Notes under the pieces: generated by a model
The model's database searches: none
Told to the model about the DNA's origin: nothing
The model's input: only the letters and a program-made list of their open reading frames with translations
In this document: piece by piece, positions 1-64,000 of the stretch
How the letters are laid out: every line of letters begins with the position of its first letter
How positions within the stretch are numbered: position 1 is the stretch's first letter
Assembly: GCF_000316685.1 (NCBI RefSeq)
Contig: NC_019680.1
Coordinates: 1,923,501 to 1,987,500 of the forward strand
Direction: 5' to 3'
Length of the DNA: 64,000 nucleotides
Origin: Synechococcus sp. PCC 6312
Lineage (GTDB): Bacteria > Cyanobacteriota > Cyanobacteriia > Thermosynechococcales > Thermosynechococcaceae
Made by a program: the position numbers and the translations under genes

Positions 1-1127
1 AGGCCAAACAAGCCATCCAACACCCGCGGCAGGGAAAAATAGGGACGCAATTCTTCATCATTAAAGGCAAACTTGGCTTCCCGTTGCCGCTCGGCCCAAT
101 AGCCAATATCCCAATGCTGTAACGGCTCATTCTGTCCTTGTTCACTGGCAAAGGCCTGCAATTCCTCCATTTCCTTGACAGCGGCCGGAAAACTGACTTG
201 GCGCAATTCTTCTAAAAGACTTTCAACCGCAGCCACACTGGGAGCCATTTTGCCATCGAGACTTAATTCTGCATAGGTTTTAAATCCCAAAAGTTGCGCT
301 TCTTCTTGCCGGAGTTTGAGGATTTTTTCGATGATCTCGCTATTATCCCATTCACCACTAGCGGCCCGACTAATGAAAGCCCGATAGACCTGCTCCCGTA
401 AATCCCGCCGCTGACTGTGTTGCAAGAAGGGGCCAAAACTGGGGAAATCGAGACTAATGTGCCAAGGGCCTGTGTCCGGGGTAGCCGCTTCTTCTCCATC
501 GGCCCGGGCGGTTTGGGCAGCTAAGGACAGTAAACTGGGGGGCAATCCGGCGACTTCTTCAGGTTGCGTTAATTTCAAGCGAAAGGCTTTGGTGGCATCA
601 AGAACATGGTTAGAAAATTGGGTTCCCAGTTCTGCCAGTTGGAGTTGAATTTGGTTAAATCGTTCTTTAGCTTCCCCTGCCAGGCCCACCCCACTGTGTT
701 CAGCACTGCGAATCGCGGCGGTAATAATTCGTTTTTGGGCCGGTTCCAGGGTTGACCACTCGCGGCTATCCCGTAAAGCTTTGTAGGCCTGGTAGAGGGG
801 CTGGCTTTGACCAAGACGGTTATAAAACTCAATCACTTCGGGCTGCATGGTTTCATGGGCGGCGCGCAATTCCGGGCTATTTTTGACCCCCATGAGATGA
901 TTGACAATCCCCCAAGTCCAGGCCAGGCGTTCTCCCAATCGTTCAACGGGTTCGACCAATTTTTCCCAAGTCGGGATGACGGTTGTTTCTAAGTCGGTCA
1001 GTTCCTGATTCAGTTCAACCAGGAGTTGTTTGAGGGCGGGTTCAACTAGGCTCGGTTCAATTTCCGCAAACGGGGGCAGACCATCCCCAATCAGGAGAGG
1101 ATTTTTGATCGCTGTCTCGGTTGTCAT
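1..1127 (-). CDS. prlC: M3 family oligopeptidase (oligopeptidase A type), N-terminal part
   Basis: This is the first ~375 residues of a metallopeptidase that runs off the left edge. The reverse-strand translation from the ATG at 1127 begins MTTETAIKNPLLIGDG and continues through the long helical N-terminal region typical of oligopeptidase A (PrlC/OpdA), which degrades short peptides and cleaved signal peptides in the cytoplasm. The zinc motif HExxH lies in the C-terminal half of this family and is therefore outside the window, so catalytic competence cannot be judged. There is no stop or frameshift in the visible part. The upstream side faces an intergenic stretch with decayed xis-like genes, so it is probably transcribed from its own promoter. 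The family call is good; the exact subfamily is less sure. Confidence 0.82.
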   Translation of the reverse strand, partial: MTTETAIKNPLLIGDGLPPFAEIEPSLVEPALKQLLVELNQELTDLETTVIPTWEKLVEPVERLGERLAWTWGIVNHLMGVKNSPELRAAHETMQPEVIEFYNRLGQSQPLYQAYKALRDSREWSTLEPAQKRIITAAIRSAEHSGVGLAGEAKERFNQIQLQLAELGTQFSNHVLDATKAFRLKLTQPEEVAGLPPSLLSLAAQTARADGEEAATPDTGPWHISLDFPSFGPFLQHSQRRDLREQVYRAFISRAASGEWDNSEIIEKILKLRQEEAQLLGFKTYAELSLDGKMAPSVAAVESLLEELRQVSFPAAVKEMEELQAFASEQGQNEPLQHWDIGYWAERQREAKFAFNDEELRPYFSLPRVLDGLFG

Positions 1128-1202
1128 GGGAGCATCCACAAAGGTATGGCGTGATTCAATGCTTTGATCCTAGTGGATCCGGGGCCTGGGGGCGAACTAG
1201 GG

Positions 1203-1483
1203 AAAACCGACCGTTATGAATTTACCCAAGTCGCCGTTACTCAGGATCAGATTTCACTAATAGTCTATGCCCCAACCGAGGAGGTAATCTTGCAATAGAT
1301 TAAGATAGATAAATATCGTAAAAATATTCAAGAGTTGTTAACTCAGTATGCCGAAGATGACATATCTAATCTAATGATGTCGAAGTCCAATTCATCTTTG
1401 ATACTGAACCAGATCACTATCCATGGCTGAATGTTAGTTGGGAAAAGTTGCATCAGGTTTATCGTTATTCAATTCATGGGTAG
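1203..1483 (+). pseudogene. Decayed xisH-xisI pair (fdxN element excision factor-like)
   Basis: No intact gene lies between 1128 and 1576, but two peptide-like stretches can be read. From 1203 the frame gives a stretch ending QISLIVYAPTEEVILQ, then an amber codon where XisH proteins have a Trp near their C-terminus. The same frame continues from 1303 as KIDKYRKNIQELLTQYAEDD, the start of a XisI protein. A one-base loss near 1371-1373 shifts the frame, which then reads VEVQFIFDTEPDHYPWLNVS and ends at a TAG at 1481. XisH and XisI are accessory proteins named from the heterocyst fdxN excision system and are widespread as adjacent pairs in cyanobacteria. The XisI identification is fairly firm; the XisH part is shorter and less sure. 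The pair cannot be functional. Confidence 0.6.
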
Positions 1484-1576
1484 GGGTTGATAATTATTTT
1501 TAGATAGATGTCTCCAGGCCTGGGGTCAACTCCCGATTCAGCCTACAATAAAAAAGTACTGCCAATCTCGCTTCCC

Positions 1577-2332
1577 ATGACTTCTCTAGAACCAAGTGTT
1601 GATTTTAATTTGCCTCGAATTGTGTTTTTTGGCCGGACATTTGCCGAATATGAACAAATGTTTAATTTCACCGATGCAGAACTGGCGGGAAAACGAATTT
1701 TAGATTGTCCTTCTGGGCCGGATTCCTTTGTCGCCGAAAGTTTTAACCGGGGCCTGGATGTAGTCGGCTGTGATCCGGTTTATCAAAATCAATCCGCAGA
1801 ACAACTCTATGAACGGGCCAAGACAGATATTACCTTTTGCTTAGCCCAGGCCCAGGTGCGCATGGATCAATTTCCAACATTTACTGATGAAATATTTGCC
1901 CAATTCAGCCAGGCCAAGCTAGAGGCAATGGAAAAATTCTACCACGATTTCAAAGACCGGCCCCAGGCCTATCAAGTTGGGAGTTTACCCCATTTGCCCT
2001 TTGCCGATAACAGCTTTGATTGGGTCTTATCAGCACATTTTCTCTTAGCCTATAGTTCGATCGAATCTGGCGGAATTTTGCCCAATAGTCCCTTTGATTT
2101 AGACTTTCATCACCAGGCCATGACGGAGTTGCTCCGAATCGCCCGTGAGCAAGTTAGACTCTACCCCATTTATACCAATAACCATCCCCGCCAACGCCAT
2201 GCCTATGTCAACCCCATTGTCGAAAAACTCACTCAAACAGGTCATCGAGTAGAATTTATACCCTCAACCTATAATCAAGGCTCTCCCGTTGAAAACTTTA
2301 CCTTAGTTATTTATAAAAACTCCCACTCTTGA
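1577..2332 (+). CDS. SAM-dependent methyltransferase-like protein
   Basis: Protein of 251 residues if translation starts at the ATG at 1577; an in-frame ATG at 1508 would add 23 poorly structured residues. A Rossmann-type opening is seen in KRILDCPSGPDSF, which matches motif I of class I methyltransferases with a Ser/Pro-rich variant of the glycine loop, followed by an acidic residue in VVGCDP. Later the stretch LPFADNSFDWVLSAHFLL matches motifs around the active-site cleft. The substrate is not recognisable. It stands alone: the upstream sequence holds decayed xis genes, and a 279-base spacer separates it from the MFS gene. Proteins of this type are common in cyanobacteria and mostly uncharacterised. 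No Shine-Dalgarno sequence clearly decides the start. Confidence 0.7.
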   Translation: MTSLEPSVDFNLPRIVFFGRTFAEYEQMFNFTDAELAGKRILDCPSGPDSFVAESFNRGLDVVGCDPVYQNQSAEQLYERAKTDITFCLAQAQVRMDQFPTFTDEIFAQFSQAKLEAMEKFYHDFKDRPQAYQVGSLPHLPFADNSFDWVLSAHFLLAYSSIESGGILPNSPFDLDFHHQAMTELLRIAREQVRLYPIYTNNHPRQRHAYVNPIVEKLTQTGHRVEFIPSTYNQGSPVENFTLVIYKNSHS

Positions 2333-2611
2333 AACTAACAGGCCTGGTTATTAATGGCAAAACAATCCTTAACTGACCGGTAAAACTACCCCCTACAGAA
2401 ATGCTGATTAGATTTTTAGGGTTTTGGCGCAATCTGTGGAATAGGATGGCATATGTTTATACCCTCTATTGTCTGGTCAAATTTTCCCTCACCCTTATCT
2501 TGAGCCACTGCTGAGTCCGGGTTAAAATCTTCACTCCTACCTCTTCTCGTTATGGCGGCGTTAATCTGGAAATACTAAACGTCCTTTTGTGATCGTTCCC
2601 ATCTAGTATCT

Positions 2612-4009
2612 ATGGAATCCATACTCCCTAAAAGTCTGCAAGCCCATATTGATGAATCCCCGCCCCGTCCCCTTACCCCAATGCAATGGCGGATTTGGGC
2701 CTTAGCCGCAATGGGGAAATTTTTTGAAGGGATGGTGATATTTATTACAGGTGTTGCTTTACCCCTGCTTGAGCGATATTTTGATCTACCCGCAGCCCTA
2801 GATGGGAGCCTATCCGCTGCAACCCTCTTTGGTATTTTGGTCGGGGCCTCCCTGTTTGGTAACTTAGCGGATCGCCTTGGACGTAAGTTTGTTTTTGTCT
2901 GGGAAATGGCCCTCTTTACGCTGTTTTTAGTCCTCTGTACCTTGGCCTGGAACATTGGGGTGCTGATTGTGGCCCTATTTTGTGTTGGCCTCGCCCTTGG
3001 AGCCGACTATCCCACTGCCCATATTATTGTCTCTGAGTCTATTCCCAGTAAATTTCGCGGGCGGATGGTGTTGGGGGCCTTTGCCTTTCAATCCGTTGGC
3101 TCATTAGGTGGGGTGTTACTGGGTTTAGCAGTCCTCAAGGTCTATCCCCAAGTCGAGGCCTGGCGGTGGATGTATGCAGCGTTAATCGGGCCGGGGTTGA
3201 TTGTCTTTCTATTGCGACTTACCCTGGCCGAGTCAGCCCATTGGCTTTTAGCACGAGGACGGATTGAAGAGGCCCATCGCGCTGCCCAACGATTACTGAA
3301 ACGCCCTGTAGCTATTGACCGTGGCTCTCTGAGTCTCAACATTAGAACTGCCCGGCCAGGGTTTCGGCTCCTGTTTTCCCCCCGATACTTCCAGGCCACT
3401 ATCCTTGCCGCTGTCCCCTGGTTTTTACAAGACCTCTCCACCTACGGTATCGGCATTTTTACGCCAACCATCCTAGCAACCCTGTTTACAAGAACAAGCT
3501 CTAATTTCATTTTCCAGGACATGGTGGCTGCGGAAGGCTCTGGGGTGATTGATTTATTCTTACTTTTCGGCTTCTTAACCTCCTTGCCCTTGGTGGATAA
3601 AGTTGGCCGAATTCCACTCCAAATTCTCGGCTTTGGCGGGTGCGCGGTTGGGCTACTGATTGCTTCCTTTGCGGCTGATATTCCCGATGGCCATGAACTG
3701 AAGATTTTCCTGATTTTTGCCGGATTTATGATCTTCAACTTTATGAACAACCTCGGCCCCAATGCCATGACCTATCTCTTAGCGGGTGAAGTTTTTCCAA
3801 CAGAAATTCGGGGCTTGGGGGCCGGGTTTGCCGCCTCCTTTGCCAAGATTGGGGCTGTATTGACCGCATTCTTCTTCCCTATTCTCCGAGAGCAAATTGG
3901 CACCACCCCACTCCTCTATATCCTCTCTGGGACAGCAGTTTTGGGAGGCTTAATCACCTTTGTGGTCAGAATAGAACCGAATGGCAAGAGCTTAGAAGAA
4001 TTAGCCTAA
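2612..4009 (+). CDS. MFS transporter, sugar-porter-like
   Basis: A 465-residue integral membrane protein with about twelve hydrophobic segments. After a soluble N-terminus, helix 1 begins near residue 30. The loop between helices 2 and 3 holds GNLADRLGRKFVF, the classic MFS motif A (GxxxDRxGRR). Helix 4 carries GLALGADYP, and SKFRGRMV follows. Towards the C-terminus GEVFPTEIRGLGAG matches the conserved segment after helix 10 of the sugar porter/SV2-like branch. It should be a secondary carrier in the cytoplasmic or thylakoid membrane; the substrate could be a sugar, organic acid or aromatic compound and cannot be read from the sequence. The gene is alone, with no regulator next to it. Confidence 0.85.
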   Translation: MESILPKSLQAHIDESPPRPLTPMQWRIWALAAMGKFFEGMVIFITGVALPLLERYFDLPAALDGSLSAATLFGILVGASLFGNLADRLGRKFVFVWEMALFTLFLVLCTLAWNIGVLIVALFCVGLALGADYPTAHIIVSESIPSKFRGRMVLGAFAFQSVGSLGGVLLGLAVLKVYPQVEAWRWMYAALIGPGLIVFLLRLTLAESAHWLLARGRIEEAHRAAQRLLKRPVAIDRGSLSLNIRTARPGFRLLFSPRYFQATILAAVPWFLQDLSTYGIGIFTPTILATLFTRTSSNFIFQDMVAAEGSGVIDLFLLFGFLTSLPLVDKVGRIPLQILGFGGCAVGLLIASFAADIPDGHELKIFLIFAGFMIFNFMNNLGPNAMTYLLAGEVFPTEIRGLGAGFAASFAKIGAVLTAFFFPILREQIGTTPLLYILSGTAVLGGLITFVVRIEPNGKSLEELA

Positions 4010-4135
4010 CATCACCATCCACAGGGCTGGCCTGGTAAGCTACACCCAAGAAATGATAGGTCGCTGGTTCGGGTTGAATCCAATGAATCCATCCGCTCTT
4101 TCTGGTCTTTCTTGTTCTTGCTGGCCTAAATCAGA

Positions 4136-4672
4136 TTACTTGAGGTCGTTGAGAATTGCATCGCGACCCTTTAGGGCACAGCCCTCATCCGTCATCCCCA
4201 CGGGTGTTCCAGAAATTCCCAGGCCCCCAACTAACTTCCCTTTCGACATTAAGCGCACTCCACCCGGAAACAGGGTAATCCCCCGTAATGGGTCTGGTGG
4301 CATCGGCCAAGTTCCAACCCCAACGGCCCCCTTGGCCTGCATTGAGGCGAGAATTCCTGATGTGGTGTCAAGATTATGATTATTGGCCAGGGTAACTGCG
4401 GAATAAGCCTTATTAAACGCCGTTTGAACTGTGTGGACACCCGCCCCATCACTGCGAATCACGATAATGACATTTCCTTCTGGATTGACCACTGTGGCCG
4501 TAACCCCATAGCCTTGAACTCGACAGGCCTCAATACCCGCCTCTGCTGCTTTAAGGGCAATTTTAGCCGAGAGTACTGGTGTTTCTTCAAGGGCAACGGC
4601 CGGCATGAGAGGGACGGAACCTACCGCCAAACCCAGAAGCAAAACAGAAAAGGATATGGATGGATGGAACAT
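4136..4672 (-). CDS. Secreted GlcG/HbpS family protein
   Basis: A 178-residue protein with a clear N-terminal signal peptide (hydrophobic stretch of about 20 residues, then AVALEE at a likely cleavage site). The rest matches the GlcG/HbpS fold (Pfam Haem_degrading): an alternating alpha/beta domain with the conserved C-terminal segment GGLGISGTPVGMTDEGCA, close to the family's GGIGVSG signature. Members bind haem or small ligands; HbpS is an extracellular haem-binding sensor accessory protein and GlcG lies in glycolate loci. Here no two-component genes or glycolate genes adjoin, so the role is open. Convergent with the MFS gene, 126 bases away. Periplasmic location is inferred from the signal peptide. 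Confidence 0.82.
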   Translation of the reverse strand: MFHPSISFSVLLLGLAVGSVPLMPAVALEETPVLSAKIALKAAEAGIEACRVQGYGVTATVVNPEGNVIIVIRSDGAGVHTVQTAFNKAYSAVTLANNHNLDTTSGILASMQAKGAVGVGTWPMPPDPLRGITLFPGGVRLMSKGKLVGGLGISGTPVGMTDEGCALKGRDAILNDLK

Positions 4673-4788
4673 CGGTCGTAAAACTCCAAGTTAGATAAAA
4701 GAAAAATAGTGCAATGATAGATAGGGTTGAGTTGTCATCAAGCTCTTCTCGCTCATTAACATTTTCATAGTGACACTAAACAGCCTCC

Positions 4789-4908
4789 TTAACGAATTTC
4801 CCTAATTCTTGAGAGACTAGGGGCCTGAGTGAATATTGCCTCCCCCATCGCTCTTGAAACAAAGCCACCTTCCTGAGCTTCTTCAACTCAAAAAATAATT
4901 TCTGTCAT
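4789..4908 (-). pseudogene. Truncated HicB-like antitoxin remnant
   Basis: Reading down from an ATG at 4908 gives MTEIIF, an internal TGA at codon 7, then VEEAQEGGFVSRAMGEAIFTQ and an early stop at 4789. This aligns with the intact HicB-like protein at 5483-5722 (EIIFLVEEDPEGGYTAKAIG...), but it has a nonsense codon exactly where that protein has Leu and lacks the second half. Its ATG overlaps the stop codon of the decayed antitoxin-like gene upstream, so it was once the downstream member of a translationally coupled pair. Confidence 0.65.
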
Positions 4909-4909
4909 G

Positions 4910-5221
4910 TTAACCTCGGAAGTAAAATCTGCCATGACTTGCTTTGACGAGTTCGAGACAGTCTTCTAGGTCATCCCCATGCCACTGAATAGACTTTAAG
5001 GCTTGCAAGATTGAAGCAGTAGTAGAAGGAGATTCGGGGCGAGGTAATGAGGTGGCAGAATAGAGAGAGTTGAGAAAGTAAACAAAATCAAGAATCGTTG
5101 ACAAAAGTTAATCGGAGGTTTGACTTAGCTCTTGGTCTAATTGTTCTCGAATTCTCGGCCTTGACATGGGAATTTGATGTAGCTCTGAAGGCTCCGAGAG
5201 AATAAAAATGTATTTAACCAT
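4910..5221 (-). pseudogene. Antitoxin-like (DUF2281-type) small gene broken by a nonsense codon
   Basis: From the ATG at 5221 the frame reads MVKYIFILSEPSELHQIP onward for 37 codons to a TAA at 5110-5108. The same frame then continues without another stop for 65 more codons to 4910, including STILDFVYFLNSLYS, which resembles the 'ILDFVEFL' core of DUF2281/VapB-like cyanobacterial antitoxins, and the tail GDDLEDCLELVKASHG. The simplest reading is one gene of about 103 codons interrupted by a single nonsense mutation, probably CAA to TAA. Alternatively a 37-residue peptide plus a TTG-started 64-residue peptide may be made, but the second has no good start. No toxin gene directly follows; a broken HicB-like remnant does. 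Confidence 0.5.
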
Positions 5222-5243
5222 TTTTGATCCGATTCTAGAAATC

Positions 5244-5486
5244 CTAGCTAAGTAGCTTTCTGAGAAGTTCCTCTCGAGTTAGTCCAAAATGATTTTCAAT
5301 CTCTCGCAAGATAGCACTCAATGTACCAACCTTAATTGGGCTATGGTTTGGTATGGTGATGTGGTGTTCTCCATTTTGTTGAGTGCTTAAGCGAATGTGG
5401 CTACCAGTTTGACGATCAATAACGTACCCTAGGCGCTCTAAAATTCTTGCTAATGCTTCGCCGGATAGATCTCTAGGCAGTTTCAT
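5244..5486 (-). CDS. hicA: HicA family mRNA interferase toxin (YcfA-like)
   Basis: An 80-residue protein of the HicA/YcfA double-stranded-RNA-binding fold. The diagnostic segment is RQTGSHIRL, with the His that serves as the catalytic residue in HicA toxins, followed by HHITIPNHSPIKVGTL, the usual second strand and turn. Length is normal for the family. It overlaps the upstream antitoxin-like gene by four bases (ATGA), the standard coupling for such pairs, although here the antitoxin precedes the toxin, as is usual in cyanobacteria. HicA toxins cleave mRNA and arrest translation; the partner blocks them and represses the operon. It appears intact. Confidence 0.88.
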   Translation of the reverse strand: MKLPRDLSGEALARILERLGYVIDRQTGSHIRLSTQQNGEHHITIPNHSPIKVGTLSAILREIENHFGLTREELLRKLLS

Positions 5487-5722
5487 GAGGCAAATACTTC
5501 ATCATGAACTAGGTGTAAACGGATTAATTGGGGACGGTTGTTAATATCTGGGAAATGACATTCAACTGCATCTTTTACAAATTCTCGTAATTCTGAAATG
5601 CTATCAGCTTGAGTGAAAATAGCTTCTCCAATGGCCTTGGCCGTGTATCCTCCTTCTGGATCTTCTTCAACTAGAAAAATAATTTCTCGTAATTTTTCAC
5701 TCTCGTGAATTGGCTGATTCAT
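5483..5722 (-). CDS. HicB-like antitoxin (short, partner of the HicA gene)
   Basis: A 79-residue protein containing LREIIFLVEEDPEGGYTAKA and DSISELREFVKDAVECHF, the partial RNase H-like fold of the HicB superfamily. This short cyanobacterial form often carries a misleading '2-oxoisovalerate dehydrogenase' label in databases; nothing in it resembles that enzyme. It has no obvious C-terminal DNA-binding domain, so it probably neutralises HicA directly. Its ATG overlaps the stop of a frameshifted HicB gene upstream and its end overlaps hicA, so all three once formed one coupled operon. Intact. Confidence 0.78.
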   Translation of the reverse strand: MNQPIHESEKLREIIFLVEEDPEGGYTAKAIGEAIFTQADSISELREFVKDAVECHFPDINNRPQLIRLHLVHDEVFAS

Positions 5723-5923
5723 GATAATGACTCCAGGAAATGTTCTTCTAAGACTTCAAGATGTAATTCAATGGCTTCATTTAATATTTTCTAGGGCTTC
5801 TTCACGAGTTTTACCTTGACTAACACATCCGGGGAGGCTGAGGACTTCGACAATAAAATAACCATCTTCATCTTGGGATAAAAGAACTTGACGAGAATGG
5901 GCCTGGGGGTTGGTAATGACCAT
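5719..5923 (-). pseudogene. Frameshifted HicB antitoxin gene
   Basis: From the ATG at 5923 the frame gives MVITNPQAHSRQVLLSQDED, then GYFIVEVLSLPGCVSQGKTREEALENIK, a textbook HicB N-terminal domain, and stops at a TGA. Shifting by one base right after NIK restores a normal HicB continuation, EAIELHLEVLEEHFLESLS, ending at a TGA that overlaps the ATG of the next gene. A single extra T after the AAA codon explains the break. The protein made would lack the last ~20 residues of the fold. A sequencing or assembly error at this base would make the gene intact, which matters because it would then be a second antitoxin in the operon. Confidence 0.7.
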
Positions 5924-5967
5924 GACTTAATAATCTCCTATTGCTTGTTCCATGCTACCTAGTTTGA

Positions 5968-6182
5968 CTAACGGTTGTTTTGAAGTTCGGCAAAATACCA
6001 ACGGAATGTATCTCCTTGAGTTTCAGTATGTTTAGCGACAATCCCCAGGCCCTGTAGTGCCTCTAAACAGTCAAGGATCGTTTGTTTTTCCGGTTGGCAT
6101 TTTTGAACTGGGCCATGATTTGCTCAATCGTCCATTCCTGGGGTTGGGAATGCAAGAGATCCCGAATGGCGACAAGTTGCTG
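5968..6182 (-). pseudogene. C-terminal remnant of a restriction-modification-type methyltransferase (tentative)
   Basis: No intact gene occupies 5924-6253. On the reverse strand, after a stop at about 6185, a frame reads QQLVAIRDLLHSQPQEWTIE, then after a one-base shift near 6110 QKCQPEKQTILDCLEALQGL and a tail ending at 5968. The pattern, a winged-helix-like end with a query-box 'AIRDLL...EQIMAQF', resembles the C-terminal tail of cyanobacterial type I/IIG adenine methyltransferases. The body of such a gene is absent. The family guess is weak; the presence of a decayed reading frame is firmer. Confidence 0.35.
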
Positions 6183-6253
6183 TTACCGTTTTTTGGGAAA
6201 GGGCTGTTGGGTGGGGCATCGGAGGACAGGTTCATATCCCTATTCCCTCTTGT

Positions 6254-7555
6254 CTAGTGCTTCAGAGTGGCTGCCATCGGCCGGGATGCTTCCTGATAGA
6301 CCTGGGTAATGGTTTCGGCTAAGCGTTTCATCCCCGTAGCAATTTCAGTATCTCCAGCGGTGAGGCTAATCCGGATACATTCCTGTTTATGGGGCCAATC
6401 CTCCCGCAGGCCTGGGAAAAAGGAACTACCAGGAACAACAATTACCCCCACCTGCTTGAGCCGCTGGTACAACTCCCAATCCGAAATCGGTAAGTCTTGC
6501 AACCAGAGCCAGGCAAAAATTCCCCCTTCCCCTTGATGGAGAAACCAGGGTAATTCTGGGGATAAATACTCTGCTAGGGTTGATTCTAGGATTGTAAACT
6601 TGGCCTGGTAGAAGGGGCGGATCACCTCTGTGGATACCTGGGCTAATGCTCCATTGGCAATCGCTAGCGCAGCAATGGCCTGGCCGTATCGGGAGGCATG
6701 AATACAGGCATTAGTTTGAAAGGCTTCCAAAATTCGCAGGATAGAGGCATCCCCAATGGCTACTCCCACCCGTTCCCCTGGCAGGCCAGCTTTTGAGAGA
6801 CTCAGACAATGGACTAGATTCGAGCCAAAAATGGGATTGAGTTCCGTAAAGTTAAGGCTGGGAAAGGGCGGGCCATAGGCAGCATCCACAAATACGGGCA
6901 CACCATAGGGCAAGGCCTGGTCAGCAATTTGCCGAACTTCCAAATCAGTTAGAACATTGCCTGTTGGGTTACAGGGACGGGAAAAGATCACACAGCCCGT
7001 ACTTTGGTCAATTTTCAGTTGTTCAAAGTCTGGACGGTACTTAAAGCGATGCCGGGCAACATCTATGTCTAAACGGGGGCGATAGGCTGTCACCATGTCG
7101 GGATGTAAGCTAATGCCGCCATAGCCAGTATATTCGGGGCTGAGGGGCAGCACCACCTGCTTCATCTCCCCGGATTCCGTTGGCCCAGCATAACCGTTGG
7201 CTGCATAAAAATAGAGTGTTTGACTACCGGGGGTAATTAAAACGTTCTTCTCCGTTAGATTGAGATCGTAGCGGCGGTTAAAATCAGCCACAATGGCTTC
7301 AATCAGCGGTTCATAGCCTTGACTTGTGCCATAGCGACAAACCACTTGCCCATATTCAGGACTAGCTAAGAGTTCTTGGGTACAATCCCGCCAGAGTTGC
7401 TCAACTTCGGGAACGATTAAGGGATTACCCGCACTAAGATTAATGAGTTCTTTACCCTTATGGGCATGGAGGGTTTCAATAATATCTTTCATGATTGCCC
7501 GCACCCCCGACAAATGGGACATTTGCTGACCAATGGCTGAAAGGGGTGGGTTCAT
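6254..7555 (-). CDS. avtA: Valine-pyruvate aminotransferase
   Basis: A 433-residue fold-type I PLP enzyme. The start MNPPLSAIGQQMSHLSGVRA is a normal AvtA N-terminus, followed by LINLSAGNPLIVPEV, the substrate-binding segment. SRPCNPTGN is the conserved NPTGN motif, DAAYGPPFP supplies the PLP-binding Asp/Tyr, and SLSKAGLPGERVG contains the Schiff-base lysine. AvtA moves an amino group between valine/2-oxoisovalerate and alanine/pyruvate, a side branch of branched-chain amino acid synthesis. Full length, with no defects. It sits alone between the small-gene graveyard and a divergent hypothetical gene at 7781, with a perfect GGGGCGCGCCCC palindrome in its upstream region (7609-7620). Confidence 0.88.
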   Translation of the reverse strand: MNPPLSAIGQQMSHLSGVRAIMKDIIETLHAHKGKELINLSAGNPLIVPEVEQLWRDCTQELLASPEYGQVVCRYGTSQGYEPLIEAIVADFNRRYDLNLTEKNVLITPGSQTLYFYAANGYAGPTESGEMKQVVLPLSPEYTGYGGISLHPDMVTAYRPRLDIDVARHRFKYRPDFEQLKIDQSTGCVIFSRPCNPTGNVLTDLEVRQIADQALPYGVPVFVDAAYGPPFPSLNFTELNPIFGSNLVHCLSLSKAGLPGERVGVAIGDASILRILEAFQTNACIHASRYGQAIAALAIANGALAQVSTEVIRPFYQAKFTILESTLAEYLSPELPWFLHQGEGGIFAWLWLQDLPISDWELYQRLKQVGVIVVPGSSFFPGLREDWPHKQECIRISLTAGDTEIATGMKRLAETITQVYQEASRPMAATLKH

Positions 7556-7780
7556 TGAGCTAACCTTTTGCAGTATTTTTCAGGGAGTAAAGTAGGCCTG
7601 GACGGACAGGGGCGCGCCCCAAGCAAATCACATCCGTATCTCTTGTCCATCCGACCCTTAAACTGTAATGATTATGCCCTATTATTCTGGTGGAAATTTG
7701 AACATTTGATAGGCATCTCCAGTATTTAGAGTTTAACCTTAAACGTTGAGACAGCCAGGTTGGGGAGTAGGGGTCTAGTT

Positions 7781-8248
7781 ATGGTGGCACAGGCAGCGGG
7801 ACATACGTTTTTTATAGATGCCGGAGATTGGGCTGCGGAAGGCTCTTTATGTCTCCCCAATCAAAGTCAGCAAAAAGTCAGTGGGCGGATCCTAGTCAGT
7901 TGGACTTCTGATGATTGGTTCACAATGGCCGCAAAATTTATATTTCCAGATCAGTTAGAGCCACAATCACCATTGACTCTGCAATATCGGGGCAAGTTAG
8001 CTTACGGTGAAAGTCACTATACCCTTGTGCTACAGCATAGTCAGTGGGGCCGGGTGGAAGGGGTGGGCTGGGTCGGAGAGAAATCAATCACCAAACGATT
8101 TTGGGTTTTAGGAGATCCCGCTAAACGGGGCGGCACAGAAACCTATTGGCAACTCAATCCTAATCAATATGCAATGACAATAGTTTATACTGCTGGGACT
8201 AAAAATCTTAGTCTGATGGAAGCCACCTTAACCCGCCGAACTCCTTGA
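7781..8248 (+). CDS. Hypothetical protein, about 155 residues
   Basis: I do not recognise this family. I start it at the ATG at 7781, which has GGGGAG a suitable distance upstream; a TTG at 7760 would add seven residues. There is no signal peptide and no membrane segment. The sequence is rich in Trp, Gly and beta-forming residues (RILVSWTSDDWFTMAAKF, SLMEATLTRR), which suggests an all-beta, lipocalin-like or similar barrel. Cysteine is nearly absent. It is divergent from avtA and convergent with pepP, which ends five bases beyond its stop. A conserved cyanobacterial unknown is the best description. Confidence 0.6.
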   Translation: MVAQAAGHTFFIDAGDWAAEGSLCLPNQSQQKVSGRILVSWTSDDWFTMAAKFIFPDQLEPQSPLTLQYRGKLAYGESHYTLVLQHSQWGRVEGVGWVGEKSITKRFWVLGDPAKRGGTETYWQLNPNQYAMTIVYTAGTKNLSLMEATLTRRTP

Positions 8249-8253
8249 TCAAT

Positions 8254-9582
8254 TCAATTGGTGATGTCCACAATTTCTTTGGGAACTGCGGCGGTGAGAA
8301 TATTCGGTTCACCTGTGGTAATTAAAACATCATCTTCAATCCGAATCCCCAGGCCCCGCCATTTATCAGGGATGGATGGTTGACCTTCAGCGGGTTGGGC
8401 TTCGGGGGCAATATAAATTCCGGGTTCGACCGTTAAGAGTTGCCCAGGTTGGAGTGTCACCCAAGTTTCTTTATTGTGTTTGTATAAACCCACATCATGG
8501 ACATCGAGGCCCAGCCAGTGACTCGTTCCGTGCATAAAAAAGGTGCGATATTTTTGTTTATTGTCTTCTTTGCCCTCGGTCATCAAGGTTTCCACATCCC
8601 CAGCCAACAGATTGAGTTCTAAAAGTCCTTCCACAATCACTTGGACGGCTGCCTCATGGACTTGATTAAAGGTGTTACCGGATCTGGCCTGGGCAATCGC
8701 CGCTTTTTGGGCTTTCAACACTAAGTCGTAAAGGATATATTGCTCATCGGTAAACGTCCCACTGACCGGAAAGGTACGAGTAATATCGGCGTTGTAGTAC
8801 CTGTAAGCACAGCCCGCATCAATTAGCAGTAAATCCCCGGCCTGGAGTTGGCGCTTATTTTCCGTATAGTGCAGAATACAGGCATTTTCCCCAGAAGCAA
8901 CAATTGACGGATAGGCCGGCCCATCCCCCCCCCGAAAACGGAATAAACGCTCCATCTCGGCCTGGATTTCATACTCGTAACATCCGGGTTTGGCCATCTC
9001 TCGGGCCAGCTTGTGGGCTTCTACGGTAATTTCAATGGCGCGGGTAATTAGGGCTAACTCTGATGGAGACTTGATTAAACGCAAGGGAGCTAAAATCGGA
9101 GTCGGATCCGCTAGGGCGACTGGGCCAGTGCCTCGTTTGGGCAGGGTTTGCAGTAGGTGTTGGTAATGGTTGAGGATTTTCTGATCGAATTTTTCATCCC
9201 GACCGAGATGATAGTAAATCTGATCCCCAGTTTCTAAATAGCCCGGTAGTTTTTCATCAAGTTCGGCAATGGGAAAAACTGCATCAGCCCCGAATAAATC
9301 TTTAGCTGCATCTACGCCAACCCGCCGCCCTGACCAGATTTCTTGCTCTAAATCCTTGGGACGGACAAACAGGATAAATTGATGCTCGCTATGGTTAGGG
9401 GCGAAGACGGCAACGGCTCCGGGTTCATTGAAACCAGTCAGATAATAAAAGTCACTATCTTGACGAAAGTTGTATTCCACATCGTTGTGCATGACCGCCC
9501 GCAGCGCGCTGTTGAAGACAGCAACTCCTGTGCCGATTTTTGCCTTTAAGGTCTCCCGCCGTTGCTGATAATCTGCCTGCAT
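8254..9582 (-). CDS. pepP: Xaa-Pro aminopeptidase (aminopeptidase P)
   Basis: 443 residues from MQADYQQRRETLKAKIGTG at 9582; the longer reading frame from 9702 would overlap the upstream zinc-ribbon gene and adds no family-like sequence. The N-terminal creatinase-like domain includes HNDVEYNFRQDSDFYYLTGF. The C-terminal pita-bread domain shows all five metal ligands: the two Asp in LLIDAGCAYRYYNADITRTF, the His of MHGTSHWLGLDVHD, the Glu of TVEPGIYI, and the Glu of GIRIEDDVLIT. It removes an N-terminal residue that precedes proline and needs two manganese ions. Probably co-transcribed with the zinc-ribbon gene 41 bases upstream. Confidence 0.92.
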   Translation of the reverse strand: MQADYQQRRETLKAKIGTGVAVFNSALRAVMHNDVEYNFRQDSDFYYLTGFNEPGAVAVFAPNHSEHQFILFVRPKDLEQEIWSGRRVGVDAAKDLFGADAVFPIAELDEKLPGYLETGDQIYYHLGRDEKFDQKILNHYQHLLQTLPKRGTGPVALADPTPILAPLRLIKSPSELALITRAIEITVEAHKLAREMAKPGCYEYEIQAEMERLFRFRGGDGPAYPSIVASGENACILHYTENKRQLQAGDLLLIDAGCAYRYYNADITRTFPVSGTFTDEQYILYDLVLKAQKAAIAQARSGNTFNQVHEAAVQVIVEGLLELNLLAGDVETLMTEGKEDNKQKYRTFFMHGTSHWLGLDVHDVGLYKHNKETWVTLQPGQLLTVEPGIYIAPEAQPAEGQPSIPDKWRGLGIRIEDDVLITTGEPNILTAAVPKEIVDITN

Positions 9583-9623
9583 CCCAATCACTCCAAGCCA
9601 TAGAACCATGATATGGGAAAAAT

Positions 9624-9851
9624 TTAGCAGGAGGGGGTAATGCTGTCCTCTCGTAATTCTTCCTGTTGCAGGTCTAGATCCTGCCAGCCACAATGGGTAC
9701 ACTGGGCTTGTCCAAGATTGGCCTGGGAGAGGGGGACGCGACTATGACATTGGGGACAACGGCCCGTAAAAAAGGGATGAGAAACCAGCAAACGAATCTG
9801 ATCCGCATGGGAAAGTCGGGCCATGATCTGATTGAGAATAGACGAGTCCAT
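9624..9851 (-). CDS. Small zinc-ribbon protein
   Basis: A 75-residue protein if it starts at MDSSILNQIMARLSHADQI; a start 16 codons earlier (9899) is possible but adds an unstructured stretch. After a helical N-terminus it carries two CxxC knuckles, RCPQCHSRV and QCTHCGWQD, about 20 residues apart, which is a rubredoxin-like or zinc-ribbon arrangement. The tail is acidic. No enzyme function can be assigned; such proteins often bind nucleic acid or act as small protein partners. It lies directly upstream of pepP in the same direction, which suggests one transcript. Confidence 0.6.
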   Translation of the reverse strand: MDSSILNQIMARLSHADQIRLLVSHPFFTGRCPQCHSRVPLSQANLGQAQCTHCGWQDLDLQQEELREDSITPSC

Positions 9852-10017
9852 CACTACTCCGGTGGACAAAATGGAGGGAACACCCATCGGGAACGCCATA
9901 GAGGTCTAAGTTTTAGGCAGTTATGCACATACCACTCTGTCAAATCCGGAGTAGGTCAACCATCGTAAAAATACGGAACTTTCTAGAAGAATCGGGAGAG
10001 ATGATGGGAGAACGGCA

Positions 10018-11043
10018 TTAGGCGGGTTGCCAGTTGACCCAATCTTGAGGCTTGAGAAAAATCTCATAGAGCTTGGCTTCCGGGGAGTTGGGTTCTGGTT
10101 GATAGCCATATTCCCAGCGGACTAGGGGCGGCAGAGACATCAGGATAGATTCTGTTCGGCCATTGGTTTGCAACCCAAAAATAGTACCTCGGTCATAAAC
10201 CAGATTAAATTCCACATAACGCCCGCGCCGATAGAGTTGAAATTGCCGCTCTCGGTCACCATACTCCAGGCCCCGCCGCCGTTCCACAATTGGTAAATAG
10301 CTATCTAAAAAGGCATGGCCACAGGTTTGAATTAAGCCAAAGAGGTCTTGCCAAGTCCGTTGTGGTGGAATTCCCTTTTCTTGACTCAGTTGGGCTGCCA
10401 GGCCATGGGGATTGGGGCCACGATACAACTCCTGTTCACCGTCCTGGTAGTCAAAGAAAATACCGCCGATGCCGCGAGATTCCCCCCGATGCTTCAGATG
10501 GAAGTATTCATCACACCAGAGCTTAAAAACGGGATAGTAATCGGGCTGGTGCGAGTCACAGGCCTGTTTGAGGGTGTGATGGAAATGGGCTGCATCTTCA
10601 GCAAAGGGATAGTAGGGGGTTAAATCTGCACCACCCCCAAACCACCATACGGGCCCAGCTTCAAAATAACGGTAGTTCAAGTGAACCGTGGGTACATAGG
10701 GGTTCCAGGGATGCAACACCATTGAGGTTCCGGTGGCATAAAACCGATGACCCTCAGCCTCTGGACGTTGCTGCAAAATAGACGGTGGCAGGTGATCACC
10801 CCAAACCTCGGAGAAATTCACTCCCCCTTGCTCCAGTAAACCGCCGTGGCGAATCACCCGAGATCGGCCCCCCCCGCCTTCCGGCCGCGTCCAACTATCT
10901 TCTTGAAACTCCCCTTGCCCGTCTGCGGTGGTTAGTCCCTGGCAAATCCGGTCTTGTAAGCCTTTTAAAAAGGTGGCAACTTGCTCGCGGGAATTATCGG
11001 GAGGTAGAGAGGTAACAGTTGGTATGGTGGCAGGGGCGGACAT
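10018..11043 (-). CDS. hemF: Oxygen-dependent coproporphyrinogen III oxidase
   Basis: 341 residues, normal length for HemF. Conserved family segments are all present: [12 protein letters not shown] near residue 53, [46 protein letters not shown] with the substrate-binding region, and the C-terminal [20 protein letters not shown] and [12 protein letters not shown]. The enzyme decarboxylates two propionates of coproporphyrinogen III with O2, feeding haem and chlorophyll synthesis. Single gene; the sequence downstream of its stop (9900-10017) is a short spacer. Nothing is unusual in the sequence. Confidence 0.96.
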
Positions 11044-11380
11044 AATTAAGGAAGTTCCATCAAAACTTGAGATCAGACGCTATCTAAAATGATCCATGAG
11101 ATTGTGGTCAGATGGGAGGCTGGGTTATCAATCTTAAAGTTCCCTTAAGCTGGGTTTATCCCTTGGAAGATTTGCGTTTTAATGGATTAGTTATCGGTTT
11201 CCTCCGATATACCCCGTCAGTCAACTTAGGGTTCCATAAAGGCAAGTTAGGAAATGGTCTATGGACAATGCTGTGTAGAGCTTTGCTGCGCCTCCGGTAG
11301 GCTATTGCTAACGCTCGTAGAATATTCTATCCCCTTAAAACCGTCTGCGTAACCCGATAGCCAAGGTTAGGAGAAGCCGA
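11044..11380. other. Intergenic region between hemF and the SRPBCC gene
   Basis: This 337-base stretch holds no convincing gene; a 62-codon frame at 11112-11300 has no family-like sequence. It contains a short hairpin (TATCGG...CCGATA, about 11192-11209) and an imperfect inverted repeat at 11300-11362 described separately. Promoters for the divergent hemF and SRPBCC genes must lie here, but I cannot point to boxes with confidence. Confidence 0.5.
11300..11362. repeat. Imperfect inverted repeat, possible dispersed repeat copy
   Basis: GGCTATTGCTAACGC at 11300-11314 is mirrored by GCGTAACCCGATAGCC at 11347-11362 with four or five mismatches. The right arm resembles GTCTGCCTAACGCTATCGCC near 61917-61937 and, less closely, a stretch at 34883-34897 in opposite orientation. 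This points to a small dispersed element, but three partial matches found by eye are thin evidence. Confidence 0.35.
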
Positions 11381-11887
11381 GTGGGCCCGCATCGTTTACC
11401 TAAATCCCTCAAGTTGTCCCCTGCCAGTTGGCCTCTTGCTCGGACTTACCAGGCCATTAGTTCCGCGTCTGTGGATTTGATTTGGAAAAAAATTGCCAAC
11501 TTGGCGGATGTTTCTTGGCACCCGTTAATTGCCCGCACCAATGTTCCCTATGGATTAATGCCCAAGCCGGGTCTTATTTTTGGGGCCGTCAGTCGGTTAA
11601 TTCCCTGGCCAATGCAGATTTTTGTCGAGCGGGTTTCCCCTGAAGATCTGCTCAGTATCCGAATTATGGTTCTGCCCGGGGTTGAAGAGCGAGTCATTTA
11701 CCGGATGGAATCTACGGTCTGTGGCACGAAAATCACCTACTCGGTGTTAATGCGGGGCTGGCTGGCACCCTTGGTTTGGTCCTTAGTCCGAGGTTATGCC
11801 GCAACAGTGGCCAATCGTTTAGCTATGGCCGCAGAAACTGAACCACCTACCACGACCCCGCCGCCAGATCCCTGTTTAGGCTTTTAG
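11381..11887 (+). CDS. SRPBCC (START-like) family protein
   Basis: 168 residues. I take the GTG at 11381 as start because AGGAGA lies six bases upstream. The pattern RTYQAISSASVDLIWKKIAN followed by VSWHPLIARTNV and later LSIRIMVLPGVEERVIYRME is that of polyketide cyclase/dehydrase-like SRPBCC proteins, a helix-grip fold that binds hydrophobic ligands in a deep cavity. A hydrophobic helix near residues 130-150 closes the fold, and the tail is Pro/Thr-rich. Ligand unknown. Followed after 94 bases by an SDR gene in the same direction; the two may share a transcript. Confidence 0.65.
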   Translation: MGPHRLPKSLKLSPASWPLARTYQAISSASVDLIWKKIANLADVSWHPLIARTNVPYGLMPKPGLIFGAVSRLIPWPMQIFVERVSPEDLLSIRIMVLPGVEERVIYRMESTVCGTKITYSVLMRGWLAPLVWSLVRGYAATVANRLAMAAETEPPTTTPPPDPCLGF

Positions 11888-11981
11888 GCTTTCTTAACAA
11901 CAATACAGATCAGGGATTGGCCTAAATATTCGCTAGAGTAGGGACATTTGTTCAGGACTCTAGGGTTGAGGGAGATACAGT

Positions 11982-12773
11982 ATGCCAGTTGCCTTGATTA
12001 CCGGTGCATCACGGGGGATTGGAGCGGCATTTGCCCAGGCCTTGGCAGCCAAACAGTATGACCTGATCCTTTCGGCTCGGAACCAAGCACAACTCCAGGC
12101 CGTGGGAGATCCCCTCCAACAGCAATATGAAATCACCGTTAAATATATTGTTCAAGATTTAAGTCAATTGGGGGCGGCTCAAGGGATTTTTCAGCAAGTC
12201 CAGGCCTGGGGGATGACCGTTGACTTATTGATCAATAATGCTGGCTTTGGGGACTATGGGGAGTTTGCAAGCCGTGATTTAGGTAAGTTTACCACCATGA
12301 TCCAAGTGAATATTACGGCCTTGGTGGAATTGACCCATTTGTTCCTGGGGGAAATGCAGCAACGGCAGCAAGGGGAAATTCTCAACGTTAGCTCCATTGC
12401 AGGTTTCCTCCCCATGCCCTACATCAGTGTTTATGCCGCCACTAAGGCGTTTGTGCTTCATTTCAGCGAAGCTCTTTGGGCCGAAAACTATGGGCGGGGA
12501 ATTACAGTCATGGCGGTTTGCCCAGGCCCAACCCGAACTGAATTTTTCGATGTAGCCGAGATGGCCCAAGCCCCAGGGATGTCAAAAGGGGATGCACCGG
12601 AAGTGGTTGTTAGAGAAGCATTGATGGCTCTGGCGGCGCGGCGTTCTCATCTGGTGAGCGGGCAGTTGCAAAATCGCGTTGTTGTCAGCCTCCCGCGTTT
12701 CTTGCCTAGGGATGTTCTTGTCAAAACCCTAGAGCCACGGTTTCGTCCCCCTGGATTGAAGAGTGCCACATAA
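11982..12773 (+). CDS. SDR family NAD(P)-dependent oxidoreductase
   Basis: 263 residues, classical short-chain dehydrogenase size. Cofactor motif VALITGASRGIGAAFA at residues 3-18 (TGxxxGxG), NNAGFGDYG near 86, NVSSIAGFLPM with the catalytic Ser, and YAATKAFV giving the YxxxK pair; CPGPTRTEFF follows. This resembles the DltE/YqjQ-like group that acts on unknown alcohols or ketones. The N-terminal Arg after the glycine motif suggests NADP(H) preference, which is inference. It is convergent with the PIN-domain gene. Confidence 0.88.
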   Translation: MPVALITGASRGIGAAFAQALAAKQYDLILSARNQAQLQAVGDPLQQQYEITVKYIVQDLSQLGAAQGIFQQVQAWGMTVDLLINNAGFGDYGEFASRDLGKFTTMIQVNITALVELTHLFLGEMQQRQQGEILNVSSIAGFLPMPYISVYAATKAFVLHFSEALWAENYGRGITVMAVCPGPTRTEFFDVAEMAQAPGMSKGDAPEVVVREALMALAARRSHLVSGQLQNRVVVSLPRFLPRDVLVKTLEPRFRPPGLKSAT

Positions 12774-12801
12774 AAAACACCCCAGTTTTTATTTATGGAA
12801 T

Positions 12802-13245
12802 CTATTTTATTGAGCCAAAATATGCATCACCAGTAATGACTCGAACATGACAAAAACGTTGAATGATTTCAAAATCTTTTATGTTATCAGTTACGATTGT
12901 AACGCTGGCTCGCTTTGCTGTTCGGGCAATCAGAACATCATGGGTAATTCGATATTTCTGTTCAGCCGACATCTTTGGAGTTAGTCCAGCTCGCTTTGAC
13001 TTCAAGCCTTTTTGGAGAGAGTTTGTCACCTTCCCAACAATCCACCAATCTTCTGCATTTGGAACTAAAAGTCTTCCAGATTTTTCATACTCCCGTCTAG
13101 CAATGTTCAATCGCTTCAATTGTGCTTGGTCATCAGCACCCGCAACCAACTCTTGAAGTATGACTACAGAGAGGTAAAAACTATTGGGTAACTCAATATT
13201 TCGACGAGAAATGAGAATATTTGTATCAAACGTTACCTTAGTCAT
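12802..13245 (-). CDS. PIN-domain protein (VapC-like)
   Basis: 147 residues with the PIN nuclease layout: an N-terminal Asp in KVTFDTNILIS, the acidic residue after VILQELV, a central Asp in THDVLIARTAKR, and TIVTDNIKDFEII with the C-terminal acidic pair. These four acidic positions are the metal-binding site of VapC-type RNases. A 71-residue basic protein is encoded 134 bases upstream in the same direction and could be its antitoxin, though the gap is longer than usual. A relative of tRNA- or rRNA-cleaving toxins is likely; the target is unknown. Confidence 0.75.
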   Translation of the reverse strand: MTKVTFDTNILISRRNIELPNSFYLSVVILQELVAGADDQAQLKRLNIARREYEKSGRLLVPNAEDWWIVGKVTNSLQKGLKSKRAGLTPKMSAEQKYRITHDVLIARTAKRASVTIVTDNIKDFEIIQRFCHVRVITGDAYFGSIK

Positions 13246-13379
13246 TGGTTATAGTATTGCTTAGCCTATCTCAACCCAGAGAAATATTACAAACTTCACC
13301 AGATAATTTTTCTGAATTTGCCCCATTTAGCCCAATGGGTAAGGCTCTGTCATTTAGGGATATTTTTGCCGGGCAAACG

Positions 13380-13595
13380 TTACACACTTTCTTTTTTTTG
13401 TGACATGAGACTTAATGCTTTCATAAGAGCCTGATTTGCTTTTCTAACTGCCGCCAGCTTTTCTGAACGACTTAGGGTGGGGAGGGCTTTTTTGTTCTTA
13501 ACTTTGGGACTCGGTTGTGTTGGCACTTGCTGATCCAGTGGACTATTTTCAACAGCGTCAGGGTCGAGGCATTCTTGAGATGGCTGCGTAACCAT
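13380..13595 (-). CDS. Small basic hypothetical protein upstream of the PIN gene
   Basis: 71 residues; the first half is Pro/Gln-rich and disordered-looking, the second half (SRSEKLAAVRKANQALMKAL) is a basic amphipathic helix. AGAAAG precedes the ATG at a fitting distance. I do not recognise the family. Its direction and position suggest a possible antitoxin for the PIN-domain gene at 12802-13245, but it lacks a recognisable AbrB, RHH or Phd fold. The 134 bases between them contain only short frames. Confidence 0.45.
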   Translation of the reverse strand: MVTQPSQECLDPDAVENSPLDQQVPTQPSPKVKNKKALPTLSRSEKLAAVRKANQALMKALSLMSQKKESV

Positions 13596-13725
13596 AATCT
13601 TTCTGGGTGCTAGCTGAGTACTTCAATTATATTGTGAGACGTTGTCCTGTTGCTAGCTGTAAAGAGCTTAGGGTTCTCCAGTATGATGGACAGGCATCTT
13701 TACAGAGTATTATTAATCAGCATTC

Positions 13726-14625
13726 ATGATTACGGTGACAGTACCCGCAACAACAGCAAATCTTGGGCCTGGGTTTGATTGTCTAGGAGCAGCCCTATCC
13801 CTGACAAATCAATTTAAGTTCCAAAAATCTCCAACGACCAAGATTATGGCTCGGGGCCGGGATGCGGACAAAGTCTTGACGGATGAGCGGAATTTAGCCT
13901 ATCAAGCTTTTTGTTATTTTTATGATTCCCTTGAGGAAGATATTCCTGATATTCAGCTAGAGATTGAATTGGGAGTCCCCTTAGCGCGAGGCCTGGGCAG
14001 TTCAGCTACGGCTATTGTTGGGGGGCTGCTAGGGGCCAATGCACTTATGGATCAGCCTTTGAATCCTCAACAACTCCTGGCCCTCGCAATTGAGATGGAG
14101 GGCCATCCAGATAATGTGGTTCCGGCCTTGTTGGGGGGCTGTCAATTGACGGCAACGGGGGCAGGGGATCAGGGATGGGTGACAGTTCCCTTGGCCTGGC
14201 ATGAATCTGTTGTTCCCGTGATTGCGATCCCAGAGTTTGAATTAGCGACCCAGACGGCTCGGCAAGTTCTCCCGCCCCATCTCAGCTATGGAGATGCCAT
14301 TTTTAATGCGGCTCACCTCGCCCTACTGATTCAAGGGTTGGGGACTGGTAATGTTCAATGGCTCGCGGCTGGCCTGCAAGATCGACTCCATCAACCCTAT
14401 CGTCATTCCCTAATTCCGGGTTATGAGCAGGTCCAAATCGCGGCACTGGCAGCGGGGGCCTATGGCCTGGTGATAAGTGGGGCGGGGCCAACGTTGCTGG
14501 CATTAACATCTCCCCAATCCTCTCAAGGGGTAGCTGAAGCAATGAGTTCAGCTTGGGCAAAAGTCGGGGTCTTGGCTCAAACCCAGGTGACCCAGCTTAA
14601 TGGTCAGGGTGCTAAGGTTGCTTAG
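13726..14625 (+). CDS. thrB: Homoserine kinase
   Basis: 299 residues, GHMP kinase superfamily. The opening VTVPATTANLGPGFDCLGAA is the ThrB substrate-binding segment. LARGLGSSATAIVGG near residue 89 is the GHMP ATP-binding loop (PxxxGLGSSA), and the C-terminal YGLVISGAGPTLLAL is the GHMP motif 3. It phosphorylates homoserine on the way to threonine. Family-typical length, intact. Convergent with the methyltransferase gene that follows. Confidence 0.95.
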   Translation: MITVTVPATTANLGPGFDCLGAALSLTNQFKFQKSPTTKIMARGRDADKVLTDERNLAYQAFCYFYDSLEEDIPDIQLEIELGVPLARGLGSSATAIVGGLLGANALMDQPLNPQQLLALAIEMEGHPDNVVPALLGGCQLTATGAGDQGWVTVPLAWHESVVPVIAIPEFELATQTARQVLPPHLSYGDAIFNAAHLALLIQGLGTGNVQWLAAGLQDRLHQPYRHSLIPGYEQVQIAALAAGAYGLVISGAGPTLLALTSPQSSQGVAEAMSSAWAKVGVLAQTQVTQLNGQGAKVA

Positions 14626-14656
14626 GCAGTGATTGTCATGGAGGCATCAGTGAGCC

Positions 14657-15394
14657 TTACTGGGCTTGGGCGGTGATGATTGTCCCCCCTAATTCTCCCC
14701 GCCGGATGGATTCTAATAGTTCTCCATAGACTTGGCTGACGGCCTCCCAGGCCTGGACTCCAGCTAATTGAATAATGTCGAGCCGTTTACTATGGGCCTG
14801 GGCCATAAAGTGTTGATACCACCGTTGATACTGTGCGGAAAGATCCTGAATACGAGTTAATTGCCACTGTGTTCCCAGTAGAGATGTGATTTCAGCTAAA
14901 ACGATGGGATGGGGAATAAAAGGTTTATTAGCTTGGGTAATCGGGGCCTGGTGATAGGTTCCTAAATCTGTATAGTCAAAGATTAAAAGGGTGGAGCCGG
15001 GATGGGCAACTTGGTGAAGAGCATCTAGGGCTTGGGCCTGATCCTCAAAGGCATAGAACGAGTTGAATAGGTAGAGCAAATCATAGGTTGTCGGTAGAGT
15101 GTTTGGTGCATTTAGAACATTTCCAGTGAAAAATTTGCAGCCGGGATAGTGCTCTTGGGCATATTGAATCGAGTCTGTATCCAAATCCAGGCCAGTCACG
15201 TTTCCCCAACCGTGGGACTGTAAATAATGAGCCGTGCCGCCCCGACCACAACCAACATCTAGCATCTTTCTGGCCGGATTTTGCGGAATTGTGGCAAACA
15301 TCAGCTCAATGGCTTCCTCTTCCCCGGGGTGGGCATAGTTTCCTTCACGAATTAATGCGAGAAGTTGCTTCCCCCCGAAAGAGTTCATTCGCAT
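14657..15394 (-). CDS. Class I SAM-dependent methyltransferase
   Basis: About 245 residues from the ATG at 15394; the frame extends to 15448 but the extra residues look unlike the family. MLDVGCGRGGTAHYL is motif I with its glycine loop, GLDLDTDSI carries the acidic residue that binds the SAM ribose, and YDLLYLFNSFYAF gives motif IV. The layout resembles UbiE/gamma-tocopherol/sarcosine-type methyltransferases acting on small molecules. It is divergent from the PqqD gene, starting about 100 bases away, so its promoter region is shared with the accessory cluster; whether it belongs to that pathway is unknown. GGCCTGG motifs inside it suggest it is resident. Confidence 0.8.
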   Translation of the reverse strand: MRMNSFGGKQLLALIREGNYAHPGEEEAIELMFATIPQNPARKMLDVGCGRGGTAHYLQSHGWGNVTGLDLDTDSIQYAQEHYPGCKFFTGNVLNAPNTLPTTYDLLYLFNSFYAFEDQAQALDALHQVAHPGSTLLIFDYTDLGTYHQAPITQANKPFIPHPIVLAEITSLLGTQWQLTRIQDLSAQYQRWYQHFMAQAHSKRLDIIQLAGVQAWEAVSQVYGELLESIRRGELGGTIITAQAQ

Positions 15395-15496
15395 AGAGCT
15401 ATACCAATTTGTTTTTTTAACAACGAACCATCTGTGGTAGGCTAACAAAAATATTAAGCCAATGTCCTCCCAAAAAAATATCTTTCGAGATAAGTT

Positions 15497-15925
15497 ATGA
15501 AGTTTAGAGTCAACACGCCTACGGTCGTCAGCGAAGTGATTGAGGGGGAAGCAGTTATTCTCAACCTTGACAGTGGTAACTATTACAGCATGGAAGGTTC
15601 TGGAGCCATAATCTGGGAGTTATTATCCCAAGGACTAACGGTTACTGACATTGGTAATTGGCTAGCTAAGACATTTAGTGACCATCCTGATCGGATGATG
15701 AATACTGTGGTCGGCCTGGTCAGTGAATTGCAAATGGAGGGCTTGATTGTACCCTTAGGGGAAGATTTGCCTGATCCTGAGCCATTGAATTTAGACAATA
15801 TAGCAGTAGAGAAGAGTTTTGTTGAGCCAAAGCTGTGTAAATATAGCGATTTGCAAGATTTGTTGATATTAGACCCAATTCACGATGTTACAGACAGCGG
15901 TTGGCCGAAAGCCAATATTGAGTAG
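15497..15925 (+). CDS. PqqD-family peptide-binding protein with a leader-like C-terminal tail
   Basis: 142 residues. Residues 1-88 form a PqqD/RRE winged-helix domain: EGEAVILNLDSGNYYSMEGS and the helix GAIIWELLSQGLTVTDIGNW are typical. RRE proteins hold the leader of a RiPP precursor for other enzymes. Residues 89-107 are a linker. Residues 108-137 are distinctive: the pattern F-x-x-P-x-L-x-x-Y-S-D-L-x-x-L-L resembles the YxxPxL...G(D)L..LT leader consensus of lasso-type precursors, followed by LDPIHDVTDSGWP. It may be a fused substrate or a docking tail; this is inference. First gene of the AT-rich cluster, 35 bases before the kinase. No free precursor gene was found beside it. Confidence 0.78.
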   Translation: MKFRVNTPTVVSEVIEGEAVILNLDSGNYYSMEGSGAIIWELLSQGLTVTDIGNWLAKTFSDHPDRMMNTVVGLVSELQMEGLIVPLGEDLPDPEPLNLDNIAVEKSFVEPKLCKYSDLQDLLILDPIHDVTDSGWPKANIE

Positions 15926-15960
15926 AGGCTTAAAAGACAGCTTACAGAAAAATATAGCGT

Positions 15961-17061
15961 ATGACTTTGATGAGAGATTCTAGCTTAATGATAGACAATC
16001 ATGATATTTTTTGGAGTTTTTATCAATACTGCCAAGATAGTTTCAGTCATACAACCACAGTCTCCGAAAGCTTCTATAAAATAGGGGATTACACCGTTCA
16101 CTTAAAATTTGCAAATGAGACTATTCAAAAAATCATCTCTCCAGCTCAACTACATTTAATTATTCCTAAGACTTCTCAGGTGAAAGCAGATTTAACCATC
16201 TTTGTATCAGAGCAAGTTTCTCATAATCAACCTTTGCCGCAATTAGTTAAAGCTTGGTTTGAAGCAATAGCCCAGCACCCTGAAAAGTATCTTGCTCCTC
16301 GAGGTGAAATAATTAGTGGTGACAATCAGCAAATTTTAATTGCCTATAATGGTGGCTCAGGTATTATCAACCTCTATCATTTGGAGAAAAACATTGCTCT
16401 CTGCTTAATCCAAGATATAAATAGACTACCTTACTATGAAATTGGTTCACCATTTAAAGTTATTTGGCATTGGTTAGTTCAAAGTAAAGGACAATTAATG
16501 CTTCATGCTGGTGCAGTGGGTTTAGAGGATAAAGGAGTACTGTTGGTTGGTAAAGGCGGCTCAGGAAAGTCAACTACAGCCTTGGCCTGTATAGATAGCA
16601 AACTAAAATATTTAAGTGATGACTACTGTGTTGTAACTTGGGAGACATATCTAAAAGTCCATAGCTTATTTAGTACAGTGAAGTTAGTCGGTAAAAATGA
16701 TTTAAAACGTTTTCCATTCATCAACAAGCATCTATCTAACTCCAGAAATATCGAATATGAGAAAGCAATGGCATTTGTTAACCAGTTTGCGCCTGAAGCT
16801 TTACTAAATGAGTTACCCTTAAAAGCTATTTGTATTCCCAAGGTCACTGGTTTAAGCGCAACAACATGGGAAAGAACGTCTCCAGCTAAAGCACTTTTCT
16901 CAACCGCTCCTAGTAGTATTTTCCAATTGCCCTATACGAATAAAAATACATTTCAGATGATTTCCAAAGTTGCATCATACTTACCTTGTTTTTACCTCAA
17001 AATTGGGACAGATATAAAGCAGATTCCTGATAATATTCTGCAAATATTAAATGAATTGTAG
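15961..17061 (+). CDS. HprK-like P-loop kinase
   Basis: 366 residues. The C-terminal half is the HPr kinase/phosphorylase-like fold: MLHAGAVG (residues 180-187), the P-loop GKGGSGKSTT at 197-206, and YLSDDYCVV at 217-225 with the acidic pair that follows strand 3 in HprK. The N-terminal ~170 residues are a separate alpha/beta domain seen in 'HprK-related' kinases that accompany PqqD proteins. In the paeninodin lasso pathway a kinase of this class phosphorylates a Ser of the precursor. By analogy, the substrate here could be Ser/Thr in the PqqD tail or an exported sugar or peptide, but nothing in the sequence proves it. AT-rich, like its neighbours. Confidence 0.8.
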   Translation: MTLMRDSSLMIDNHDIFWSFYQYCQDSFSHTTTVSESFYKIGDYTVHLKFANETIQKIISPAQLHLIIPKTSQVKADLTIFVSEQVSHNQPLPQLVKAWFEAIAQHPEKYLAPRGEIISGDNQQILIAYNGGSGIINLYHLEKNIALCLIQDINRLPYYEIGSPFKVIWHWLVQSKGQLMLHAGAVGLEDKGVLLVGKGGSGKSTTALACIDSKLKYLSDDYCVVTWETYLKVHSLFSTVKLVGKNDLKRFPFINKHLSNSRNIEYEKAMAFVNQFAPEALLNELPLKAICIPKVTGLSATTWERTSPAKALFSTAPSSIFQLPYTNKNTFQMISKVASYLPCFYLKIGTDIKQIPDNILQILNEL

Positions 17062-17071
17062 CTATTTAGTT

Positions 17072-17821
17072 ATGACACTCCCTTTAATCTCAGTCATTAT
17101 TCCTGTTTACAATGGAGAGCATTTTTTAGCAGAAGCTCTTGCCAGTATCCATGCTCAAAACTATGACCCACTAGAACTAATTGTTGTTGATGATGGTTCT
17201 GCGGATAATAGTGCTGAAATTGCCAAAGCCGATTCAAGACTTCGTTACTTTTATCAAGAAAATCAAGGACAGGCTGTAGCACGGAATAATGGCATACTTC
17301 AAGCAAGAGGAGACTTAATTACCTTTCTTGATCAAGATGATGTATGGCCAAAAGGTAGCTTAATTAGGCTAGTTGAAATATTACAGAAAATGCCCGATGT
17401 TGCATTAGTTAATGGATTAGTACAAGAGTATAACTATTGTTTAGATGATGGCAAGTTCTATATTTCCGATAGACTTCCCTATTGGCATGTCAACCTAGGT
17501 AGTGCTCTTTTTCGCAAATCAATATTTTTCAAGGTAGGTCTATTGTCTGATGGGCTTAAAGGTTGTGATGATATTGAATGGTTTATGCGGGCCTGGTATC
17601 AAGAAGTTCCAAATTATAGTCTTGATAAAGTTACTCTTCACTATCGCAGACATGACAATAATATGACGTGGGATACCATAACAATAAAAAAAGGAATAAT
17701 GAGAGTTTACTATAAACACATTCAATATAATCATCAAAATCTACAACTTAGCCATAAAAAACAAAATTTTCTCGAATATATTGGCTTTAATAAATACCTT
17801 AAAAATAATCAAAAGAAATGA
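17072..17821 (+). CDS. Glycosyltransferase family 2 (first of the array)
   Basis: 249 residues from the ATG at 17072; an earlier in-frame ATG at 17051 overlaps the kinase. GT-A fold: SVIIPVYNGEHF at 6-17, VVDDGS at 38-43 for nucleotide binding, and FLDQDDVW with the metal-binding DxD variant at 87-90. The C-terminal segment has GCDDIEWFMRAW, with the likely catalytic acid, and HYRRHDNNMTWD, which recurs in the sister genes. No membrane anchor is seen, so it acts in the cytoplasm on a sugar nucleotide and an unknown acceptor. Five bases separate it from the next glycosyltransferase. Confidence 0.88.
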   Translation: MTLPLISVIIPVYNGEHFLAEALASIHAQNYDPLELIVVDDGSADNSAEIAKADSRLRYFYQENQGQAVARNNGILQARGDLITFLDQDDVWPKGSLIRLVEILQKMPDVALVNGLVQEYNYCLDDGKFYISDRLPYWHVNLGSALFRKSIFFKVGLLSDGLKGCDDIEWFMRAWYQEVPNYSLDKVTLHYRRHDNNMTWDTITIKKGIMRVYYKHIQYNHQNLQLSHKKQNFLEYIGFNKYLKNNQKK

Positions 17822-17825
17822 TTAT

Positions 17826-18566
17826 ATGAATAGTGATTACCCCCTAATTTCCGTGATTATTCCTGTCTGGAACGGCGAACAATTCTTGCCGGAAGCATTA
17901 GGAAGTATTCATGCTCAAGAATATCCATCTCTAGAAATTATTGTTGTTGATGATGGCTCAACAGATAATAGTGCTGTTATCGCTCAATCTGACCCGACCG
18001 TTAATTATTATTATCAGAATAACCAGGGGCCTGGTGCGGCAAAGAATATGGGATTAAAGAAGGCCAGTGGTAAATTTATCGCATTTTTAGATTCTGATGA
18101 CATCTGGACGAGAGATACACTACGGCGACACTCAAGTTATCTCGTTAATAATCCCTCTGTTGATATTGTTCAGTCTCAGGTTCAAGAATATTGTCTTAAT
18201 ACTTATCATCAAAAATTTAACCCGACAACAGTTCCTTATTTCATGTTTGCTTTAATGGCAAGTTCTTTATACCGTAAATATGTATTTGATTCTGTAGGAT
18301 TCTTTGATACAACATTAAGTTGTAGTGAAGATTGGGACTGGACGTTAAGAGCATACGAAATGAATATTTACAAAGAAAAACTGAATTTTCCGTCTTTATT
18401 GTATCGAAAACATGATAATAATATGACAAAATTTTTAACATTATCTCAGCTAAATTTGGTTAAAGTATATCATGGTCATTTAAAACGAATACGTCAACAG
18501 GAGCATAAAATGGAAAATTTACAAATACAGAAAATATTAGATTATTTTGGACATTGGCCCTATTGA
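17826..18566 (+). CDS. Glycosyltransferase family 2 (second of the array)
   Basis: 246 residues from the ATG at 17826, just after the preceding stop; the longer frame from 17781 would overlap that gene. It is a close relative of the first enzyme: SVIIPVWNGEQF, VVDDGSTDNSA, and FLDSDDIW with the DxD-type metal site. The C-terminal CSEDWDWTLRAYEMN replaces the usual W-F-M-R-A-W, suggesting a changed acceptor, while YRKHDNNMTK is kept. Very AT-rich at third positions. A 94-base gap with no gene follows before the third enzyme, so the array may have been assembled in blocks. Confidence 0.87.
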   Translation: MNSDYPLISVIIPVWNGEQFLPEALGSIHAQEYPSLEIIVVDDGSTDNSAVIAQSDPTVNYYYQNNQGPGAAKNMGLKKASGKFIAFLDSDDIWTRDTLRRHSSYLVNNPSVDIVQSQVQEYCLNTYHQKFNPTTVPYFMFALMASSLYRKYVFDSVGFFDTTLSCSEDWDWTLRAYEMNIYKEKLNFPSLLYRKHDNNMTKFLTLSQLNLVKVYHGHLKRIRQQEHKMENLQIQKILDYFGHWPY

Positions 18567-18660
18567 TTTCAGTTGCTCCCTAACCGTTATGAATTGATTA
18601 ACTTACCACTTGAGTTTATTTTCTTAGAGTCTTAAATCATCGGGTTATATTGGATAAGTT

Positions 18661-19416
18661 ATGATGATTATCAATTTACCTCTAATTTCAGTGATTATAC
18701 CTGTATATAACGGAGAGCGGTTTCTAACCGAGGCGTTAGATTCAGTTCACTCCCAGAATTACCAATCACTCGAAATAATTGTCGTGGATGATGGTTCTAC
18801 GGACAAAACCGCATCAATTAGCCAAGCAAATCCGAAAGTTTCCTATATTTATCAATACAACCAGGGAGCTGCATCTGCAAAAAATACGGGTATTAAAGCT
18901 GCCAAAGGAGAATACATCACATTTTTAGACTCTGATGACTTATATCCACCGGGAATGCTACTTAACTTGGCAACTTATTTGAGTCGAAATACCACGGTTG
19001 ATATTGCCCATGGCTTAGTTCAGCAACTTAACTATAATCCGCAAACAAGAACATTTGATTACTCGGGAATTCCCCATTGGAATGTAAACTTTGCCAGTGC
19101 ACTATATCGGGCATCTGTATTTGAGAAGGTGGGCTACTGTGATATTTCACTCAAAACAAATGAGGATGTAGATTGGTTTATGCGAGCCTGGGAGCTTGGA
19201 ATTCCAAAAGCTCGAATTTATGAAGTCGCTCTCTTACGTCGTAGGCATGATCAAAATATGACTAATGATAAGCTCCGAGTTCAACAGGGATTAGTGCAGG
19301 CTTTTTACCGTCATCTAAAACGAAATCGACAAGAATCAGAGCTTCTGTCTTCCTCAATCACTGTGGCCGATTATTTTGGTTATGTTTCATCTCCGGAGTT
19401 ACCAAGAATTTCATGA
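18661..19416 (+). CDS. Glycosyltransferase family 2 (third of the array)
   Basis: 251 residues. SVIIPVYNGERF, VVDDGSTDKTA and FLDSDDLYP provide the nucleotide and metal sites; TNEDVDWFMRAWELGIPK and RRRHDQNMTND match the C-terminal half of the sister enzymes. A hydrophilic tail with many Arg and Gln follows. Its TGA overlaps the ATG of the next gene (ATGA at 19413-19416), so translation of the pair is coupled. The acceptor and donor sugars are unknown. It is most similar to the first and fifth enzymes of the array by eye, which suggests duplication within the cluster. Confidence 0.88.
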   Translation: MMIINLPLISVIIPVYNGERFLTEALDSVHSQNYQSLEIIVVDDGSTDKTASISQANPKVSYIYQYNQGAASAKNTGIKAAKGEYITFLDSDDLYPPGMLLNLATYLSRNTTVDIAHGLVQQLNYNPQTRTFDYSGIPHWNVNFASALYRASVFEKVGYCDISLKTNEDVDWFMRAWELGIPKARIYEVALLRRRHDQNMTNDKLRVQQGLVQAFYRHLKRNRQESELLSSSITVADYFGYVSSPELPRIS

Positions 19417-20111
19417 ACTCCATTTCTATGATCAGTGTGGTGATGGTGGTTAAAAATGGCGAACCTTATTTATCTGAAGCCATTGACAGTATTGTCACTC
19501 AAACCTATCCTGTTGATGAAATTATTCTGGTTGATGGTAACTCAACAGATCGAACTGCAATAATTGCCCAATCCTATGATCTAGTTCAATATCAGTTACA
19601 GCGAGAACCAGGCCTGGCTCAAGCCTATAATCAAGGAATTGAAAGTGCTCAAGGGGAATTTATTGCTTTTTTGTCTCATGATGATCGATGGTCGCCTCAG
19701 AAGCTTCAATTACAGATTGAATTAATGAAGAGAGAACCGAATTTAGGATACACAATTACTAATTTTTGTTACTTTACAGAGTCTACTCTAGAAGATACCT
19801 ATAGTTTTAAATTATCCCTACTAGAACGAGAGCTTATTGGGCACATCATGGAAACTCTAGTAGCTCGAAAAAATGTGTTTAAGCAGGTAGGTTTACTGTC
19901 ACCATCTCTTGCGTTTGCTAATGATGTTGAGTGGTTTATTCGAGCTGAACAGAAGAATATCCCTATGAAGGCTATCCCACAAATATTGCTTTACAAGCGA
20001 GTTTGGAGCGGGAATACCGCAACGATTAATGCTGGTGTTAACTCTCAGGAGTTACTTAATATTCTTCGTCAGCACATCCAGCAGAAAAGATTGGGAAAAA
20101 GAAGTGACTAA
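19413..20111 (+). CDS. Glycosyltransferase family 2, divergent member
   Basis: 232 residues. It belongs to the same fold but a different branch: SVVMVVKNGEPYLSEAIDS, LVDGNSTDRTA in place of VVDDGS, and FLSHDDRW in place of FLDSDD. The first Asp of the DxD-type site is therefore Ser-His-Asp-Asp, which is also seen in some active family-2 members, so loss of activity cannot be concluded. FANDVEWFIRAE keeps the acidic C-terminal segment. Overlaps its upstream neighbour by four bases and is five bases from the next. It may add a different sugar from its sisters. Confidence 0.85.
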   Translation: MNSISMISVVMVVKNGEPYLSEAIDSIVTQTYPVDEIILVDGNSTDRTAIIAQSYDLVQYQLQREPGLAQAYNQGIESAQGEFIAFLSHDDRWSPQKLQLQIELMKREPNLGYTITNFCYFTESTLEDTYSFKLSLLERELIGHIMETLVARKNVFKQVGLLSPSLAFANDVEWFIRAEQKNIPMKAIPQILLYKRVWSGNTATINAGVNSQELLNILRQHIQQKRLGKRSD

Positions 20112-20115
20112 CTTT

Positions 20116-20856
20116 ATGATTGATGGTAAACCCTTAGTGAGTGTTATCATACCTGTGCATAATGGAGAGCTTTTCCTCGGTGAAGCACTAGCTAGTATTC
20201 ACAGACAATATTATGAGCCAATTGAAGTTATCGTGGTTGATGATGGTTCAACTGATCAGACCGCAGACATTGCAAAATCAGACCCACTAGTCCATTATTT
20301 AAAGTCTTCTTGCGCCGGCCCAGGCCCAGCCCGAAATCGGGGTTTAGAAATTGCTAAGGGAGAGTTCGTAACGTTTTTAGACTCTGATGATTTTTGGTTG
20401 GATAACATATTGATAAAATTTGTTGAATATCTCCAAATCAGGCCACTGGTTGATATAGTTCAAGGCCTAATGCAACCTTATGTCTTAAACTCAGATCTTG
20501 GTGTGTTTTTACCCCATTCTCAACCGGTATTTCTGATGCAGCTAGGTTGTTGTCTCTATCGAAAATCTCTTTTTCAGAGAGTGGGTACTTTTGATGAAAG
20601 TTTATATAGTGGTCAGGATATGGATTGGTTTACTCGGGCTTGGGAGTTAGGAATTATTAAACATCGCCTTGCTCAGGTAGTTTTATATTACCGTCGCCAC
20701 GAAAAAAATATAACTAAATCTATAAAAATATTACAAAAGGGGCGATTAGAAGCGTTTCATCGACATCTTCAACGAATGAAGCAGAAAAATTCTCAGATTA
20801 TGGATAATAACCATAGCTCATTGATGGACTATCTCGGGGCCTGGTCTGAAAGGTAA
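20116..20856 (+). CDS. Glycosyltransferase family 2 (fifth of the array)
   Basis: 246 residues from the ATG at 20116; the longer frame from 20029 overlaps the preceding gene. SVIIPVHNGELF, VVDDGSTDQTA and FLDSDDFW supply the donor and metal sites. SGQDMDWFTRAWELGI and YRRHEKNITK match the C-terminal segment shared by the array. The tail ends in a GGCCTGG motif (about 20838), one of the few in this AT-rich stretch. A 31-base gap leads to an SDR gene, so the array and SDR are probably one transcript. Confidence 0.87.
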   Translation: MIDGKPLVSVIIPVHNGELFLGEALASIHRQYYEPIEVIVVDDGSTDQTADIAKSDPLVHYLKSSCAGPGPARNRGLEIAKGEFVTFLDSDDFWLDNILIKFVEYLQIRPLVDIVQGLMQPYVLNSDLGVFLPHSQPVFLMQLGCCLYRKSLFQRVGTFDESLYSGQDMDWFTRAWELGIIKHRLAQVVLYYRRHEKNITKSIKILQKGRLEAFHRHLQRMKQKNSQIMDNNHSSLMDYLGAWSER

Positions 20857-20887
20857 CGTATCACCTAATTTTCGTTGGTACAGATAA

Positions 20888-21748
20888 ATGAATATCTTGC
20901 GTCGTCTCAAGTTAGTCTTTAATATATTAAAAGGAAAAGCTGATCCAGTCTTCATCATATCAACCACCGAGCCAGAGTTGGTGATGGATAATCAGCTTTT
21001 GTATGGCAAAAATGTATTTATTACTGGTGCTGGGCAAAATATTGGTCGTAGCATTGCTCTAGAGATGGCCAGGCAGGGAGCAAATATCTATTTTTTAGAC
21101 TTAGACCCGGAAAAATGTAAAAAGTTAGAATTTGAATTAGGTACTTACACCGTGAAGTTTAAGGGCTTTCAAGCTAATATTGTCAATCAGCAAGATATTG
21201 ACCAGATTATTGAGTATTTAAGTCGAGAAAATATCACTATTGATATTTTAGTAAATAATATTGGAATTGCCGTTAGAAAATCTCAGATCAATGACTTTTG
21301 TCTATCGGATTGGAAAATGGTTTATGATACTAATATATTTAGCCCTCTCTACCTAACTCAATTAGTGGCTAGTAATATGATTAGAACCTCAACAAAGGGA
21401 TCAATTATATTCATAACGTCAATCCATCAATGGCTGATCCATAATGATCCAAGCTACTCCTCCTCTAAGGCAGCATTAGGCATGGTTATCAAAGAAATGG
21501 CCATTGACTTAAGTAAATTTGGTATTCGTGTTAATGGCATTGCGCCTGGGTTAATAAAAGAAGATGAACAAGGCTACCCTCGTTACTGGCAATATGGTCA
21601 ATTACAAAAAACTTCTATTCCCCCAAAATACATTGGTAGAGCTGTAGTTTATCTTGCTTCTGACTATTTTAGTCACTTTACAACTGGTACAGTTCTGACA
21701 ATTGATAATGGCGTGGCAAGTTTGGGGTATCGTGCTAAATCTTCTTGA
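20888..21748 (+). CDS. SDR family oxidoreductase
   Basis: 286 residues with an N-terminal extension of about 35 residues before the Rossmann core. NVFITGAGQNIGRSIA is the cofactor loop, NNIGIAV stands where NNAG is usual, ITSIHQW holds the catalytic Ser, and YSSSK gives Tyr190 and Lys194. VNGIAPGLI and TGTVLTIDNGVAS complete a FabG/glucose-dehydrogenase-like enzyme. In a glycosyltransferase cluster it may reduce or epimerise a sugar nucleotide or modify a lipid or peptide; that is inference. It ends the plus-strand run before the inverted radical SAM gene. Confidence 0.88.
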   Translation: MNILRRLKLVFNILKGKADPVFIISTTEPELVMDNQLLYGKNVFITGAGQNIGRSIALEMARQGANIYFLDLDPEKCKKLEFELGTYTVKFKGFQANIVNQQDIDQIIEYLSRENITIDILVNNIGIAVRKSQINDFCLSDWKMVYDTNIFSPLYLTQLVASNMIRTSTKGSIIFITSIHQWLIHNDPSYSSSKAALGMVIKEMAIDLSKFGIRVNGIAPGLIKEDEQGYPRYWQYGQLQKTSIPPKYIGRAVVYLASDYFSHFTTGTVLTIDNGVASLGYRAKSS

Positions 21749-21771
21749 TGTAGATGTGGATAGCTGATGTC

Positions 21772-22572
21772 TTACTTAACAGAAATATTTGTAATCGGAT
21801 TAGGCAATGAAAATGTCTTGGGATTTGATGGACACATAGCGCAATAGCTTTCATCTTCACGCCCTAAAAACTCGTGTAGTTCTGGCTCGGTGCAGTTTGA
21901 CGATAGTGGTGTGTAGTTTAAATAGGGTTGCCAGTATTCAGAAAGAGAGTATTTCTTTGCTTGAAGTTGTAAGTATGCGAGAGGAGGACATTTCCAAAGT
22001 TGCCCTTGAAATAACTGTAAACAATGCTTCGCAGGGCAATTTTCCCAACTTTGTCGGGGTTGATTATCTGCAAAAGGTTCCATCTGTGAACCAATGCCAT
22101 AATATCGCCGTGTCCAATATTTTTGAGAGTTTAAAATCTTTATAGTGATTTCATACTCTCGTTGCCATTGAAAAACTAAATCTAATTGGGGTTGTAGGTG
22201 GCTTAGATATTCTGGGCTGTCGTGATGGATTGAAATATGAAGTTCAGCCCTAGGGTAAGACCTAAGAAATCGAGGAAGATCAGGATGCCGTTCAAGAAAA
22301 AAACCATTGGTCACTAAACGCAACTTACTGTGCGGAAAATATTTCTTAACAAGCGGTACAAATTCTGCTAACTGAGGATGAAGAGTCGGCTCGCCCCCGA
22401 GTAAAGAAAAGGAAATTGGCTGAACTCGTCCTTGCCATTGCTCAAACCATCGCGCTGCTTGTCCCAGAGTTACTAGTCCTTGATGATATTGATTAGAATA
22501 ATGAGCACAACTTTCACAGTGTAGATTACAGTTATGAATGATATGAAGTTCAAGATTTCTAACTATTTTCAT
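21772..22572 (-). CDS. Radical SAM enzyme with extra cysteines
   Basis: 266 residues. Cys15, Cys19 and Cys22 in HNCNLHCESC form the CxxxCxxC [4Fe-4S] site; LLGGEPTLHP at 57-66 is the GGEP SAM-binding motif. The C-terminal half carries Cys179, Cys184, Cys195, Cys227, Cys244 and Cys247, a SPASM/twitch-like set able to hold auxiliary clusters. Such enzymes modify peptides (PqqE, SkfB) or sugars. It is the only gene of the cluster on the minus strand, starting 70 bases from the divergent sixth glycosyltransferase, so it may be separately controlled. With a PqqD protein in the same cluster, peptide modification is plausible but unproven. Confidence 0.85.
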   Translation of the reverse strand: MKIVRNLELHIIHNCNLHCESCAHYSNQYHQGLVTLGQAARWFEQWQGRVQPISFSLLGGEPTLHPQLAEFVPLVKKYFPHSKLRLVTNGFFLERHPDLPRFLRSYPRAELHISIHHDSPEYLSHLQPQLDLVFQWQREYEITIKILNSQKYWTRRYYGIGSQMEPFADNQPRQSWENCPAKHCLQLFQGQLWKCPPLAYLQLQAKKYSLSEYWQPYLNYTPLSSNCTEPELHEFLGREDESYCAMCPSNPKTFSLPNPITNISVK

Positions 22573-22642
22573 AGATATTAACTGACTAAAGCTACTTATA
22601 CTGATGCATAATACTATATAGTCCGATGTAAATTTATTTAAT

Positions 22643-23353
22643 ATGACAAATATAATTAAGGATGATAGTTTGATCAGTGTAATTATACCTGTTTTTAATG
22701 GTGAAAAGTATATTAAAGCTGCTATTACTAGTGTTCTTTCTCAGATGAAAAACTCTTTGGAAATTGTCGTAATTGATGACGGTTCTAATGATTACACATC
22801 CACAGTTATACAGAAATTGATGCAGAATCATCAGAATATCTACTACAAATATCAAGAAAATCGAGGGGTTGGAGTAGCTCGTAATTATGGTGTTGAAATC
22901 TCTCAGGGTGAATTTCTCGCCTTCCTGGATGCCGATGATCTTTGGGCAGCTAATAAATTAACTATCCAGATAAATGCATTCAAGCAAAATCCAGATATAG
23001 ATATTGTCTTTGGACAAGTTGAGCATTTCATCAGTCCCGATCTCTCTACCCAAGAAGCGCAACGCTGGAACTATCCTCACAAGATTATGCCCGCTTACGC
23101 CGCTGGGGCTATGTTATTAAGACGAGAAACCTTTAACCATGTCGGTCAATTCTCAGAAACTTGTGAAGTTGGACAATTTCTTGACTGGTATTTAAGAGCG
23201 ATTGAATTAAATCTAATCAGCTTTCTTCCACCCGATGTCGTGCTCTTAAGGCGTGTTCACAATGATAATTCATCTCAAAAATCGAAAAGTTATTGGCAAG
23301 ACTATGTGCGGATTATAAAATCTTCTTTAGACCGTAGAAGGAGTCAATTTTAA
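22643..23353 (+). CDS. Glycosyltransferase family 2 (sixth of the cluster)
   Basis: 236 residues. SVIIPVFNGEKYIKAAI, VIDDGSNDYTS and FLDADDLW are the donor and metal sites. The C-terminal half differs from the array enzymes: MLLRRETFNHVGQFSE, then EVGQFLDWYLRAIE and LRRVHNDNSSQKS. This form, with 'F.Y.R.I/H...N', is common next to PqqD and nucleotidyltransferase genes in cyanobacteria as far as I recall. It ends three bases before the ABC transporter start, so the two are surely co-transcribed. Confidence 0.86.
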   Translation: MTNIIKDDSLISVIIPVFNGEKYIKAAITSVLSQMKNSLEIVVIDDGSNDYTSTVIQKLMQNHQNIYYKYQENRGVGVARNYGVEISQGEFLAFLDADDLWAANKLTIQINAFKQNPDIDIVFGQVEHFISPDLSTQEAQRWNYPHKIMPAYAAGAMLLRRETFNHVGQFSETCEVGQFLDWYLRAIELNLISFLPPDVVLLRRVHNDNSSQKSKSYWQDYVRIIKSSLDRRRSQF

Positions 23354-23356
23354 ACT

Positions 23357-25030
23357 GTGAAGACAAGACATTCTCTAAAGTTGTGGCAATTTTATTTGTC
23401 ATTTTACGAACGACGATATGGCAAACTTTCCTGGAGTATCTTTCTCTCTTTCTTACAATCACTTATGGTTTTACCGAGTATGTACTTGGCTCGCGCTGCA
23501 TTTGATTGGGCCATTCCAAGTCGAAGCTTAGTCTCTCTTTTTCAAGTTGGCTTAGGGATGCTTCTTTTTAGTCTTTTAAGTGCCACTATCGCTCTCACAA
23601 ATCGTTATTTAACATTGATTATTACCAAAACAGCAATTCTAAAAATGCGCGTGCAACTCCTAGAAAGATTATTCATCATCCCCAGAGAGATATATCGTCA
23701 GTCAGATTACGTTCACTGGCACACGACTATTGTTCAAGATACTGAACGTCTAGATATTATGAGCAATAACTCTCTCACAGTGGTGCTGCCATCCGTTGTT
23801 ACAACTATTAGCTTAGTTATCTTACTTTGGTATTGGAACCCATTGCTTTTAGCCTTAATGGCTCTAATTTCACCACTGGCATTTATTTATAATTACTATG
23901 CAAGGAGAAAGTTAAAATATACCACACCATTATTCTTAAGAGCATTTGAACAGTTTAGTAAGGGCATCTTATTTACTATTCGCAGTTTAGATCTAATTCA
24001 TATTCAATCTGCCCAAGAATGGGAATGGTTTCGTCAGAAAGAATCAATTAAAAATTTATACCATAAAAGTATCCAAGTGGCTTGGTTAAATAGTGCTTAT
24101 ACCTTAACTCAAAATAACTTATTAACCATTGCTAAGTTAATACTTTTAATAGGTGGTGGTTGGGCTGTGATTGGTAATACAATTAGCTTGGGTGAGTTGA
24201 TTGGATTTTATATCGCTACAAACCTGTTGCAAACTGCCTTACAATCAATATTGGGAACAATTCCAGTTTTCATTTCAGGACAAGCATCTTTAGATAATAT
24301 CTATCGTTTTTTCCATTATCCAATTTCGCAGCCCTACAATGGACAGATACAGGTTGATTGGCAAGGTAAACTATCTTTAACCGCTATTACTTTCTCTCAC
24401 GGTAAGACTCCAATCCTATCGGATTTAAGCTTAACCCTATGGCCAGGCCAAGTTATTGTTATTCTCGGCCCAAACGGTTGCGGAAAAAGTACTCTCATTG
24501 ATTTGATCTTGGGCTTTTACCGACCCAACTCTGGAGAGATTGTGGCTGATGAGTTGTCTTATAGGGATATTGATATAGCTTCTTTTCGTCAACGAATTGG
24601 GGTTGTAAGGCAAGAAAATTTCTTCTTTCCTGGTACGGTTTGGGAAAATTTGACCTATGGTCTGAATGATCATCCTGAATCCGAAGTCAACCATGTTCTT
24701 GAAATTGCTATGGCAGATTATTTCATTCAACAATTGCCACAAGGGCTTCAGACAAAAATTGGTGAAGATGGCAATCTCTTATCTGGTGGGCAACGGCAGC
24801 GACTGGCATTGGCTCGTAGTTTATTACGTTATCCTAAGATGTTAATCTTAGATGAACCAACTAATCACTTGGATCAAGAGGCAATTGCGGAATTGATGGC
24901 TAATTTGAAGAAAGTACAATCCAGGCCTGGAATTTTAATTGTTAGCCATAACTTAAAACTAACTGAACAGGCAGATCAAGTCTTAGAAATGAATGATGGC
25001 AAGTTAAGACTAGTTTCTCCTCTTATTTAA
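23357..25030 (+). CDS. ABC exporter, fused permease and ATPase
   Basis: 557 residues starting at a GTG three bases after the previous stop. Residues 1-~310 form a six-helix type I exporter domain with no C39 peptidase in front. The ATPase domain has GPNGCGKST near 371-379 (Walker A), LSGGQRQRLALAR near 475 (signature), MLILDEPTNHLD near 496-507 (Walker B) and VSHN for the H-loop. Half-transporters of this MsbA/lasso-exporter class work as dimers to move lipids, glycolipids or peptides out. The 'NHLD' after Walker B is a little unusual for exporters. Likely exports the product of the cluster. Confidence 0.9.
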   Translation: MKTRHSLKLWQFYLSFYERRYGKLSWSIFLSFLQSLMVLPSMYLARAAFDWAIPSRSLVSLFQVGLGMLLFSLLSATIALTNRYLTLIITKTAILKMRVQLLERLFIIPREIYRQSDYVHWHTTIVQDTERLDIMSNNSLTVVLPSVVTTISLVILLWYWNPLLLALMALISPLAFIYNYYARRKLKYTTPLFLRAFEQFSKGILFTIRSLDLIHIQSAQEWEWFRQKESIKNLYHKSIQVAWLNSAYTLTQNNLLTIAKLILLIGGGWAVIGNTISLGELIGFYIATNLLQTALQSILGTIPVFISGQASLDNIYRFFHYPISQPYNGQIQVDWQGKLSLTAITFSHGKTPILSDLSLTLWPGQVIVILGPNGCGKSTLIDLILGFYRPNSGEIVADELSYRDIDIASFRQRIGVVRQENFFFPGTVWENLTYGLNDHPESEVNHVLEIAMADYFIQQLPQGLQTKIGEDGNLLSGGQRQRLALARSLLRYPKMLILDEPTNHLDQEAIAELMANLKKVQSRPGILIVSHNLKLTEQADQVLEMNDGKLRLVSPLI

Positions 25031-25061
25031 TTGTTGATACGTCTTTTGGTTATCTTTGTCT

Positions 25062-26261
25062 ATGTCTATTTCAACACATGCGACCCGGCCATTAAGGGGT
25101 GGAAACTACCAAGCAACTCCTGAACAAATTTTATTATTGCGGGCATCTCTTTGGCCTGGAGAAAGGGCAATTCACGCATGGCAGGCCTGGATACAGCAAG
25201 TGGACTTTGAAAACCTTGATGCTGGCTCTAATCGGCTACTGCCGCTACTATACCGAAATTTATCTCAACTTGGTGTCGAACACCCAACAATAGAAAAGCT
25301 TAAAGGTATCTATCGATATACTTGGTCAATGAATCAGCTTCGTGCTCAAAGGCTAAGAAAAGTTTTAGAGAAGTTTCAAGAGGCAGATGTTCCAACTATT
25401 TTACTAAAGGGGATGAGCTTATGCATTGCCGATTATCAAGATTGGGGGGTACGGCCTATGGTAGATATGGATGTTTTGGTTCCTCCTGAGTTTACTGAAA
25501 AAGCTATGACGATTTTAATGCAAGATGGTTGGAAGTCTACACATTATAATCCTGACAAGGTCCATGAACATATATCTTTGCGACATGCCTCTGGATTAAA
25601 AGATCAAGACGGGTGGAGCCTAGATTTACATTGGCGAATTTTTCAAAATAGTTTTACCCTTTGTGATCAGAAAGTTTTTTGGGATGACAGTCAGCTAGTA
25701 AAATTTATGGGTTTAAAAACAAGAATACTTAAACCAATTGACCGTTTTCTCCATGTCTGTGTTCACGGTTCTTGCTGGTCTCCGGAGCCTCCTATTCGTT
25801 GGATTGCTGATGCATTAACAATTTACTATAAGCAAGATTTTTCTAACTGGTTAGAATTAGTGGAACGAACTAATTTATTTTCACTTAATCTTCCCTTGTT
25901 GACCACATTAACTTATCTTAATGATAATCTAGAACTATCAATTCCCAGAAATATATTTTCTCATATCGATCATTACTCTGCTACTAAAAAGGAGAAGTTT
26001 GCACATTATATAAGAACTAACTCCTCTGTGGATGTTTTCTCTAAAAATCCTCTTAACTCTATCTTGGCAGAGTTGATGAGCTTAAAGCTTATGTATCAGA
26101 GCTTTAGTTTATACCCAGGTCAATTATCAAAATCAAAGAAAAACCTATTGTCTTTTCTATGGACGTATTTTCGATCAGAATTCTGTTGGCAAAAGCTCAT
26201 TTCTAGAATCAATAAACTATTTAACACAATATTGATAGTTTTCTTCAAGATTTCTCGATAA
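25062..26261 (+). CDS. Nucleotidyltransferase family protein (NTP_transf_5 type)
   Basis: 399 residues from the ATG at 25062. The family hallmark is TILLKGMSLCIADYQDWG followed by RPMVDMDVLVP around residues 110-140, giving the two metal-binding Asp of a polymerase-beta-like fold. LHWRIFQN and FLHVCVHGSCW with WIADAL are typical of the second half. Members occur beside PqqD and HprK-like genes; in the pseudomycoidin lasso pathway a nucleotidyltransferase acts on an already phosphorylated peptide. The target here is unknown. Last gene of the cluster; GGCCTGG motifs near its start may mark a junction with host DNA. Confidence 0.82.
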   Translation: MSISTHATRPLRGGNYQATPEQILLLRASLWPGERAIHAWQAWIQQVDFENLDAGSNRLLPLLYRNLSQLGVEHPTIEKLKGIYRYTWSMNQLRAQRLRKVLEKFQEADVPTILLKGMSLCIADYQDWGVRPMVDMDVLVPPEFTEKAMTILMQDGWKSTHYNPDKVHEHISLRHASGLKDQDGWSLDLHWRIFQNSFTLCDQKVFWDDSQLVKFMGLKTRILKPIDRFLHVCVHGSCWSPEPPIRWIADALTIYYKQDFSNWLELVERTNLFSLNLPLLTTLTYLNDNLELSIPRNIFSHIDHYSATKKEKFAHYIRTNSSVDVFSKNPLNSILAELMSLKLMYQSFSLYPGQLSKSKKNLLSFLWTYFRSEFCWQKLISRINKLFNTILIVFFKISR

Positions 26262-26594
26262 AAACCATAAAATTTATTCATCCATACTATCAGTTTAAAT
26301 CAGTGAGATTATTTGATTTACCAGTCTTAAATCACCGCAGACCCCACCATTACCAGTTTTGCTAACTGGATCAAATGCTATGCTTGACATAACTAGTTCT
26401 AGGAGTAAACCATCTTTACTCGTCAATGTTTGGAATAGGGAACGCTAGAGATGGGTAACTATAAAGAATTTTTGAAGATTAACCAGGCCTGGGACTTACT
26501 TTGGTACGTTTAAGCTAAATACGCCTAAAATCCTTGATTAGTTATTACCCCTGTCAAACCTGATACAGAACTACCCTTACCTAAGGACTTCACG
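26262..26594. other. Intergenic region after the accessory cluster
   Basis: No gene is supported in this 333-base stretch. It is AT-rich on the left, like the cluster, and turns to host-like sequence with a CCAGGCCTGG motif near 26482-26491. No clear terminator hairpin with a T-run was seen after the cluster, and no tRNA that could be an integration site. Confidence 0.5.
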
Positions 26595-29297
26595 ATGTCA
26601 ACCCAAAATATTCCTGAAATTCAACGACTCAACCAAGCTAAAGCCAGCACACATCCTTGGCGAAAATGGGGTCCTTATCTGAGTGAGCGACAATGGGGGA
26701 CTGTACGAGAAGATTACTCTACCGATGGCAATGCTTGGGATTATTTTTCCCATGATCAAGCCCGTTCACGGGCCTATCGCTGGGGGGAAGATGGCCTAGC
26801 GGGGATTTGTGATGATCAACAGCAACTCTGTTTTGGCCTGGCCCTTTGGAATGGCGTTGATCCCATTATTAAAGAACGACTTTTTGGTCTAACTAATAGT
26901 GAAGGGAATCACGGTGAAGATGTCAAGGAATACTATTTTTACCTAGATAGTACGCCAACGCATTCCTACATGAAATATCTCTACAAATATCCCCAACGCG
27001 AATTTCCCTACGATGACTTAGTGCAGACCAATGCCCGCCGCGGTTATTACGACCAAGAATATGAACTTCTTGATACGGGGGTTTTTGATGAAAATCATTA
27101 TTTTGATGTTTTTGTGGAGTATGCCAAGGAATCTCCGGAAGATTGGTTAATTCAAATTGAAGTCTTTAATCGGGGAGACCAAGCTGCCAGCCTCCATGTG
27201 TTGCCTTCTATTTGGTTCCGCAATACCTGGAGTTGGTTTAAACACCCCGTTACAAAACCCCAATTACGCCAAACCAGTGCCGGAATCATCGCCGCCCAAC
27301 ATCCTGAATTGGGAACTCGCTATTTATCCTGTCACCAGGCCCCACCTCTGTTGTTTACCGAAAATGAAACGAATCTGGAACGGGTGTTTGGCCTGGAGAA
27401 TCTTCAACCCTACGTCAAAGATGGAATTAATAACTATTTAGTCCATGGTCAAACCGATGCGGTGAATCCCAGCCGAGTCGGGACAAAAGCTGCGGCTGAT
27501 TATTTTCTCGAAATTCCGGCCGGGGGCAGTCAAATCATTCAAGTTCGCCTCGGCACAACGCCTAACTCAGACTTTGGCCCCGCCTTTACAAAAACATTCC
27601 AGGCCCGTCGTCAAGAAGCTGATGAATTTTTTGGGAAAGTGATTCCCGATAGCCTCAGTCCTGATGCTAAAAATATTGCCCGCCAGGCCATTGCCGGGAT
27701 GATGTGGACAAAACAGTACTATAACTTCCCAGTCAAAGAATGGCTTGAAGACGAAATTCTCCCCCCCGATTGCCCGGAACGCTTGCCTACCCGTAATAAA
27801 GATTGGTTTCATCTCGAGAGTTCTGCCATTATCTCCATGCCCGATAAATGGGAATATCCTTGGTTCGCGGCCTGGGATCTCGCCTTTCACTGTGCTGCCC
27901 TGTGCTTGGTGGATATGGAATTTACCAAAGAGCAACTGTGCCTGATGGTGGATGAACTCCATCTTCATCCCAATGGTCAACTCCCCGCCTACGAATGGAA
28001 TTTTGGGGACGTTAACCCGCCGGTTCATGCCATTTCCACCTATCAGATTTATATGTTGGACAAAGCTTTGAATGGCGGTCAAGGGGATCGGGTCTTCCTG
28101 GAAAGTGTATTTCACAAACTCCTGCTCAACTTTACTTGGTGGGTGAATCGTAAAGATGCCTCCGGCAATAACGTCTTTGAGGGCGGTTTCCTTGGCCTGG
28201 ATAACATTGGGGTGTTTGACCGCAGCGCGCCGTTACCGATGGGGGGACGCTTAGAGCAAGCCGATGGCACCAGTTGGATGGCCATGTATTCCCTGGATAT
28301 GTTGAACATGGCGGTGGAGTTGGCCCTCGACAATCCGGCCTACGAAGACCTCTGTTGCAAGTTTTATGAGCATTTCATCTACATTGCCGGAGCGATGGAT
28401 CGGGTTGGAAACAACAAAGATGAACTCTGGGACGAAGAGGACGGCTTTTTCTATGACATTCTCCACTTACCTGATGGCCGGGCCCAACGCTTAAAAGTCC
28501 GCTCCATGGTTGGCCTGATTCCCCTCTGTGCTACGGCCGTTGTCAGTGATGAAATTCTTGAGCGTTTGCCAAAATTCAAAGCCCGCATCGCCGAGTTTAA
28601 TGCCCGCCATCCTGAACTTTTGGCCAATATCAATGACCCCAATGCCCTCGGCGTGAAAAACCGCCATTTGTTCTGCCCGGTTGGCCCAGAAAAGCTGCGG
28701 CGTATCCTGAGTAAAATGCTGGATGAATCGGAATTTTTGAGTGATTACGGCCTGAGATCCCTATCCCGTTACCACCTCGAGCATCCCTATAAATTCGTCT
28801 TAGGGCGCGACATATACCGGGTGGATTACTTACCGGCCGAATCAACATCGGGGATGTTTGGCGGCAATTCCAATTGGCGCGGCCCGGTCTGGATGCCGGT
28901 GAATGCCATTATTGTCCAAGCGCTGCGAAAAATGTATGGCTATTATGGCGATGAGTTTAAGGTGGAATGTCCCACCGGCTCCGGGAATTGGCTCACCCTC
29001 TGGGATGTTTCCGACTTAATTCTCACCCGCCTCAATAATATTTTTCTGCAAACCGAAGAACGGCGACCCGTCTATGGCGAAACCGAGAAGTTCCAGACGG
29101 ATCCCCATTGGCGGGATCTGATCCTGTTCTATGAATATTTCCATGGCGATAATGGGGCCGGGATTGGGGCCAGCCACCAAACCGGTTGGACAGGGCTAAT
29201 TGCTCGTTATCTCGTTGCCCAGGCCTCGCTCTCGTCTAAAGAAGTCTTGGAAAAAACCTATATGTCCGCCGTCTCCACCACCATCGGCACCGCCTAA
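26595..29297 (+). CDS. GH63-type glucosidase
   Basis: 900 residues. The N-terminal ~330 residues form a beta-rich domain (SERQWGTVREDYSTDGNAWD at 31-50 is highly conserved), and the rest is an (alpha/alpha)6 barrel of clan GH-G. AWDLAFHCAAL and the later NSNWRGPVWMPVNAI segments match the catalytic region of the GH63/MGH1 group, which includes mannosylglycerate/glucosylglycerate hydrolases and YgjK-like glucosidases. It likely acts in the cytoplasm on a glucoside or compatible solute; no signal peptide is seen. Full length. Dense host motifs show it is not part of the AT-rich cluster. Its stop overlaps a convergent gene by four bases. Confidence 0.82.
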   Translation: MSTQNIPEIQRLNQAKASTHPWRKWGPYLSERQWGTVREDYSTDGNAWDYFSHDQARSRAYRWGEDGLAGICDDQQQLCFGLALWNGVDPIIKERLFGLTNSEGNHGEDVKEYYFYLDSTPTHSYMKYLYKYPQREFPYDDLVQTNARRGYYDQEYELLDTGVFDENHYFDVFVEYAKESPEDWLIQIEVFNRGDQAASLHVLPSIWFRNTWSWFKHPVTKPQLRQTSAGIIAAQHPELGTRYLSCHQAPPLLFTENETNLERVFGLENLQPYVKDGINNYLVHGQTDAVNPSRVGTKAAADYFLEIPAGGSQIIQVRLGTTPNSDFGPAFTKTFQARRQEADEFFGKVIPDSLSPDAKNIARQAIAGMMWTKQYYNFPVKEWLEDEILPPDCPERLPTRNKDWFHLESSAIISMPDKWEYPWFAAWDLAFHCAALCLVDMEFTKEQLCLMVDELHLHPNGQLPAYEWNFGDVNPPVHAISTYQIYMLDKALNGGQGDRVFLESVFHKLLLNFTWWVNRKDASGNNVFEGGFLGLDNIGVFDRSAPLPMGGRLEQADGTSWMAMYSLDMLNMAVELALDNPAYEDLCCKFYEHFIYIAGAMDRVGNNKDELWDEEDGFFYDILHLPDGRAQRLKVRSMVGLIPLCATAVVSDEILERLPKFKARIAEFNARHPELLANINDPNALGVKNRHLFCPVGPEKLRRILSKMLDESEFLSDYGLRSLSRYHLEHPYKFVLGRDIYRVDYLPAESTSGMFGGNSNWRGPVWMPVNAIIVQALRKMYGYYGDEFKVECPTGSGNWLTLWDVSDLILTRLNNIFLQTEERRPVYGETEKFQTDPHWRDLILFYEYFHGDNGAGIGASHQTGWTGLIARYLVAQASLSSKEVLEKTYMSAVSTTIGTA

Positions 29298-29818
29298 CCC
29301 AACTGATTTTCGATGGATTTGAGAAACTGAGCCATGTCCTGAGTAGAGCGGAGGTGATAAACCGTTTTCCGACTGCGGGCCTGCTGCACATAGTCACGAT
29401 ATTTGGGGGTGAGACGTTTGTGGCATAGCCCAAGGACTTGGTAGCTTTGGAGCGAACTCTTGAGAATGGGACTGTTTTCTGGCCAACCAGCTGGGGGCGA
29501 AATATATCCTGTCAGGAACCGCTTGGTCACCCACCAGAAATGCCGGGCTAGGGGTAAATCAACATAAATCAGGGTATCAGCGGCATCCAGTCTCGGCCAG
29601 AGGGTGTCCAGGGATCCAAAGCCATCAATAATCCATCTCTCAGAGTCTAAAATGGCCTGGTGGGCTTGCCCATACTCGGCCTGGGAGACTTCTTGCCCAT
29701 CAGATTGAAACTTAATCTTGTCTAAGGTGTAAAGTGGCAAACCGGTTATTGTGGCTAGTTTGCGACTGAGTGTTGATTTTCCGCCCCCAGCATTGCCAAA
29801 GATCGCAACTTTCTGCAT
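29294..29818 (-). CDS. Adenylate kinase-like P-loop protein (topology-modulation/FlaR type)
   Basis: 174 residues. VAIFGNAGGGKSTLSRKLA at the N-terminus is a Walker A loop, LYTLDKIKF gives the DxxxF segment of the AAA_18/FlaR group, and WIIDGFGSLDTLWPRLDAAD matches the 'WIIDGNY...L' lid-substrate region. YVDLPLARHFWWVTKR completes the fold. Proteins of this family are usually annotated as DNA topology modulation proteins, but they look like small nucleotide or cofactor kinases and the substrate is unknown. Convergent with the glucosidase gene, sharing the last four bases. Confidence 0.78.
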   Translation of the reverse strand: MQKVAIFGNAGGGKSTLSRKLATITGLPLYTLDKIKFQSDGQEVSQAEYGQAHQAILDSERWIIDGFGSLDTLWPRLDAADTLIYVDLPLARHFWWVTKRFLTGYISPPAGWPENSPILKSSLQSYQVLGLCHKRLTPKYRDYVQQARSRKTVYHLRSTQDMAQFLKSIENQLG

Positions 29819-29972
29819 GGCTCTCCCTATTGCTTAATAACAATTCATATTATTAATATCCATTAACCCCCAGGCCGGGTCACTGTTGTACTTGAGGGCC
29901 TACCCCGACAATACAAACATCAGCCCAATCGCCCTAAACACTTTACCTTCGCCTTCAACCCAGGAGACTTTT

Positions 29973-30412
29973 ATGAAACGGTTTGCGATCTGCTCCCTAG
30001 TTAGCCCCATGACTCTGATTCCAACGGCAGTTCGGGCGGAAATCCCTGCGACTGTATCAACCCAACCCTGAAGCCTAATGGGATTCCCAACCGGATTGAA
30101 CTTACCCCCACGGTTAGCGGAAAAATCCTCCTCAATAGTGCACCCAGTATCTGTTCCCAATTCAAGGTCAAGTTATCGAATGGGGCCACTTTCCCACCGA
30201 TCATGCCCCAATCTGCCCATGTCAAATCTGTGGCCAACAATCAATGTGAATCCCGGGTCACGCTTCCTCAGGCTCTACAAGGTAGCAAAGCATTTGTTTC
30301 GATTGATATCTCTGTGAGCGCTGATGTATCGGGTCAAAGTGATATGCCGATTTCACTCCCCAGTAGTAGCAGCTTGAAAAATATCAACTTTACGGTGAAA
30401 GCTATCGGCTAA
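29973..30412 (+). pseudogene. Secreted protein gene frameshifted just after its signal peptide
   Basis: The ATG at 29973 starts MKRFAICSLVSPMTLIPTAV, a signal peptide ending in a likely cleavage after ARA-like VRA, and then reaches a stop 10 codons later. One base out of register, the sequence reads on from NPCDCINPTLKPNGIPNRIE for about 120 codons, to the TAA at 30410, as a Ser/Val-rich, beta-looking domain with cysteines. Adding one A to the AAA run near 30042 joins signal and mature domains in frame (about 146 residues). The family is not recognised. It may be a true pseudogene, a phase-variable A-run, or a base-call error. Confidence 0.6.
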
Positions 30413-30588
30413 ATTAGTTCATCTCCAAGACTGAGGTATCAAGAACAGTCATAAAACCGATCTCTTATGATTGCCCAGGAGGTTTTATGTTTTGGGGGAC
30501 GACTGGGGCGGGATAGGGTTGGACTAGCTTATCTAGGTTCTTGCTTGGAACTATCGGGTCCTAGATGGTTGCGGCAATTTCACTGGAC

Positions 30589-30690
30589 TTACTCATCTGG
30601 GGTAACCCGCAGCAGGAAGTAACCCAGGCCCAGGCCAACGAGGACTAAGGTAAAGGAAATTACTGCGGTATTAAAAATCTCTTCAGCCAT
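30589..30690 (-). CDS. petM: Cytochrome b6f complex subunit PetM
   Basis: A 33-residue protein read from the ATG at 30690: [20 protein letters not shown], then a short continuation to PDE. It has an acidic N-terminus, one transmembrane helix with Gly spacing and a charged tail, the layout of PetM (subunit VII), a small single-helix component on the edge of the b6f dimer in the thylakoid membrane. It is too short for most gene callers. The identification rests on size and pattern; another small photosynthetic membrane subunit is possible. Downstream of comB in the same direction with a 69-base gap. Confidence 0.72.
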
Positions 30691-30759
30691 GATGCTCCAA
30701 CCTCTCCAAAATGAAAGACGGGTCGCCCCATCAAAAAACAACCAAAACTTATCTTAGCC

Positions 30760-31494
30760 CTATCCGGCGACTAATACTTTGGGTTCCGTTTGAATCGGCA
30801 GCACATCCAAAATATCCGTCTGGGCACAGTATTTCAAATCATCCAGCGAGCCAAGTTTCAGAAGCCGTTGTCCATGACTGGCCTGGTGGAAGAGAGACAG
30901 TAAATCATGCTCATAGTGACGATAGAGAGCCAAGGCCGCCACTGTTTCATCATTCCCGGCAAATTCTGCCACTGACAGTCCTGTCAACATCCATAAACTA
31001 TGGGCAATAGCACCCGCACAAACCGTATCTTCCAAGGAATAGGCCCCTTCCCAACCGGAGCCGACAATCCAAACTGTGGGCGGATAGAGTTGATGGACAT
31101 AATTCACCACAGCAGCCCGATTCACTAAAGCAGCAGCTAGGACAATTTTGGCCGATTGAATCCGGGCTAGGGAGCGGGTGCCATTGGTCGTACTCATGAA
31201 CAACCGACAGTCTTTGACTCGGTCTGGGGTGCAATCAAAGGGGGAGTTTCCCAGATCAAAGCCCTCAACTTTTTTCCCGCCCCGTTCTCCAACCCGAATC
31301 CGCTGCTCTGCTGGCCAGGCCTGGCTGACCCGATCTAAATCTTCTAGGTCGCTGAAAACCTGGACTGCTTCGGCTCCGGCGGCGAGGGCTGTGGCAATGG
31401 TCGTCGTGGCCCGCAAGACATCTACAGCAATGGCACAATCGGGAACCCAATCCGGGGGAACACGCTCTGGGGTGTGATAAATGTATACCTGCAT
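30760..31494 (-). CDS. comB: ComB-like 2-phosphosulfolactate phosphatase family protein
   Basis: 244 residues from the ATG at 31494 ([16 protein letters not shown]); the frame runs to 31602 but would overlap the Psb32-like gene. [20 protein letters not shown] near residue 20 and the segment with STTNGTRSL are the conserved ComB signatures, together with [17 protein letters not shown]. ComB removes phosphate from 2-phosphosulfolactate in archaeal coenzyme M synthesis; cyanobacteria have the family but not that pathway, so the true substrate is uncertain. Intact and of normal length. Confidence 0.88.
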
Positions 31495-31546
31495 AATCGT
31501 AATCGCCTCCACCGGATTAATTCTGTCCGCCACACTGTCCCCAATC

Positions 31547-32266
31547 TTATGACGAACCTTGATACCAGTAGTAGGTAACCATCGGAATGACGGTAGCGGC
31601 AATCAGTAAAACAATCACAATCACAGTGGCTGAGCGATCATCGGTTTCGTCAAGGCTTTTATAGGTCTTTTCGGCGACAACTTCCTTTTCAACTGGGGGG
31701 CCGGGGTCGGGTTGTCCGGTTAAAACCGCTTCAATACGAGCACTGGCATCCAAAAAAGCCTGGTTGTAGTTGCCATCCTTGATCGGAACGCGCATTGTGG
31801 CCTGGGCAATACTCTCAGCAATGTCATCCGATAGCTTGGCTTTAACGGCTTCCCCCGTGATTAAATAGGTCCCATTGGTAACAGTGTCAAGGGCGAGAAT
31901 GGCTTGATTGGCTTGATCCTCTGGTTCAGGATACCAGCGGTTCAGGAGTTTGGTTGCAAAAGTGGTGGGCGTTTCTTCGTAGTCGAGGCGATGGACTGTC
32001 ACAAAGTGTACCTGAGTGTCTGTGGATTGAGCCAGGTTCTTAGCAATCCCCTCTAGGCGGCCCTCTGTTAATGGGCTAATTATATCTCCCTGATCCACCA
32101 CCCAGAGGGGATTACTGTCATTCGGGACAGGCAAGGCATAGGCTCCGGTCGCTAAAACAGGCGGGGCAACCAAGAGAAAAAAGCTGATGATCATCCCAAG
32201 GGTCTGGGTGAGAGCCTTGAACTGGCCAAGGGATAAGGGCCGAGATGCTGAGTTAAAACCGTTCAT
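31547..32266 (-). CDS. TPM-domain membrane protein, Psb32-like
   Basis: 239 residues. A hydrophobic segment near residues 22-42 serves as signal or membrane anchor, followed by the TPM domain: [25 protein letters not shown]-like [16 protein letters not shown] and [20 protein letters not shown]. After a linker a second hydrophobic helix ([17 protein letters not shown]) lies near the C-terminus. Psb32 is a lumenal TPM protein that protects photosystem II and helps repair it; the sequence fits but synteny does not prove it. Its start is 67 bases after the stop of the PsiE-like gene in the same direction. Confidence 0.75.
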
Positions 32267-32332
32267 AACTGGAGAAGCTAATAAATTTTACTGATCCGCC
32301 AACTCGGAAATTAGCGCATCGAATAACCGTCA

Positions 32333-32920
32333 TTAAGTTTTATTATCAGCTTGATTGGCCCTTGCGTCATTGTGACTCGTCAATAAATCTTGAGGGGGTT
32401 GGTCTTCCCGAGTCAGGTTGTTGGGGAGAATACTGCTGAGTTGGTAGCGGCGGCGAATTTCCCGTTCTGGATCAACCCCCGCAAAGGTCGGTGGTAACCA
32501 AACCCGAATTACTAATAACGCGCCCATGACTAATAAAAATGCACAGGCTGATAGGACATGACTCCAAGGCACTTCCAAGACACCACGGACAATCACCTCC
32601 CGCAGGACAGAGACAATGGCCACTTCAACCGCTACCCCAATGGAGACGCGCTGTTCTTGGAGGTAAATGATCAACAGCCGAAAAAGTTCAACTAAAATGA
32701 GCAGGAAAAGAATATCGGCCGTAACATTGGGAAAGTCTAGGGGGGGCAACAGGGAAATAAACATCTCCCGTAACTCCAAGACCATGAAACTAAACAGGCC
32801 AATGCAAAGGGAAATTACAATTAAGTCCTGAATGGTTTCTAGAATTGCCACCAGGCCCTGCCGACTGAACCAAGTGATTTGGGGCGCAATGTTAGAGTTT
32901 GCCGCGATTCTAGGGGCCAT
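32333..32920 (-). CDS. PsiE-like membrane protein
   Basis: 195 residues with four hydrophobic segments. The pattern ADILFLLILVELFRLLIIYL followed by RVSIGVAVEVAIVSVLREVI and a third long helix is typical of the phosphate-starvation-inducible PsiE family in cyanobacteria. The tail is hydrophilic and charged. Function is unknown even in E. coli. Located upstream of the Psb32-like gene with 66 bases between, so the two may be co-transcribed. The start is the first ATG of the frame; there is no strong Shine-Dalgarno sequence. Confidence 0.75.
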   Translation of the reverse strand: MAPRIAANSNIAPQITWFSRQGLVAILETIQDLIVISLCIGLFSFMVLELREMFISLLPPLDFPNVTADILFLLILVELFRLLIIYLQEQRVSIGVAVEVAIVSVLREVIVRGVLEVPWSHVLSACAFLLVMGALLVIRVWLPPTFAGVDPEREIRRRYQLSSILPNNLTREDQPPQDLLTSHNDARANQADNKT

Positions 32921-33226
32921 AGAGAAACCTCGCTTTGCACGGAGATGAACTACCCTGGCCCAATGTTTTATGAGGCCTAAAATTGATTAAAGTTTATCTT
33001 GGCTTATCGGTCGAGAGTCTTTTGATTAAATTTACTAATTAAATCCATCAATCAATTGCCCCTGATGAACAACCCGTTTTCAGACAGGGAGGTAAGGGCC
33101 TGACCCATTTTGGGCCGTGATTGGGGTGAGTCAGGCCATAATTTTTAACGTAACCTTCCCTAGGGAGAGCGGGAATGTTCTGAAAACTTCGATTCCTTCT
33201 GAACAATTGGCGTAACGCAATGAAAC
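32921..33226. other. Divergent intergenic region before cobD
   Basis: A 306-base region between the divergent PsiE-like gene and cobD with no gene. It contains a perfect 8-bp hairpin at 33097-33137, listed separately. I looked for a cobalamin riboswitch before cobD and did not see its conserved core. Confidence 0.5.
33097..33137. repeat. Hairpin with perfect 8-bp stem upstream of cobD
   Basis: GGCCTGAC at 33097-33104 is exactly mirrored by GTCAGGCC at 33130-33137, with a 25-base G-rich loop. An A/T-rich run follows (ATAATTTTTAA), so it could act as a weak terminator or leader structure on the cobD side, 89 bases before the start codon. It could also be a binding site; function is unknown. 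Confidence 0.4.
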
Positions 33227-34267
33227 ATGATTGAACTTTCCTTGGGGCATCTTTATAGCCTCTGTGGGGCAGCCCTCCTCGATTTTTGGCTGGGGGATCC
33301 GTGGCATTGGCTCCATCCGGTACAAGTGATCGGTGCAGTGATTGAAGCTGGAACCCAATTAATTTTCGGACTGGGCCAACGAATTCCCATGTCTGTCACG
33401 ACTCAACGGCTCTATTTACGGATCAGTGGGGGACTCTTAGCCTGGGGGGTAATTTTGGGCACAGGCGGGGTAAGTTGGTTGCTGGTTGCAGGGGGAGAGC
33501 GATTGTTGCCAGGCCTGGGTTGGGGAGTCGCTATTATTCTTTTGGCTAGTTGCTTGGCCGGGCGGAGTTTACGGGTAGCGGCGGTGGATGTGCTGACTCC
33601 TTGGCAACAGGGGGATTTAGTTACGGCCCGATCTCGGTTAAGTCGCTATGTGGGGCGGGATACGGAGAATTTAGACGCTGGGGAAATTTTGCGGGCCGTT
33701 TTGGAAACAGTCACAGAAAATGCCACCGATGGAGTTTTTGCCCCCTTGTTTTATGCCGGAGTGGGCTGTTTAATCCCAGGCCTGGGGCCGATTCCCTTGG
33801 CAATGGCCTACAAAGCGGCGAGTACCCTTGATTCGATGATTGGCTATCGGCGATTTCCCTATGCAGATCTGGGTTGGGTGGCAGCGAAAACGGAAGACAT
33901 TTTAACCTGGTTTCCCTGTCGGTTGGTGGTTTTATCGTTGCTGCTATGGGCCAAAAACCCGCGCCAGGCCTGGGAGATTTGTTGTCGCGATGCCCCCTTG
34001 GATCCAAGTCCGAATGCTGGCTGGAGTGAATGCGCCTATGCCGTGGTTTTGGGGGTACAAATGGGGGGCGAAAATTATTATCAGGGGGAACGGAAGGTTA
34101 AGCCCCGCTTAGGTAAACCAGAGCAGCCCATTACGGTGGATAAAATTTATCAAGCCTTGAGTTTAACCCGTTGGCTTTCCCTGGCCTGGTTATCGTTATT
34201 GACGCTGGGAATTGTGGCCTGGCAACTGTATCCTGACCTTGACAACATTCATGGGCTAAGACAATGA
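33227..34267 (+). CDS. cobD: Adenosylcobinamide-phosphate synthase
   Basis: 346 residues of the CobD/CbiB family, a polytopic membrane protein. Family segments include LDFWLGDPWHWLHPVQVIGA at 17-36, RYVGRDTENLDAGEI with the conserved Arg/Asp, ETVTENATDGVFAPLFY and YKAASTLDSMIGYR. The enzyme attaches the aminopropanol arm to cobyric acid in (pseudo)cobalamin synthesis. Intact. Its stop overlaps the start of the 2OG oxygenase gene by four bases, so the two are translationally coupled although functionally unrelated as far as is known. Confidence 0.95.
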   Translation: MIELSLGHLYSLCGAALLDFWLGDPWHWLHPVQVIGAVIEAGTQLIFGLGQRIPMSVTTQRLYLRISGGLLAWGVILGTGGVSWLLVAGGERLLPGLGWGVAIILLASCLAGRSLRVAAVDVLTPWQQGDLVTARSRLSRYVGRDTENLDAGEILRAVLETVTENATDGVFAPLFYAGVGCLIPGLGPIPLAMAYKAASTLDSMIGYRRFPYADLGWVAAKTEDILTWFPCRLVVLSLLLWAKNPRQAWEICCRDAPLDPSPNAGWSECAYAVVLGVQMGGENYYQGERKVKPRLGKPEQPITVDKIYQALSLTRWLSLAWLSLLTLGIVAWQLYPDLDNIHGLRQ

Positions 34268-34851
34268 TTTCCCATCGGTTACTAGATTTGGGACAGGATA
34301 TTCTCCTTGTTGAGAAGTTACTGGATGCGACCCTCTGTCAGCACATTATCCAAGTCGCCGAATGTATCCAGTTTGATCCCGCAAAAATCCTCATGGGTCT
34401 GGTGGATTCAGGGGTACGCAGCGGTGGGTTGTTGCCCCTGGATGGCGATGATCCCCTGAAAACTTCGACTCAGGACTTGTTGTACGAGAAAATTAAGATT
34501 ATCCAAGGCCTGGTGTATGAACGCTACGGAATTGATTTTCCGAATGTTGAGATGTTTTCAATTCTCCGCTACCAGGCCGGGGAGGGGTATCGCCGCCATG
34601 TGGATAATCTGCTTTTAGCCAGTCGCATGATGGAGGTGGCTCAGGGGATTCCGACCAGGGACATTAGTATTGTCGGCTACTTGAATCAGGACTTTACTGG
34701 CGGAGAAACCTTCTTTGATCGGCAAGATGTGAAGGTAAGGCCCCAAACGGGTTCTGTATTGGTTTTTCCATCCTACTTTACCCATCCCCATCAGGCCTTA
34801 CCGGTTCAATCGGGAGTTAAATATGCCTTTACCACTTGGCTGTATTACTAA
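34264..34851 (+). CDS. 2-oxoglutarate/Fe(II) dioxygenase, prolyl 4-hydroxylase-like
   Basis: 195 residues. The iron triad is visible as RRHVDNL (HxD, near residues 117-119) and FTHPHQAL (distal His), with the 2-oxoglutarate-binding basic residue in GVKYAFTTW. The double-stranded beta-helix strands GYLNQDFTGGETFF and GSVLVFPSYF lie between. Members hydroxylate proline or other residues in proteins, or small molecules. Coupled to cobD by an ATGA overlap. The substrate cannot be inferred. Confidence 0.87.
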   Translation: MISHRLLDLGQDILLVEKLLDATLCQHIIQVAECIQFDPAKILMGLVDSGVRSGGLLPLDGDDPLKTSTQDLLYEKIKIIQGLVYERYGIDFPNVEMFSILRYQAGEGYRRHVDNLLLASRMMEVAQGIPTRDISIVGYLNQDFTGGETFFDRQDVKVRPQTGSVLVFPSYFTHPHQALPVQSGVKYAFTTWLYY

Positions 34852-34984
34852 TGATTCAGGAACAATGACGCAAGTGACAGGGGATAGCGTAGGGCAGGGT
34901 TGGGCCAATTCCGTCAGTAAGCTACAGTGAGTGAGGCAAGGCTAGTACCCCCAATGCGCTACTCATCAAGGAGGAAGATCAGTC

Positions 34985-35203
34985 ATGGGTGATGATTTTG
35001 ATGCTAATTTACCCAGTGTCCGGCAAGTCCAAACTTTGATTAAAGATAACACCGAAGTTGAGGTCAAACTGGTAACGAGCGATTTGGTGGTGGGCAAGGT
35101 TCGCTGGCAGGATAATAATTGCCTCTGCATTCTCGATCACTACGATCAGCCAACTATTGTCTGGAAGCAGTCCATTGTCTTTATCAAGCCAAAAGTTTCT
35201 TAA
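34985..35203 (+). CDS. hfq: Cyanobacterial Hfq
   Basis: 72 residues with the Sm fold: PSVRQVQTLIKDNTEVEVKL is the N-terminal helix and strand 1, DLVVGKVRWQDNNCLCIL the Sm1 part, and IVWKQSIVFIKP the Sm2 strand, where enteric Hfq has YKHA. This is the divergent cyanobacterial type that lacks the usual RNA-binding residues and works through the type IV pilus machinery in Synechocystis. A strong AAGGAGGA lies seven to fourteen bases before the ATG. Normal length and intact. Confidence 0.92.
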   Translation: MGDDFDANLPSVRQVQTLIKDNTEVEVKLVTSDLVVGKVRWQDNNCLCILDHYDQPTIVWKQSIVFIKPKVS

Positions 35204-35284
35204 GGTCTGCCTAACATAGCCCCAGACAAAAAGCCTCATCTCTCCAAGCCACCGTTAGAAATTCAGCCAATGAGGAGACTGTAC

Positions 35285-35698
35285 ATGAATAAAATTTCTG
35301 CCTATGGACAAGCTCTAGCTCGCTGGGGTCTGGGCTTACTTCTTGTTTTAGGGTTAGTCATCGGTGGCCTGGGTAACGTTAATGGGCCAGCATGGGCCGC
35401 AACTACGCCAGAAACGCCAGAATTGACCGCTAGTGATATATCCGCTGAAAAAATTAGTCAGTTTGCCCAGGCCTATCGCCAGGTGATTGCCTTAATTGAT
35501 TCTCGAGAAGCAGAATTACGCAGTGCTGAAACCCAGGCCGAAGCCTTGCAAATTGAGCAGGATATTGAAACAGCGGCAATTACCACCATTGAAGCCACGG
35601 GACTAACGGGGCCTGAATATCTGCAACTCCTCGGCTTGGCCAATACAGATCCAGAACTGAGTCAACGGATTGTCACCCAATTGCAAGAGTCGGATTAA
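35285..35698 (+). CDS. DUF4168-type secreted protein
   Basis: 137 residues from the ATG at 35285, which has GAGGAG ten bases upstream; an ATG at 35270 is earlier but lacks this. An N-terminal signal peptide (hydrophobic GLGLLLVLGLVIGGLG, then AWAATT) is followed by a helical domain, SAEKISQFAQAYRQVIALID and EYLQLLGLANTDPELSQRIV, which is the DUF4168 pattern. Function unknown; such proteins are often periplasmic and stress-related in cyanobacteria. 81 bases downstream of hfq. Confidence 0.72.
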   Translation: MNKISAYGQALARWGLGLLLVLGLVIGGLGNVNGPAWAATTPETPELTASDISAEKISQFAQAYRQVIALIDSREAELRSAETQAEALQIEQDIETAAITTIEATGLTGPEYLQLLGLANTDPELSQRIVTQLQESD

Positions 35699-35782
35699 GT
35701 TCTGATTCCCGTCACAAAGATGGTTATCTAATTTTTTTCCCGGAAAAACAAGAGCAGTACCTTCCAATGCTAAAAAAATAAG

Positions 35783-35828
35783 ATGTGTACCTCGTAGCGA
35801 AAGCCTGAAAACACCATGAGGTACACAT
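35783..35828. repeat. Perfect 11-bp inverted repeat
   Basis: ATGTGTACCTC at 35783-35793 and GAGGTACACAT at 35818-35828 form a perfect stem with a 24-base loop, in a region free of large genes between the DUF4168 gene and the STAND island. It is preceded by an A-run and followed by AACTAAAG, not a T-run, so it is not a classic terminator on the plus strand. It may be an operator, a structured RNA or a relic of a transposon end. Confidence 0.5.
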
Positions 35829-35918
35829 AACTAAAGAAAGGGTTTCAAACACCTTCAGCAGGAGGCATCAAATACCCCCCTAACTCTCCCTAGAAATGGG
35901 GCAATTAGGTGAAGTATT

Positions 35919-36077
35919 TTAAGGGCTTTTTAGAGAGATTTGCCCTGGAATGGCAGTAAATGGGGGAATTTGGTTTAGTGTAGCTGCTAAATCTGGCTTG
36001 AGATTAACGAAACTGAAGAGGTTCAACACGGCGTTGGCAATGATGACATACTGAACAAAGCGTTGTAGGGGAGTCAT
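35919..36077 (-). CDS. Small hypothetical protein, 52 residues
   Basis: Read from the ATG at 36077 this frame gives MTPLQRFVQYVIIANAVLNL and ends after AIPGQISLKSP. It is preceded by AGAGGAC at a good distance, and it has one hydrophobic N-terminal helix. I do not recognise it. It is divergent from the STAND gene (159 bases apart) and could be a small membrane protein with a role next to that defence-like gene, or a chance frame. Comparison with relatives would settle this. Confidence 0.4.
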   Translation of the reverse strand: MTPLQRFVQYVIIANAVLNLFSFVNLKPDLAATLNQIPPFTAIPGQISLKSP

Positions 36078-36236
36078 GGAAAAGTCCTCTATAACTTGAC
36101 AATCCCATCATCAAAAAAATGACATTGAATCTCCAGACGAGTTAAGGCAGATAACAAAATTTTCTTAACTGCCTTATCTGTCCACTTTGAAGCGAGTTAA
36201 ACTAAATCAGCACAGTGACCAAAACTTAGTTGAGCT

Positions 36237-38642
36237 ATGCCTACACAGCAGCGCACGAGAGGGATCGCCGCAACCGTTGCAGGACAACAAAAATTACAGG
36301 AGACTAAGGCGGCTGGCAAAGAGGATGGAACCCGCTTGACCTTTGAATGCATTGCTGATCGTATTTCTCGGAACTCTCAAACTTCAGTTGACCCAAGAAC
36401 GATAAGACGATTTTTTAATGGTGAAGGCATTGATCGAGATTATGTCCTGGCAATTTGTACGGCGTTGGGTCTAGAGGTCACAGAAATTGTTGATCCGAAT
36501 GAATGGCATCCCAATAAGTCCCGTCAAACGCCCCAACCCGTGGCGACCTCTGCAACCTTGAATACCACACCCCCCACTGTTGATGAGTGGCAGGGACGGC
36601 AAACCGAAATCAGTGAACTTCAACGGGCGTTAGGCAATGACAATATTCGCTTAATCGGCATTACGGCAGCAGGGGGTTATGGTAAATCAGCTCTAGCGGT
36701 GAAGTTAACGGAACAGTTAACCCTGGATTGGCGAGTATTGTGGGTCAGTTTCACCCAAGCCTATGGGTTAGCTCAATTTGGGCGTTGGTTATTGGAGCAG
36801 TTGGGGCAACCCTACGATGAAAAATGGGATGAGGAGACATTAATTCAGCAGATGGTACAGGGATTAACCCAAGGGCCTTGTTTGTTGGTGTTGGATAATT
36901 TGGAAACGGTGGTGACAGCAGATGCAGATTCGGTTTATGGTCAATTTTTAAGCCGATGGTTAGCCACAGGACGCAATAGTAAGCTACTGCTCACCAGTCG
37001 AGAAAAGCCGAGTTTTACCCCTAATTTACTGCGTCGTTGTCATTGGTTAGCCCTTCAGGGGTTGGCCGAAGCCGATGCCATGCGTTTAGTGACGGTGGAT
37101 TATGGTTTGACGGGAACGGAATCGGAATTAGCTCGATTTGTGAACCAGATGGGACGGCATCCGCTCCTGATGCAACTGGTTTGTAGTTTGATGGTGGAGC
37201 AATTTGGGGCGGGGGTAACGGTAACGGCGGCAACGCAATTAGGGTTAGATTTGTTTTCGGTGTCGGGTTATCACCGTGACGCGGAAACCTCTGTAGGAGA
37301 AGTGGTGGCAGCCAGTTTGGCCCGCCTCTCACCTCGGTTAGGAACATTGTTAAAACGGTTGTCGGTGTTACGGATTGCCTTTGATTTGTCTTTAGCTCAA
37401 GGGTTAGCGGCAGAAGTCACGGAGCCAGAGTTACGGCACTTAGCCCGACTCTCGTTATTGCAGGAGTCACCCCCTGAACCGCTCAACAATAAACCGCGAC
37501 AGTTTCAGTTGTTGCCCTTAATTCAGATGTTTGTGCAACAGCAAGCGGATTCTGAGGTGTTGCGAGTTGCCCATCAGTCAGCGTTGGCTTATTTTTTGGC
37601 ACATTTACCCTCGCCTCCTTGGAAATCCTTAGACGATTTGACGGCCTATTTGGAGGCGTTTTATCATGCAATTGAGTTAGGGCAATTTGAACAGGCTTAT
37701 GAGATTTTGACGGAAGAGCGGGGCGGAGAAGGGAAAAATAAATCCGTTGATCATTTTTTACATTTACAAGGATTTTATCGACAGGAAGCAGAGTTATACA
37801 AGCAGGTAGTCGCGGGTAGTCAACGAGAACAGAAATGTTATCGCAACTCGTTAAACCTTTTGGGCAATTGTTATGATTACCTAGGGCAGTACGAAAAAGC
37901 GATCGCCTATCACCAGCAATGTCACGACATCAGTGAAGAAATGGGCGATCGGCAAGGAGTGGCAATGTCTCTAAGCAATTTAGGCGTTTGTTATGATTAC
38001 CTAGGGCAGTATGAAAAAGCGATCGCTTACCACCAGCAATCTCACGACATCAATGAAGAAATAGGCAATCGGCAAGGAGTGGCAAGTTCTCTAGACAATT
38101 TAGGACTTTGTTATCACTCCCTAGGGCGATATGAAGAGGCAATCCCCTATCATCAGCAATCTCTTACAATCGAAGAGGAAATCGGTAATCGGCAAGGGGT
38201 GGCACTCTCTCTAGTCAATTTAGGCATTTGTTATAAATCCTTGGGACAGTATGAAAAAGCGATCGCCTATCATCAGCAATGTCACGACATCAGTGAAGAA
38301 ATCGGCGCTTGGCAAGGGGTGGCAATTTCTTTACACAATATAGGGGAGACGTTGATCAAACTTGAAAACTACAGCGAAGCAGAAACCAAAATTCAAGCAT
38401 CCTTAGTTATTTCTCAAGCAATTAACTTTAAATCTTTAATCGCCCATAGTTTCCAAACCCTTGCCGAAATCGCTCATCAAACCAATCAACCCCACCTCGC
38501 CCTCAGCCATTGCCAAGCCGCTCTCACTCTCTCCCAAGAACTTGGCATTCCTTTAGTCAAAGACTGCGAAGAACTCCTCGCCAAAATTCAGGCTACATTA
38601 GCAGAAAATCCAAAACCCTATAATAATGAGGAAAAATCATGA
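36237..38642 (+). CDS. STAND NTPase: N-terminal helix-turn-helix, NB-ARC, TPR repeats
   Basis: 801 residues. Residues 1-~90 form a small DNA-binding-like domain (TFECIADRISRNSQTSVDPR then TIRRFFNGEGIDRDYVLAIC). The NB-ARC region starts near 115: GITAAGGYGKSA at 141-152 is Walker A, CLLVLDNLE at 215-223 Walker B, and SRWLATGRNSKLLLTSRE has the sensor Arg. A winged-helix part follows, then TPR repeats from ~540 to 790 (about 40 residues each), the likely ligand-sensing end. STAND proteins are molecular switches used in signalling and phage defence. No host GGCCTGG motif occurs in it, and it carries the only GCGATCGC octamers I found. Small toxin-antitoxin-like genes follow. Confidence 0.85.
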   Translation: MPTQQRTRGIAATVAGQQKLQETKAAGKEDGTRLTFECIADRISRNSQTSVDPRTIRRFFNGEGIDRDYVLAICTALGLEVTEIVDPNEWHPNKSRQTPQPVATSATLNTTPPTVDEWQGRQTEISELQRALGNDNIRLIGITAAGGYGKSALAVKLTEQLTLDWRVLWVSFTQAYGLAQFGRWLLEQLGQPYDEKWDEETLIQQMVQGLTQGPCLLVLDNLETVVTADADSVYGQFLSRWLATGRNSKLLLTSREKPSFTPNLLRRCHWLALQGLAEADAMRLVTVDYGLTGTESELARFVNQMGRHPLLMQLVCSLMVEQFGAGVTVTAATQLGLDLFSVSGYHRDAETSVGEVVAASLARLSPRLGTLLKRLSVLRIAFDLSLAQGLAAEVTEPELRHLARLSLLQESPPEPLNNKPRQFQLLPLIQMFVQQQADSEVLRVAHQSALAYFLAHLPSPPWKSLDDLTAYLEAFYHAIELGQFEQAYEILTEERGGEGKNKSVDHFLHLQGFYRQEAELYKQVVAGSQREQKCYRNSLNLLGNCYDYLGQYEKAIAYHQQCHDISEEMGDRQGVAMSLSNLGVCYDYLGQYEKAIAYHQQSHDINEEIGNRQGVASSLDNLGLCYHSLGRYEEAIPYHQQSLTIEEEIGNRQGVALSLVNLGICYKSLGQYEKAIAYHQQCHDISEEIGAWQGVAISLHNIGETLIKLENYSEAETKIQASLVISQAINFKSLIAHSFQTLAEIAHQTNQPHLALSHCQAALTLSQELGIPLVKDCEELLAKIQATLAENPKPYNNEEKS
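37869..38348 (+). repeat. Four 120-bp tandem repeats encoding TPR units
   Basis: Units start at 37869, 37989, 38109 and 38229, each 40 codons, and are strikingly alike at the DNA level, especially the first two. Units 1, 2 and 4 hold GCGATCGC (37899, 38019, 38259). Such near-identity implies recent duplication or gene conversion in the sensor part of the STAND protein and could let unit number change by slippage. Confidence 0.85.
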
Positions 38643-38665
38643 ATATCATAAGCTAAACTTTAAAT

Positions 38666-38926
38666 ATGCCTGAAATTAGTCGCTTTTTCGGAATCATTAT
38701 TACGATCAATTACAATGATCACAATCCACCTCATTTTCATGTTCGCTATGGTAATCAAAAAGCCCTAATTAGCATTGAAAATTTATCTATTATTGAAGGA
38801 AAACTAACCCCAAGAGTTCTTGGTCTCATTGTTGAATGGGCCGCCCTTCATCAGTCAGAATTACAAAATAACTGGGAACTCGCTAGACAACAACAACCCT
38901 TACAAAAAATCCAACCTTTAGATTAA
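38666..38926 (+). CDS. DUF4160 protein
   Basis: 86 residues; the family signature is ITINYNDHNPPHFHVRYGNQ with the conserved DHxPPHxH, followed by a strand-rich middle and LIVEWAALHQSELQNNW. DUF4160 proteins are nearly always paired with DUF2442, as here (two bases apart), and are regarded as toxin-antitoxin-like, though the activity is unproven. The pair lies just after the STAND gene and before a leftover STAND 3' tail, so it appears to have been inserted or exchanged there. Intact. Confidence 0.88.
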   Translation: MPEISRFFGIIITINYNDHNPPHFHVRYGNQKALISIENLSIIEGKLTPRVLGLIVEWAALHQSELQNNWELARQQQPLQKIQPLD

Positions 38927-38928
38927 TT

Positions 38929-39171
38929 ATGTTACAAGACATCACTTTTGTTGAACCCTTAAACAACTATCAACTTCATCTCCGTTTTGAAGACAACCTA
39001 GAAGGTATTATTGACCTTCAAAAACAAATCGAATTTAGTGGCGTATTTGAACCACTTAAAAATCCCGACTACTTTGCTCAAGTAAAAGTCAATCCTGAAC
39101 TCGGAACAATTCAATGGCCCAATGGAGCCGATCTCGATCCCGATGTTTTATATGCAGCCCTTGAAATCTGA
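38929..39171 (+). CDS. DUF2442 protein
   Basis: 80 residues with LRFEDNLEGIIDLQKQIEFS, FEPLKNPDYFAQVKVNPELG and TIQWPNGADLDPDVLY, which together define DUF2442. Usual partner of DUF4160; one structure of the family is a small alpha/beta fold. The DUF4160-DUF2442 pair starts two bases apart and forms a single unit. The next 126 bases carry a fragment of STAND-TPR 3' coding sequence. Confidence 0.9.
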   Translation: MLQDITFVEPLNNYQLHLRFEDNLEGIIDLQKQIEFSGVFEPLKNPDYFAQVKVNPELGTIQWPNGADLDPDVLYAALEI

Positions 39172-39191
39172 ACTCAGTTAGACTGACATTT

Positions 39192-39317
39192 TAAGAGGTG
39201 ATCGCCCATCAACCCCAATTCGCCCTCACTCACTCCCAAGAACTTGGTATTCCTTTAGTCAAAGACTGCGAAGAACTCCTCGCCAAAATTCAGGAAAACT
39301 TAGGGGAAAATGATTAA
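39192..39317 (+). pseudogene. Leftover 3' end of a second STAND-TPR gene
   Basis: This stretch repeats the last codons of the STAND gene: TCCCAAGAACTTGG and the following ~60 bases are nearly identical to 38537-38600 (reading SQELGIPLVKDCEELLAKIQ in both), with a ~25-base deletion before it. It ends at a different stop, after ENLGEND. No start codon or body is present, so it is a tail left by a paralogous gene or by partial duplication. Confidence 0.75.
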
Positions 39318-39414
39318 AGTTTACTTTCCAAATTCAGAAATATTGGACTTAGAAACTAAGCCCCTACCCGAATTTTAATGATTTAATTCAATAAACAAAT
39401 TATCAGGATTATCA

Positions 39415-39726
39415 ATGGCAACAACTTTAATCAATCACATTGAAATTACCCCAGGAACCTGTGGGGGGAAACCTCGCATCGCAGATCATCGTATCAAAGT
39501 CCAAGATGTCTTTATTTGGCATGAATGGATGGGAATGTCCCCCGATGAAATTGTTTATCACTACCCAAGTATCACACTAGCCGATGTTTACGCCGCTCTT
39601 TCTTATTATCACGATCATCTTGAAGAAATTAGACAACAAATTCTAGATGATGATGCCTTTGCGAAGGAAATGCAAGCTAAAACACCTTCTCTAGTCCAAG
39701 AAAAATTGAGAAGAATGAATGAGTAA
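39415..39726 (+). CDS. DUF433 antitoxin
   Basis: 103 residues. HIEITPGTCGGKPRIADHRI followed by VQDVFIWHEWMGMSPDEIVY and HYPSITLADVYAALSYY is a typical DUF433 HTH-like antitoxin. The C-terminal helix extends past the domain and would wrap the partner toxin. It overlaps the start of the DUF5615 gene (ATG at 39719 within its final codons), the usual arrangement in cyanobacteria. Intact, although its toxin appears frameshifted. Confidence 0.9.
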   Translation: MATTLINHIEITPGTCGGKPRIADHRIKVQDVFIWHEWMGMSPDEIVYHYPSITLADVYAALSYYHDHLEEIRQQILDDDAFAKEMQAKTPSLVQEKLRRMNE

Positions 39727-40055
39727 CAAGATTAAAATTTCATTTAGATGAGAATGTAAGCTATAGCATTGCCATTGGATTGCGCCATCGAGGCCTTGAT
39801 GTTACTACTACTCCAGAAGAAAATTTATTGGGGGTATCGGATGAAATACAAGACCAATTTTCTTTATCTAAAGGTCGCGTAATTTTTACTCAAGATACTG
39901 ATTTTTTAAGATTCAGTCAATTATCTGTAACTCATGCAGGGATTGCTTATTATCCACAACAAAGTAAGTCAATTGGTCAAATAATTCGAGGGCTACTCTT
40001 AATCTGGGAAATTCTTAAACCCGAAGAAATGTATAACCATATAGAATTTTTATGA
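39719..40055 (+). pseudogene. DUF5615 PIN-like toxin, frameshifted near the start
   Basis: The expected ATG at 39719 gives MSNKIK and then stops after a few codons. One base out of frame the sequence reads KFHLDENVSYSIAIGLRHRG and continues as a complete DUF5615 protein (VTTTPEENLLGV, VIFTQDTDFLRFS) to 40055. Removing one A from the AAAA at 39734-39737 restores the frame. The loss hits the first strand with the catalytic LDEN. An internal TTG at 39780 could start translation but would drop the active-site Asp. Either a disarmed toxin or a base-call error. Confidence 0.7.
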
Positions 40056-40069
40056 GACAAATATAAATA

Positions 40070-40201
40070 GGCAACCACCTACAAAATGAAACGAATCATC
40101 TCAATCGCTTCCTCGACCATTGCCAAGAGGCTCTTCATCTCTCACAAGTGCTAGCTATTCCCCTTGTTAAAAACTGTGAGGAACTTTTAAAACCCGACTA
40201 G
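40070..40201 (+). pseudogene. Leftover 3' end of a third STAND-TPR gene
   Basis: The frame reads GNHLQNETNHLNRFLDHCQE, then ALHLSQVLAIPLVKNCEELL and stops at 40201. This matches the C-terminus of the STAND protein (LSHCQAALTLSQELGIPLVK DCEELL) with more differences than the copy at 39192, so it is an older relic. Between it and the GT-TPR gene (40202-40332) only short frames remain. Confidence 0.65.
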
Positions 40202-40332
40202 GAATTACTCTAGCCAACAAAGAAATTCTAGAAAATTCCCTGAAAAAAGCAGTAATGGCAGGAGAATCAGTACCTTGACAAATTCTATCTCTATAAACAT
40301 TTTTGATAGCAAATCCCAAAGCACCCAACAAC

Positions 40333-41427
40333 TTAAGTCAGTATAAACCCCATTGCAGCTAGTTCACTTTGCAAGCGTTGGGCTTCGGCTGGATCTGTAA
40401 TCTTGAGGCGGTGGATGGCTTCTAGAAAATACTTACGGCTGGTTTGAATTTGGCCAAGTTTGAGATAAATCACCCCTAAATTCTGCCAGGCCAGGGGAAA
40501 CTCCGGCGCAAGGGTAATCACGGTTTCGTAGGCTGCAATAGCTTGACCGTAGTTTTTTTGGCGACTCCAGGCCTGGGCGAGGCGAATTTGGGCTGAGATC
40601 TTGGTTATGGGTGGAATTTCTTCTCTGATGGCCGCTTGATACTGTTCAATCGCCGGCTCTTGACGGCCAACTTGACTGTAATAGTTTCCCAATTGATAGT
40701 GCAGTTCGGAGGCCACGGACGGTTCAATGGCACTGATGTTTAGGCCTTGTTCTAGGGTGATTTGAGCTAAGTCCCATTGTCCAGCCTGTAAATACATTCC
40801 CCCTAACTTGGCACAGATGTAGGCATCTTCAGGATGAGCGGCTAAATACTCAGACATGATTACGATGGCCTGGGTGACTTTATCCCGATGTTGTAATCGT
40901 GATGGGGTATAGCCCCAGTGCTGAATTGCCACCCCCTCTAACTGCCCAATTTGCCAATGGGGTTCTTGTTGCATAAGGGCTAAAACGGCATCATCTATGG
41001 TTTCGTGATAGGGGCGGCTAAAGTAAATATCTGGATGACGGCGAAATAGCCTGGATACTGCCGAGTAGGGGGGAATGACACCGACTTCGTGACGGAGCAG
41101 CGCAATTGCAATTAAATCATGTTGCTCAATACTGGCTTGAATCGTTTGCTTAACCTCTGGAACTAAAGCTTCATCGGCATCGAGGACTAAAACCCAGTCG
41201 GTTTGAATCGCCTTGAGACTGACATTTCTGGCTTGGGCAAAATCATTCTCCCAGGCCGATTGAATCACTTGCGCACCCCAGGCCTGGGCTATTTCTATGG
41301 TCTGATCCCTTGACCCCGTATCAACAATGACAACTTGCTCCACAACATCCTGGACACTAGCAAGACACCTCGGTAAATCCTGGGCTTCATCCCGAACAAT
41401 CATCGCCAGGCCAAGGGAGGGAGTCAT
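40333..41427 (-). CDS. Glycosyltransferase family 2 with C-terminal TPR repeats
   Basis: 364 residues. The N-terminal GT-A domain is short: SLGLAMIVRDEAQDLPRCLA, VVIVDTGSRDQTIEIAQAWG, and WVLVLDADEAL with DxD. From ~residue 195 TPR helices follow (YLAAHPEDAYICAKLGGMYL, ELHYQLGNYYSQVGRQEPAI, FPLAWQNLGVIYLKLGQIQT). This SunS/GtfA-type or 'TPR glycosyltransferase' architecture is common in cyanobacteria. The TPR part may bind the acceptor protein or partner enzymes. Substrates are unknown. Only 15 bases separate it from murB upstream, so it may ride on the mur operon. Contains host motifs, hence resident. Confidence 0.87.
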   Translation of the reverse strand: MTPSLGLAMIVRDEAQDLPRCLASVQDVVEQVVIVDTGSRDQTIEIAQAWGAQVIQSAWENDFAQARNVSLKAIQTDWVLVLDADEALVPEVKQTIQASIEQHDLIAIALLRHEVGVIPPYSAVSRLFRRHPDIYFSRPYHETIDDAVLALMQQEPHWQIGQLEGVAIQHWGYTPSRLQHRDKVTQAIVIMSEYLAAHPEDAYICAKLGGMYLQAGQWDLAQITLEQGLNISAIEPSVASELHYQLGNYYSQVGRQEPAIEQYQAAIREEIPPITKISAQIRLAQAWSRQKNYGQAIAAYETVITLAPEFPLAWQNLGVIYLKLGQIQTSRKYFLEAIHRLKITDPAEAQRLQSELAAMGFILT

Positions 41428-41442
41428 GGTGAAGGCATCACG

Positions 41443-42360
41443 TCAGGCAAACTCACCCAAGATTTTCACTTCTGGATGCAACAGAACATCCCAACGCTCC
41501 GAAACACAAGCCTGGACATGGTGAATCAGTTGAAACACATCCATCGCCTTAGCCCCGCCACAATTGAGGATAAAGTTAGCGTGCCGCTCTGCTACTTGGG
41601 CCTGGCCAATTTGATAGCCCTTAAGGCCAACTTTTTCAATCAGCCAGCCAGCGGTATGGGGTTGGGGATTGCGAAACACACTGCCACAACTGGGGAGATG
41701 ATAGGGCTGGGTCGAAAGGCGTTGATTGAGATGCTCTTGGGTGGCGGCTTTGACCCGCTGCGGATCGTGATCGGGTTGCATTTGCCAAGTGGCCTGGAGG
41801 ACTAAGCGTTGGGTTCCCTGTAAGAGTGAAGACCGATAACCGTAGGCTAAATCCGAGCCAGTGACAACAGATAAACAGCCATCGGGTTCTAAAACTAAGG
41901 CAGAAACCAAATAATCAGCCGCACAGCCGCCGTGGGCCCCAGCATTCATGACGACTGCCCCACCAACGGTTCCGGGAATTCCCACCGACCATTCCAGGCC
42001 AGACCACCCTAATCGGGCCGCATGATGGGCTAATTGTGGGAGGGCGCGTCCGGCTCCGGCAGTGACTTGTCCCGTTTCCTTGTCCCACTTGATCCGCCGT
42101 AAATGCTTTGTCGCAATCACCAGGCCGGGCAGCCCTTGATCACTAATTAATAAATTGGAGCCAGCCCCCAAGACTGTAATCGGTAAATCATATTCCTGGG
42201 CCCAGCGATAGGCGGCTTGCAAATCTTGAATGGATTCCGGAGCCACAAACCACTGGGCTGCTCCCCCCACATTCAGAGTCGTAAACCCATTCAGGGGGAC
42301 TTGGGGCGAAATGACACATTGAGTGCCGGGAATAATCTGGGCCGTCGGTGTTTTAATCAC
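41443..42360 (-). CDS. murB: UDP-N-acetylenolpyruvoylglucosamine reductase
   Basis: About 305 residues starting at the GTG at 42360, which overlaps the murC stop by four bases (GTGA); a TTG seven codons earlier is an alternative. [14 protein letters not shown] and [14 protein letters not shown] are FAD-binding segments of Mur[21 protein letters not shown] holds the conserved glycine-rich loop, and YRSSLLQG and [11 protein letters not shown] supply the Tyr and catalytic Ser. It reduces the enolpyruvyl group to make UDP-MurNAc in the cytoplasm. Intact; co-transcribed with murC. Confidence 0.94.
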
Positions 42361-43862
42361 TGAGCCACCACCTGCACGCAAGCATTAACAGCAATGACCT
42401 CTACGCCGCCCATGACCTCCGCAGTTGGGACTTGATCCGCAATCACATCGGGAATGAGTTGGTTGAGGTTGCCGGCCCCCAAGAAAATGACTAAATCTCC
42501 AGGAGACAGGACTTGCCGCAAATGATAACGCACATCGGTGGTTGTTGGAGCATAACTGACATGGGGATGATAGTCATTTAAGCGACTGACCAAATCTTTG
42601 GCCTGGACAAGCCCTTGATCCGGTTCCCCGGCACTATAAATATCGGTAATCACAACCACGTCCGCAGCCTGAAAACTTTGGCTAAATTCTTCCAGAAACG
42701 TTAGGGTTCGGCTAAAGCGATGGGGTTGAAACACGGCCACCAGCCGCCGCCAAGGTTGATCATGGCCCACTTGTAACCGTCCCGCCTGTAACGTAACTTG
42801 GATTTCACTGGGATGGTGAGCATAGTCATCAATAAACCGTACCCCATTGGCCTGGCCCCGTTCCTCAAACCGCCGTCTGGCTCCCTCAAACTTTGCTAAA
42901 GCTGCGGAAATGGTGGCAAAATCCAGGCCAACGTCCCGACCCACCGCAATGGCCGCAAGGGCATTTTGGAGATTGTGCGGCCCGAGAAGTTTCAGTTGCA
43001 ATATCCCTAGGGATTTCCCCCGCTCCGACACATGAGCAGTTGTGCCATTGGCCCCGTATTGGACATGATCCACAGTATAGTCAGCCCCCGATTCCCGACT
43101 GAGGCTGTAGGTAATCAAGTTTTCGTGGTTTAAGTGTTCCCGGACAGTCGGACAATCCCAGCAGACAACCAGGCCCTGAGATTGTTGGGCAAACTGTGCA
43201 AAAATCGCCACCACTTGTTCCAGGGTTTGATAGTGATCGGGATGATCTAACTCAATATTTGTAATTACCCCTAAACGAGGGGAAAATTTTTGCAGAGACC
43301 CATCGGACTCATCCGCTTCGGCAACTAGATGGGGCCCATCGCCAATGCGCGCATTCCCGTGCCAGGCTGCAACTTCTCCCCCAACAACAATGGTTGGATC
43401 CAATCCCCCTTCCAAGAGAACATAGCCGACCATGCTACTGGTGGTGGTTTTGCCATGAGTACCAGCCACGGCAATGCCTTGGGATCGTTCAATCAGGGCC
43501 GCTAAAATATCGGAGCGATGAAAAATTGGGCAACCAAGGGCCTGGGCGGCTTGAAACTCAGGATTGTTCTCCCCAATTGCAGTGGAGCAAATCACTTGGG
43601 GGAGTTGGCGATGGCCAGTCCGGGCCGGGTAATCCGTTAAGTTCTCAGCAACTTGGCACTCAAAAAAGGTCACACCCATGGATTGCAACTGATGGGTCAA
43701 GTTGGTGGCTCGTAAATCTGAACCGGAGACAGCAAATTTCTGTTTGACCAAGATATAAGCTAAAGCTGACATACCAATCCCACCAATACCAATGAAATGG
43801 AAGGGTCGCCCATTAAAACTCATCGGTACAGACTGTGGTTTAGCCAACTCCATCACACTCAC
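42357..43862 (-). CDS. murC: UDP-N-acetylmuramate-L-alanine ligase
   Basis: 501 residues. [18 protein letters not shown] is the N-terminal UDP-binding Rossmann loop, [19 protein letters not shown] the ATP-binding P-loop, and [16 protein letters not shown] the conserved C-terminal ligase motif. [14 protein letters not shown] contributes the Glu-His cluster that binds metal. MurC adds L-alanine to UDP-MurNAc, the first peptide step of peptidoglycan synthesis. Start at ATG 43862. Forms a murC-murB operon with a four-base overlap. Confidence 0.96.
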
Positions 43863-44045
43863 CCCACATGGCAGTCAATAGGTATAAAAAACTCAGGCTC
43901 ATCATAGCAGGAAGTTTTTGTATTCAATGAGTATTACTGAAAATGGCAGCGTTCTATGTGACTCTCAGCCACGAAGATCAACCCAGATTTTGCCAGGCGA
44001 GGCTGAAGAACTGGGCAGGGATGAAGACCCAGAAGCAAAGGGCAA

Positions 44046-44732
44046 TTAACACCAAGACAATTCCCCAGGCGGATTATGGAGCAGCTCTTGAACATTGGCC
44101 TGGATCACCCGATAGCCAACATTTCCAGATAATCGCTGGCGGCCTTCATTAAAAATTAGGGTTGGGCTAACGGAAACACCATAGTCTTTGACTCGATCAA
44201 GGTTTTCTACCAGTTGAGCAAAGGCCGCGCCTGAGTTAATTTCCGACTCAATGGCAGCAATGGGGAGCTTGAGGTCTTCGGCAATCGCTAACAACACTGA
44301 CCGCTGGGAAATATTGGCTAAATCTATAAAAAAGGCTTCTCGACACCGCCAAATGGCCTGGGCATAGAGATTTGCAGTTGAATCAATCAAAGCGTTTTGT
44401 TCGAGGAGTTTGATGGCGTGGAGGAACAGATGACAAGCCGTTGAGGAAGGGGGAATATCCTTTGTCCAAATCTCTGGGTGTACCTGGATATGATCAAACT
44501 TCGCGGCCACCGACAGAACGTGTTGATTGTAGGCTGCCAGGCCCCCGCGCGCTTGCCACCGTTTGGTTAACTTTTCCTGGGTGTTTCCAAATATCTCGAC
44601 AAAGTGATAGTCAAAAACTACCTGAGTGGAGAAGGTTTCCTGTAATTGAGTGAGGCGAATCTGGCCAATATAAGCCCAGATACAGAGAATATCTGAAAAA
44701 TGAGCAATCCGAATTGGCTCTGTCACGATCAA
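44046..44732 (-). CDS. DsbA-like thioredoxin-fold oxidoreductase
   Basis: 228 residues. IRIAHFSDILCIWAYIGQIR is the N-terminal strand and helix of the DsbA/2-hydroxychromene-2-carboxylate isomerase (HCCA) superfamily. The usual active-site CPWC or CxxC is replaced by Cys-Ile-Trp-Ala, a single Cys, so it is probably a glutathione-linked or isomerase-type member rather than a disulfide oxidase. The inserted helical domain and the cis-proline loop VSPTLIFNEG near the C-terminus are typical. No signal peptide. It starts 36 bases from the stop of the large GGDEF-EAL gene in the same direction. Confidence 0.8.
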   Translation of the reverse strand: MIVTEPIRIAHFSDILCIWAYIGQIRLTQLQETFSTQVVFDYHFVEIFGNTQEKLTKRWQARGGLAAYNQHVLSVAAKFDHIQVHPEIWTKDIPPSSTACHLFLHAIKLLEQNALIDSTANLYAQAIWRCREAFFIDLANISQRSVLLAIAEDLKLPIAAIESEINSGAAFAQLVENLDRVKDYGVSVSPTLIFNEGRQRLSGNVGYRVIQANVQELLHNPPGELSWC

Positions 44733-44768
44733 ATCCTATCCAGCGCTGAGGTATCCCCATAGCGCATT

Positions 44769-47700
44769 TTACCAAGGCCAATGACAACCGCCCGCTGCGA
44801 CCCAGGCTAGGAGTTGGGCATAGGGTAAAGGACGAGAGCAATAATAGCCTTGGATCCCATGACAGCCGAGGGCTTGTAAAATTTGCAGTTGGGCTTGGGT
44901 TTCGACACCTTCAGCAACAATCTCTAGGTTTAAGCCCTGCCCAAGGGACAAAATTGCCCGGATAATCGCCTGATCTTGGGCATCTTCCGCTAGGTCGGTA
45001 ATAAAACTGCGATCTATTTTTAAGCTGGTTAAGGGAAACCGTTTTAAGTAATTCAAAGACGCATACCCCGTCCCGAAATCATCCAAGGCAATGCCCAGAC
45101 CCAAATCCCGCAGTTCGGCCAGAATTTCCTGACTGCGTTGGAGGTTTTGCATGGCAATGGTTTCCGTCACTTCTACGGTTAATAATGTTGGGGGTAATTG
45201 ACTTTCTATTAAGGCAGCTTTAATGGTCTGGACCAAATTGGGATCCAAAAATTGTCGAGCAGATAAATTAACAGAAACACCGACTTCTTGAAGTCCCTCA
45301 ATGTTTTGCCAGGCCTGGCACTCCCCACAGGCGTGGTGCAATATCCACTGGCCAATACTAATGATTAAGCCGTTTTCCTCGGCCATTAAAATAAAGTCTC
45401 CTGGGGAGAGCAAGCCGTGTACCGGATGTTGCCAACGGGCCAGGGCTTCTAAATGTAAAATCTCGCCAGTGACCAAATCAACTTGGGGCTGATAGAACAG
45501 TTGCAGTTGCGCTTGGGGGAGGGCCTGGCGTAAATCCTGTTCCAGTTGGAGTAAAAAGCTGGCCTGGGCGTTAAAGGTCGCTTGATAAAACTGATAGTTA
45601 TCCCGGCCTGTATCTTTGGCCCGGTAAAGGGCGACATCTGCATTACGCAGGAGAGTATCCGCATCCTCGCCATCCTGGGGAAAAATCGCAATCCCGAGAC
45701 TGGTGGTGATGTGTAGATGATGATCTTCCAGATTAAAGCTGGGTTTGAGGGTGGTAATAATGCGTTCGGCCACGAGGGCGGCATCTTGGGGCTGGGCCAG
45801 GCCGGGCAACAGGATCGTAAATTCATCACCACCCCAGCGGGCAACGGTATCCACTTCCCGTAAGCATCGGGTTAGACGGGCCGCCACTTCTTGGAGGAGT
45901 TGATCGCCAATGGCATGACCAAGGGTATCATTAATGGCTTTGAAACGATCCAGGTCTAAAAACATCACAGCCACAAAATCATGGTGACGGCGAGCCTCTG
46001 CTAAGGCTAGGGGTAAGCGATCATCAAACAAGACCCGATTGGGTAAGCCCGTTAACAAATCATGAAAGGCCTGGTAATAAATCGTACTTTCTGCTAGTTT
46101 CCTCTCGGTAATGTCAACGACTGTGCCTTCAAAATAAAGGGGCTGGCCCTCGGCATCCTTAACAACCCGGGCATTTTCAGAAATCCAAATAATTTGCCCA
46201 TCCCGCCGATAGACTTGAGACTCAAAATCTGTCACATAGCCCTGTTGACTGAGGATTTCGACAAATTCCTGGCGGCGTTCCGGTAAGACATAGAGTTGGT
46301 TACTAATATCGGTCAAGTTCTCTTGCAACTCGGCGGGTGTACTGTAGCCATAAATTTTCGCCAGGGCTGGATTGGCACTGATATAGGAGCCACTGGGACT
46401 GGATTGAAAAATACCCTCAATGGTGTTCTCAAAAATACTCCGATATTTAGCTTCCGATTTTGCGCTTTGGACAATGGCCTGGCGTAGTTCTTTTTCTTGC
46501 TGCTGTCGCCCTAAGACGTTAATAAACAGTTCACTCAAAATTTCTAGCAGGGGAATGTAGGTTTCCAGATCATGATGGCAACGATGGACATAGTCAAAGC
46601 CGAGAAAGCCAATGAATTTCCCTTCTGAACTTAAGGGGACTGCTAAGAGGGATTGAATATCCTGTCGTTCTAAAATTTCCCGAGTTGGACTATCGGCTGG
46701 GAACTGGTCAATGTGGGTTAAACAAATGGATTCTAGGTCAAATAGAGGCTGAAAAAAGTGATAGAGATCCGCCACTACAAGGTGTTGGAGGGTCTGGATT
46801 TCTGGACGAACCCCCGGAGCACACCATTCATGGGTGTTACTAATAGTGGCTCCACTGGCATCATCGAGTAAAAATAAATAACTCCGATCGGCCATTGTAA
46901 ATTCCCCCGTGGCCTGGAGAATACGTTGTAAACCCCCATCTATGTCTTCAATGGGTAGGTTAATAAACTGGGTGGCCAGGGTGGTAACTAATTGTTCAAA
47001 GTGAATGAGTTGTTTGAGGTTAGCGGTGGTTTGCTTGTGTTCCCCCACATCACGGGTATTGACAACAATGCCAGCAATGAAGGGATCGTCAATATAACTT
47101 TGGGCGGTGGATTCGAGGTATCGCCAGGTGCCATCCCGATGTTTAGCACGATATTCAACCGTAATCAGAATGCTGTTTTGGGTAATTAACCGTTGCCAGG
47201 CCTGTTGGAGAAAGGGGTAATCCGCCGGATCAATCAGTTCCCAAAAGCTTCGTCCTAAGCGTTCTGCGGCCGTGTAACCCAGTAAGCGGTTAATAGCCGG
47301 ACTGTGATAGCGAATTTCACCGCTGGGGGCCAGAATGGAGATCAAGTCAGAACTATATTCCACCAAGGCCCGCCATTTCGCTTCTGCAGCTTGGAGAGCC
47401 CGTTCTCCCCGTTGCCGTTCCAATTCTGTAGTAACTCGCGGGGCATGAATTTGGAGCACAGCGGCAATGAGGGACAAATTTTCAATCGGGGACTGATGCA
47501 TCACGGCCATTAAACCCAGACATTCTTGCCGCGCATTAATCAAGGGAATCCCCACATAGGCTTCGATCTCCATCTCTTGTAAGAGACGATCTTCGGGAAA
47601 GGCAGCTTGAACGTTACAGGGATAAAAGCAAGGTTCTCGGGATGTTGCGACCATTTCACAGGGTGCGCCCTTCAGGTCATAGCAAAAATTTTCCTCTACC

Positions 47701-48689
47701 TGCTGCTGATAGCAAACGACCCGAGTCTCGGCCTGGTGAGGTTGGGTTAATTCGGCAATTGTGACAAAATCCACCCGCAGGCTCTCGGTCAGATGGAGGG
47801 CTAAATCCCGGCAAAAGTCATCGCCAATGTTAGAGATCACCGGGGACAAGGGCAAGTCTAGGGCTTGGTTAATATATTTCCAATCCGTAATATCCCGGAT
47901 AAAACCATCAACAGCAATAACTGACGCCGTGCAACTGGGGGCAGTCGGGTCTAAAACCGGAATGCCATATTCTCGCACCCAACGCTCCGGACCCGCTTTG
48001 GTGATAATCCGATATTCAATTTCATAAGATTCTTTTTGAGTAATGGCCACTTCAATGGTTTGGAGTACCCGGCCAAGGTCTTGGGGGTGCGTAATGGCAT
48101 TAAAGGCTTCCCCACTGCGATAGAGCAACTCCGTATTGGTGTAACCCGTCAGTTCTCGGCAGCCTTGACTCAGATATTGCATCGGCCAATGGGAGCTATT
48201 GGCAAAGGAAAAAACAATCCCGGGTAATCCATTCAAAAGGTTACCGAGGCGGTGGGCTGAGTCTTGGAGAGCGGCGGGGGCAGTGGCATGATGACAACTC
48301 CCTAAAATTAAATCCCCCAGGCCCAGAGTGGCACTTAAAGGTTGCAAATCGAGGATTAAGGGACCGCCACCGACAGTCAGGGGTTCCTGTTGCTGCCAGC
48401 AGGCCTGGAGATGGGTCATGAGCCAACTGCCCACAGTCTCTACAACGGCGAGATCAATCCGACAGGGATAACTGCCTGGTTGCTTCATTCCTAAAACTTG
48501 GCGAGCCTGCTCGTTAGACTCTAAGAAGAAAAATTCCCCGGTTATGGTCTGGACTCCCACTAAAAAGATCGGTTCAGCAGTAAAAGCCAAAAGGGACTGG
48601 AATAGACCAGTGACCCATGGAGCCTGGGCCGATACTGGACTGAAGAAACTGGACTCAGACAAGGGCGACAGCGGATTCATTGGGGCCAA
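44769..48689 (-). CDS. Multi-sensor GGDEF-EAL protein
   Basis: 1306 residues. Order of domains, approximate residues: N-terminal region 1-140, PAS 145-275, GAF 290-420, PAS 435-550, GAF 565-735, PAS 755-870, GGDEF 875-1035 and EAL 1050-1300. RWGGDEF is intact, and REVD five residues before it is the inhibitory RxxD site for c-di-GMP. LEALARW and LDDFGTGYASLNYLKRFP show a complete EAL site, so both cyclase and phosphodiesterase activities are possible. No phytochrome-type Cys was looked for in detail. Cytoplasmic; no membrane segments. Single gene, divergent from topA across a 332-base gap. Confidence 0.92.
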   Translation of the reverse strand: MAPMNPLSPLSESSFFSPVSAQAPWVTGLFQSLLAFTAEPIFLVGVQTITGEFFFLESNEQARQVLGMKQPGSYPCRIDLAVVETVGSWLMTHLQACWQQQEPLTVGGGPLILDLQPLSATLGLGDLILGSCHHATAPAALQDSAHRLGNLLNGLPGIVFSFANSSHWPMQYLSQGCRELTGYTNTELLYRSGEAFNAITHPQDLGRVLQTIEVAITQKESYEIEYRIITKAGPERWVREYGIPVLDPTAPSCTASVIAVDGFIRDITDWKYINQALDLPLSPVISNIGDDFCRDLALHLTESLRVDFVTIAELTQPHQAETRVVCYQQQVEENFCYDLKGAPCEMVATSREPCFYPCNVQAAFPEDRLLQEMEIEAYVGIPLINARQECLGLMAVMHQSPIENLSLIAAVLQIHAPRVTTELERQRGERALQAAEAKWRALVEYSSDLISILAPSGEIRYHSPAINRLLGYTAAERLGRSFWELIDPADYPFLQQAWQRLITQNSILITVEYRAKHRDGTWRYLESTAQSYIDDPFIAGIVVNTRDVGEHKQTTANLKQLIHFEQLVTTLATQFINLPIEDIDGGLQRILQATGEFTMADRSYLFLLDDASGATISNTHEWCAPGVRPEIQTLQHLVVADLYHFFQPLFDLESICLTHIDQFPADSPTREILERQDIQSLLAVPLSSEGKFIGFLGFDYVHRCHHDLETYIPLLEILSELFINVLGRQQQEKELRQAIVQSAKSEAKYRSIFENTIEGIFQSSPSGSYISANPALAKIYGYSTPAELQENLTDISNQLYVLPERRQEFVEILSQQGYVTDFESQVYRRDGQIIWISENARVVKDAEGQPLYFEGTVVDITERKLAESTIYYQAFHDLLTGLPNRVLFDDRLPLALAEARRHHDFVAVMFLDLDRFKAINDTLGHAIGDQLLQEVAARLTRCLREVDTVARWGGDEFTILLPGLAQPQDAALVAERIITTLKPSFNLEDHHLHITTSLGIAIFPQDGEDADTLLRNADVALYRAKDTGRDNYQFYQATFNAQASFLLQLEQDLRQALPQAQLQLFYQPQVDLVTGEILHLEALARWQHPVHGLLSPGDFILMAEENGLIISIGQWILHHACGECQAWQNIEGLQEVGVSVNLSARQFLDPNLVQTIKAALIESQLPPTLLTVEVTETIAMQNLQRSQEILAELRDLGLGIALDDFGTGYASLNYLKRFPLTSLKIDRSFITDLAEDAQDQAIIRAILSLGQGLNLEIVAEGVETQAQLQILQALGCHGIQGYYCSRPLPYAQLLAWVAAGGCHWPW

Positions 48690-49021
48690 GCTGGCAAATT
48701 TCCTTTACCCCAAGGGTAGATTAAAAGGGGTTTACTAAAGTAGTTAAAACAATAAAAAAAGTTATAATCCAATGTTCATAGCAGACTTTGGGCCAGAGGC
48801 ACAGCTACAAATTACACAAAATAAACTTTTTTCGGAGCGGGGCTGCTCCAACTTCTGGGCAATATATCGTCAATAATGACGTTACATTCACCCCTCCCTA
48901 AGGCCTGGGCATACCCATTTCTGAGCCTCTACTGCTACCCTGTGAGATCTAGGCGGTTTTTTGTCAGGACTGCTAATTTGTCTTAATTACGTTCTCTCTG
49001 GTTTGGAACTTTCTTCTGCTT
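48690..49021. other. Divergent region between the GGDEF-EAL gene and topA
   Basis: 332 bases without a gene. Two small inverted repeats can be seen: GGAGC/GCTCC at 48834-48849 and CGTCA-ataa-TGACG at 48868-48881. The second has the size of an operator half-site pair. A host CCTAAGGCCTGGGC motif lies near 48900. Promoters for both genes must be here but I cannot place them reliably. Confidence 0.45.
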
Positions 49022-51688
49022 ATGTCCACCCTTGTCATTGTTGAATCGCCCACAAAAGCCCGCACGATTCGTAAATATCTACCCAAAAACTACCGGGTCG
49101 AAGCCTCCATGGGTCATGTGCGCGATTTACCTCGGAGTGCCGCAGATATTCCCGCTAATCTCAAGGGCCTGGATTGGGCCACCTTAGGTGTCAATGTGGA
49201 AGAGGGGTTTGAACCACTCTATATCGTGCCGAAAGATAAGCAAAAGGTAGTTAAGGAACTGAAATCTGCCCTGGCTGATGCCGATGAACTCCTGTTAGCC
49301 ACTGACGAAGATCGGGAAGGAGAAAGCATTAGCTGGCATTTACTCCAACTGCTCCAGCCCAAAGTCCCAACCAAACGGATGGTATTCCATGAAATTACCG
49401 CCGAGGCGATTCAAGCGGCCCTAGCAGACTGTCGAGACGTGGATCAAAAGCTAGTCCGGGCCCAGGAAACTCGCCGGATATTAGATCGCTTGGTCGGCTA
49501 TACCCTTTCTCCCCTACTGTGGCGCAAAATTGCCCCCCATCTTTCAGCCGGGCGGGTACAGTCCGTCGCCGTGCGCTTATTGGTAAATCGGGAACGGGAG
49601 CGGCTAGCGTTTCATTCCGGCAGCTATTGGGACTTAAAAGCAACCCTAGATAAAAACAAATCTCCCTTTACCGCCACCTTAATTGAACTGGGAGGGCAGC
49701 GCGTCGCCACTGGAGGTGATTTTGACCCTGCTACGGGACAAATCCAGGCCAATCGCAGTGTGGTTTTACTTAATGCCGCCACAGCCCAGGCCCTGCGCGA
49801 CCGACTTTTACAAACCAACTGGGTAGTGAGTCAATTAGAGTCGCGCCCCCAAACCCGTAAGCCAGCCCCACCCTTCACCACTTCGACCCTGCAACAGGAA
49901 GCCAACCGCAAGCTCCACCTCTCAGCCAAGGACACGATGCGGACAGCCCAGAAGCTCTACGAAGAAGGGTTTATCACCTATATGCGGACGGATTCGGTGC
50001 ATTTATCGGAGCAAGCGATCACCGCCGCCCGTGATTGTGTCAGCCAGATGTATGGCAAGAACTTTCTCGCCCCGAAACCGCGCCAGTTTACAACCAAATC
50101 CAAAGGGGCCCAGGAAGCCCATGAAGCAATTCGGCCGGCCGGGAGTAGTTTTGTCTTGCCTGCAGACACGGGTTTGGGTGGCCGGGATTTGGAACTGTAC
50201 GACTTGATTTGGAAACGGACGATTGCCAGTCAGATGGACGAAGCGCGGTTAACCCTGATCACTGCCCAAATCCAGGCCGATGATGCGATCTTTCGGGCCA
50301 GTGGCAAGCAAATTGATTTTCCAGGGTTTTTCCGGGCCTATGTCGAAGGGTCTGATGATCCCGATGCCGCCCTCGAAAGCCAAGAGGTCATTCTCCCGGC
50401 CCTAGCCCAAGGGGACGAGCTGACCTGTAAAAAACTCGATGCCCTTGGCCATGAAACCCAACCCCCGGCCCGATTCACAGAAGCGACCTTGGTTAAAGCC
50501 CTGGAAAGTGAAGGCATTGGCCGCCCCAGTACCTACGCCACTATCATCAGCACCATTTTGGATCGGGAATATGCCATTCGCCGCGGCAATGCCTTAGAAC
50601 CCACGTTTACAGCCTTTGCCGTGACCGGGCTTCTAGAGCAAAATTTCCCAGATCTGGTTGATTTGCGTTTCACAGCCCGGATGGAGCAAACCTTAGATGA
50701 CATTTCTACAGGGGAGGTGAACTGGTTACCCTACCTAGAGGAGTTTTATTTAGGGGATAAGGGCCTGGAAACTCAGGTCAAGGAACGGGAACAGGGGATT
50801 GATCCCAGTTCAGCCCGGGCAATTCATTTACCCAATGTCAAAGCCGAGGTTGTTGTTGGTCGCTATGGTCCCTTTGTGGTCATGGAGAATGGGGATGCCC
50901 CCGTTAAAGCCTCCCTGCCCCAAGATGCCACCCCTGGCAGTCTCAACCATGAGCAAATTGAACAACTCATTCGTCAAAAGCTGGAAGGCCCCGACAAATT
51001 AGGCCTCCATCCTGAAACTGGGGAGCCTATTTTCTTGCTCTCAGGCCGGTTTGGCCCCTATGTGCAACTAGGTGATGCCACAACAGAGAACCCTAAACCC
51101 AAGCGCGCCTCTTTACCGAAGGGGATTACCTCTGAAGAAGTAACCTTAGATTTGGCGGTGACGTTGTTATCCCTGCCGCGCACCCTCGGACTTCATCCTG
51201 AAACGGGCAAACTCATCCAGGCCAATCAAGGTCGGTTTGGCCCCTATGTGGTGATAGATCCCGATGGGGAAAAAGAATACCGTTCTCTGAAAGCTGGGGA
51301 TGACCTGTTTACCATCACCTTAGACCGTGCTTTAGAAATCCTGGCAGAACCAAAGGCTACCCGTGGCCGCGCCAAGAAAGAAGCTCTGAAAAACTTAGGC
51401 AACCATCCCAGTGATGACGCACCCGTACAGATTTTTAATGGTCCCTATGGCCCCTATGTCAATCATGGCAAGGTGAATGCTTCATTGCCGGAAGGGGTCA
51501 CAGTCGAGGAGATGACCTTAGAGTTAGCACTACCCTTGTTAGCCGAAAAAGCCCCCAAAGGGAACGGCCGGACTAAATCCACCAAAACTACAGCCACAAC
51601 TAAATCTACCCGCCAGAAAACCACAACTCGCAAAACCGCAGCTAAAAAGTCAACTGCGACCAGAGCCAAGAAATCCACTTCCAGTTAG
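49022..51688 (+). CDS. topA: DNA topoisomerase I
   Basis: 888 residues. The TOPRIM domain is at the start: [18 protein letters not shown] with the catalytic Glu, and [18 protein letters not shown] with the DxDxE acids. [20 protein letters not shown] around residue 320 has the catalytic Tyr, and [17 protein letters not shown] follows. The C-terminus has repeated GR[YF]GP[FY]V segments (three to four) in place of zinc fingers and a basic Lys/Thr-rich tail of about 40 residues. It relaxes negative supercoils. The first ATG fits. Convergent with hisS; only 16 bases separate the two stops. Confidence 0.97.
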
Positions 51689-51704
51689 TTCGACATGGAT
51701 GGGG

Positions 51705-53006
51705 TTAAGCAAGGCCCAGGCCAGCCCCATTTAACCACTGCTGTAATTGGTCGCGATTTTGGAGGAGTTGGGTCTGACTGATGACGGCCTGTTCGCTGGT
51801 GATCAAGGCTTTGACTTGGACAGTCTGGTTCGTAGCTTCCCTGTCACCCACAATCAGGCACAGTTTAGCCCCACTGCGATCCGCCCGCTTCAGTTGTTTC
51901 CCAAAGGCACTGCTACTCAGGTCTAGCTCGACCGCAAATTCTAAATGTCGCAGTTGCTGGGCGAGGGCTAAGGCTTGCCGTTCAGCGAGTTCCCCTTTGG
52001 CCACAACATAAAAATCCAAAGAAGCTTGAGGAGCCGTCTGCTGGGCCTGGAGGAGTAAAATCAGTCGCTCCAACCCCATGGCCCAACCCACGGCTGGAGT
52101 CTCTGGGCCACCCAATTCGCTCACGAGGTGATCATAACGTCCACCGCCGCAGACCGTTGCTTCTTGATTGAGGTCTAATTTTTGAAATTCAAAGGCCGTA
52201 TGGGTATAGTAGTCCAGACCCCGCACTAGACAGGGATTGATGGTGTAGGTAATGCCTAGGTCTGTTAAATACTGCTGTACCTTCTCAAAATGTTCTGCGG
52301 AAGCTGGGGCTAAATAGGCGAGTAATTGGGGGGCATCCTGGGTAATGGCTTGGGTTTTCGGGTCTTTACTATCGAAAATTCGCAACGGGTTACGGTCTAG
52401 GCGGGTTTGGGAATCGGGATCCAGGTCACTTTTGAACGGGGTGAGGTAATCTACCAAGGCCTGGCGATAATGACTCCGATCCTCCCGGCTCCCGACCGAG
52501 TTCAACATTAAAGTTACATCCCCCAGGCCCAACGCTTTCAAAATATCCAGGCCCAAGGCAATCACCTCTGCATCAGCCCGGGGGGAATGGGTGCCTAAAA
52601 CTTCTATCCCCAACTGGTGAAATTGCCGATAACGGCCGGCTTGGGGACGTTCATAGCGAAACATCGGGCCGGTATACCAAAGGCGTTGGATTCCCCCCTG
52701 GGCCTGGAATCCATGCTCAATATAGGCCCGCACCACACTGGCTGTCCCCTCTGGCCGCAAGGTTAAGGAGCGTCCCCCCCGATCCTCAAAGGTGTACATT
52801 TCCTTACCAACAATATCCGTTGCTTCTCCAATCCCCCGTTGGAATAATTCAGTTTGCTCAAATAAGGGAGTACGAATTTCTTGAAACGCAGCTTGGTGAA
52901 GAATCTGTCGAGCTATGACTTCAATCTGCTGCCAATAGGGTACTTCTGTGGGCAGAATATCCCGTGTTCCCCGTGGAGCTTGCATTCCTGCCATAGCCTT
53001 ATCCAA
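51705..53006 (-). CDS. hisS: Histidyl-tRNA synthetase
   Basis: 433 residues (three in-frame Met near the start; the family-like sequence begins at MQAPRGTRDILPTE). Class II motif 2 is LWYTGPMFRYERPQAGRYRQ with FHQLGIEVLG, and the His-specific HisA motif is LVRGLDYYTHTAFEF; GGGRYDHLVSELGG and GWAMGLERL (motif 3) follow. The C-terminal anticodon-binding domain has DFYVVAKGELAER. It charges tRNA-His. Intact. Divergent from rbcL over a 629-base gap. Confidence 0.97.
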   Translation of the reverse strand: MDKAMAGMQAPRGTRDILPTEVPYWQQIEVIARQILHQAAFQEIRTPLFEQTELFQRGIGEATDIVGKEMYTFEDRGGRSLTLRPEGTASVVRAYIEHGFQAQGGIQRLWYTGPMFRYERPQAGRYRQFHQLGIEVLGTHSPRADAEVIALGLDILKALGLGDVTLMLNSVGSREDRSHYRQALVDYLTPFKSDLDPDSQTRLDRNPLRIFDSKDPKTQAITQDAPQLLAYLAPASAEHFEKVQQYLTDLGITYTINPCLVRGLDYYTHTAFEFQKLDLNQEATVCGGGRYDHLVSELGGPETPAVGWAMGLERLILLLQAQQTAPQASLDFYVVAKGELAERQALALAQQLRHLEFAVELDLSSSAFGKQLKRADRSGAKLCLIVGDREATNQTVQVKALITSEQAVISQTQLLQNRDQLQQWLNGAGLGLA

Positions 53007-53635
53007 ATACCAATTATCTTGTTCATGATCATTTCTCAGTCTAGCGAACTCCCATTAAATATTTACAGAGAATCTAAAAATCATCCGTTTCATAGCTTCA
53101 TGATTAGACCTGACTGGAAGTCATCATTCTCTAGGCCAATGGCCCCACTCCCTCACAACTACCCTCTTCCCGGGGTTCTTTACTGCAAAGGCTTTGAAAG
53201 CACAATTTGACCAGGAAGCACAGTGGATTATCATTGAATATTAGAATGAAAAAACTTCATGACAATTGACTTGTTTCTATGGCATAATTGGTGATAGGAA
53301 TTTAGCTGTAAATAAACGCAAAGATTGATAACTAGTTCCTATACAAACATTAAGAATCTCCAAAGCCCTAGTTATTGCAATTGGGGTCATTTAAGCTAAT
53401 GCTTTATATAGATAGCCTACAAACTTGTGAGCACCCCGGAGAGCTTAATCCCTCTTCAGCTTTTTTATGTCATAGTTTATTTCTGTTGGTTGACAGGTTT
53501 AATTCTTGTCTGATTTTTATGGCTAATGATGATAGGAATGCTGGGCCTGGGAATGATCGCAAAACTGTAGGGTTGGATTTTGCTACGCACTACCTGTTGA
53601 CGTACAGGTGACTAAACCAAGAGGAAGCTCATTTT
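53007..53635. promoter_or_regulatory. Long upstream region of rbcL
   Basis: 629 bases between divergent hisS and rbcL with no convincing gene; 53375-53611 opens but resembles nothing. A TTGACA at 53490-53495 followed by a TG and a T-rich ATTTTTAT about 17-19 bases later is a possible sigma-70 type promoter about 140 bases before rbcL, and AAGAGGAAG at 53618-53626 is a Shine-Dalgarno sequence. AT-richness and length suit a LysR-type (CbbR/NdhR-like) regulated leader, but no operator was proven. Confidence 0.4.
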
Positions 53636-55063
53636 ATGTCCTACGCACAAAAAGCCCCCGGTAAAGCTGGGTATAAAGCCGGGGTGCAAGACTATCGGTT
53701 AACCTATTACACACCGGACTACACCCCCAAAGATACAGATATTTTGGCCGCGTTTCGGGTCACTCCCCAACCCGGTGTGCCCTACGAAGAAGCAGCGGCG
53801 GCGGTGGCGGCCGAATCTTCAACCGGGACTTGGACAACGGTGTGGACAGATTTACTCACTGACTTGGATCGTTACAAAGGTCGGTGCTACGACATTGAAT
53901 CCGTTCCTGGTGAAGACAATCAATTCATTGCCTACATTGCCTATCCCCTGGATTTGTTTGAAGAAGGCTCTGTCACCAACCTCTTGACCTCCTTGGTCGG
54001 GAACGTTTTTGGCTTTAAAGCCCTGAAAGCCCTCCGTTTAGAAGACTTGCGGATTCCGGTGGCTTACCTGAAAACCTTCCAAGGCCCTCCCCACGGAATT
54101 CAAGTTGAGCGGGACAAAATTAACAAGTATGGTCGTCCCCTCTTGGGTTGTACGATTAAGCCGAAATTGGGCTTATCGGCCAAAAACTACGGTCGGGCCG
54201 TCTATGAGTGCCTCCGGGGTGGTTTAGACTTCACCAAAGACGACGAAAACATCAACTCCCAACCCTTCCAACGCTGGCGGGATCGCTTCCTGTTTGTGGC
54301 GGATGCGATTCATAAAGCCCAGGCCGAGACGGGAGAAGTCAAAGGTCACTACCTCAACGTTACCGCTGCCACCTGTGAAGAAATGCTGAAGCGGGCCGAG
54401 TTCGCTAAAGAACTGGAAATGCCGATCATTATGCATGACTTCTTGACCGGTGGGTTTACCGCCAACACAACCTTGGCCCACTGGTGCCGGGATAATGGGG
54501 TCTTGCTCCACATTCACCGGGCCATGCACGCCGTCATTGACCGCCAGAAAAACCACGGCATCCACTTCCGGGTCTTGGCCAAGTGCTTGCGGATGTCGGG
54601 CGGTGACCACATTCACACCGGAACCGTTGTCGGTAAATTAGAAGGCGACAAAGCCATTACTCTGGGTTTCATCGACCTGCTCCGGGAAAACTACATCGAG
54701 CAAGACCGTTCACGGGGTGTTTACTTTACCCAGGATTGGGCTTCTATGGGTGGGGTCATGGCCGTGGCTTCCGGTGGGATTCACGTTTGGCATATGCCGG
54801 CCTTGGTGGAAATCTTTGGCGATGATTCCGTCCTCCAGTTTGGTGGTGGAACCTTGGGTCACCCCTGGGGGAATGCTCCGGGTGCTACAGCCAACCGGGT
54901 TGCCTTAGAAGCTTGCGTCCAGGCCCGGAATGAAGGTCGTGACTTAATGCGCGAAGGTGGCGATATTATCCGGGAAGCCTGTAAGTGGTCGCCTGAATTG
55001 GCAGCGGCTTGCGAACTCTGGAAAGAAATCAAGTTTGAATTTGAGGCTGTGGATACCGTCTAA
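53636..55063 (+). CDS. rbcL: Rubisco large subunit, form IB
   Basis: 475 residues starting [39 protein letters not shown] contains the carbamylated Lys and metal-binding Asp/Glu, [16 protein letters not shown] the catalytic Lys, [13 protein letters not shown] the His that binds the substrate, and [17 protein letters not shown] is loop 6. The sequence is of the plant/cyanobacterial form IB type. First gene of rbcL-rbcX-rbcS. It fixes CO2 in the carboxysome. Codon use is host-like. No carboxysome shell genes adjoin it in this window. Confidence 0.99.
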
Positions 55064-55151
55064 GCCAGAGTCATGGTAGTGGGAAGTAGAAAAAGTTGGT
55101 TATCCTATGCCCAATAACATCTGCTTCTCGCCCCTTGGTCTAGGTCAGTCT

Positions 55152-55568
55152 ATGGATGTCAAACACGTTGCCAAAGAGACCGCCAAAACCCTGATTAGTT
55201 ATCTAACTTACCAGGCCGTGCGGACTGTGATTGCCCAACTGGATGAAACAGACCCACCCCGGTCCCTCTGGCTCCAACGGTTTACGACCAAAGAACGGGT
55301 GCAAGATGGCGAACTCTACTTGCAAGACCTGTTTCAGGAAAAGCAAGACTTAGCCTTTCGGATTTTGACGGTGCGCGAGCACTTAGCGGATCAAGTTGCT
55401 GACTTTCTGCCCGAAATGTTACGGACTGGGATTCAAAAGGCTAATTTGCACCAACGCTGTCAACAACTGGAACGGATGACCCAAGTTGCTCCTGCCCCGG
55501 CCCCGCCTGAGGCATCCAGCCCGACTCCTGCCGATTTGACCGATTCAACCCATCAACCGAATTCTTAA
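55152..55568 (+). CDS. rbcX: Rubisco assembly chaperone RbcX
   Basis: 138 residues from the ATG at 55152 (MDVKHVAKETAKTLISYLTY); an earlier frame start at 55107 adds 15 unlikely residues. YQAVRTVIAQLDETDPPRS and the four-helix continuation are the RbcX fold, which clamps the C-terminal tail of RbcL during L8 assembly. The last ~25 residues are Pro/Ala/Ser-rich and variable. Position between rbcL and rbcS is the classical cyanobacterial order. 88 bases after rbcL and 24 before rbcS. Confidence 0.95.
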   Translation: MDVKHVAKETAKTLISYLTYQAVRTVIAQLDETDPPRSLWLQRFTTKERVQDGELYLQDLFQEKQDLAFRILTVREHLADQVADFLPEMLRTGIQKANLHQRCQQLERMTQVAPAPAPPEASSPTPADLTDSTHQPNS

Positions 55569-55592
55569 ACCTTTGAGGACATTGATAACATC

Positions 55593-55940
55593 ATGAAAAC
55601 ATTACCCAAAGAGCGGCGTTACGAAACCTTCTCCTATTTGCCTCCCTTGAGCGATGCCCAGATTGCCCGCCAAATCCAGTACACCATCGACCAGGGCTAT
55701 CACCCCTGTGTCGAATTTAACGAAAGCTCTGCCGCCGAAATTTACTACTGGACGATGTGGAAGTTGCCCTTATTTGATTGTTCTTCTCCCCAAGAAGTCT
55801 TGAATGAGGTTCAACAATGCCGCTCGGAATACCCCAACTGCTATATCCGGGTGGTCGCCTTTGACAACATCAAACAGTGCCAAGTCATGAGCTTTATTGT
55901 GCATAAACCCAATCAAAGTGGCAGTGGCTATCGCTACTAA
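55593..55940 (+). CDS. rbcS: Rubisco small subunit
   Basis: 115 residues. [20 protein letters not shown] is the conserved start, [20 protein letters not shown] and [20 protein letters not shown] follow, and the end is [16 protein letters not shown]. Four small subunits cap each end of the L8 core. Last gene of the rbc operon, followed by a terminator hairpin at 56011. Normal length. Confidence 0.98.
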
Positions 55941-56010
55941 AACTTGATTAATTTTGTCTCTCTAGCAAGTTATCCCTAGGGATGTCAGGATTAAAAAATA
56001 GATTAAATTT

Positions 56011-56039
56011 GGGGGTAGGTTGTCTTACCTCCTTTTTTT
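56011..56039 (+). terminator. Intrinsic terminator of the rbc operon
   Basis: GGGGGTAGG and CTTACCTCC (with two G-U pairs) form a nine-bp stem around TTGT, followed by a run of seven T. It sits 70 bases after rbcS and just before the next gene's TTG start. Confidence 0.75.
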
Positions 56040-56042
56040 ATT

Positions 56043-58034
56043 TTGAAGATTACACATTTATCCTTGTGTGGACTGGCATTCTTGGGACTAGTTTGGAGCA
56101 GTGCCAGGCCTGGGTTAGGAGCCGACAGGCGTTCGATTGATCTAACCGTTACCTGTGACATTTTAGTTGTGGGTGGGGGACTGGCCGGGGTGGCCGCAAC
56201 TTATGAATCTCTTTTGGCTGGGAAAACGGTCTGTTTAACTGAGTTGACGGATTGGCTGGGAGGACAAATTTCGGCTCAGGGAACTGCGGCTCTAGATGAA
56301 CGCCCCCGGCAACGAGAGTTACTCTACTTCTCCCGTGGTTACAATATTTTGCGCCAACGCCTCATTACCCAGGCCAGGAATCCGCGCCCCGGTGATTGTT
56401 GGGTGAGTGAAGTTTGTTTTCTGCCCCAGGCCGGCCATGAGATTGTGGCTCAAATGCTATCAGAAGCTGAGAAAAAAGGTAAAGGGAAGCTGCATTTATT
56501 TCTAAATACCGTTGTCAAAGATTTAACCATTAACCCCGTGGGAGCCGGAGAACAAGTTCAAGCAGTCAGAGCCATCCAACACCAACCCGCCCCCAATGCG
56601 CCACCCTTGAATACCTTGCTTTTATCTGAAACCCTGAAAGATTTTTATACGGAAGCGGATTCTGCCAATTTCACCAAAACGATCCTAAAGTTTACGCCCC
56701 CACCCACCCGCCCCTGGATCGTGATTGAAGCCACGGAAACGGGAGAACTCCTCGGCCTGGCTGATTTACCCTACAAATTGGGCATTGATCCGGTGGACGC
56801 ACAAAACCCCTCTGCATCGAGCCAAACCCCCTACCCCTACTGCCCCCAGGCCTTCACCTATACCTTTGCGATGGCGGCCACAGGAGAACCCCAAACTCAC
56901 ATAAAGCCGGAGTTTTACCCGCAATTTGAACCCTTTTATAGCTTTGACTTACCCCGCTACAGCCAAGAACCAGAATTGGTATTTACCTATCGCCGCATTT
57001 ACAGTGCCAAAGTCGGCCAAAACTTTCACTCAGTCACGCCTGGGGATATTTCCATGCAGAACTGGGGCGGTGGGAATGACTACGGGCCGGGGACTCCGGT
57101 TGATAACTGGATTTATACAAGGGCGCAACTCCAGGCCCAAGGACAACTCAATCCCGGTGATTGGCTCGGCGGTATTCGCACCGAAAGTTTAGCAGGGGGG
57201 GAAAAACTGGCCTTAGGCTATTTCTATTGGCTCTGGGGCGGCACCACGGATTCAAAGCTGACGGAACCCAAACGCCCCAATCCCTACTTACGCTATCTAG
57301 CTGGGTTGGACTCTCCTATGGGAACTGTGCATGGCCTGTCGAAATTCCCCTATGTTCGGGAGGGACGGCGGTTGATTGGCCGGTATGCCAGTGGATGGCC
57401 CCAAGGATTTCAGGTGAATGAGGTGGATATCTCCCGCCAAGACTACGCCAAAGACCCCTACTACCAAACTCAACTCCCACCGAGACTGTTTTCTGAGCTT
57501 GCCATGGGCCTGGGGGGCCTACAAGGACTTAAGGTAATGACGGGAGAACTGGCAATTCAAGACATGGCCTGGCGCACCCGCGCAAGACTCTATCCCGATA
57601 GTGTGGGGATTGGGCATTATCCAATTGATTTTCATCCCTGTATGTTAAAAAGTCCCCCGGAAAACCCAGGTAACATTGAACGGCCGGGTGAACGCCAAGG
57701 GGCAGCGGAAACCTATCCTTTTCAAATTCCCTTGCGGGCGATGATTCCCCCCCGGATTGATAATTTGATTGTTACAGGCAAGAATATTGCCGTTAGTCAT
57801 ATTGCCGCTGCTGCCTATCGAGTCCAGGCCTATGAGTGGTCAGCCGGAGCCGGAGCCGGAACAGCCGCAGCATTTGTCTTGAAACGGAACCTGTTACCGC
57901 CGGACTTAATTCAACCCCTACCCCTGGAAAGCAAACCCTTAACTCAACTCCAACAGCACTTGATAGCCAATGATAACCCGATTGCCTTTCCCGGAATGTC
58001 AATTTTTAACGATAACTGGCAGGCCTGGCCTTGA
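56043..58034 (+). CDS. FAD-dependent oxidoreductase
   Basis: 663 residues from a TTG at 56043, immediately after the rbc terminator; no ATG start precedes the signal peptide-like segment (LCGLAFLGLVWSSARPGLGA). Then CDILVVGGGLAGVAATYESL is the FAD-binding GxGxxG, and TELTDWLGGQISAQGTAALD follows, as in the FAD_oxidored family (PF12831). The C-terminal LIVTGKNIAVSHIAAAAYRV and Gly/Ala-rich loop complete the Rossmann domain. Substrate unknown. The signal segment suggests export to the periplasm or thylakoid lumen, which is unusual for this flavoprotein fold. Confidence 0.75.
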   Translation: MKITHLSLCGLAFLGLVWSSARPGLGADRRSIDLTVTCDILVVGGGLAGVAATYESLLAGKTVCLTELTDWLGGQISAQGTAALDERPRQRELLYFSRGYNILRQRLITQARNPRPGDCWVSEVCFLPQAGHEIVAQMLSEAEKKGKGKLHLFLNTVVKDLTINPVGAGEQVQAVRAIQHQPAPNAPPLNTLLLSETLKDFYTEADSANFTKTILKFTPPPTRPWIVIEATETGELLGLADLPYKLGIDPVDAQNPSASSQTPYPYCPQAFTYTFAMAATGEPQTHIKPEFYPQFEPFYSFDLPRYSQEPELVFTYRRIYSAKVGQNFHSVTPGDISMQNWGGGNDYGPGTPVDNWIYTRAQLQAQGQLNPGDWLGGIRTESLAGGEKLALGYFYWLWGGTTDSKLTEPKRPNPYLRYLAGLDSPMGTVHGLSKFPYVREGRRLIGRYASGWPQGFQVNEVDISRQDYAKDPYYQTQLPPRLFSELAMGLGGLQGLKVMTGELAIQDMAWRTRARLYPDSVGIGHYPIDFHPCMLKSPPENPGNIERPGERQGAAETYPFQIPLRAMIPPRIDNLIVTGKNIAVSHIAAAAYRVQAYEWSAGAGAGTAAAFVLKRNLLPPDLIQPLPLESKPLTQLQQHLIANDNPIAFPGMSIFNDNWQAWP

Positions 58035-58117
58035 GCCCTGTTGGCCAAATTCCATATTCGGGGAGCTTTTGTTCTGCAACAATAGTTTCTACTCTGTATA
58101 ATCGAAGGTATAGACAC

Positions 58118-58503
58118 GGGGCTGTAACGGTTTCGACGTTCTTGTGAACCGGGTTCTATGATACAGGTCGAGAGCGAACTCCCTCTCGCAAATCAAGAGT
58201 TCAAAAAAATGTAACTGCGAACAACATCGTTCCTTTTGCTCGTAAAGCTGCTGCTGTAGCCTAAATACCACTCTTTTGGTTCGAGCATCTATAGTCTGAC
58301 TCCGTTAAAGATTATAGATTAACCCCCCAACGGATGCTTTAGTTACTGCTCTCGGGGACAGTAATTAACCAAGACCCTCTCTGAGAATCCTACTGTTCGG
58401 AATAAGGAGCAGTTCCCGCCTCAGGATTAGAAAGGCTAAACCTGTGAATGAGTAGGACACTTAATAACTTGGGCGGACACGGGTTCGACTCCCGTCAGCT
58501 CCA
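58118..58503 (+). ncRNA. ssrA: tmRNA (transfer-messenger RNA)
   Basis: Starts GGGGCTGTAACGGTTTCGAC, the conserved 5' tRNA-like end, and ends with GGTTCGACTCCCGTCAGCTC CA, the TPsiC arm and acceptor. The tag frame begins at a GCG at 58217 and reads ANNIVPFARKAAAVA, then TAA at 58262-58264, which is the typical cyanobacterial degradation tag. tmRNA frees stalled ribosomes with SmpB. No split into two pieces is seen here. Stem-loops between the two ends fit the pseudoknot-rich middle. Confidence 0.97.
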
Positions 58504-58600
58504 TCTAAATACCATCCGCAATTGCCTAATTCTTGCTAATGGGCTTGAGCGATTTTATGCGGTCTAAACAATTGAGTCAATAACACTAGGACTCTGCTCG

Positions 58601-59938
58601 CTATTCAGGGACACCATGTCGGGGTTTTTTACCGCGCCACAGTAATCGGATGGGTGTTCCCTTAAAACCCAATTGTTCCCGAAACTGTTTTTCTAAATAG
58701 CGGCGGTAATTGTCCTTAAATAGCTTGGTATCGTTGACAAAAATAGCCATGGTTGGGGGTTGAGTACTGACTTGGGTGGCATAATACACTTTCCCTTGAC
58801 GACCTTGGCGGGTTGCAGGCGGGCTATGCCCATTGACGGCATCTTGAACAACTTCATTCACCACAGCGGTACTCACCCGGCGGCGATGTTGCTCTACGGC
58901 CTGGTTCACAAAGTCAAAAACCTTATCAACTCGCTGTCCGGTTAAGGCACTGACAAAAATTGCCTCAGCCCAATCCACAAAATTGAGGCGTTGATAGACA
59001 CGATGACGGTAATCATTGATTGTATAGGTATCTTTTTCGACCGCATCCCACTTGTTCACGACCAGCACACAGGCCCGCCCCTGTTCCGCAATATGTCCAG
59101 CCAGCCGTTGATCTTGTTCCGTAATATCTTCTAGGGCATCTAAAATGAACAAGACTACATCCGCTCGATGGATGGCCTGGAAGGCGCGATGCACCCCAAA
59201 CATTTCTGGGCCGTAGTCCACACTTTTGCGCCGCCGAATCCCGGCCGTATCAATTAAGCGATAGGTTTGACCATCCCGCTCCACAACCGTATCAATCGCA
59301 TCCCGAGTGGTTCCAGAAATTGGACTAACAATGGCCCGCTCAGCCCCTAGAAAGGCATTAAGTAGGCTAGATTTACCCACATTGGGACGGCCCGCAATCG
59401 CAACGCGAATTTCCTCAGCAGTAATTTCGGGATCAGTCGGTGGAATATAGTCCAGGAGTTGATCTAGAAGTTCGCCAGTGCCACTGCCATGAATACTGGA
59501 AATCGGATAGGGTTCCCCCAGGCCCAGTTGCCAAAATTCTGCCGCTTGGGCCAGGCCTTGCTGGGGAGATTCACATTTATTCACAGCAAGTAAAACAGGC
59601 ACGGGTTGCTGTCGGAGCCAAGCGGCAATTTCTAAATCCAGGGCTGTTGGGCCAATTTGACCATCCACCATGAAGATGGCGACTTTAGCTTCATTGAGGG
59701 CAACTATCGCTTGCTGGCGAATTAGGGGTAAAAATTCACTGTCATCCCCAAAAACTAGGCCCCCGGTATCTACAACCACAAATTCCCGATCTTGCCAAAA
59801 GGCTGGCCGATAGGTGCGGTCGCGGGTCACACCCGGTTGGTCATGGACAATTGAAGCCATTTCTCCCGTGAGCCGATTGACTAGGGTAGATTTACCAACA
59901 TTAGGACGGCCGACAATGGCCACAATCGGAAGACTCAT
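58601..59938 (-). CDS. der: Ribosome assembly GTPase Der (EngA)
   Basis: 445 residues with two G domains in tandem. The first has [14 protein letters not shown] at 8-21, DTGG and NKCE; the second has [14 protein letters not shown] near residue 184, DTAGIRRR and NKWD. The C-terminal KH-like domain ends [20 protein letters not shown]. Der acts in 50S ribosome assembly and is found in nearly all bacteria. Normal length and intact. Minus strand, 97 bases from the tmRNA 3' end. Confidence 0.98.
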
Positions 59939-60147
59939 AGAAAAATTTGCCGGAAAAGGGTTTGGTCATAGCGAGGCCTGGAAGAGGCGCAATGGATCTA
60001 GTATCCTAACGCTTTTAGCTCCAACTCGGTTTGAGGGTATCAGTCACAATTAAAACCTTATAGGTTGAATTTAGGACTACCCCTCCACCCTCGAAGAATT
60101 AGTTTTTTAACAAGAAAGGTAATGTTGTATCGGGTTGTTGCCAGTCA

Positions 60148-61377
60148 TTAAAGTGCTGCTTTCAAAACCTCAGCCTTATCAGTTTTTTCCCAAGGTAAAT
60201 CCAAATCATTCCGGCCAAAGTGACCATAGGCAGCCACATCTTGATAGAACCGGCCCCCGCGCTCACTGGGCAAAGTCTGTAAGCCAAAGGCTTGAATCAT
60301 TCCCGCTGGTCTGAGTTCAAAGTGTTTTTCGACCAAATCCAGAAGAACTTGATTATCAACTTTCCCGGTGCCAAAGGTATCAATAAAAATACTCACCGGC
60401 CGAGCAACCCCAATGGCATAGCTGAGTTGGACTTCACATTTTTCCGCCAGGCCAGCCGCGACAATATTTTTAGCCACATACCGAGCAGCATAGGCCGCAC
60501 TGCGATCTACTTTGGTTGGATCCTTGCCCGAAAATGCGCCCCCCCCATGTCGGGAATAGCCGCCGTAGGTATCGACAATAATTTTGCGCCCTGTTAAACC
60601 CGCATCTCCTTGGGGGCCGCCAATGACAAATTTCCCGGTCGGATTGACAAAAAAGCGAGTTTGGCTATCGGGTTTGAGGGCAATATCGGCGAAGATGGGC
60701 TGAACCACATAATCCCAAAGATCCGTTTTAATCCTGGCCTGGATGGCTTTATCGTCAGTAATGTCGTCAATGGTGGCCGTGTGCTGAGTTGAAATCAGAA
60801 TTGTATCAATCCCCACCGGCTGACCCTCTTCATAAATGACCGTGACTTGGGTTTTCCCATCTGGGCGGAGGTAGGGGAGTTTTCCTTCTTTGCGAACTTC
60901 AGCTAGTCTCCGAGCGGCACGGTGGGCCAAACTAATCGGCAAAGGCATTAATTCTGGGGTTTCGTTGCAGGCATAACCAAACATAATGCCTTGATCACCT
61001 GCGCCAATTTGGTCGAGTTCTGACTCACTTAAGGCTTCCCGCCGTTCTTGGGCAGAATCAACCCCTTGGGCAATATCTGGGGACTGGCGATCCAAGGCCG
61101 TGAGTACCGTACAGCTATGGGCCGCAAACCCGTTATCAGCATCGGTGTAGCCAATTTCGGCAATTTTATGGCGAACAATATCCACCAGATTGACATTAGC
61201 CAGGGTTGTCACTTCTCCAGTAATCAAGACCAGGCCCGTATTCACCACTACTTCTGCCGCCACTCGACTCCGAGAATCTTGGCTCAAGAGGGCATCTAAG
61301 ATAGAGTCGGAAATCTGGTCACAAATTTTATCGGGGTGGCCTTCTGTAACCGATTCTGAGGTGAATAGATACCGCAA
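60148..61377 (-). CDS. metK: S-adenosylmethionine synthetase
   Basis: 409 residues. [20 protein letters not shown] near the start, [20 protein letters not shown], and [20 protein letters not shown] are the three signature regions of MetK. It makes SAM from methionine and ATP and supplies every methyltransferase and the radical SAM enzyme in the window. AAGGAG precedes the ATG. I looked for a SAM riboswitch in the 148 bases before it and saw none. petG lies upstream in the same direction. Confidence 0.98.
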
Positions 61378-61525
61378 TTCTGTGACTCCTTAACCGAGTA
61401 TTTGTTTTTGCTCAAAATGATAAATTCACTCCGGGTGAAAATAATGGAGCGATCATGTATCAAAGGCTGATCCTGTCTTGAGTATGAGGGGAAATCTCAA
61501 AACCCTCAAGGCAAACTGTTTTTTG

Positions 61526-61639
61526 TTATACCCCGAGTTGATCGCCCCGCTTGTACTGCAAATAAGCCGCCACAAAGAGGCCAGCTAGGGTGACAGGAAT
61601 TAGACCGAGAACAATACCACAAAGTAAAGGTTCAATCAT
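61526..61639 (-). CDS. petG: Cytochrome b6f complex subunit PetG
   Basis: A 37-residue single-helix protein, [20 protein letters not shown] then a short stretch ending in KRGDQLGV. This is the PetG pattern ([17 protein letters not shown]...AYLQYRRG), essential for b6f stability in the thylakoid membrane. Too short for standard gene callers. The next gene in the same direction is metK after 148 bases, so co-transcription is possible but uncertain. Confidence 0.93.
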
Positions 61640-62050
61640 GTTTTTTCATTGAAAGACTTTAATGAATCCGCCTAAGACGGTCTCAAGCTACTATAGCAGG
61701 GGTCGCGGTCGGTTTGTCGCAGAGATGCCCCCGCTGCTGCTGATTATTGTCAATACCCTGACTAGAGTCACTAGACTACCCCTAAGATAGAGGCTTATTG
61801 GTGCAATTAGACGACTGATTCAGAAGTAATATAGCGTTACTCATTCAGGGCTGGATAGGGGCAAGCCAGAAAATGCTTTATGGGTAGTCTTTTTAAGATT
61901 TCTACTCCCTCAGAACAGTCTGCCTAACGCTATCGCCTTGAATATCACCTCAATACCCAATGTGTCATTGACAAAAATCCAGGCACCTGATTTGGTCTTC
62001 ACCCCCTCAAGACATCTGACCGCTTTATCTAGTCAACCCACCTAATTCCT
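61640..62050. other. Intergenic region between petG and rodA
   Basis: 411 bases between the divergent petG and rodA with no gene. It contains a 103-bp element with 9-bp terminal inverted repeats (see 61831-61933). Promoters for both genes are presumably here. Nothing else stands out. Confidence 0.5.
61831..61933. repeat. Element with 9-bp inverted ends, possible MITE-like repeat
   Basis: ATAGCGTTA at 61831-61839 and TAACGCTAT at 61925-61933 are perfect inverted repeats bounding a 103-bp, gene-free stretch. Flanking target-site duplication is not clear. The right end resembles sequence at 11347-11362 and 34883-34897, hinting at a dispersed family. Confidence 0.35.
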
Positions 62051-63364
62051 ATGCCTAGTCCATCGTCTCGCTCGCCCAGTCAACCTCCCTATTTTGCCCG
62101 TCTTTGGCAGGGATGGTCTGTTTGGTGGCGGCCCTGGCAGAACATTGACTGGCTTTTAATGGGAGCGGTAGTCAGTCTCCTCTTAATTGGAGTCGTGTCC
62201 ATTTACAGCATTGATTTCAATAAAGGTGAGATGAACTGGCTCGATCATTTGATCACGGCTGGGGTGGCGTTGATCACCACTTTAGGGATTGCCCGTTGGC
62301 GCTATGATACGCTCCAGGCCTGGCATTGGTACACTTACGCGGCGACAAATCTGGCTTTGGTGGCTGTCTCTCTCTTTGGGGTTACGGCCTTGGGGGCCCA
62401 ACGCTGGATTCAGATTGGCGGGTTTAATGTCCAGCCCTCAGAATTTGCCAAAGTCGGGGTTATCGTCACTGTGGCGGCCCTCTTAAATCGGCGACCGGCC
62501 AACAATTTGCTGGGGATTGCCCGAGTTGTGGGAGCCTTAATACTACCTATGGGCTTAATTTTAGCGCAACCTAACTTAGGGACAGCCTTAGTATTTGTGG
62601 CCATTACGGTGGGAATGCTCTATTGGGCCAACGCTCACGGGGGCTGGATTGTGTTGATGATTTCCCCTTTGGTTTCGGCGATTATCTTGGGTCTAGCATT
62701 GCCCTATAACCTTTCTCTGTGGCTGTGGCTGACCTGGGTGGCGGGCATGGCGATCTTGGCCTGGTGGTGTTTACCCTTGGGCTTGACAGGGGCGGTTGGG
62801 GCCGGGGTATTAAATTTAGCCAGTGGGGGCCTGGGGCAAGTCCTCTGGAATTTACTCCATGATTATCAAAAAGACCGAATTACCCTCTTTCTTAATCCTG
62901 ACAAAGATCCCCTTGGGGGGGGCTATCATCTGATTCAGTCCCGGATTGCGGTGGGGGCCGGTGGCCTTTTAGGACGGGGCTTAAATCATGGGACTCAAAC
63001 CCAATTGGGGTTCATTCCAGAGCAACATACGGACTTTATCTTCTCTGCCATTGGTGAGGAATTTGGCTTGCTTGGGACATTTTTGGTGTTAGCGTTGTTT
63101 TGGTTTATCTGTTTGCGGATTATTCAGATTGCCAACAGTGCCGCGGATGATTTTGGTTCCCTGATTGCTATTGGGATGTTCGCAATGATCATTTTCCAGG
63201 TGGTGATCAACATTGGCATGACCATTGGCCTTTCCCCTGTGACAGGGATCCCCTTACCTTGGTTGAGTTATGGCCGCTCATCCCTGATGGCCAATGCCAT
63301 TGCCCTGGGCCTGGTGCAGTCAGTGGCTAATTTTCGTCCGCGTCAAACCAATCGCCGTCCCTAA
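62051..63364 (+). CDS. rodA: Rod shape-determining protein RodA (SEDS family)
   Basis: 437 residues with about ten transmembrane helices. GVTALGAQRWIQIGGFNVQP followed by SEFAKV is the SEDS signature, and the large loop RITLFLNPDKDPLGGGYHLI with QSRIAVGAGGLLGRGLNHGT contains the conserved DP motif. FIPEQHTDFIFSAIGEEFG and GIPLPWLSYGRSSL complete the family. RodA polymerises lipid II glycans for lateral cell-wall growth with a class B PBP. RodA rather than FtsW is chosen from the motifs and context; FtsW is less likely. Intact. Confidence 0.9.
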   Translation: MPSPSSRSPSQPPYFARLWQGWSVWWRPWQNIDWLLMGAVVSLLLIGVVSIYSIDFNKGEMNWLDHLITAGVALITTLGIARWRYDTLQAWHWYTYAATNLALVAVSLFGVTALGAQRWIQIGGFNVQPSEFAKVGVIVTVAALLNRRPANNLLGIARVVGALILPMGLILAQPNLGTALVFVAITVGMLYWANAHGGWIVLMISPLVSAIILGLALPYNLSLWLWLTWVAGMAILAWWCLPLGLTGAVGAGVLNLASGGLGQVLWNLLHDYQKDRITLFLNPDKDPLGGGYHLIQSRIAVGAGGLLGRGLNHGTQTQLGFIPEQHTDFIFSAIGEEFGLLGTFLVLALFWFICLRIIQIANSAADDFGSLIAIGMFAMIIFQVVINIGMTIGLSPVTGIPLPWLSYGRSSLMANAIALGLVQSVANFRPRQTNRRP

Positions 63365-63475
63365 GTTGGAGACTGTTCTAGGCTTAATTCCTCTGAGATG
63401 ATACTGGCAATGACACAAGCCACTCTAGGCTAGACTATTATCTATCTTGTCACCACTCAACAAGGATATTTTGTT

Positions 63476-63688
63476 ATGGCATCCCTAACTCAGACCTTGA
63501 TTTTGCCCGGAACCATTGTGAAAGTGATTAATCCTGGGGATACCTACTATGGCTTTCAAGGCCTGGTGCAACGAATCACAGATGGGAAAGCAGCGGTTTT
63601 ATTTGAAGGCGGTAATTGGGACAAGCTGGTGACATTTCGGCTGTCTGAGTTGGCCCCTCAAGAATTACCCAAGGGCAAGAAAAAGTAA
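63476..63688 (+). CDS. ndhS: NDH-1 complex subunit NdhS
   Basis: 70 residues, an SH3-like fold: [20 protein letters not shown], then [20 protein letters not shown] and a Lys-rich end. NdhS (CRR31 in plants) forms the ferredoxin-docking surface of the photosynthetic NDH-1 complex on the cytoplasmic side of the thylakoid. AAGGA lies before the ATG. Short basic C-terminal tail. Convergent with the partial gene at the right edge. Confidence 0.92.
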
Positions 63689-63714
63689 CTCTCCTCAGCT
63701 AATTCGACTCAAAA

Positions 63715-64000
63715 CTAAGCCGGGACTAATTGGGAAGATTTAGCCACAAACCCGGCTTGATTTAGAGCTGAAACTGTTTTTTCATCGGACTCAACCCGGA
63801 ACTGTGCCCCCAACCGGACATACTGGGCCTGGTGTTGATCCGTGATTCTAGCAATGATTGGGATTTTAGGAGTTTCTCCGGCCTGGGCTTTGAGAATTTC
63901 TGCAAGACGATGCTGGGCCTGGAGATCACTGGCCTGGGCTGGGGGGAGTTCCACCATAATCATCCGCACTTCTTCGATGGGTTCTGCATCTTCAATCACA
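63715..64000 (-). CDS. C-terminal end of DNA polymerase III alpha subunit (tentative)
   Basis: The last ~95 residues of a protein whose start lies beyond the window. The opening IEDAEPIEEVRMIMVELPPA resembles the end of the OB-fold and the following tail of cyanobacterial DnaE (usually the C-terminal half of the split-intein polymerase). The rest, with KIPIIARITDQHQAQYVRLG and QFRVESDEKTVSALNQAG, is the trailing beta-alpha segment of such proteins. The family call is from pattern memory only, and a hypothetical protein is possible. Confidence 0.55.
   Translation of the reverse strand, partial: VIEDAEPIEEVRMIMVELPPAQASDLQAQHRLAEILKAQAGETPKIPIIARITDQHQAQYVRLGAQFRVESDEKTVSALNQAGFVAKSSQLVPA

Follow-up and report, generated by a model that had tools for sequence, protein, structure and literature searches.

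There is strong support that the PqqD protein (142 aa, 15497..15925) encoded in an AT-rich gene cluster of Synechococcus sp. PCC 6312 is an RRE domain of lasso type, which carries, after a variable linker, an FxxPxL segment followed by a nearly invariant peptide of approximately 20 residues. Strong support was likewise obtained for an HprK-like kinase as the co-inherited partner of this tailed PqqD, and for the genes of a PF14907 protein, an MsbA-like exporter and GT2 glycosyltransferases as its usual neighbours. The cluster belongs to a widespread bacterial system, apparently undescribed so far, whose probable role is the synthesis and export of a phosphorylated sugar product.

All the genes named in the sequence-only reading were present in the window, the 64,000-nucleotide stretch of the genome analysed here, and the cluster that it described proved to be real: the G+C content in 2-kb segments was 0.345-0.391 within the cluster and 0.45-0.51 outside (flanks approximately 49%), forming a 35-39% G+C island. 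Except for the radical SAM gene, all the genes lie on the plus strand. The PqqD protein matched PF05402 with 49 bits, and its gene is followed by that of the HprK-like P-loop kinase (366 aa, 15961..17061). The six GT2 glycosyltransferases were all assigned to PF00535. Four of them (17051..17821, 17811..18566, 18661..19416 and 20113..20856) are tandem relatives of one group, A, sharing 42-48% identity; the start codon of the second is uncertain, and the ORF of the fourth opens at 20029 with a likely start at approximately 20113. The remaining two represent separate groups, each with its own relatives elsewhere, namely group B (19413..20111; 48% identity to L116:12396-13094 and 47% to L036:13329-14015) and group C (22643..23353; 48% to copies in L039, L112 and L138). 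The cluster also encodes an accessory SDR oxidoreductase (20888..21748; PF00106), recurrent in the cyanobacterial members with 54-57% identity, a radical SAM protein (21772..22572, minus strand; PF04055), an MsbA-like ABC exporter of the fused type that has no peptidase domain (23357..25030; PF00664 and PF00005), and an NTP_transf_5 (PF14907) nucleotidyltransferase-like protein (25056..26261; 135 bits, 3e-39). The last is probably the same enzyme type as the NTP transferases PsmN and LppN of the literature. Sequence searches of the PDB gave no useful match for the kinase or the PF14907 protein. Comparison with empty sites in five family members was uninformative, as the right-hand flank gene was mostly absent or unlinked.

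The PqqD protein consists of the RRE domain (aa 1-88), a variable linker (aa 89-107) and a conserved C-terminal tail (aa 108-137), for which the consensus FxxPxLxKYTDMQDLLLLDPIHEVDExGWP was derived. This tail, the key feature of the protein, had been missed in the sequence-only reading. The tail was more conserved than the folded domain across at least ten phyla and in 98 non-redundant homologues; D118, L123, D126, P127 and W136 were identical in all 98, and H129 and G135 were kept in 96, although the counts for positions 121-130 are affected by a search pattern that partly selected them. The first half of the tail, the leader-like segment FVEPKLCKY (aa 108-116; 15818..15844), corresponds to [Y/W]xxPx[L/V], through which the leaders of lasso peptides bind to RREs, with Phe replacing Tyr/Trp in most homologues, and F108, P111 and L113 are spaced as W-15, P-12 and L-10 of PbaA (PMC13381572). 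The nearly invariant peptide DLQDLLILDPIHDVTDSGWP (aa 118-137; 15848..15907) occupies the position of a RiPP core. Its WP element is doubled in the tails of Nitrospirota and Gemmatimonadota. In 14 of 97 tails there was no Ser/Thr from position 121 on, suggesting that phospho-Ser chemistry of the LPP type (linear polyphosphorylated peptides, discussed below) is not general; 28 of the 97 were free of Ser from residue 114 onwards, and the tail of L046 had neither Ser nor Thr from that residue on. A lasso ring, which would be closed on the acidic residue in position 8/9 of the core, was considered and rejected, because the corresponding positions vary (D132 in 62/98, E133 in 67/98) and no cyclase is present. 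In 373 cyanobacterial and 301 Chloroflexota genomes the tail was always C-terminal and attached to PqqD, and no free-standing tail was found in these 674 genomes. We found no NCBIfam model covering the tail, and no paper combining the LDPIH motif with PqqD in the literature searched.

The solved structures nearest to the PqqD protein were leader-bound TbiB1 and TfuB1, with PbaB1 and LppB also near; the RRE profile scored 69.6 bits for TbiB1 and 33 bits for LppB. In the AF2 model, residues 101-120 had pLDDT values of 81-89 and the first half of the tail took the place of a leader strand on the RRE of the same protein. The strand at 114-116 directly follows L113, as residues -9 to -7 come after L-10 in PbaA. 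The invariant peptide was free in this model (pLDDT 53-61). The leader-like strand was seen again in the model of L043, a natural PqqD-tail/kinase fusion, in which the invariant peptide was undocked on the kinase (pLDDT 62, then 38); that model was built from the combined alignment A6, which is shallow for the kinase, and carries no inter-domain confidence. FxxPxL is thus predicted to add as a strand to the leader-binding cleft of its own PqqD, leaving the invariant peptide exposed.

The kinase contains a clear Walker A sequence (GKGGSGKST) and gave real but weak matches to the HprK family PF07475 (21.3 bits, below the cut-off of 33.3) and to TIGR04352 (38.8 bits; cut-off 200). All 16 kinase-bearing genomes among the 373 cyanobacterial genomes also had the tail (hypergeometric p=6e-21), and the copy numbers of kinase and tail agreed in the nine members of the class. 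In the 301-genome Chloroflexota sample, the six strong kinase matches all fell in tail genomes; one kinase gene was found in 20 of the 21 tail-bearing genomes, in some of them away from the PqqD gene, while the remaining genome gave no kinase match. Single ORFs joining kinase-GT2, kinase-GT2-GT2 and PqqD-tail-kinase occur in other species. Three apparent giant fusions were left uncounted: the frames of L097 and L152 seem merely to be extended in GC-rich DNA, and undetermined bases occur in L117.

The gene set recurs across many phyla. Of 107 tailed PqqDs, 78 had the HprK-like kinase within six genes, 69 a GT2 (16 a second GT2 group), 51 a PF14907 gene (15 a second group) and 41 an ABC gene, demonstrating that the genes form a true unit and that homologues are regular neighbours elsewhere. 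The best relatives of every core protein sit inside other tailed-PqqD loci with 36-57% identity (39-42% for the exporter and 36-40% for the PF14907 protein). Other sugar genes among the neighbours were GT4, sulfotransferase, SMP-30 and SDR. In the small-genome family f31, a PF14907-kinase-PqqD triplet stands at the head of glycosyltransferase-rich loci, and in some Chloroflexota loci the tailed PqqD adjoins an exporter and NRPS-like genes instead of the kinase. The radical SAM gene was not part of the recurring unit, because its relatives there are just 20-28% identical. The product proposed earlier, a peptide-guided, phosphorylated, glycosylated and exported compound, agrees with what HprK-like kinases and PF14907-type enzymes are known to do in lasso and LPP systems (PMC9266682, PMC13381572); membership of the radical SAM enzyme in the unit was not supported.

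The search for co-conserved short ORFs that had been suggested found none near the tailed-PqqD loci; the conserved peptide is fused to PqqD instead. No peptide with the LPP motif was found inside the clusters, the one match being an unrelated ORF outside the cluster. Peptidases were absent from the 25 commonest families of the 124 neighbours. No S26 signal-peptidase gene was detected near the cluster (1.94 Mb), the genome copies lying only at 2.52 and 2.57 Mb. The absence of a lasso protease noted earlier was borne out, as the sole Transglut_core3 (lasso B2) gene of the genome is at 1.09 Mb, more than 800 kb away, and no Asn-synthetase-like cyclase was found among the proteins of the cluster.

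FtsZ and SSB are built on a plan of folded domain, variable linker and conserved C-terminal peptide, and by analogy with them our lead reading takes the tail as a hub and not a consumed substrate. We give a probability of roughly 0.4 to a system in which a phosphorylated glycan or glycoconjugate is made and exported with the tailed PqqD as organiser, the RRE presenting its own tail as a standing docking platform. The exposed invariant peptide would dock the kinase, and perhaps also the PF14907 protein and the GT2s, bringing phosphorylation and glycosylation to one place. The outcome would be a phosphate-linked glycan, extended by the GT2s and decorated by the SDR, epimerases or sulfotransferases, which the MsbA-like exporter may carry out of the cell. 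In favour of the hub count the conservation of the tail above that of the folded domain, its constant attachment, the strand in the AF2 models, the leader-bound nearest structures, the co-occurrence with the kinase, the fused ORFs and the sugar genes nearby. The tails lacking Ser/Thr also count for it, as they argue against the tail as the usual phospho-acceptor. Against it count the invariant peptide left undocked on the kinase in the L043 model, the Chloroflexota loci with exporter and NRPS-like genes, and the tail genome without a kinase match; in addition, to our knowledge RREs are substrate presenters, not hubs.

The tail could possibly, with about one chance in three, be a precursor fused to its own RRE, with FxxPxL as leader and LLxLDPIHEVDExGWP as core. 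Core residues other than a conserved Ser, for example Thr/Ser117, Asp118, Asp126, His129 or Trp136, would then be modified by the kinase, the PF14907 protein and the GT2s. Export would follow, either of the peptide so modified or of a small product released from it by cleavage. The lasso spacing of the leader motif, its docking in cis in the AF2 models, a conserved part that begins where a core would, the doubled WP element and the lack of any other precursor ORF near the loci are all consistent with this, and invariant cores occur in systems that yield a fixed cofactor, for example mycofactocin. The same enzyme types also act on peptides in LPP and pseudomycoidin (PMC13381572, PMC9266682). 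On the other hand, no leader peptidase recurs among the neighbours and no S26 or Transglut_core3 gene is nearby, a whole PqqD protein would be spent per product, and LppK requires Ser, which the 14 cores without Ser/Thr and the tail of L046 do not offer. A related proposal, which we hold rather unlikely, is a new pan-bacterial RiPP-like class in which precursor and RRE form one lasting fusion and the in-cis leader presents the invariant DPIHEVDExGWP core for phosphoglycan building. The co-inherited kinase, PF14907 transferase and GT2s would build the phosphoglycan on a residue other than a conserved Ser, and the RRE protein would itself be the carrier, or the product, of a surface glycan anchored on a peptide.

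The predominance of glycan genes in the loci and the triplet heading those of family f31 would also suit an ordinary locus for surface polysaccharide whose PqqD-kinase pair is regulatory: a sugar or carrier would be sensed or phosphorylated by the kinase, and the tail would auto-inhibit the RRE until displaced by a distant unlinked precursor or regulator; the docked leader-like segment would indeed compete with any true leader. We regard this as improbable, as the nearly invariant residues past the docking segment call for a separate partner, the kinase-GT2 fusions indicate joint catalysis over regulation, and no conserved precursor-like small ORF lies close to the loci. Membership in the LPP or paeninodin families, with a free precursor or peptidase elsewhere in the genome, is already disfavoured and very unlikely. 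The RRE/HprK/NTP-transferase/MsbA core in glycan loci is shared (PMC13381572), whereas the tail is always fused, the clusters contain no LPP-motif peptide, no SpI or lasso B2 gene is nearby, and the RRE profile favours TbiB1 over LppB.

The use of RREs as markers in RiPP discovery assumes that the precursor is a separate entity. The present family, located inside glycan loci of many phyla, comes with a leader-like segment of its own, a nearly invariant peptide and a co-inherited kinase. It offers a sharp test between two roles of RRE/HprK/NTP-transferase modules, peptide production and the organisation of phosphoglycan synthesis. The same question stands for the LPP and paeninodin systems near capsule loci (PMC13381572). 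The conserved tail motif offers a simple route to further members.

Several known systems resemble parts of the cluster. Mycofactocin (MftA/MftB/MftF) has a free MftA, whose maturation requires the radical SAM enzyme MftC. It shares with the cluster an RRE, an invariant core region and a glycosyltransferase, whereas the cluster lacks a conserved radical SAM enzyme or free precursor; its radical SAM protein scored 16.5 bits against the mycofactocin model (cut-off 265). The SynChlorMet cassette also combines kinase-like (ScmC, HprK-like) and PqqD-like (ScmD) proteins, with scores of the cluster proteins of 16.9 (cut-off 125) and 29.9 bits (cut-off 100), respectively. In HPr-rel-A (TIGR04352, HprK-related kinase A), an HprK-like kinase likewise adjoins a PqqD-like protein; the cluster kinase, at 38.8 vs 200 bits, falls far under the family cut-off, and the compatibility with Haft's type suggested earlier was not sustained. 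The phosphorylated lasso peptides share the HprK-like kinase, nucleotidyltransferase-like enzyme, discrete PqqD-type RRE and a leader motif of the YxxP/WxxP kind, and in pseudomycoidin (PsmK/PsmN) and paeninodin the nucleotidyltransferase-like tailoring enzyme is needed to add hexose to phospho-Ser (PMC9266682); unlike them, the cluster has added GT2s and no macrolactam cyclase, B2 protease or free precursor. The closest known system is the LPP family, described from Bacillota (Popov et al. 2026, PMC13381572), with which the cluster shares a discrete lasso-type RRE, an HprK-like kinase (counted here although below the Pfam cut-off), an NTP transferase, an MsbA-like exporter and glycosyltransferase-rich loci, so that the earlier view of a combination outside the known RiPP classes is outdated. 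The LPP precursor is free (YxxPxVLxHQxIxFETxxS), with a variable core phosphorylated on Ser3 and an SpI-like leader peptidase, and the product and its role near capsule loci were left open (PMC13381572). Neither SpI peptidase nor free precursor was seen near the tailed PqqD, and many tails lack Ser; in contrast to LPP, the RRE carries both the leader-like segment and the invariant peptide as a fusion, in a protein that spans many other phyla.

The PqqD protein encoded at 15497-15925 (plus strand) has 142 residues, comprising an RRE domain to approximately residue 88, a variable linker and a conserved C-terminal tail at residues 108-137 (FVEPKLCKYSDLQDLLILDPIHDVTDSGWPKANIE); the sequence-only reading had recognised the gene but overlooked the tail. 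When 386 cyanobacterial genomes were searched with the whole protein, tailed proteins aligned over nearly their full length, whereas short PqqDs aligned over the domain only. Scanning 84,980 species genomes with the pattern [ED]LLx[LA]DPIH[ED] gave 340 matches, of which 321 were relatives of the query. The best 80 of these 340 came from Acidobacteria, Chloroflexi, Nitrospirota, Ignavibacteria/Bacteroidetes, Proteobacteria, Gemmatimonadota, Verrucomicrobia, Lentisphaerae, Planctomycetes and cyanobacteria, although many matches are metagenome bins, for which individual phylum assignments may be wrong. Among 98 non-redundant members, D118, L123, D126, P127 and W136 were identical in all, H129 and G135 were kept in 96, V131 in 91 and P137 in 80; the pattern itself had selected in part for positions 121-130, while D118, V131, G135, W136 and P137 were free of that selection. 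The terminal WP element was doubled, as in GWPMPKGETAAWPAPKSET, in Nitrospirota and Gemmatimonadota members (L090, L092, L115, L131). No NCBIfam model matched the tail, and no description of the motif was found in the open-access journal papers searched. Tail-only searches detected no free-standing tail in 373 cyanobacterial or 301 Chloroflexota genomes, all matches lying in frames of at least 143 and 146 aa, respectively.

All genes listed by the sequence-only reading at 15497-26261 were found in place. Domain searches detected PqqD, six GT2 glycosyltransferases, an SDR, a fused MsbA-like exporter, a PF14907 (NTP_transf_5) protein, a kinase with a weak HprK match and a clear P-loop, and a minus-strand radical SAM protein. 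The cluster is an AT-rich island (G+C 0.345-0.391 in 2-kb windows vs 0.45-0.51 around) in a 3.72-Mb genome of two contigs. This deviant composition and the absence of both tail and kinase from five sampled same-family genomes, at the thresholds used, suggest horizontal gain. A second AT-rich dip (G+C 0.389, negative GC skew) occurred at 38001-40000, and a PIN-domain-like ORF at 12802-13245 (minus strand) may encode the toxin of a toxin-antitoxin pair.

Around 107 tailed PqqDs, up to six genes away, we counted kinase genes at 78, GT2 at 69 (a further GT2 group at 16), PF14907 at 51 (a further group at 15) and ABC at 41, all lower bounds because contig ends cut many loci. The order PqqD, PF14907, ABC, kinase, GT2s was repeated in Nitrospirota, Bacteroidetes and Deltaproteobacteria. 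The best relatives of every core protein of the window sit in tailed-PqqD loci (36-57% identity); its GT2s belong to three groups, of which one has expanded to four members. The radical SAM protein, previously counted as part of the set, had no close counterpart there. Natural fusions, namely kinase-GT2 (612 aa), kinase-GT2-GT2 (855 aa) and tailed PqqD-PqqD-kinase (649 aa), tie parts of the unit together. Further same-strand neighbours were GT4s, sulfotransferases, SMP-30, SDRs and some radical SAM proteins, and no peptidase was among the 25 commonest families. In the small-genome family f31 of the window's phylum (1.6-2.5 Mb; L042, L047-L050, L054-L065), the tail was extended (GWTPEKDSIGYTKEET) and a triplet of PF14907, kinase-PqqD fusion and tailed PqqD headed long GT-rich loci. 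In some Chloroflexota (L098, L104, L109, L113, L151), the tailed PqqD accompanied an ABC exporter and NRPS-like proteins, not GT2 genes, with the kinase encoded elsewhere in the genome; the NRPS-like proteins of L151 carry adenylation, carrier and lipid-A-acyltransferase-like domains.

The kinase subfamily (E<=1e-8) was present in 16 and the tail in 28 of 373 cyanobacterial genomes, and all 16 kinase genomes had the tail (hypergeometric p=6e-21, ignoring genome relatedness). In the window's own class, the kinase occurred in 9/9 tail genomes, in as many copies as the tail: 2/2 in G145, 3/3 in G270 and 2/2 in G000, including the variant tail of a second gene. One kinase gene was found in 20 of 21 Chloroflexota tail genomes, even where it does not adjoin the PqqD gene; in the 301-genome sample, 6/6 strong kinase matches fell in tail genomes, which numbered seven, four known beforehand. 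The second tailed PqqD of the window's genome (L046:9687-10115, contig C1, ~2.27 Mb) has a variant tail (SYRSPILNIYRDMADMLALDPPMPDLKEVPWK / LALDPPMPDLKEVPWK), and its flanking genes encode GT4 glycosyltransferases as well as an HprK-like kinase; L044 carries a similar tail. The same genome also has short PqqDs adjoining Asn-synthetase-like proteins at L071 (C1, ~2.69 Mb) and L072 (C1, ~3.58 Mb); one of these loci also encodes an HprK-like kinase together with a UGT-type glycosyltransferase. Both are lasso-like, yet no precursor was recognised at either.

At cyanobacterial short-PqqD loci the lasso leaders read YEKPTLNKYGTMKEFT or YTAPKLLSYGDVDALT, for comparison with FxxPxLxKYTDM in the tail. 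In L060:4632-6571 (a cyanobacterium), three lasso-like precursors with YxxPxLxKYGTMKxFT-type leaders lie close to a short PqqD gene. In crystal structures, the WxxPxL motif of PbaA occupies the RRE cleft, and residues -9 to -7, right after L-10, extend the sheet (PMC13381572). In the tail, F108, P111 and L113 match the spacing of this motif. The AlphaFold2 model placed a strand at 114-116, with pLDDT of 81-89 across residues 101-120, dropping to 53-61 for 121-142. From model confidence, secondary structure and motif spacing, we infer that the leader-like segment probably docks in cis, pairing with the protein's own RRE sheet. The predicted docking was repeated for the L043 fusion (~30% identical), whose alignment shares sequences with the first one. 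The closest solved structures, also by sequence search, were leader-bound TbiB1 and TfuB1.

Lasso peptide systems are known to include HprK-like kinases with nucleotidyltransferase-like enzymes; for pseudomycoidin, the kinase PsmK adds phosphate to the C-terminal Ser, and attachment of one or two hexoses to that residue requires PsmN (PMC9266682). In linear polyphosphorylated peptides (LPPs), the residue phosphorylated by LppK is Ser3 of the core, and the systems also encode an uncharacterised NTP transferase, LppN (PMC13381572). Neither Ser nor Thr was present from residue 121 on in 14 of 97 tails, and Ser was absent from residue 114 on in 28 of 97; the L046 tail had neither residue from 114 on. 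With Ser/Thr missing in these tails, Ser phosphorylation of the LPP or pseudomycoidin type cannot, judging from the sequences, be general for the tail. The same counts weigh against a RiPP precursor fused to its own RRE, a somewhat less likely reading in which residues other than a conserved Ser would be modified. They favour over it, at a probability of roughly 0.4, a tail that would serve as a docking platform gathering the kinase and glycan enzymes. Under the docking platform and the fused precursor alike, the gene content suggests that the exported product is probably a glycan or glycoconjugate bearing phosphate.

Family-model scores ruled out SynChlorMet membership and did not bear out the HPr-rel-A affiliation entertained earlier; a lasso cluster was ruled out by the absence of a lasso B2 protease gene from the cluster. 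The closest described system is the LPP family. Its SpI peptidase is missing from the cluster and its free motif-bearing precursor was not found at tailed-PqqD loci; both systems have in common an RRE, an HprK-like kinase, an NTP transferase and an MsbA-like exporter within glycan loci.
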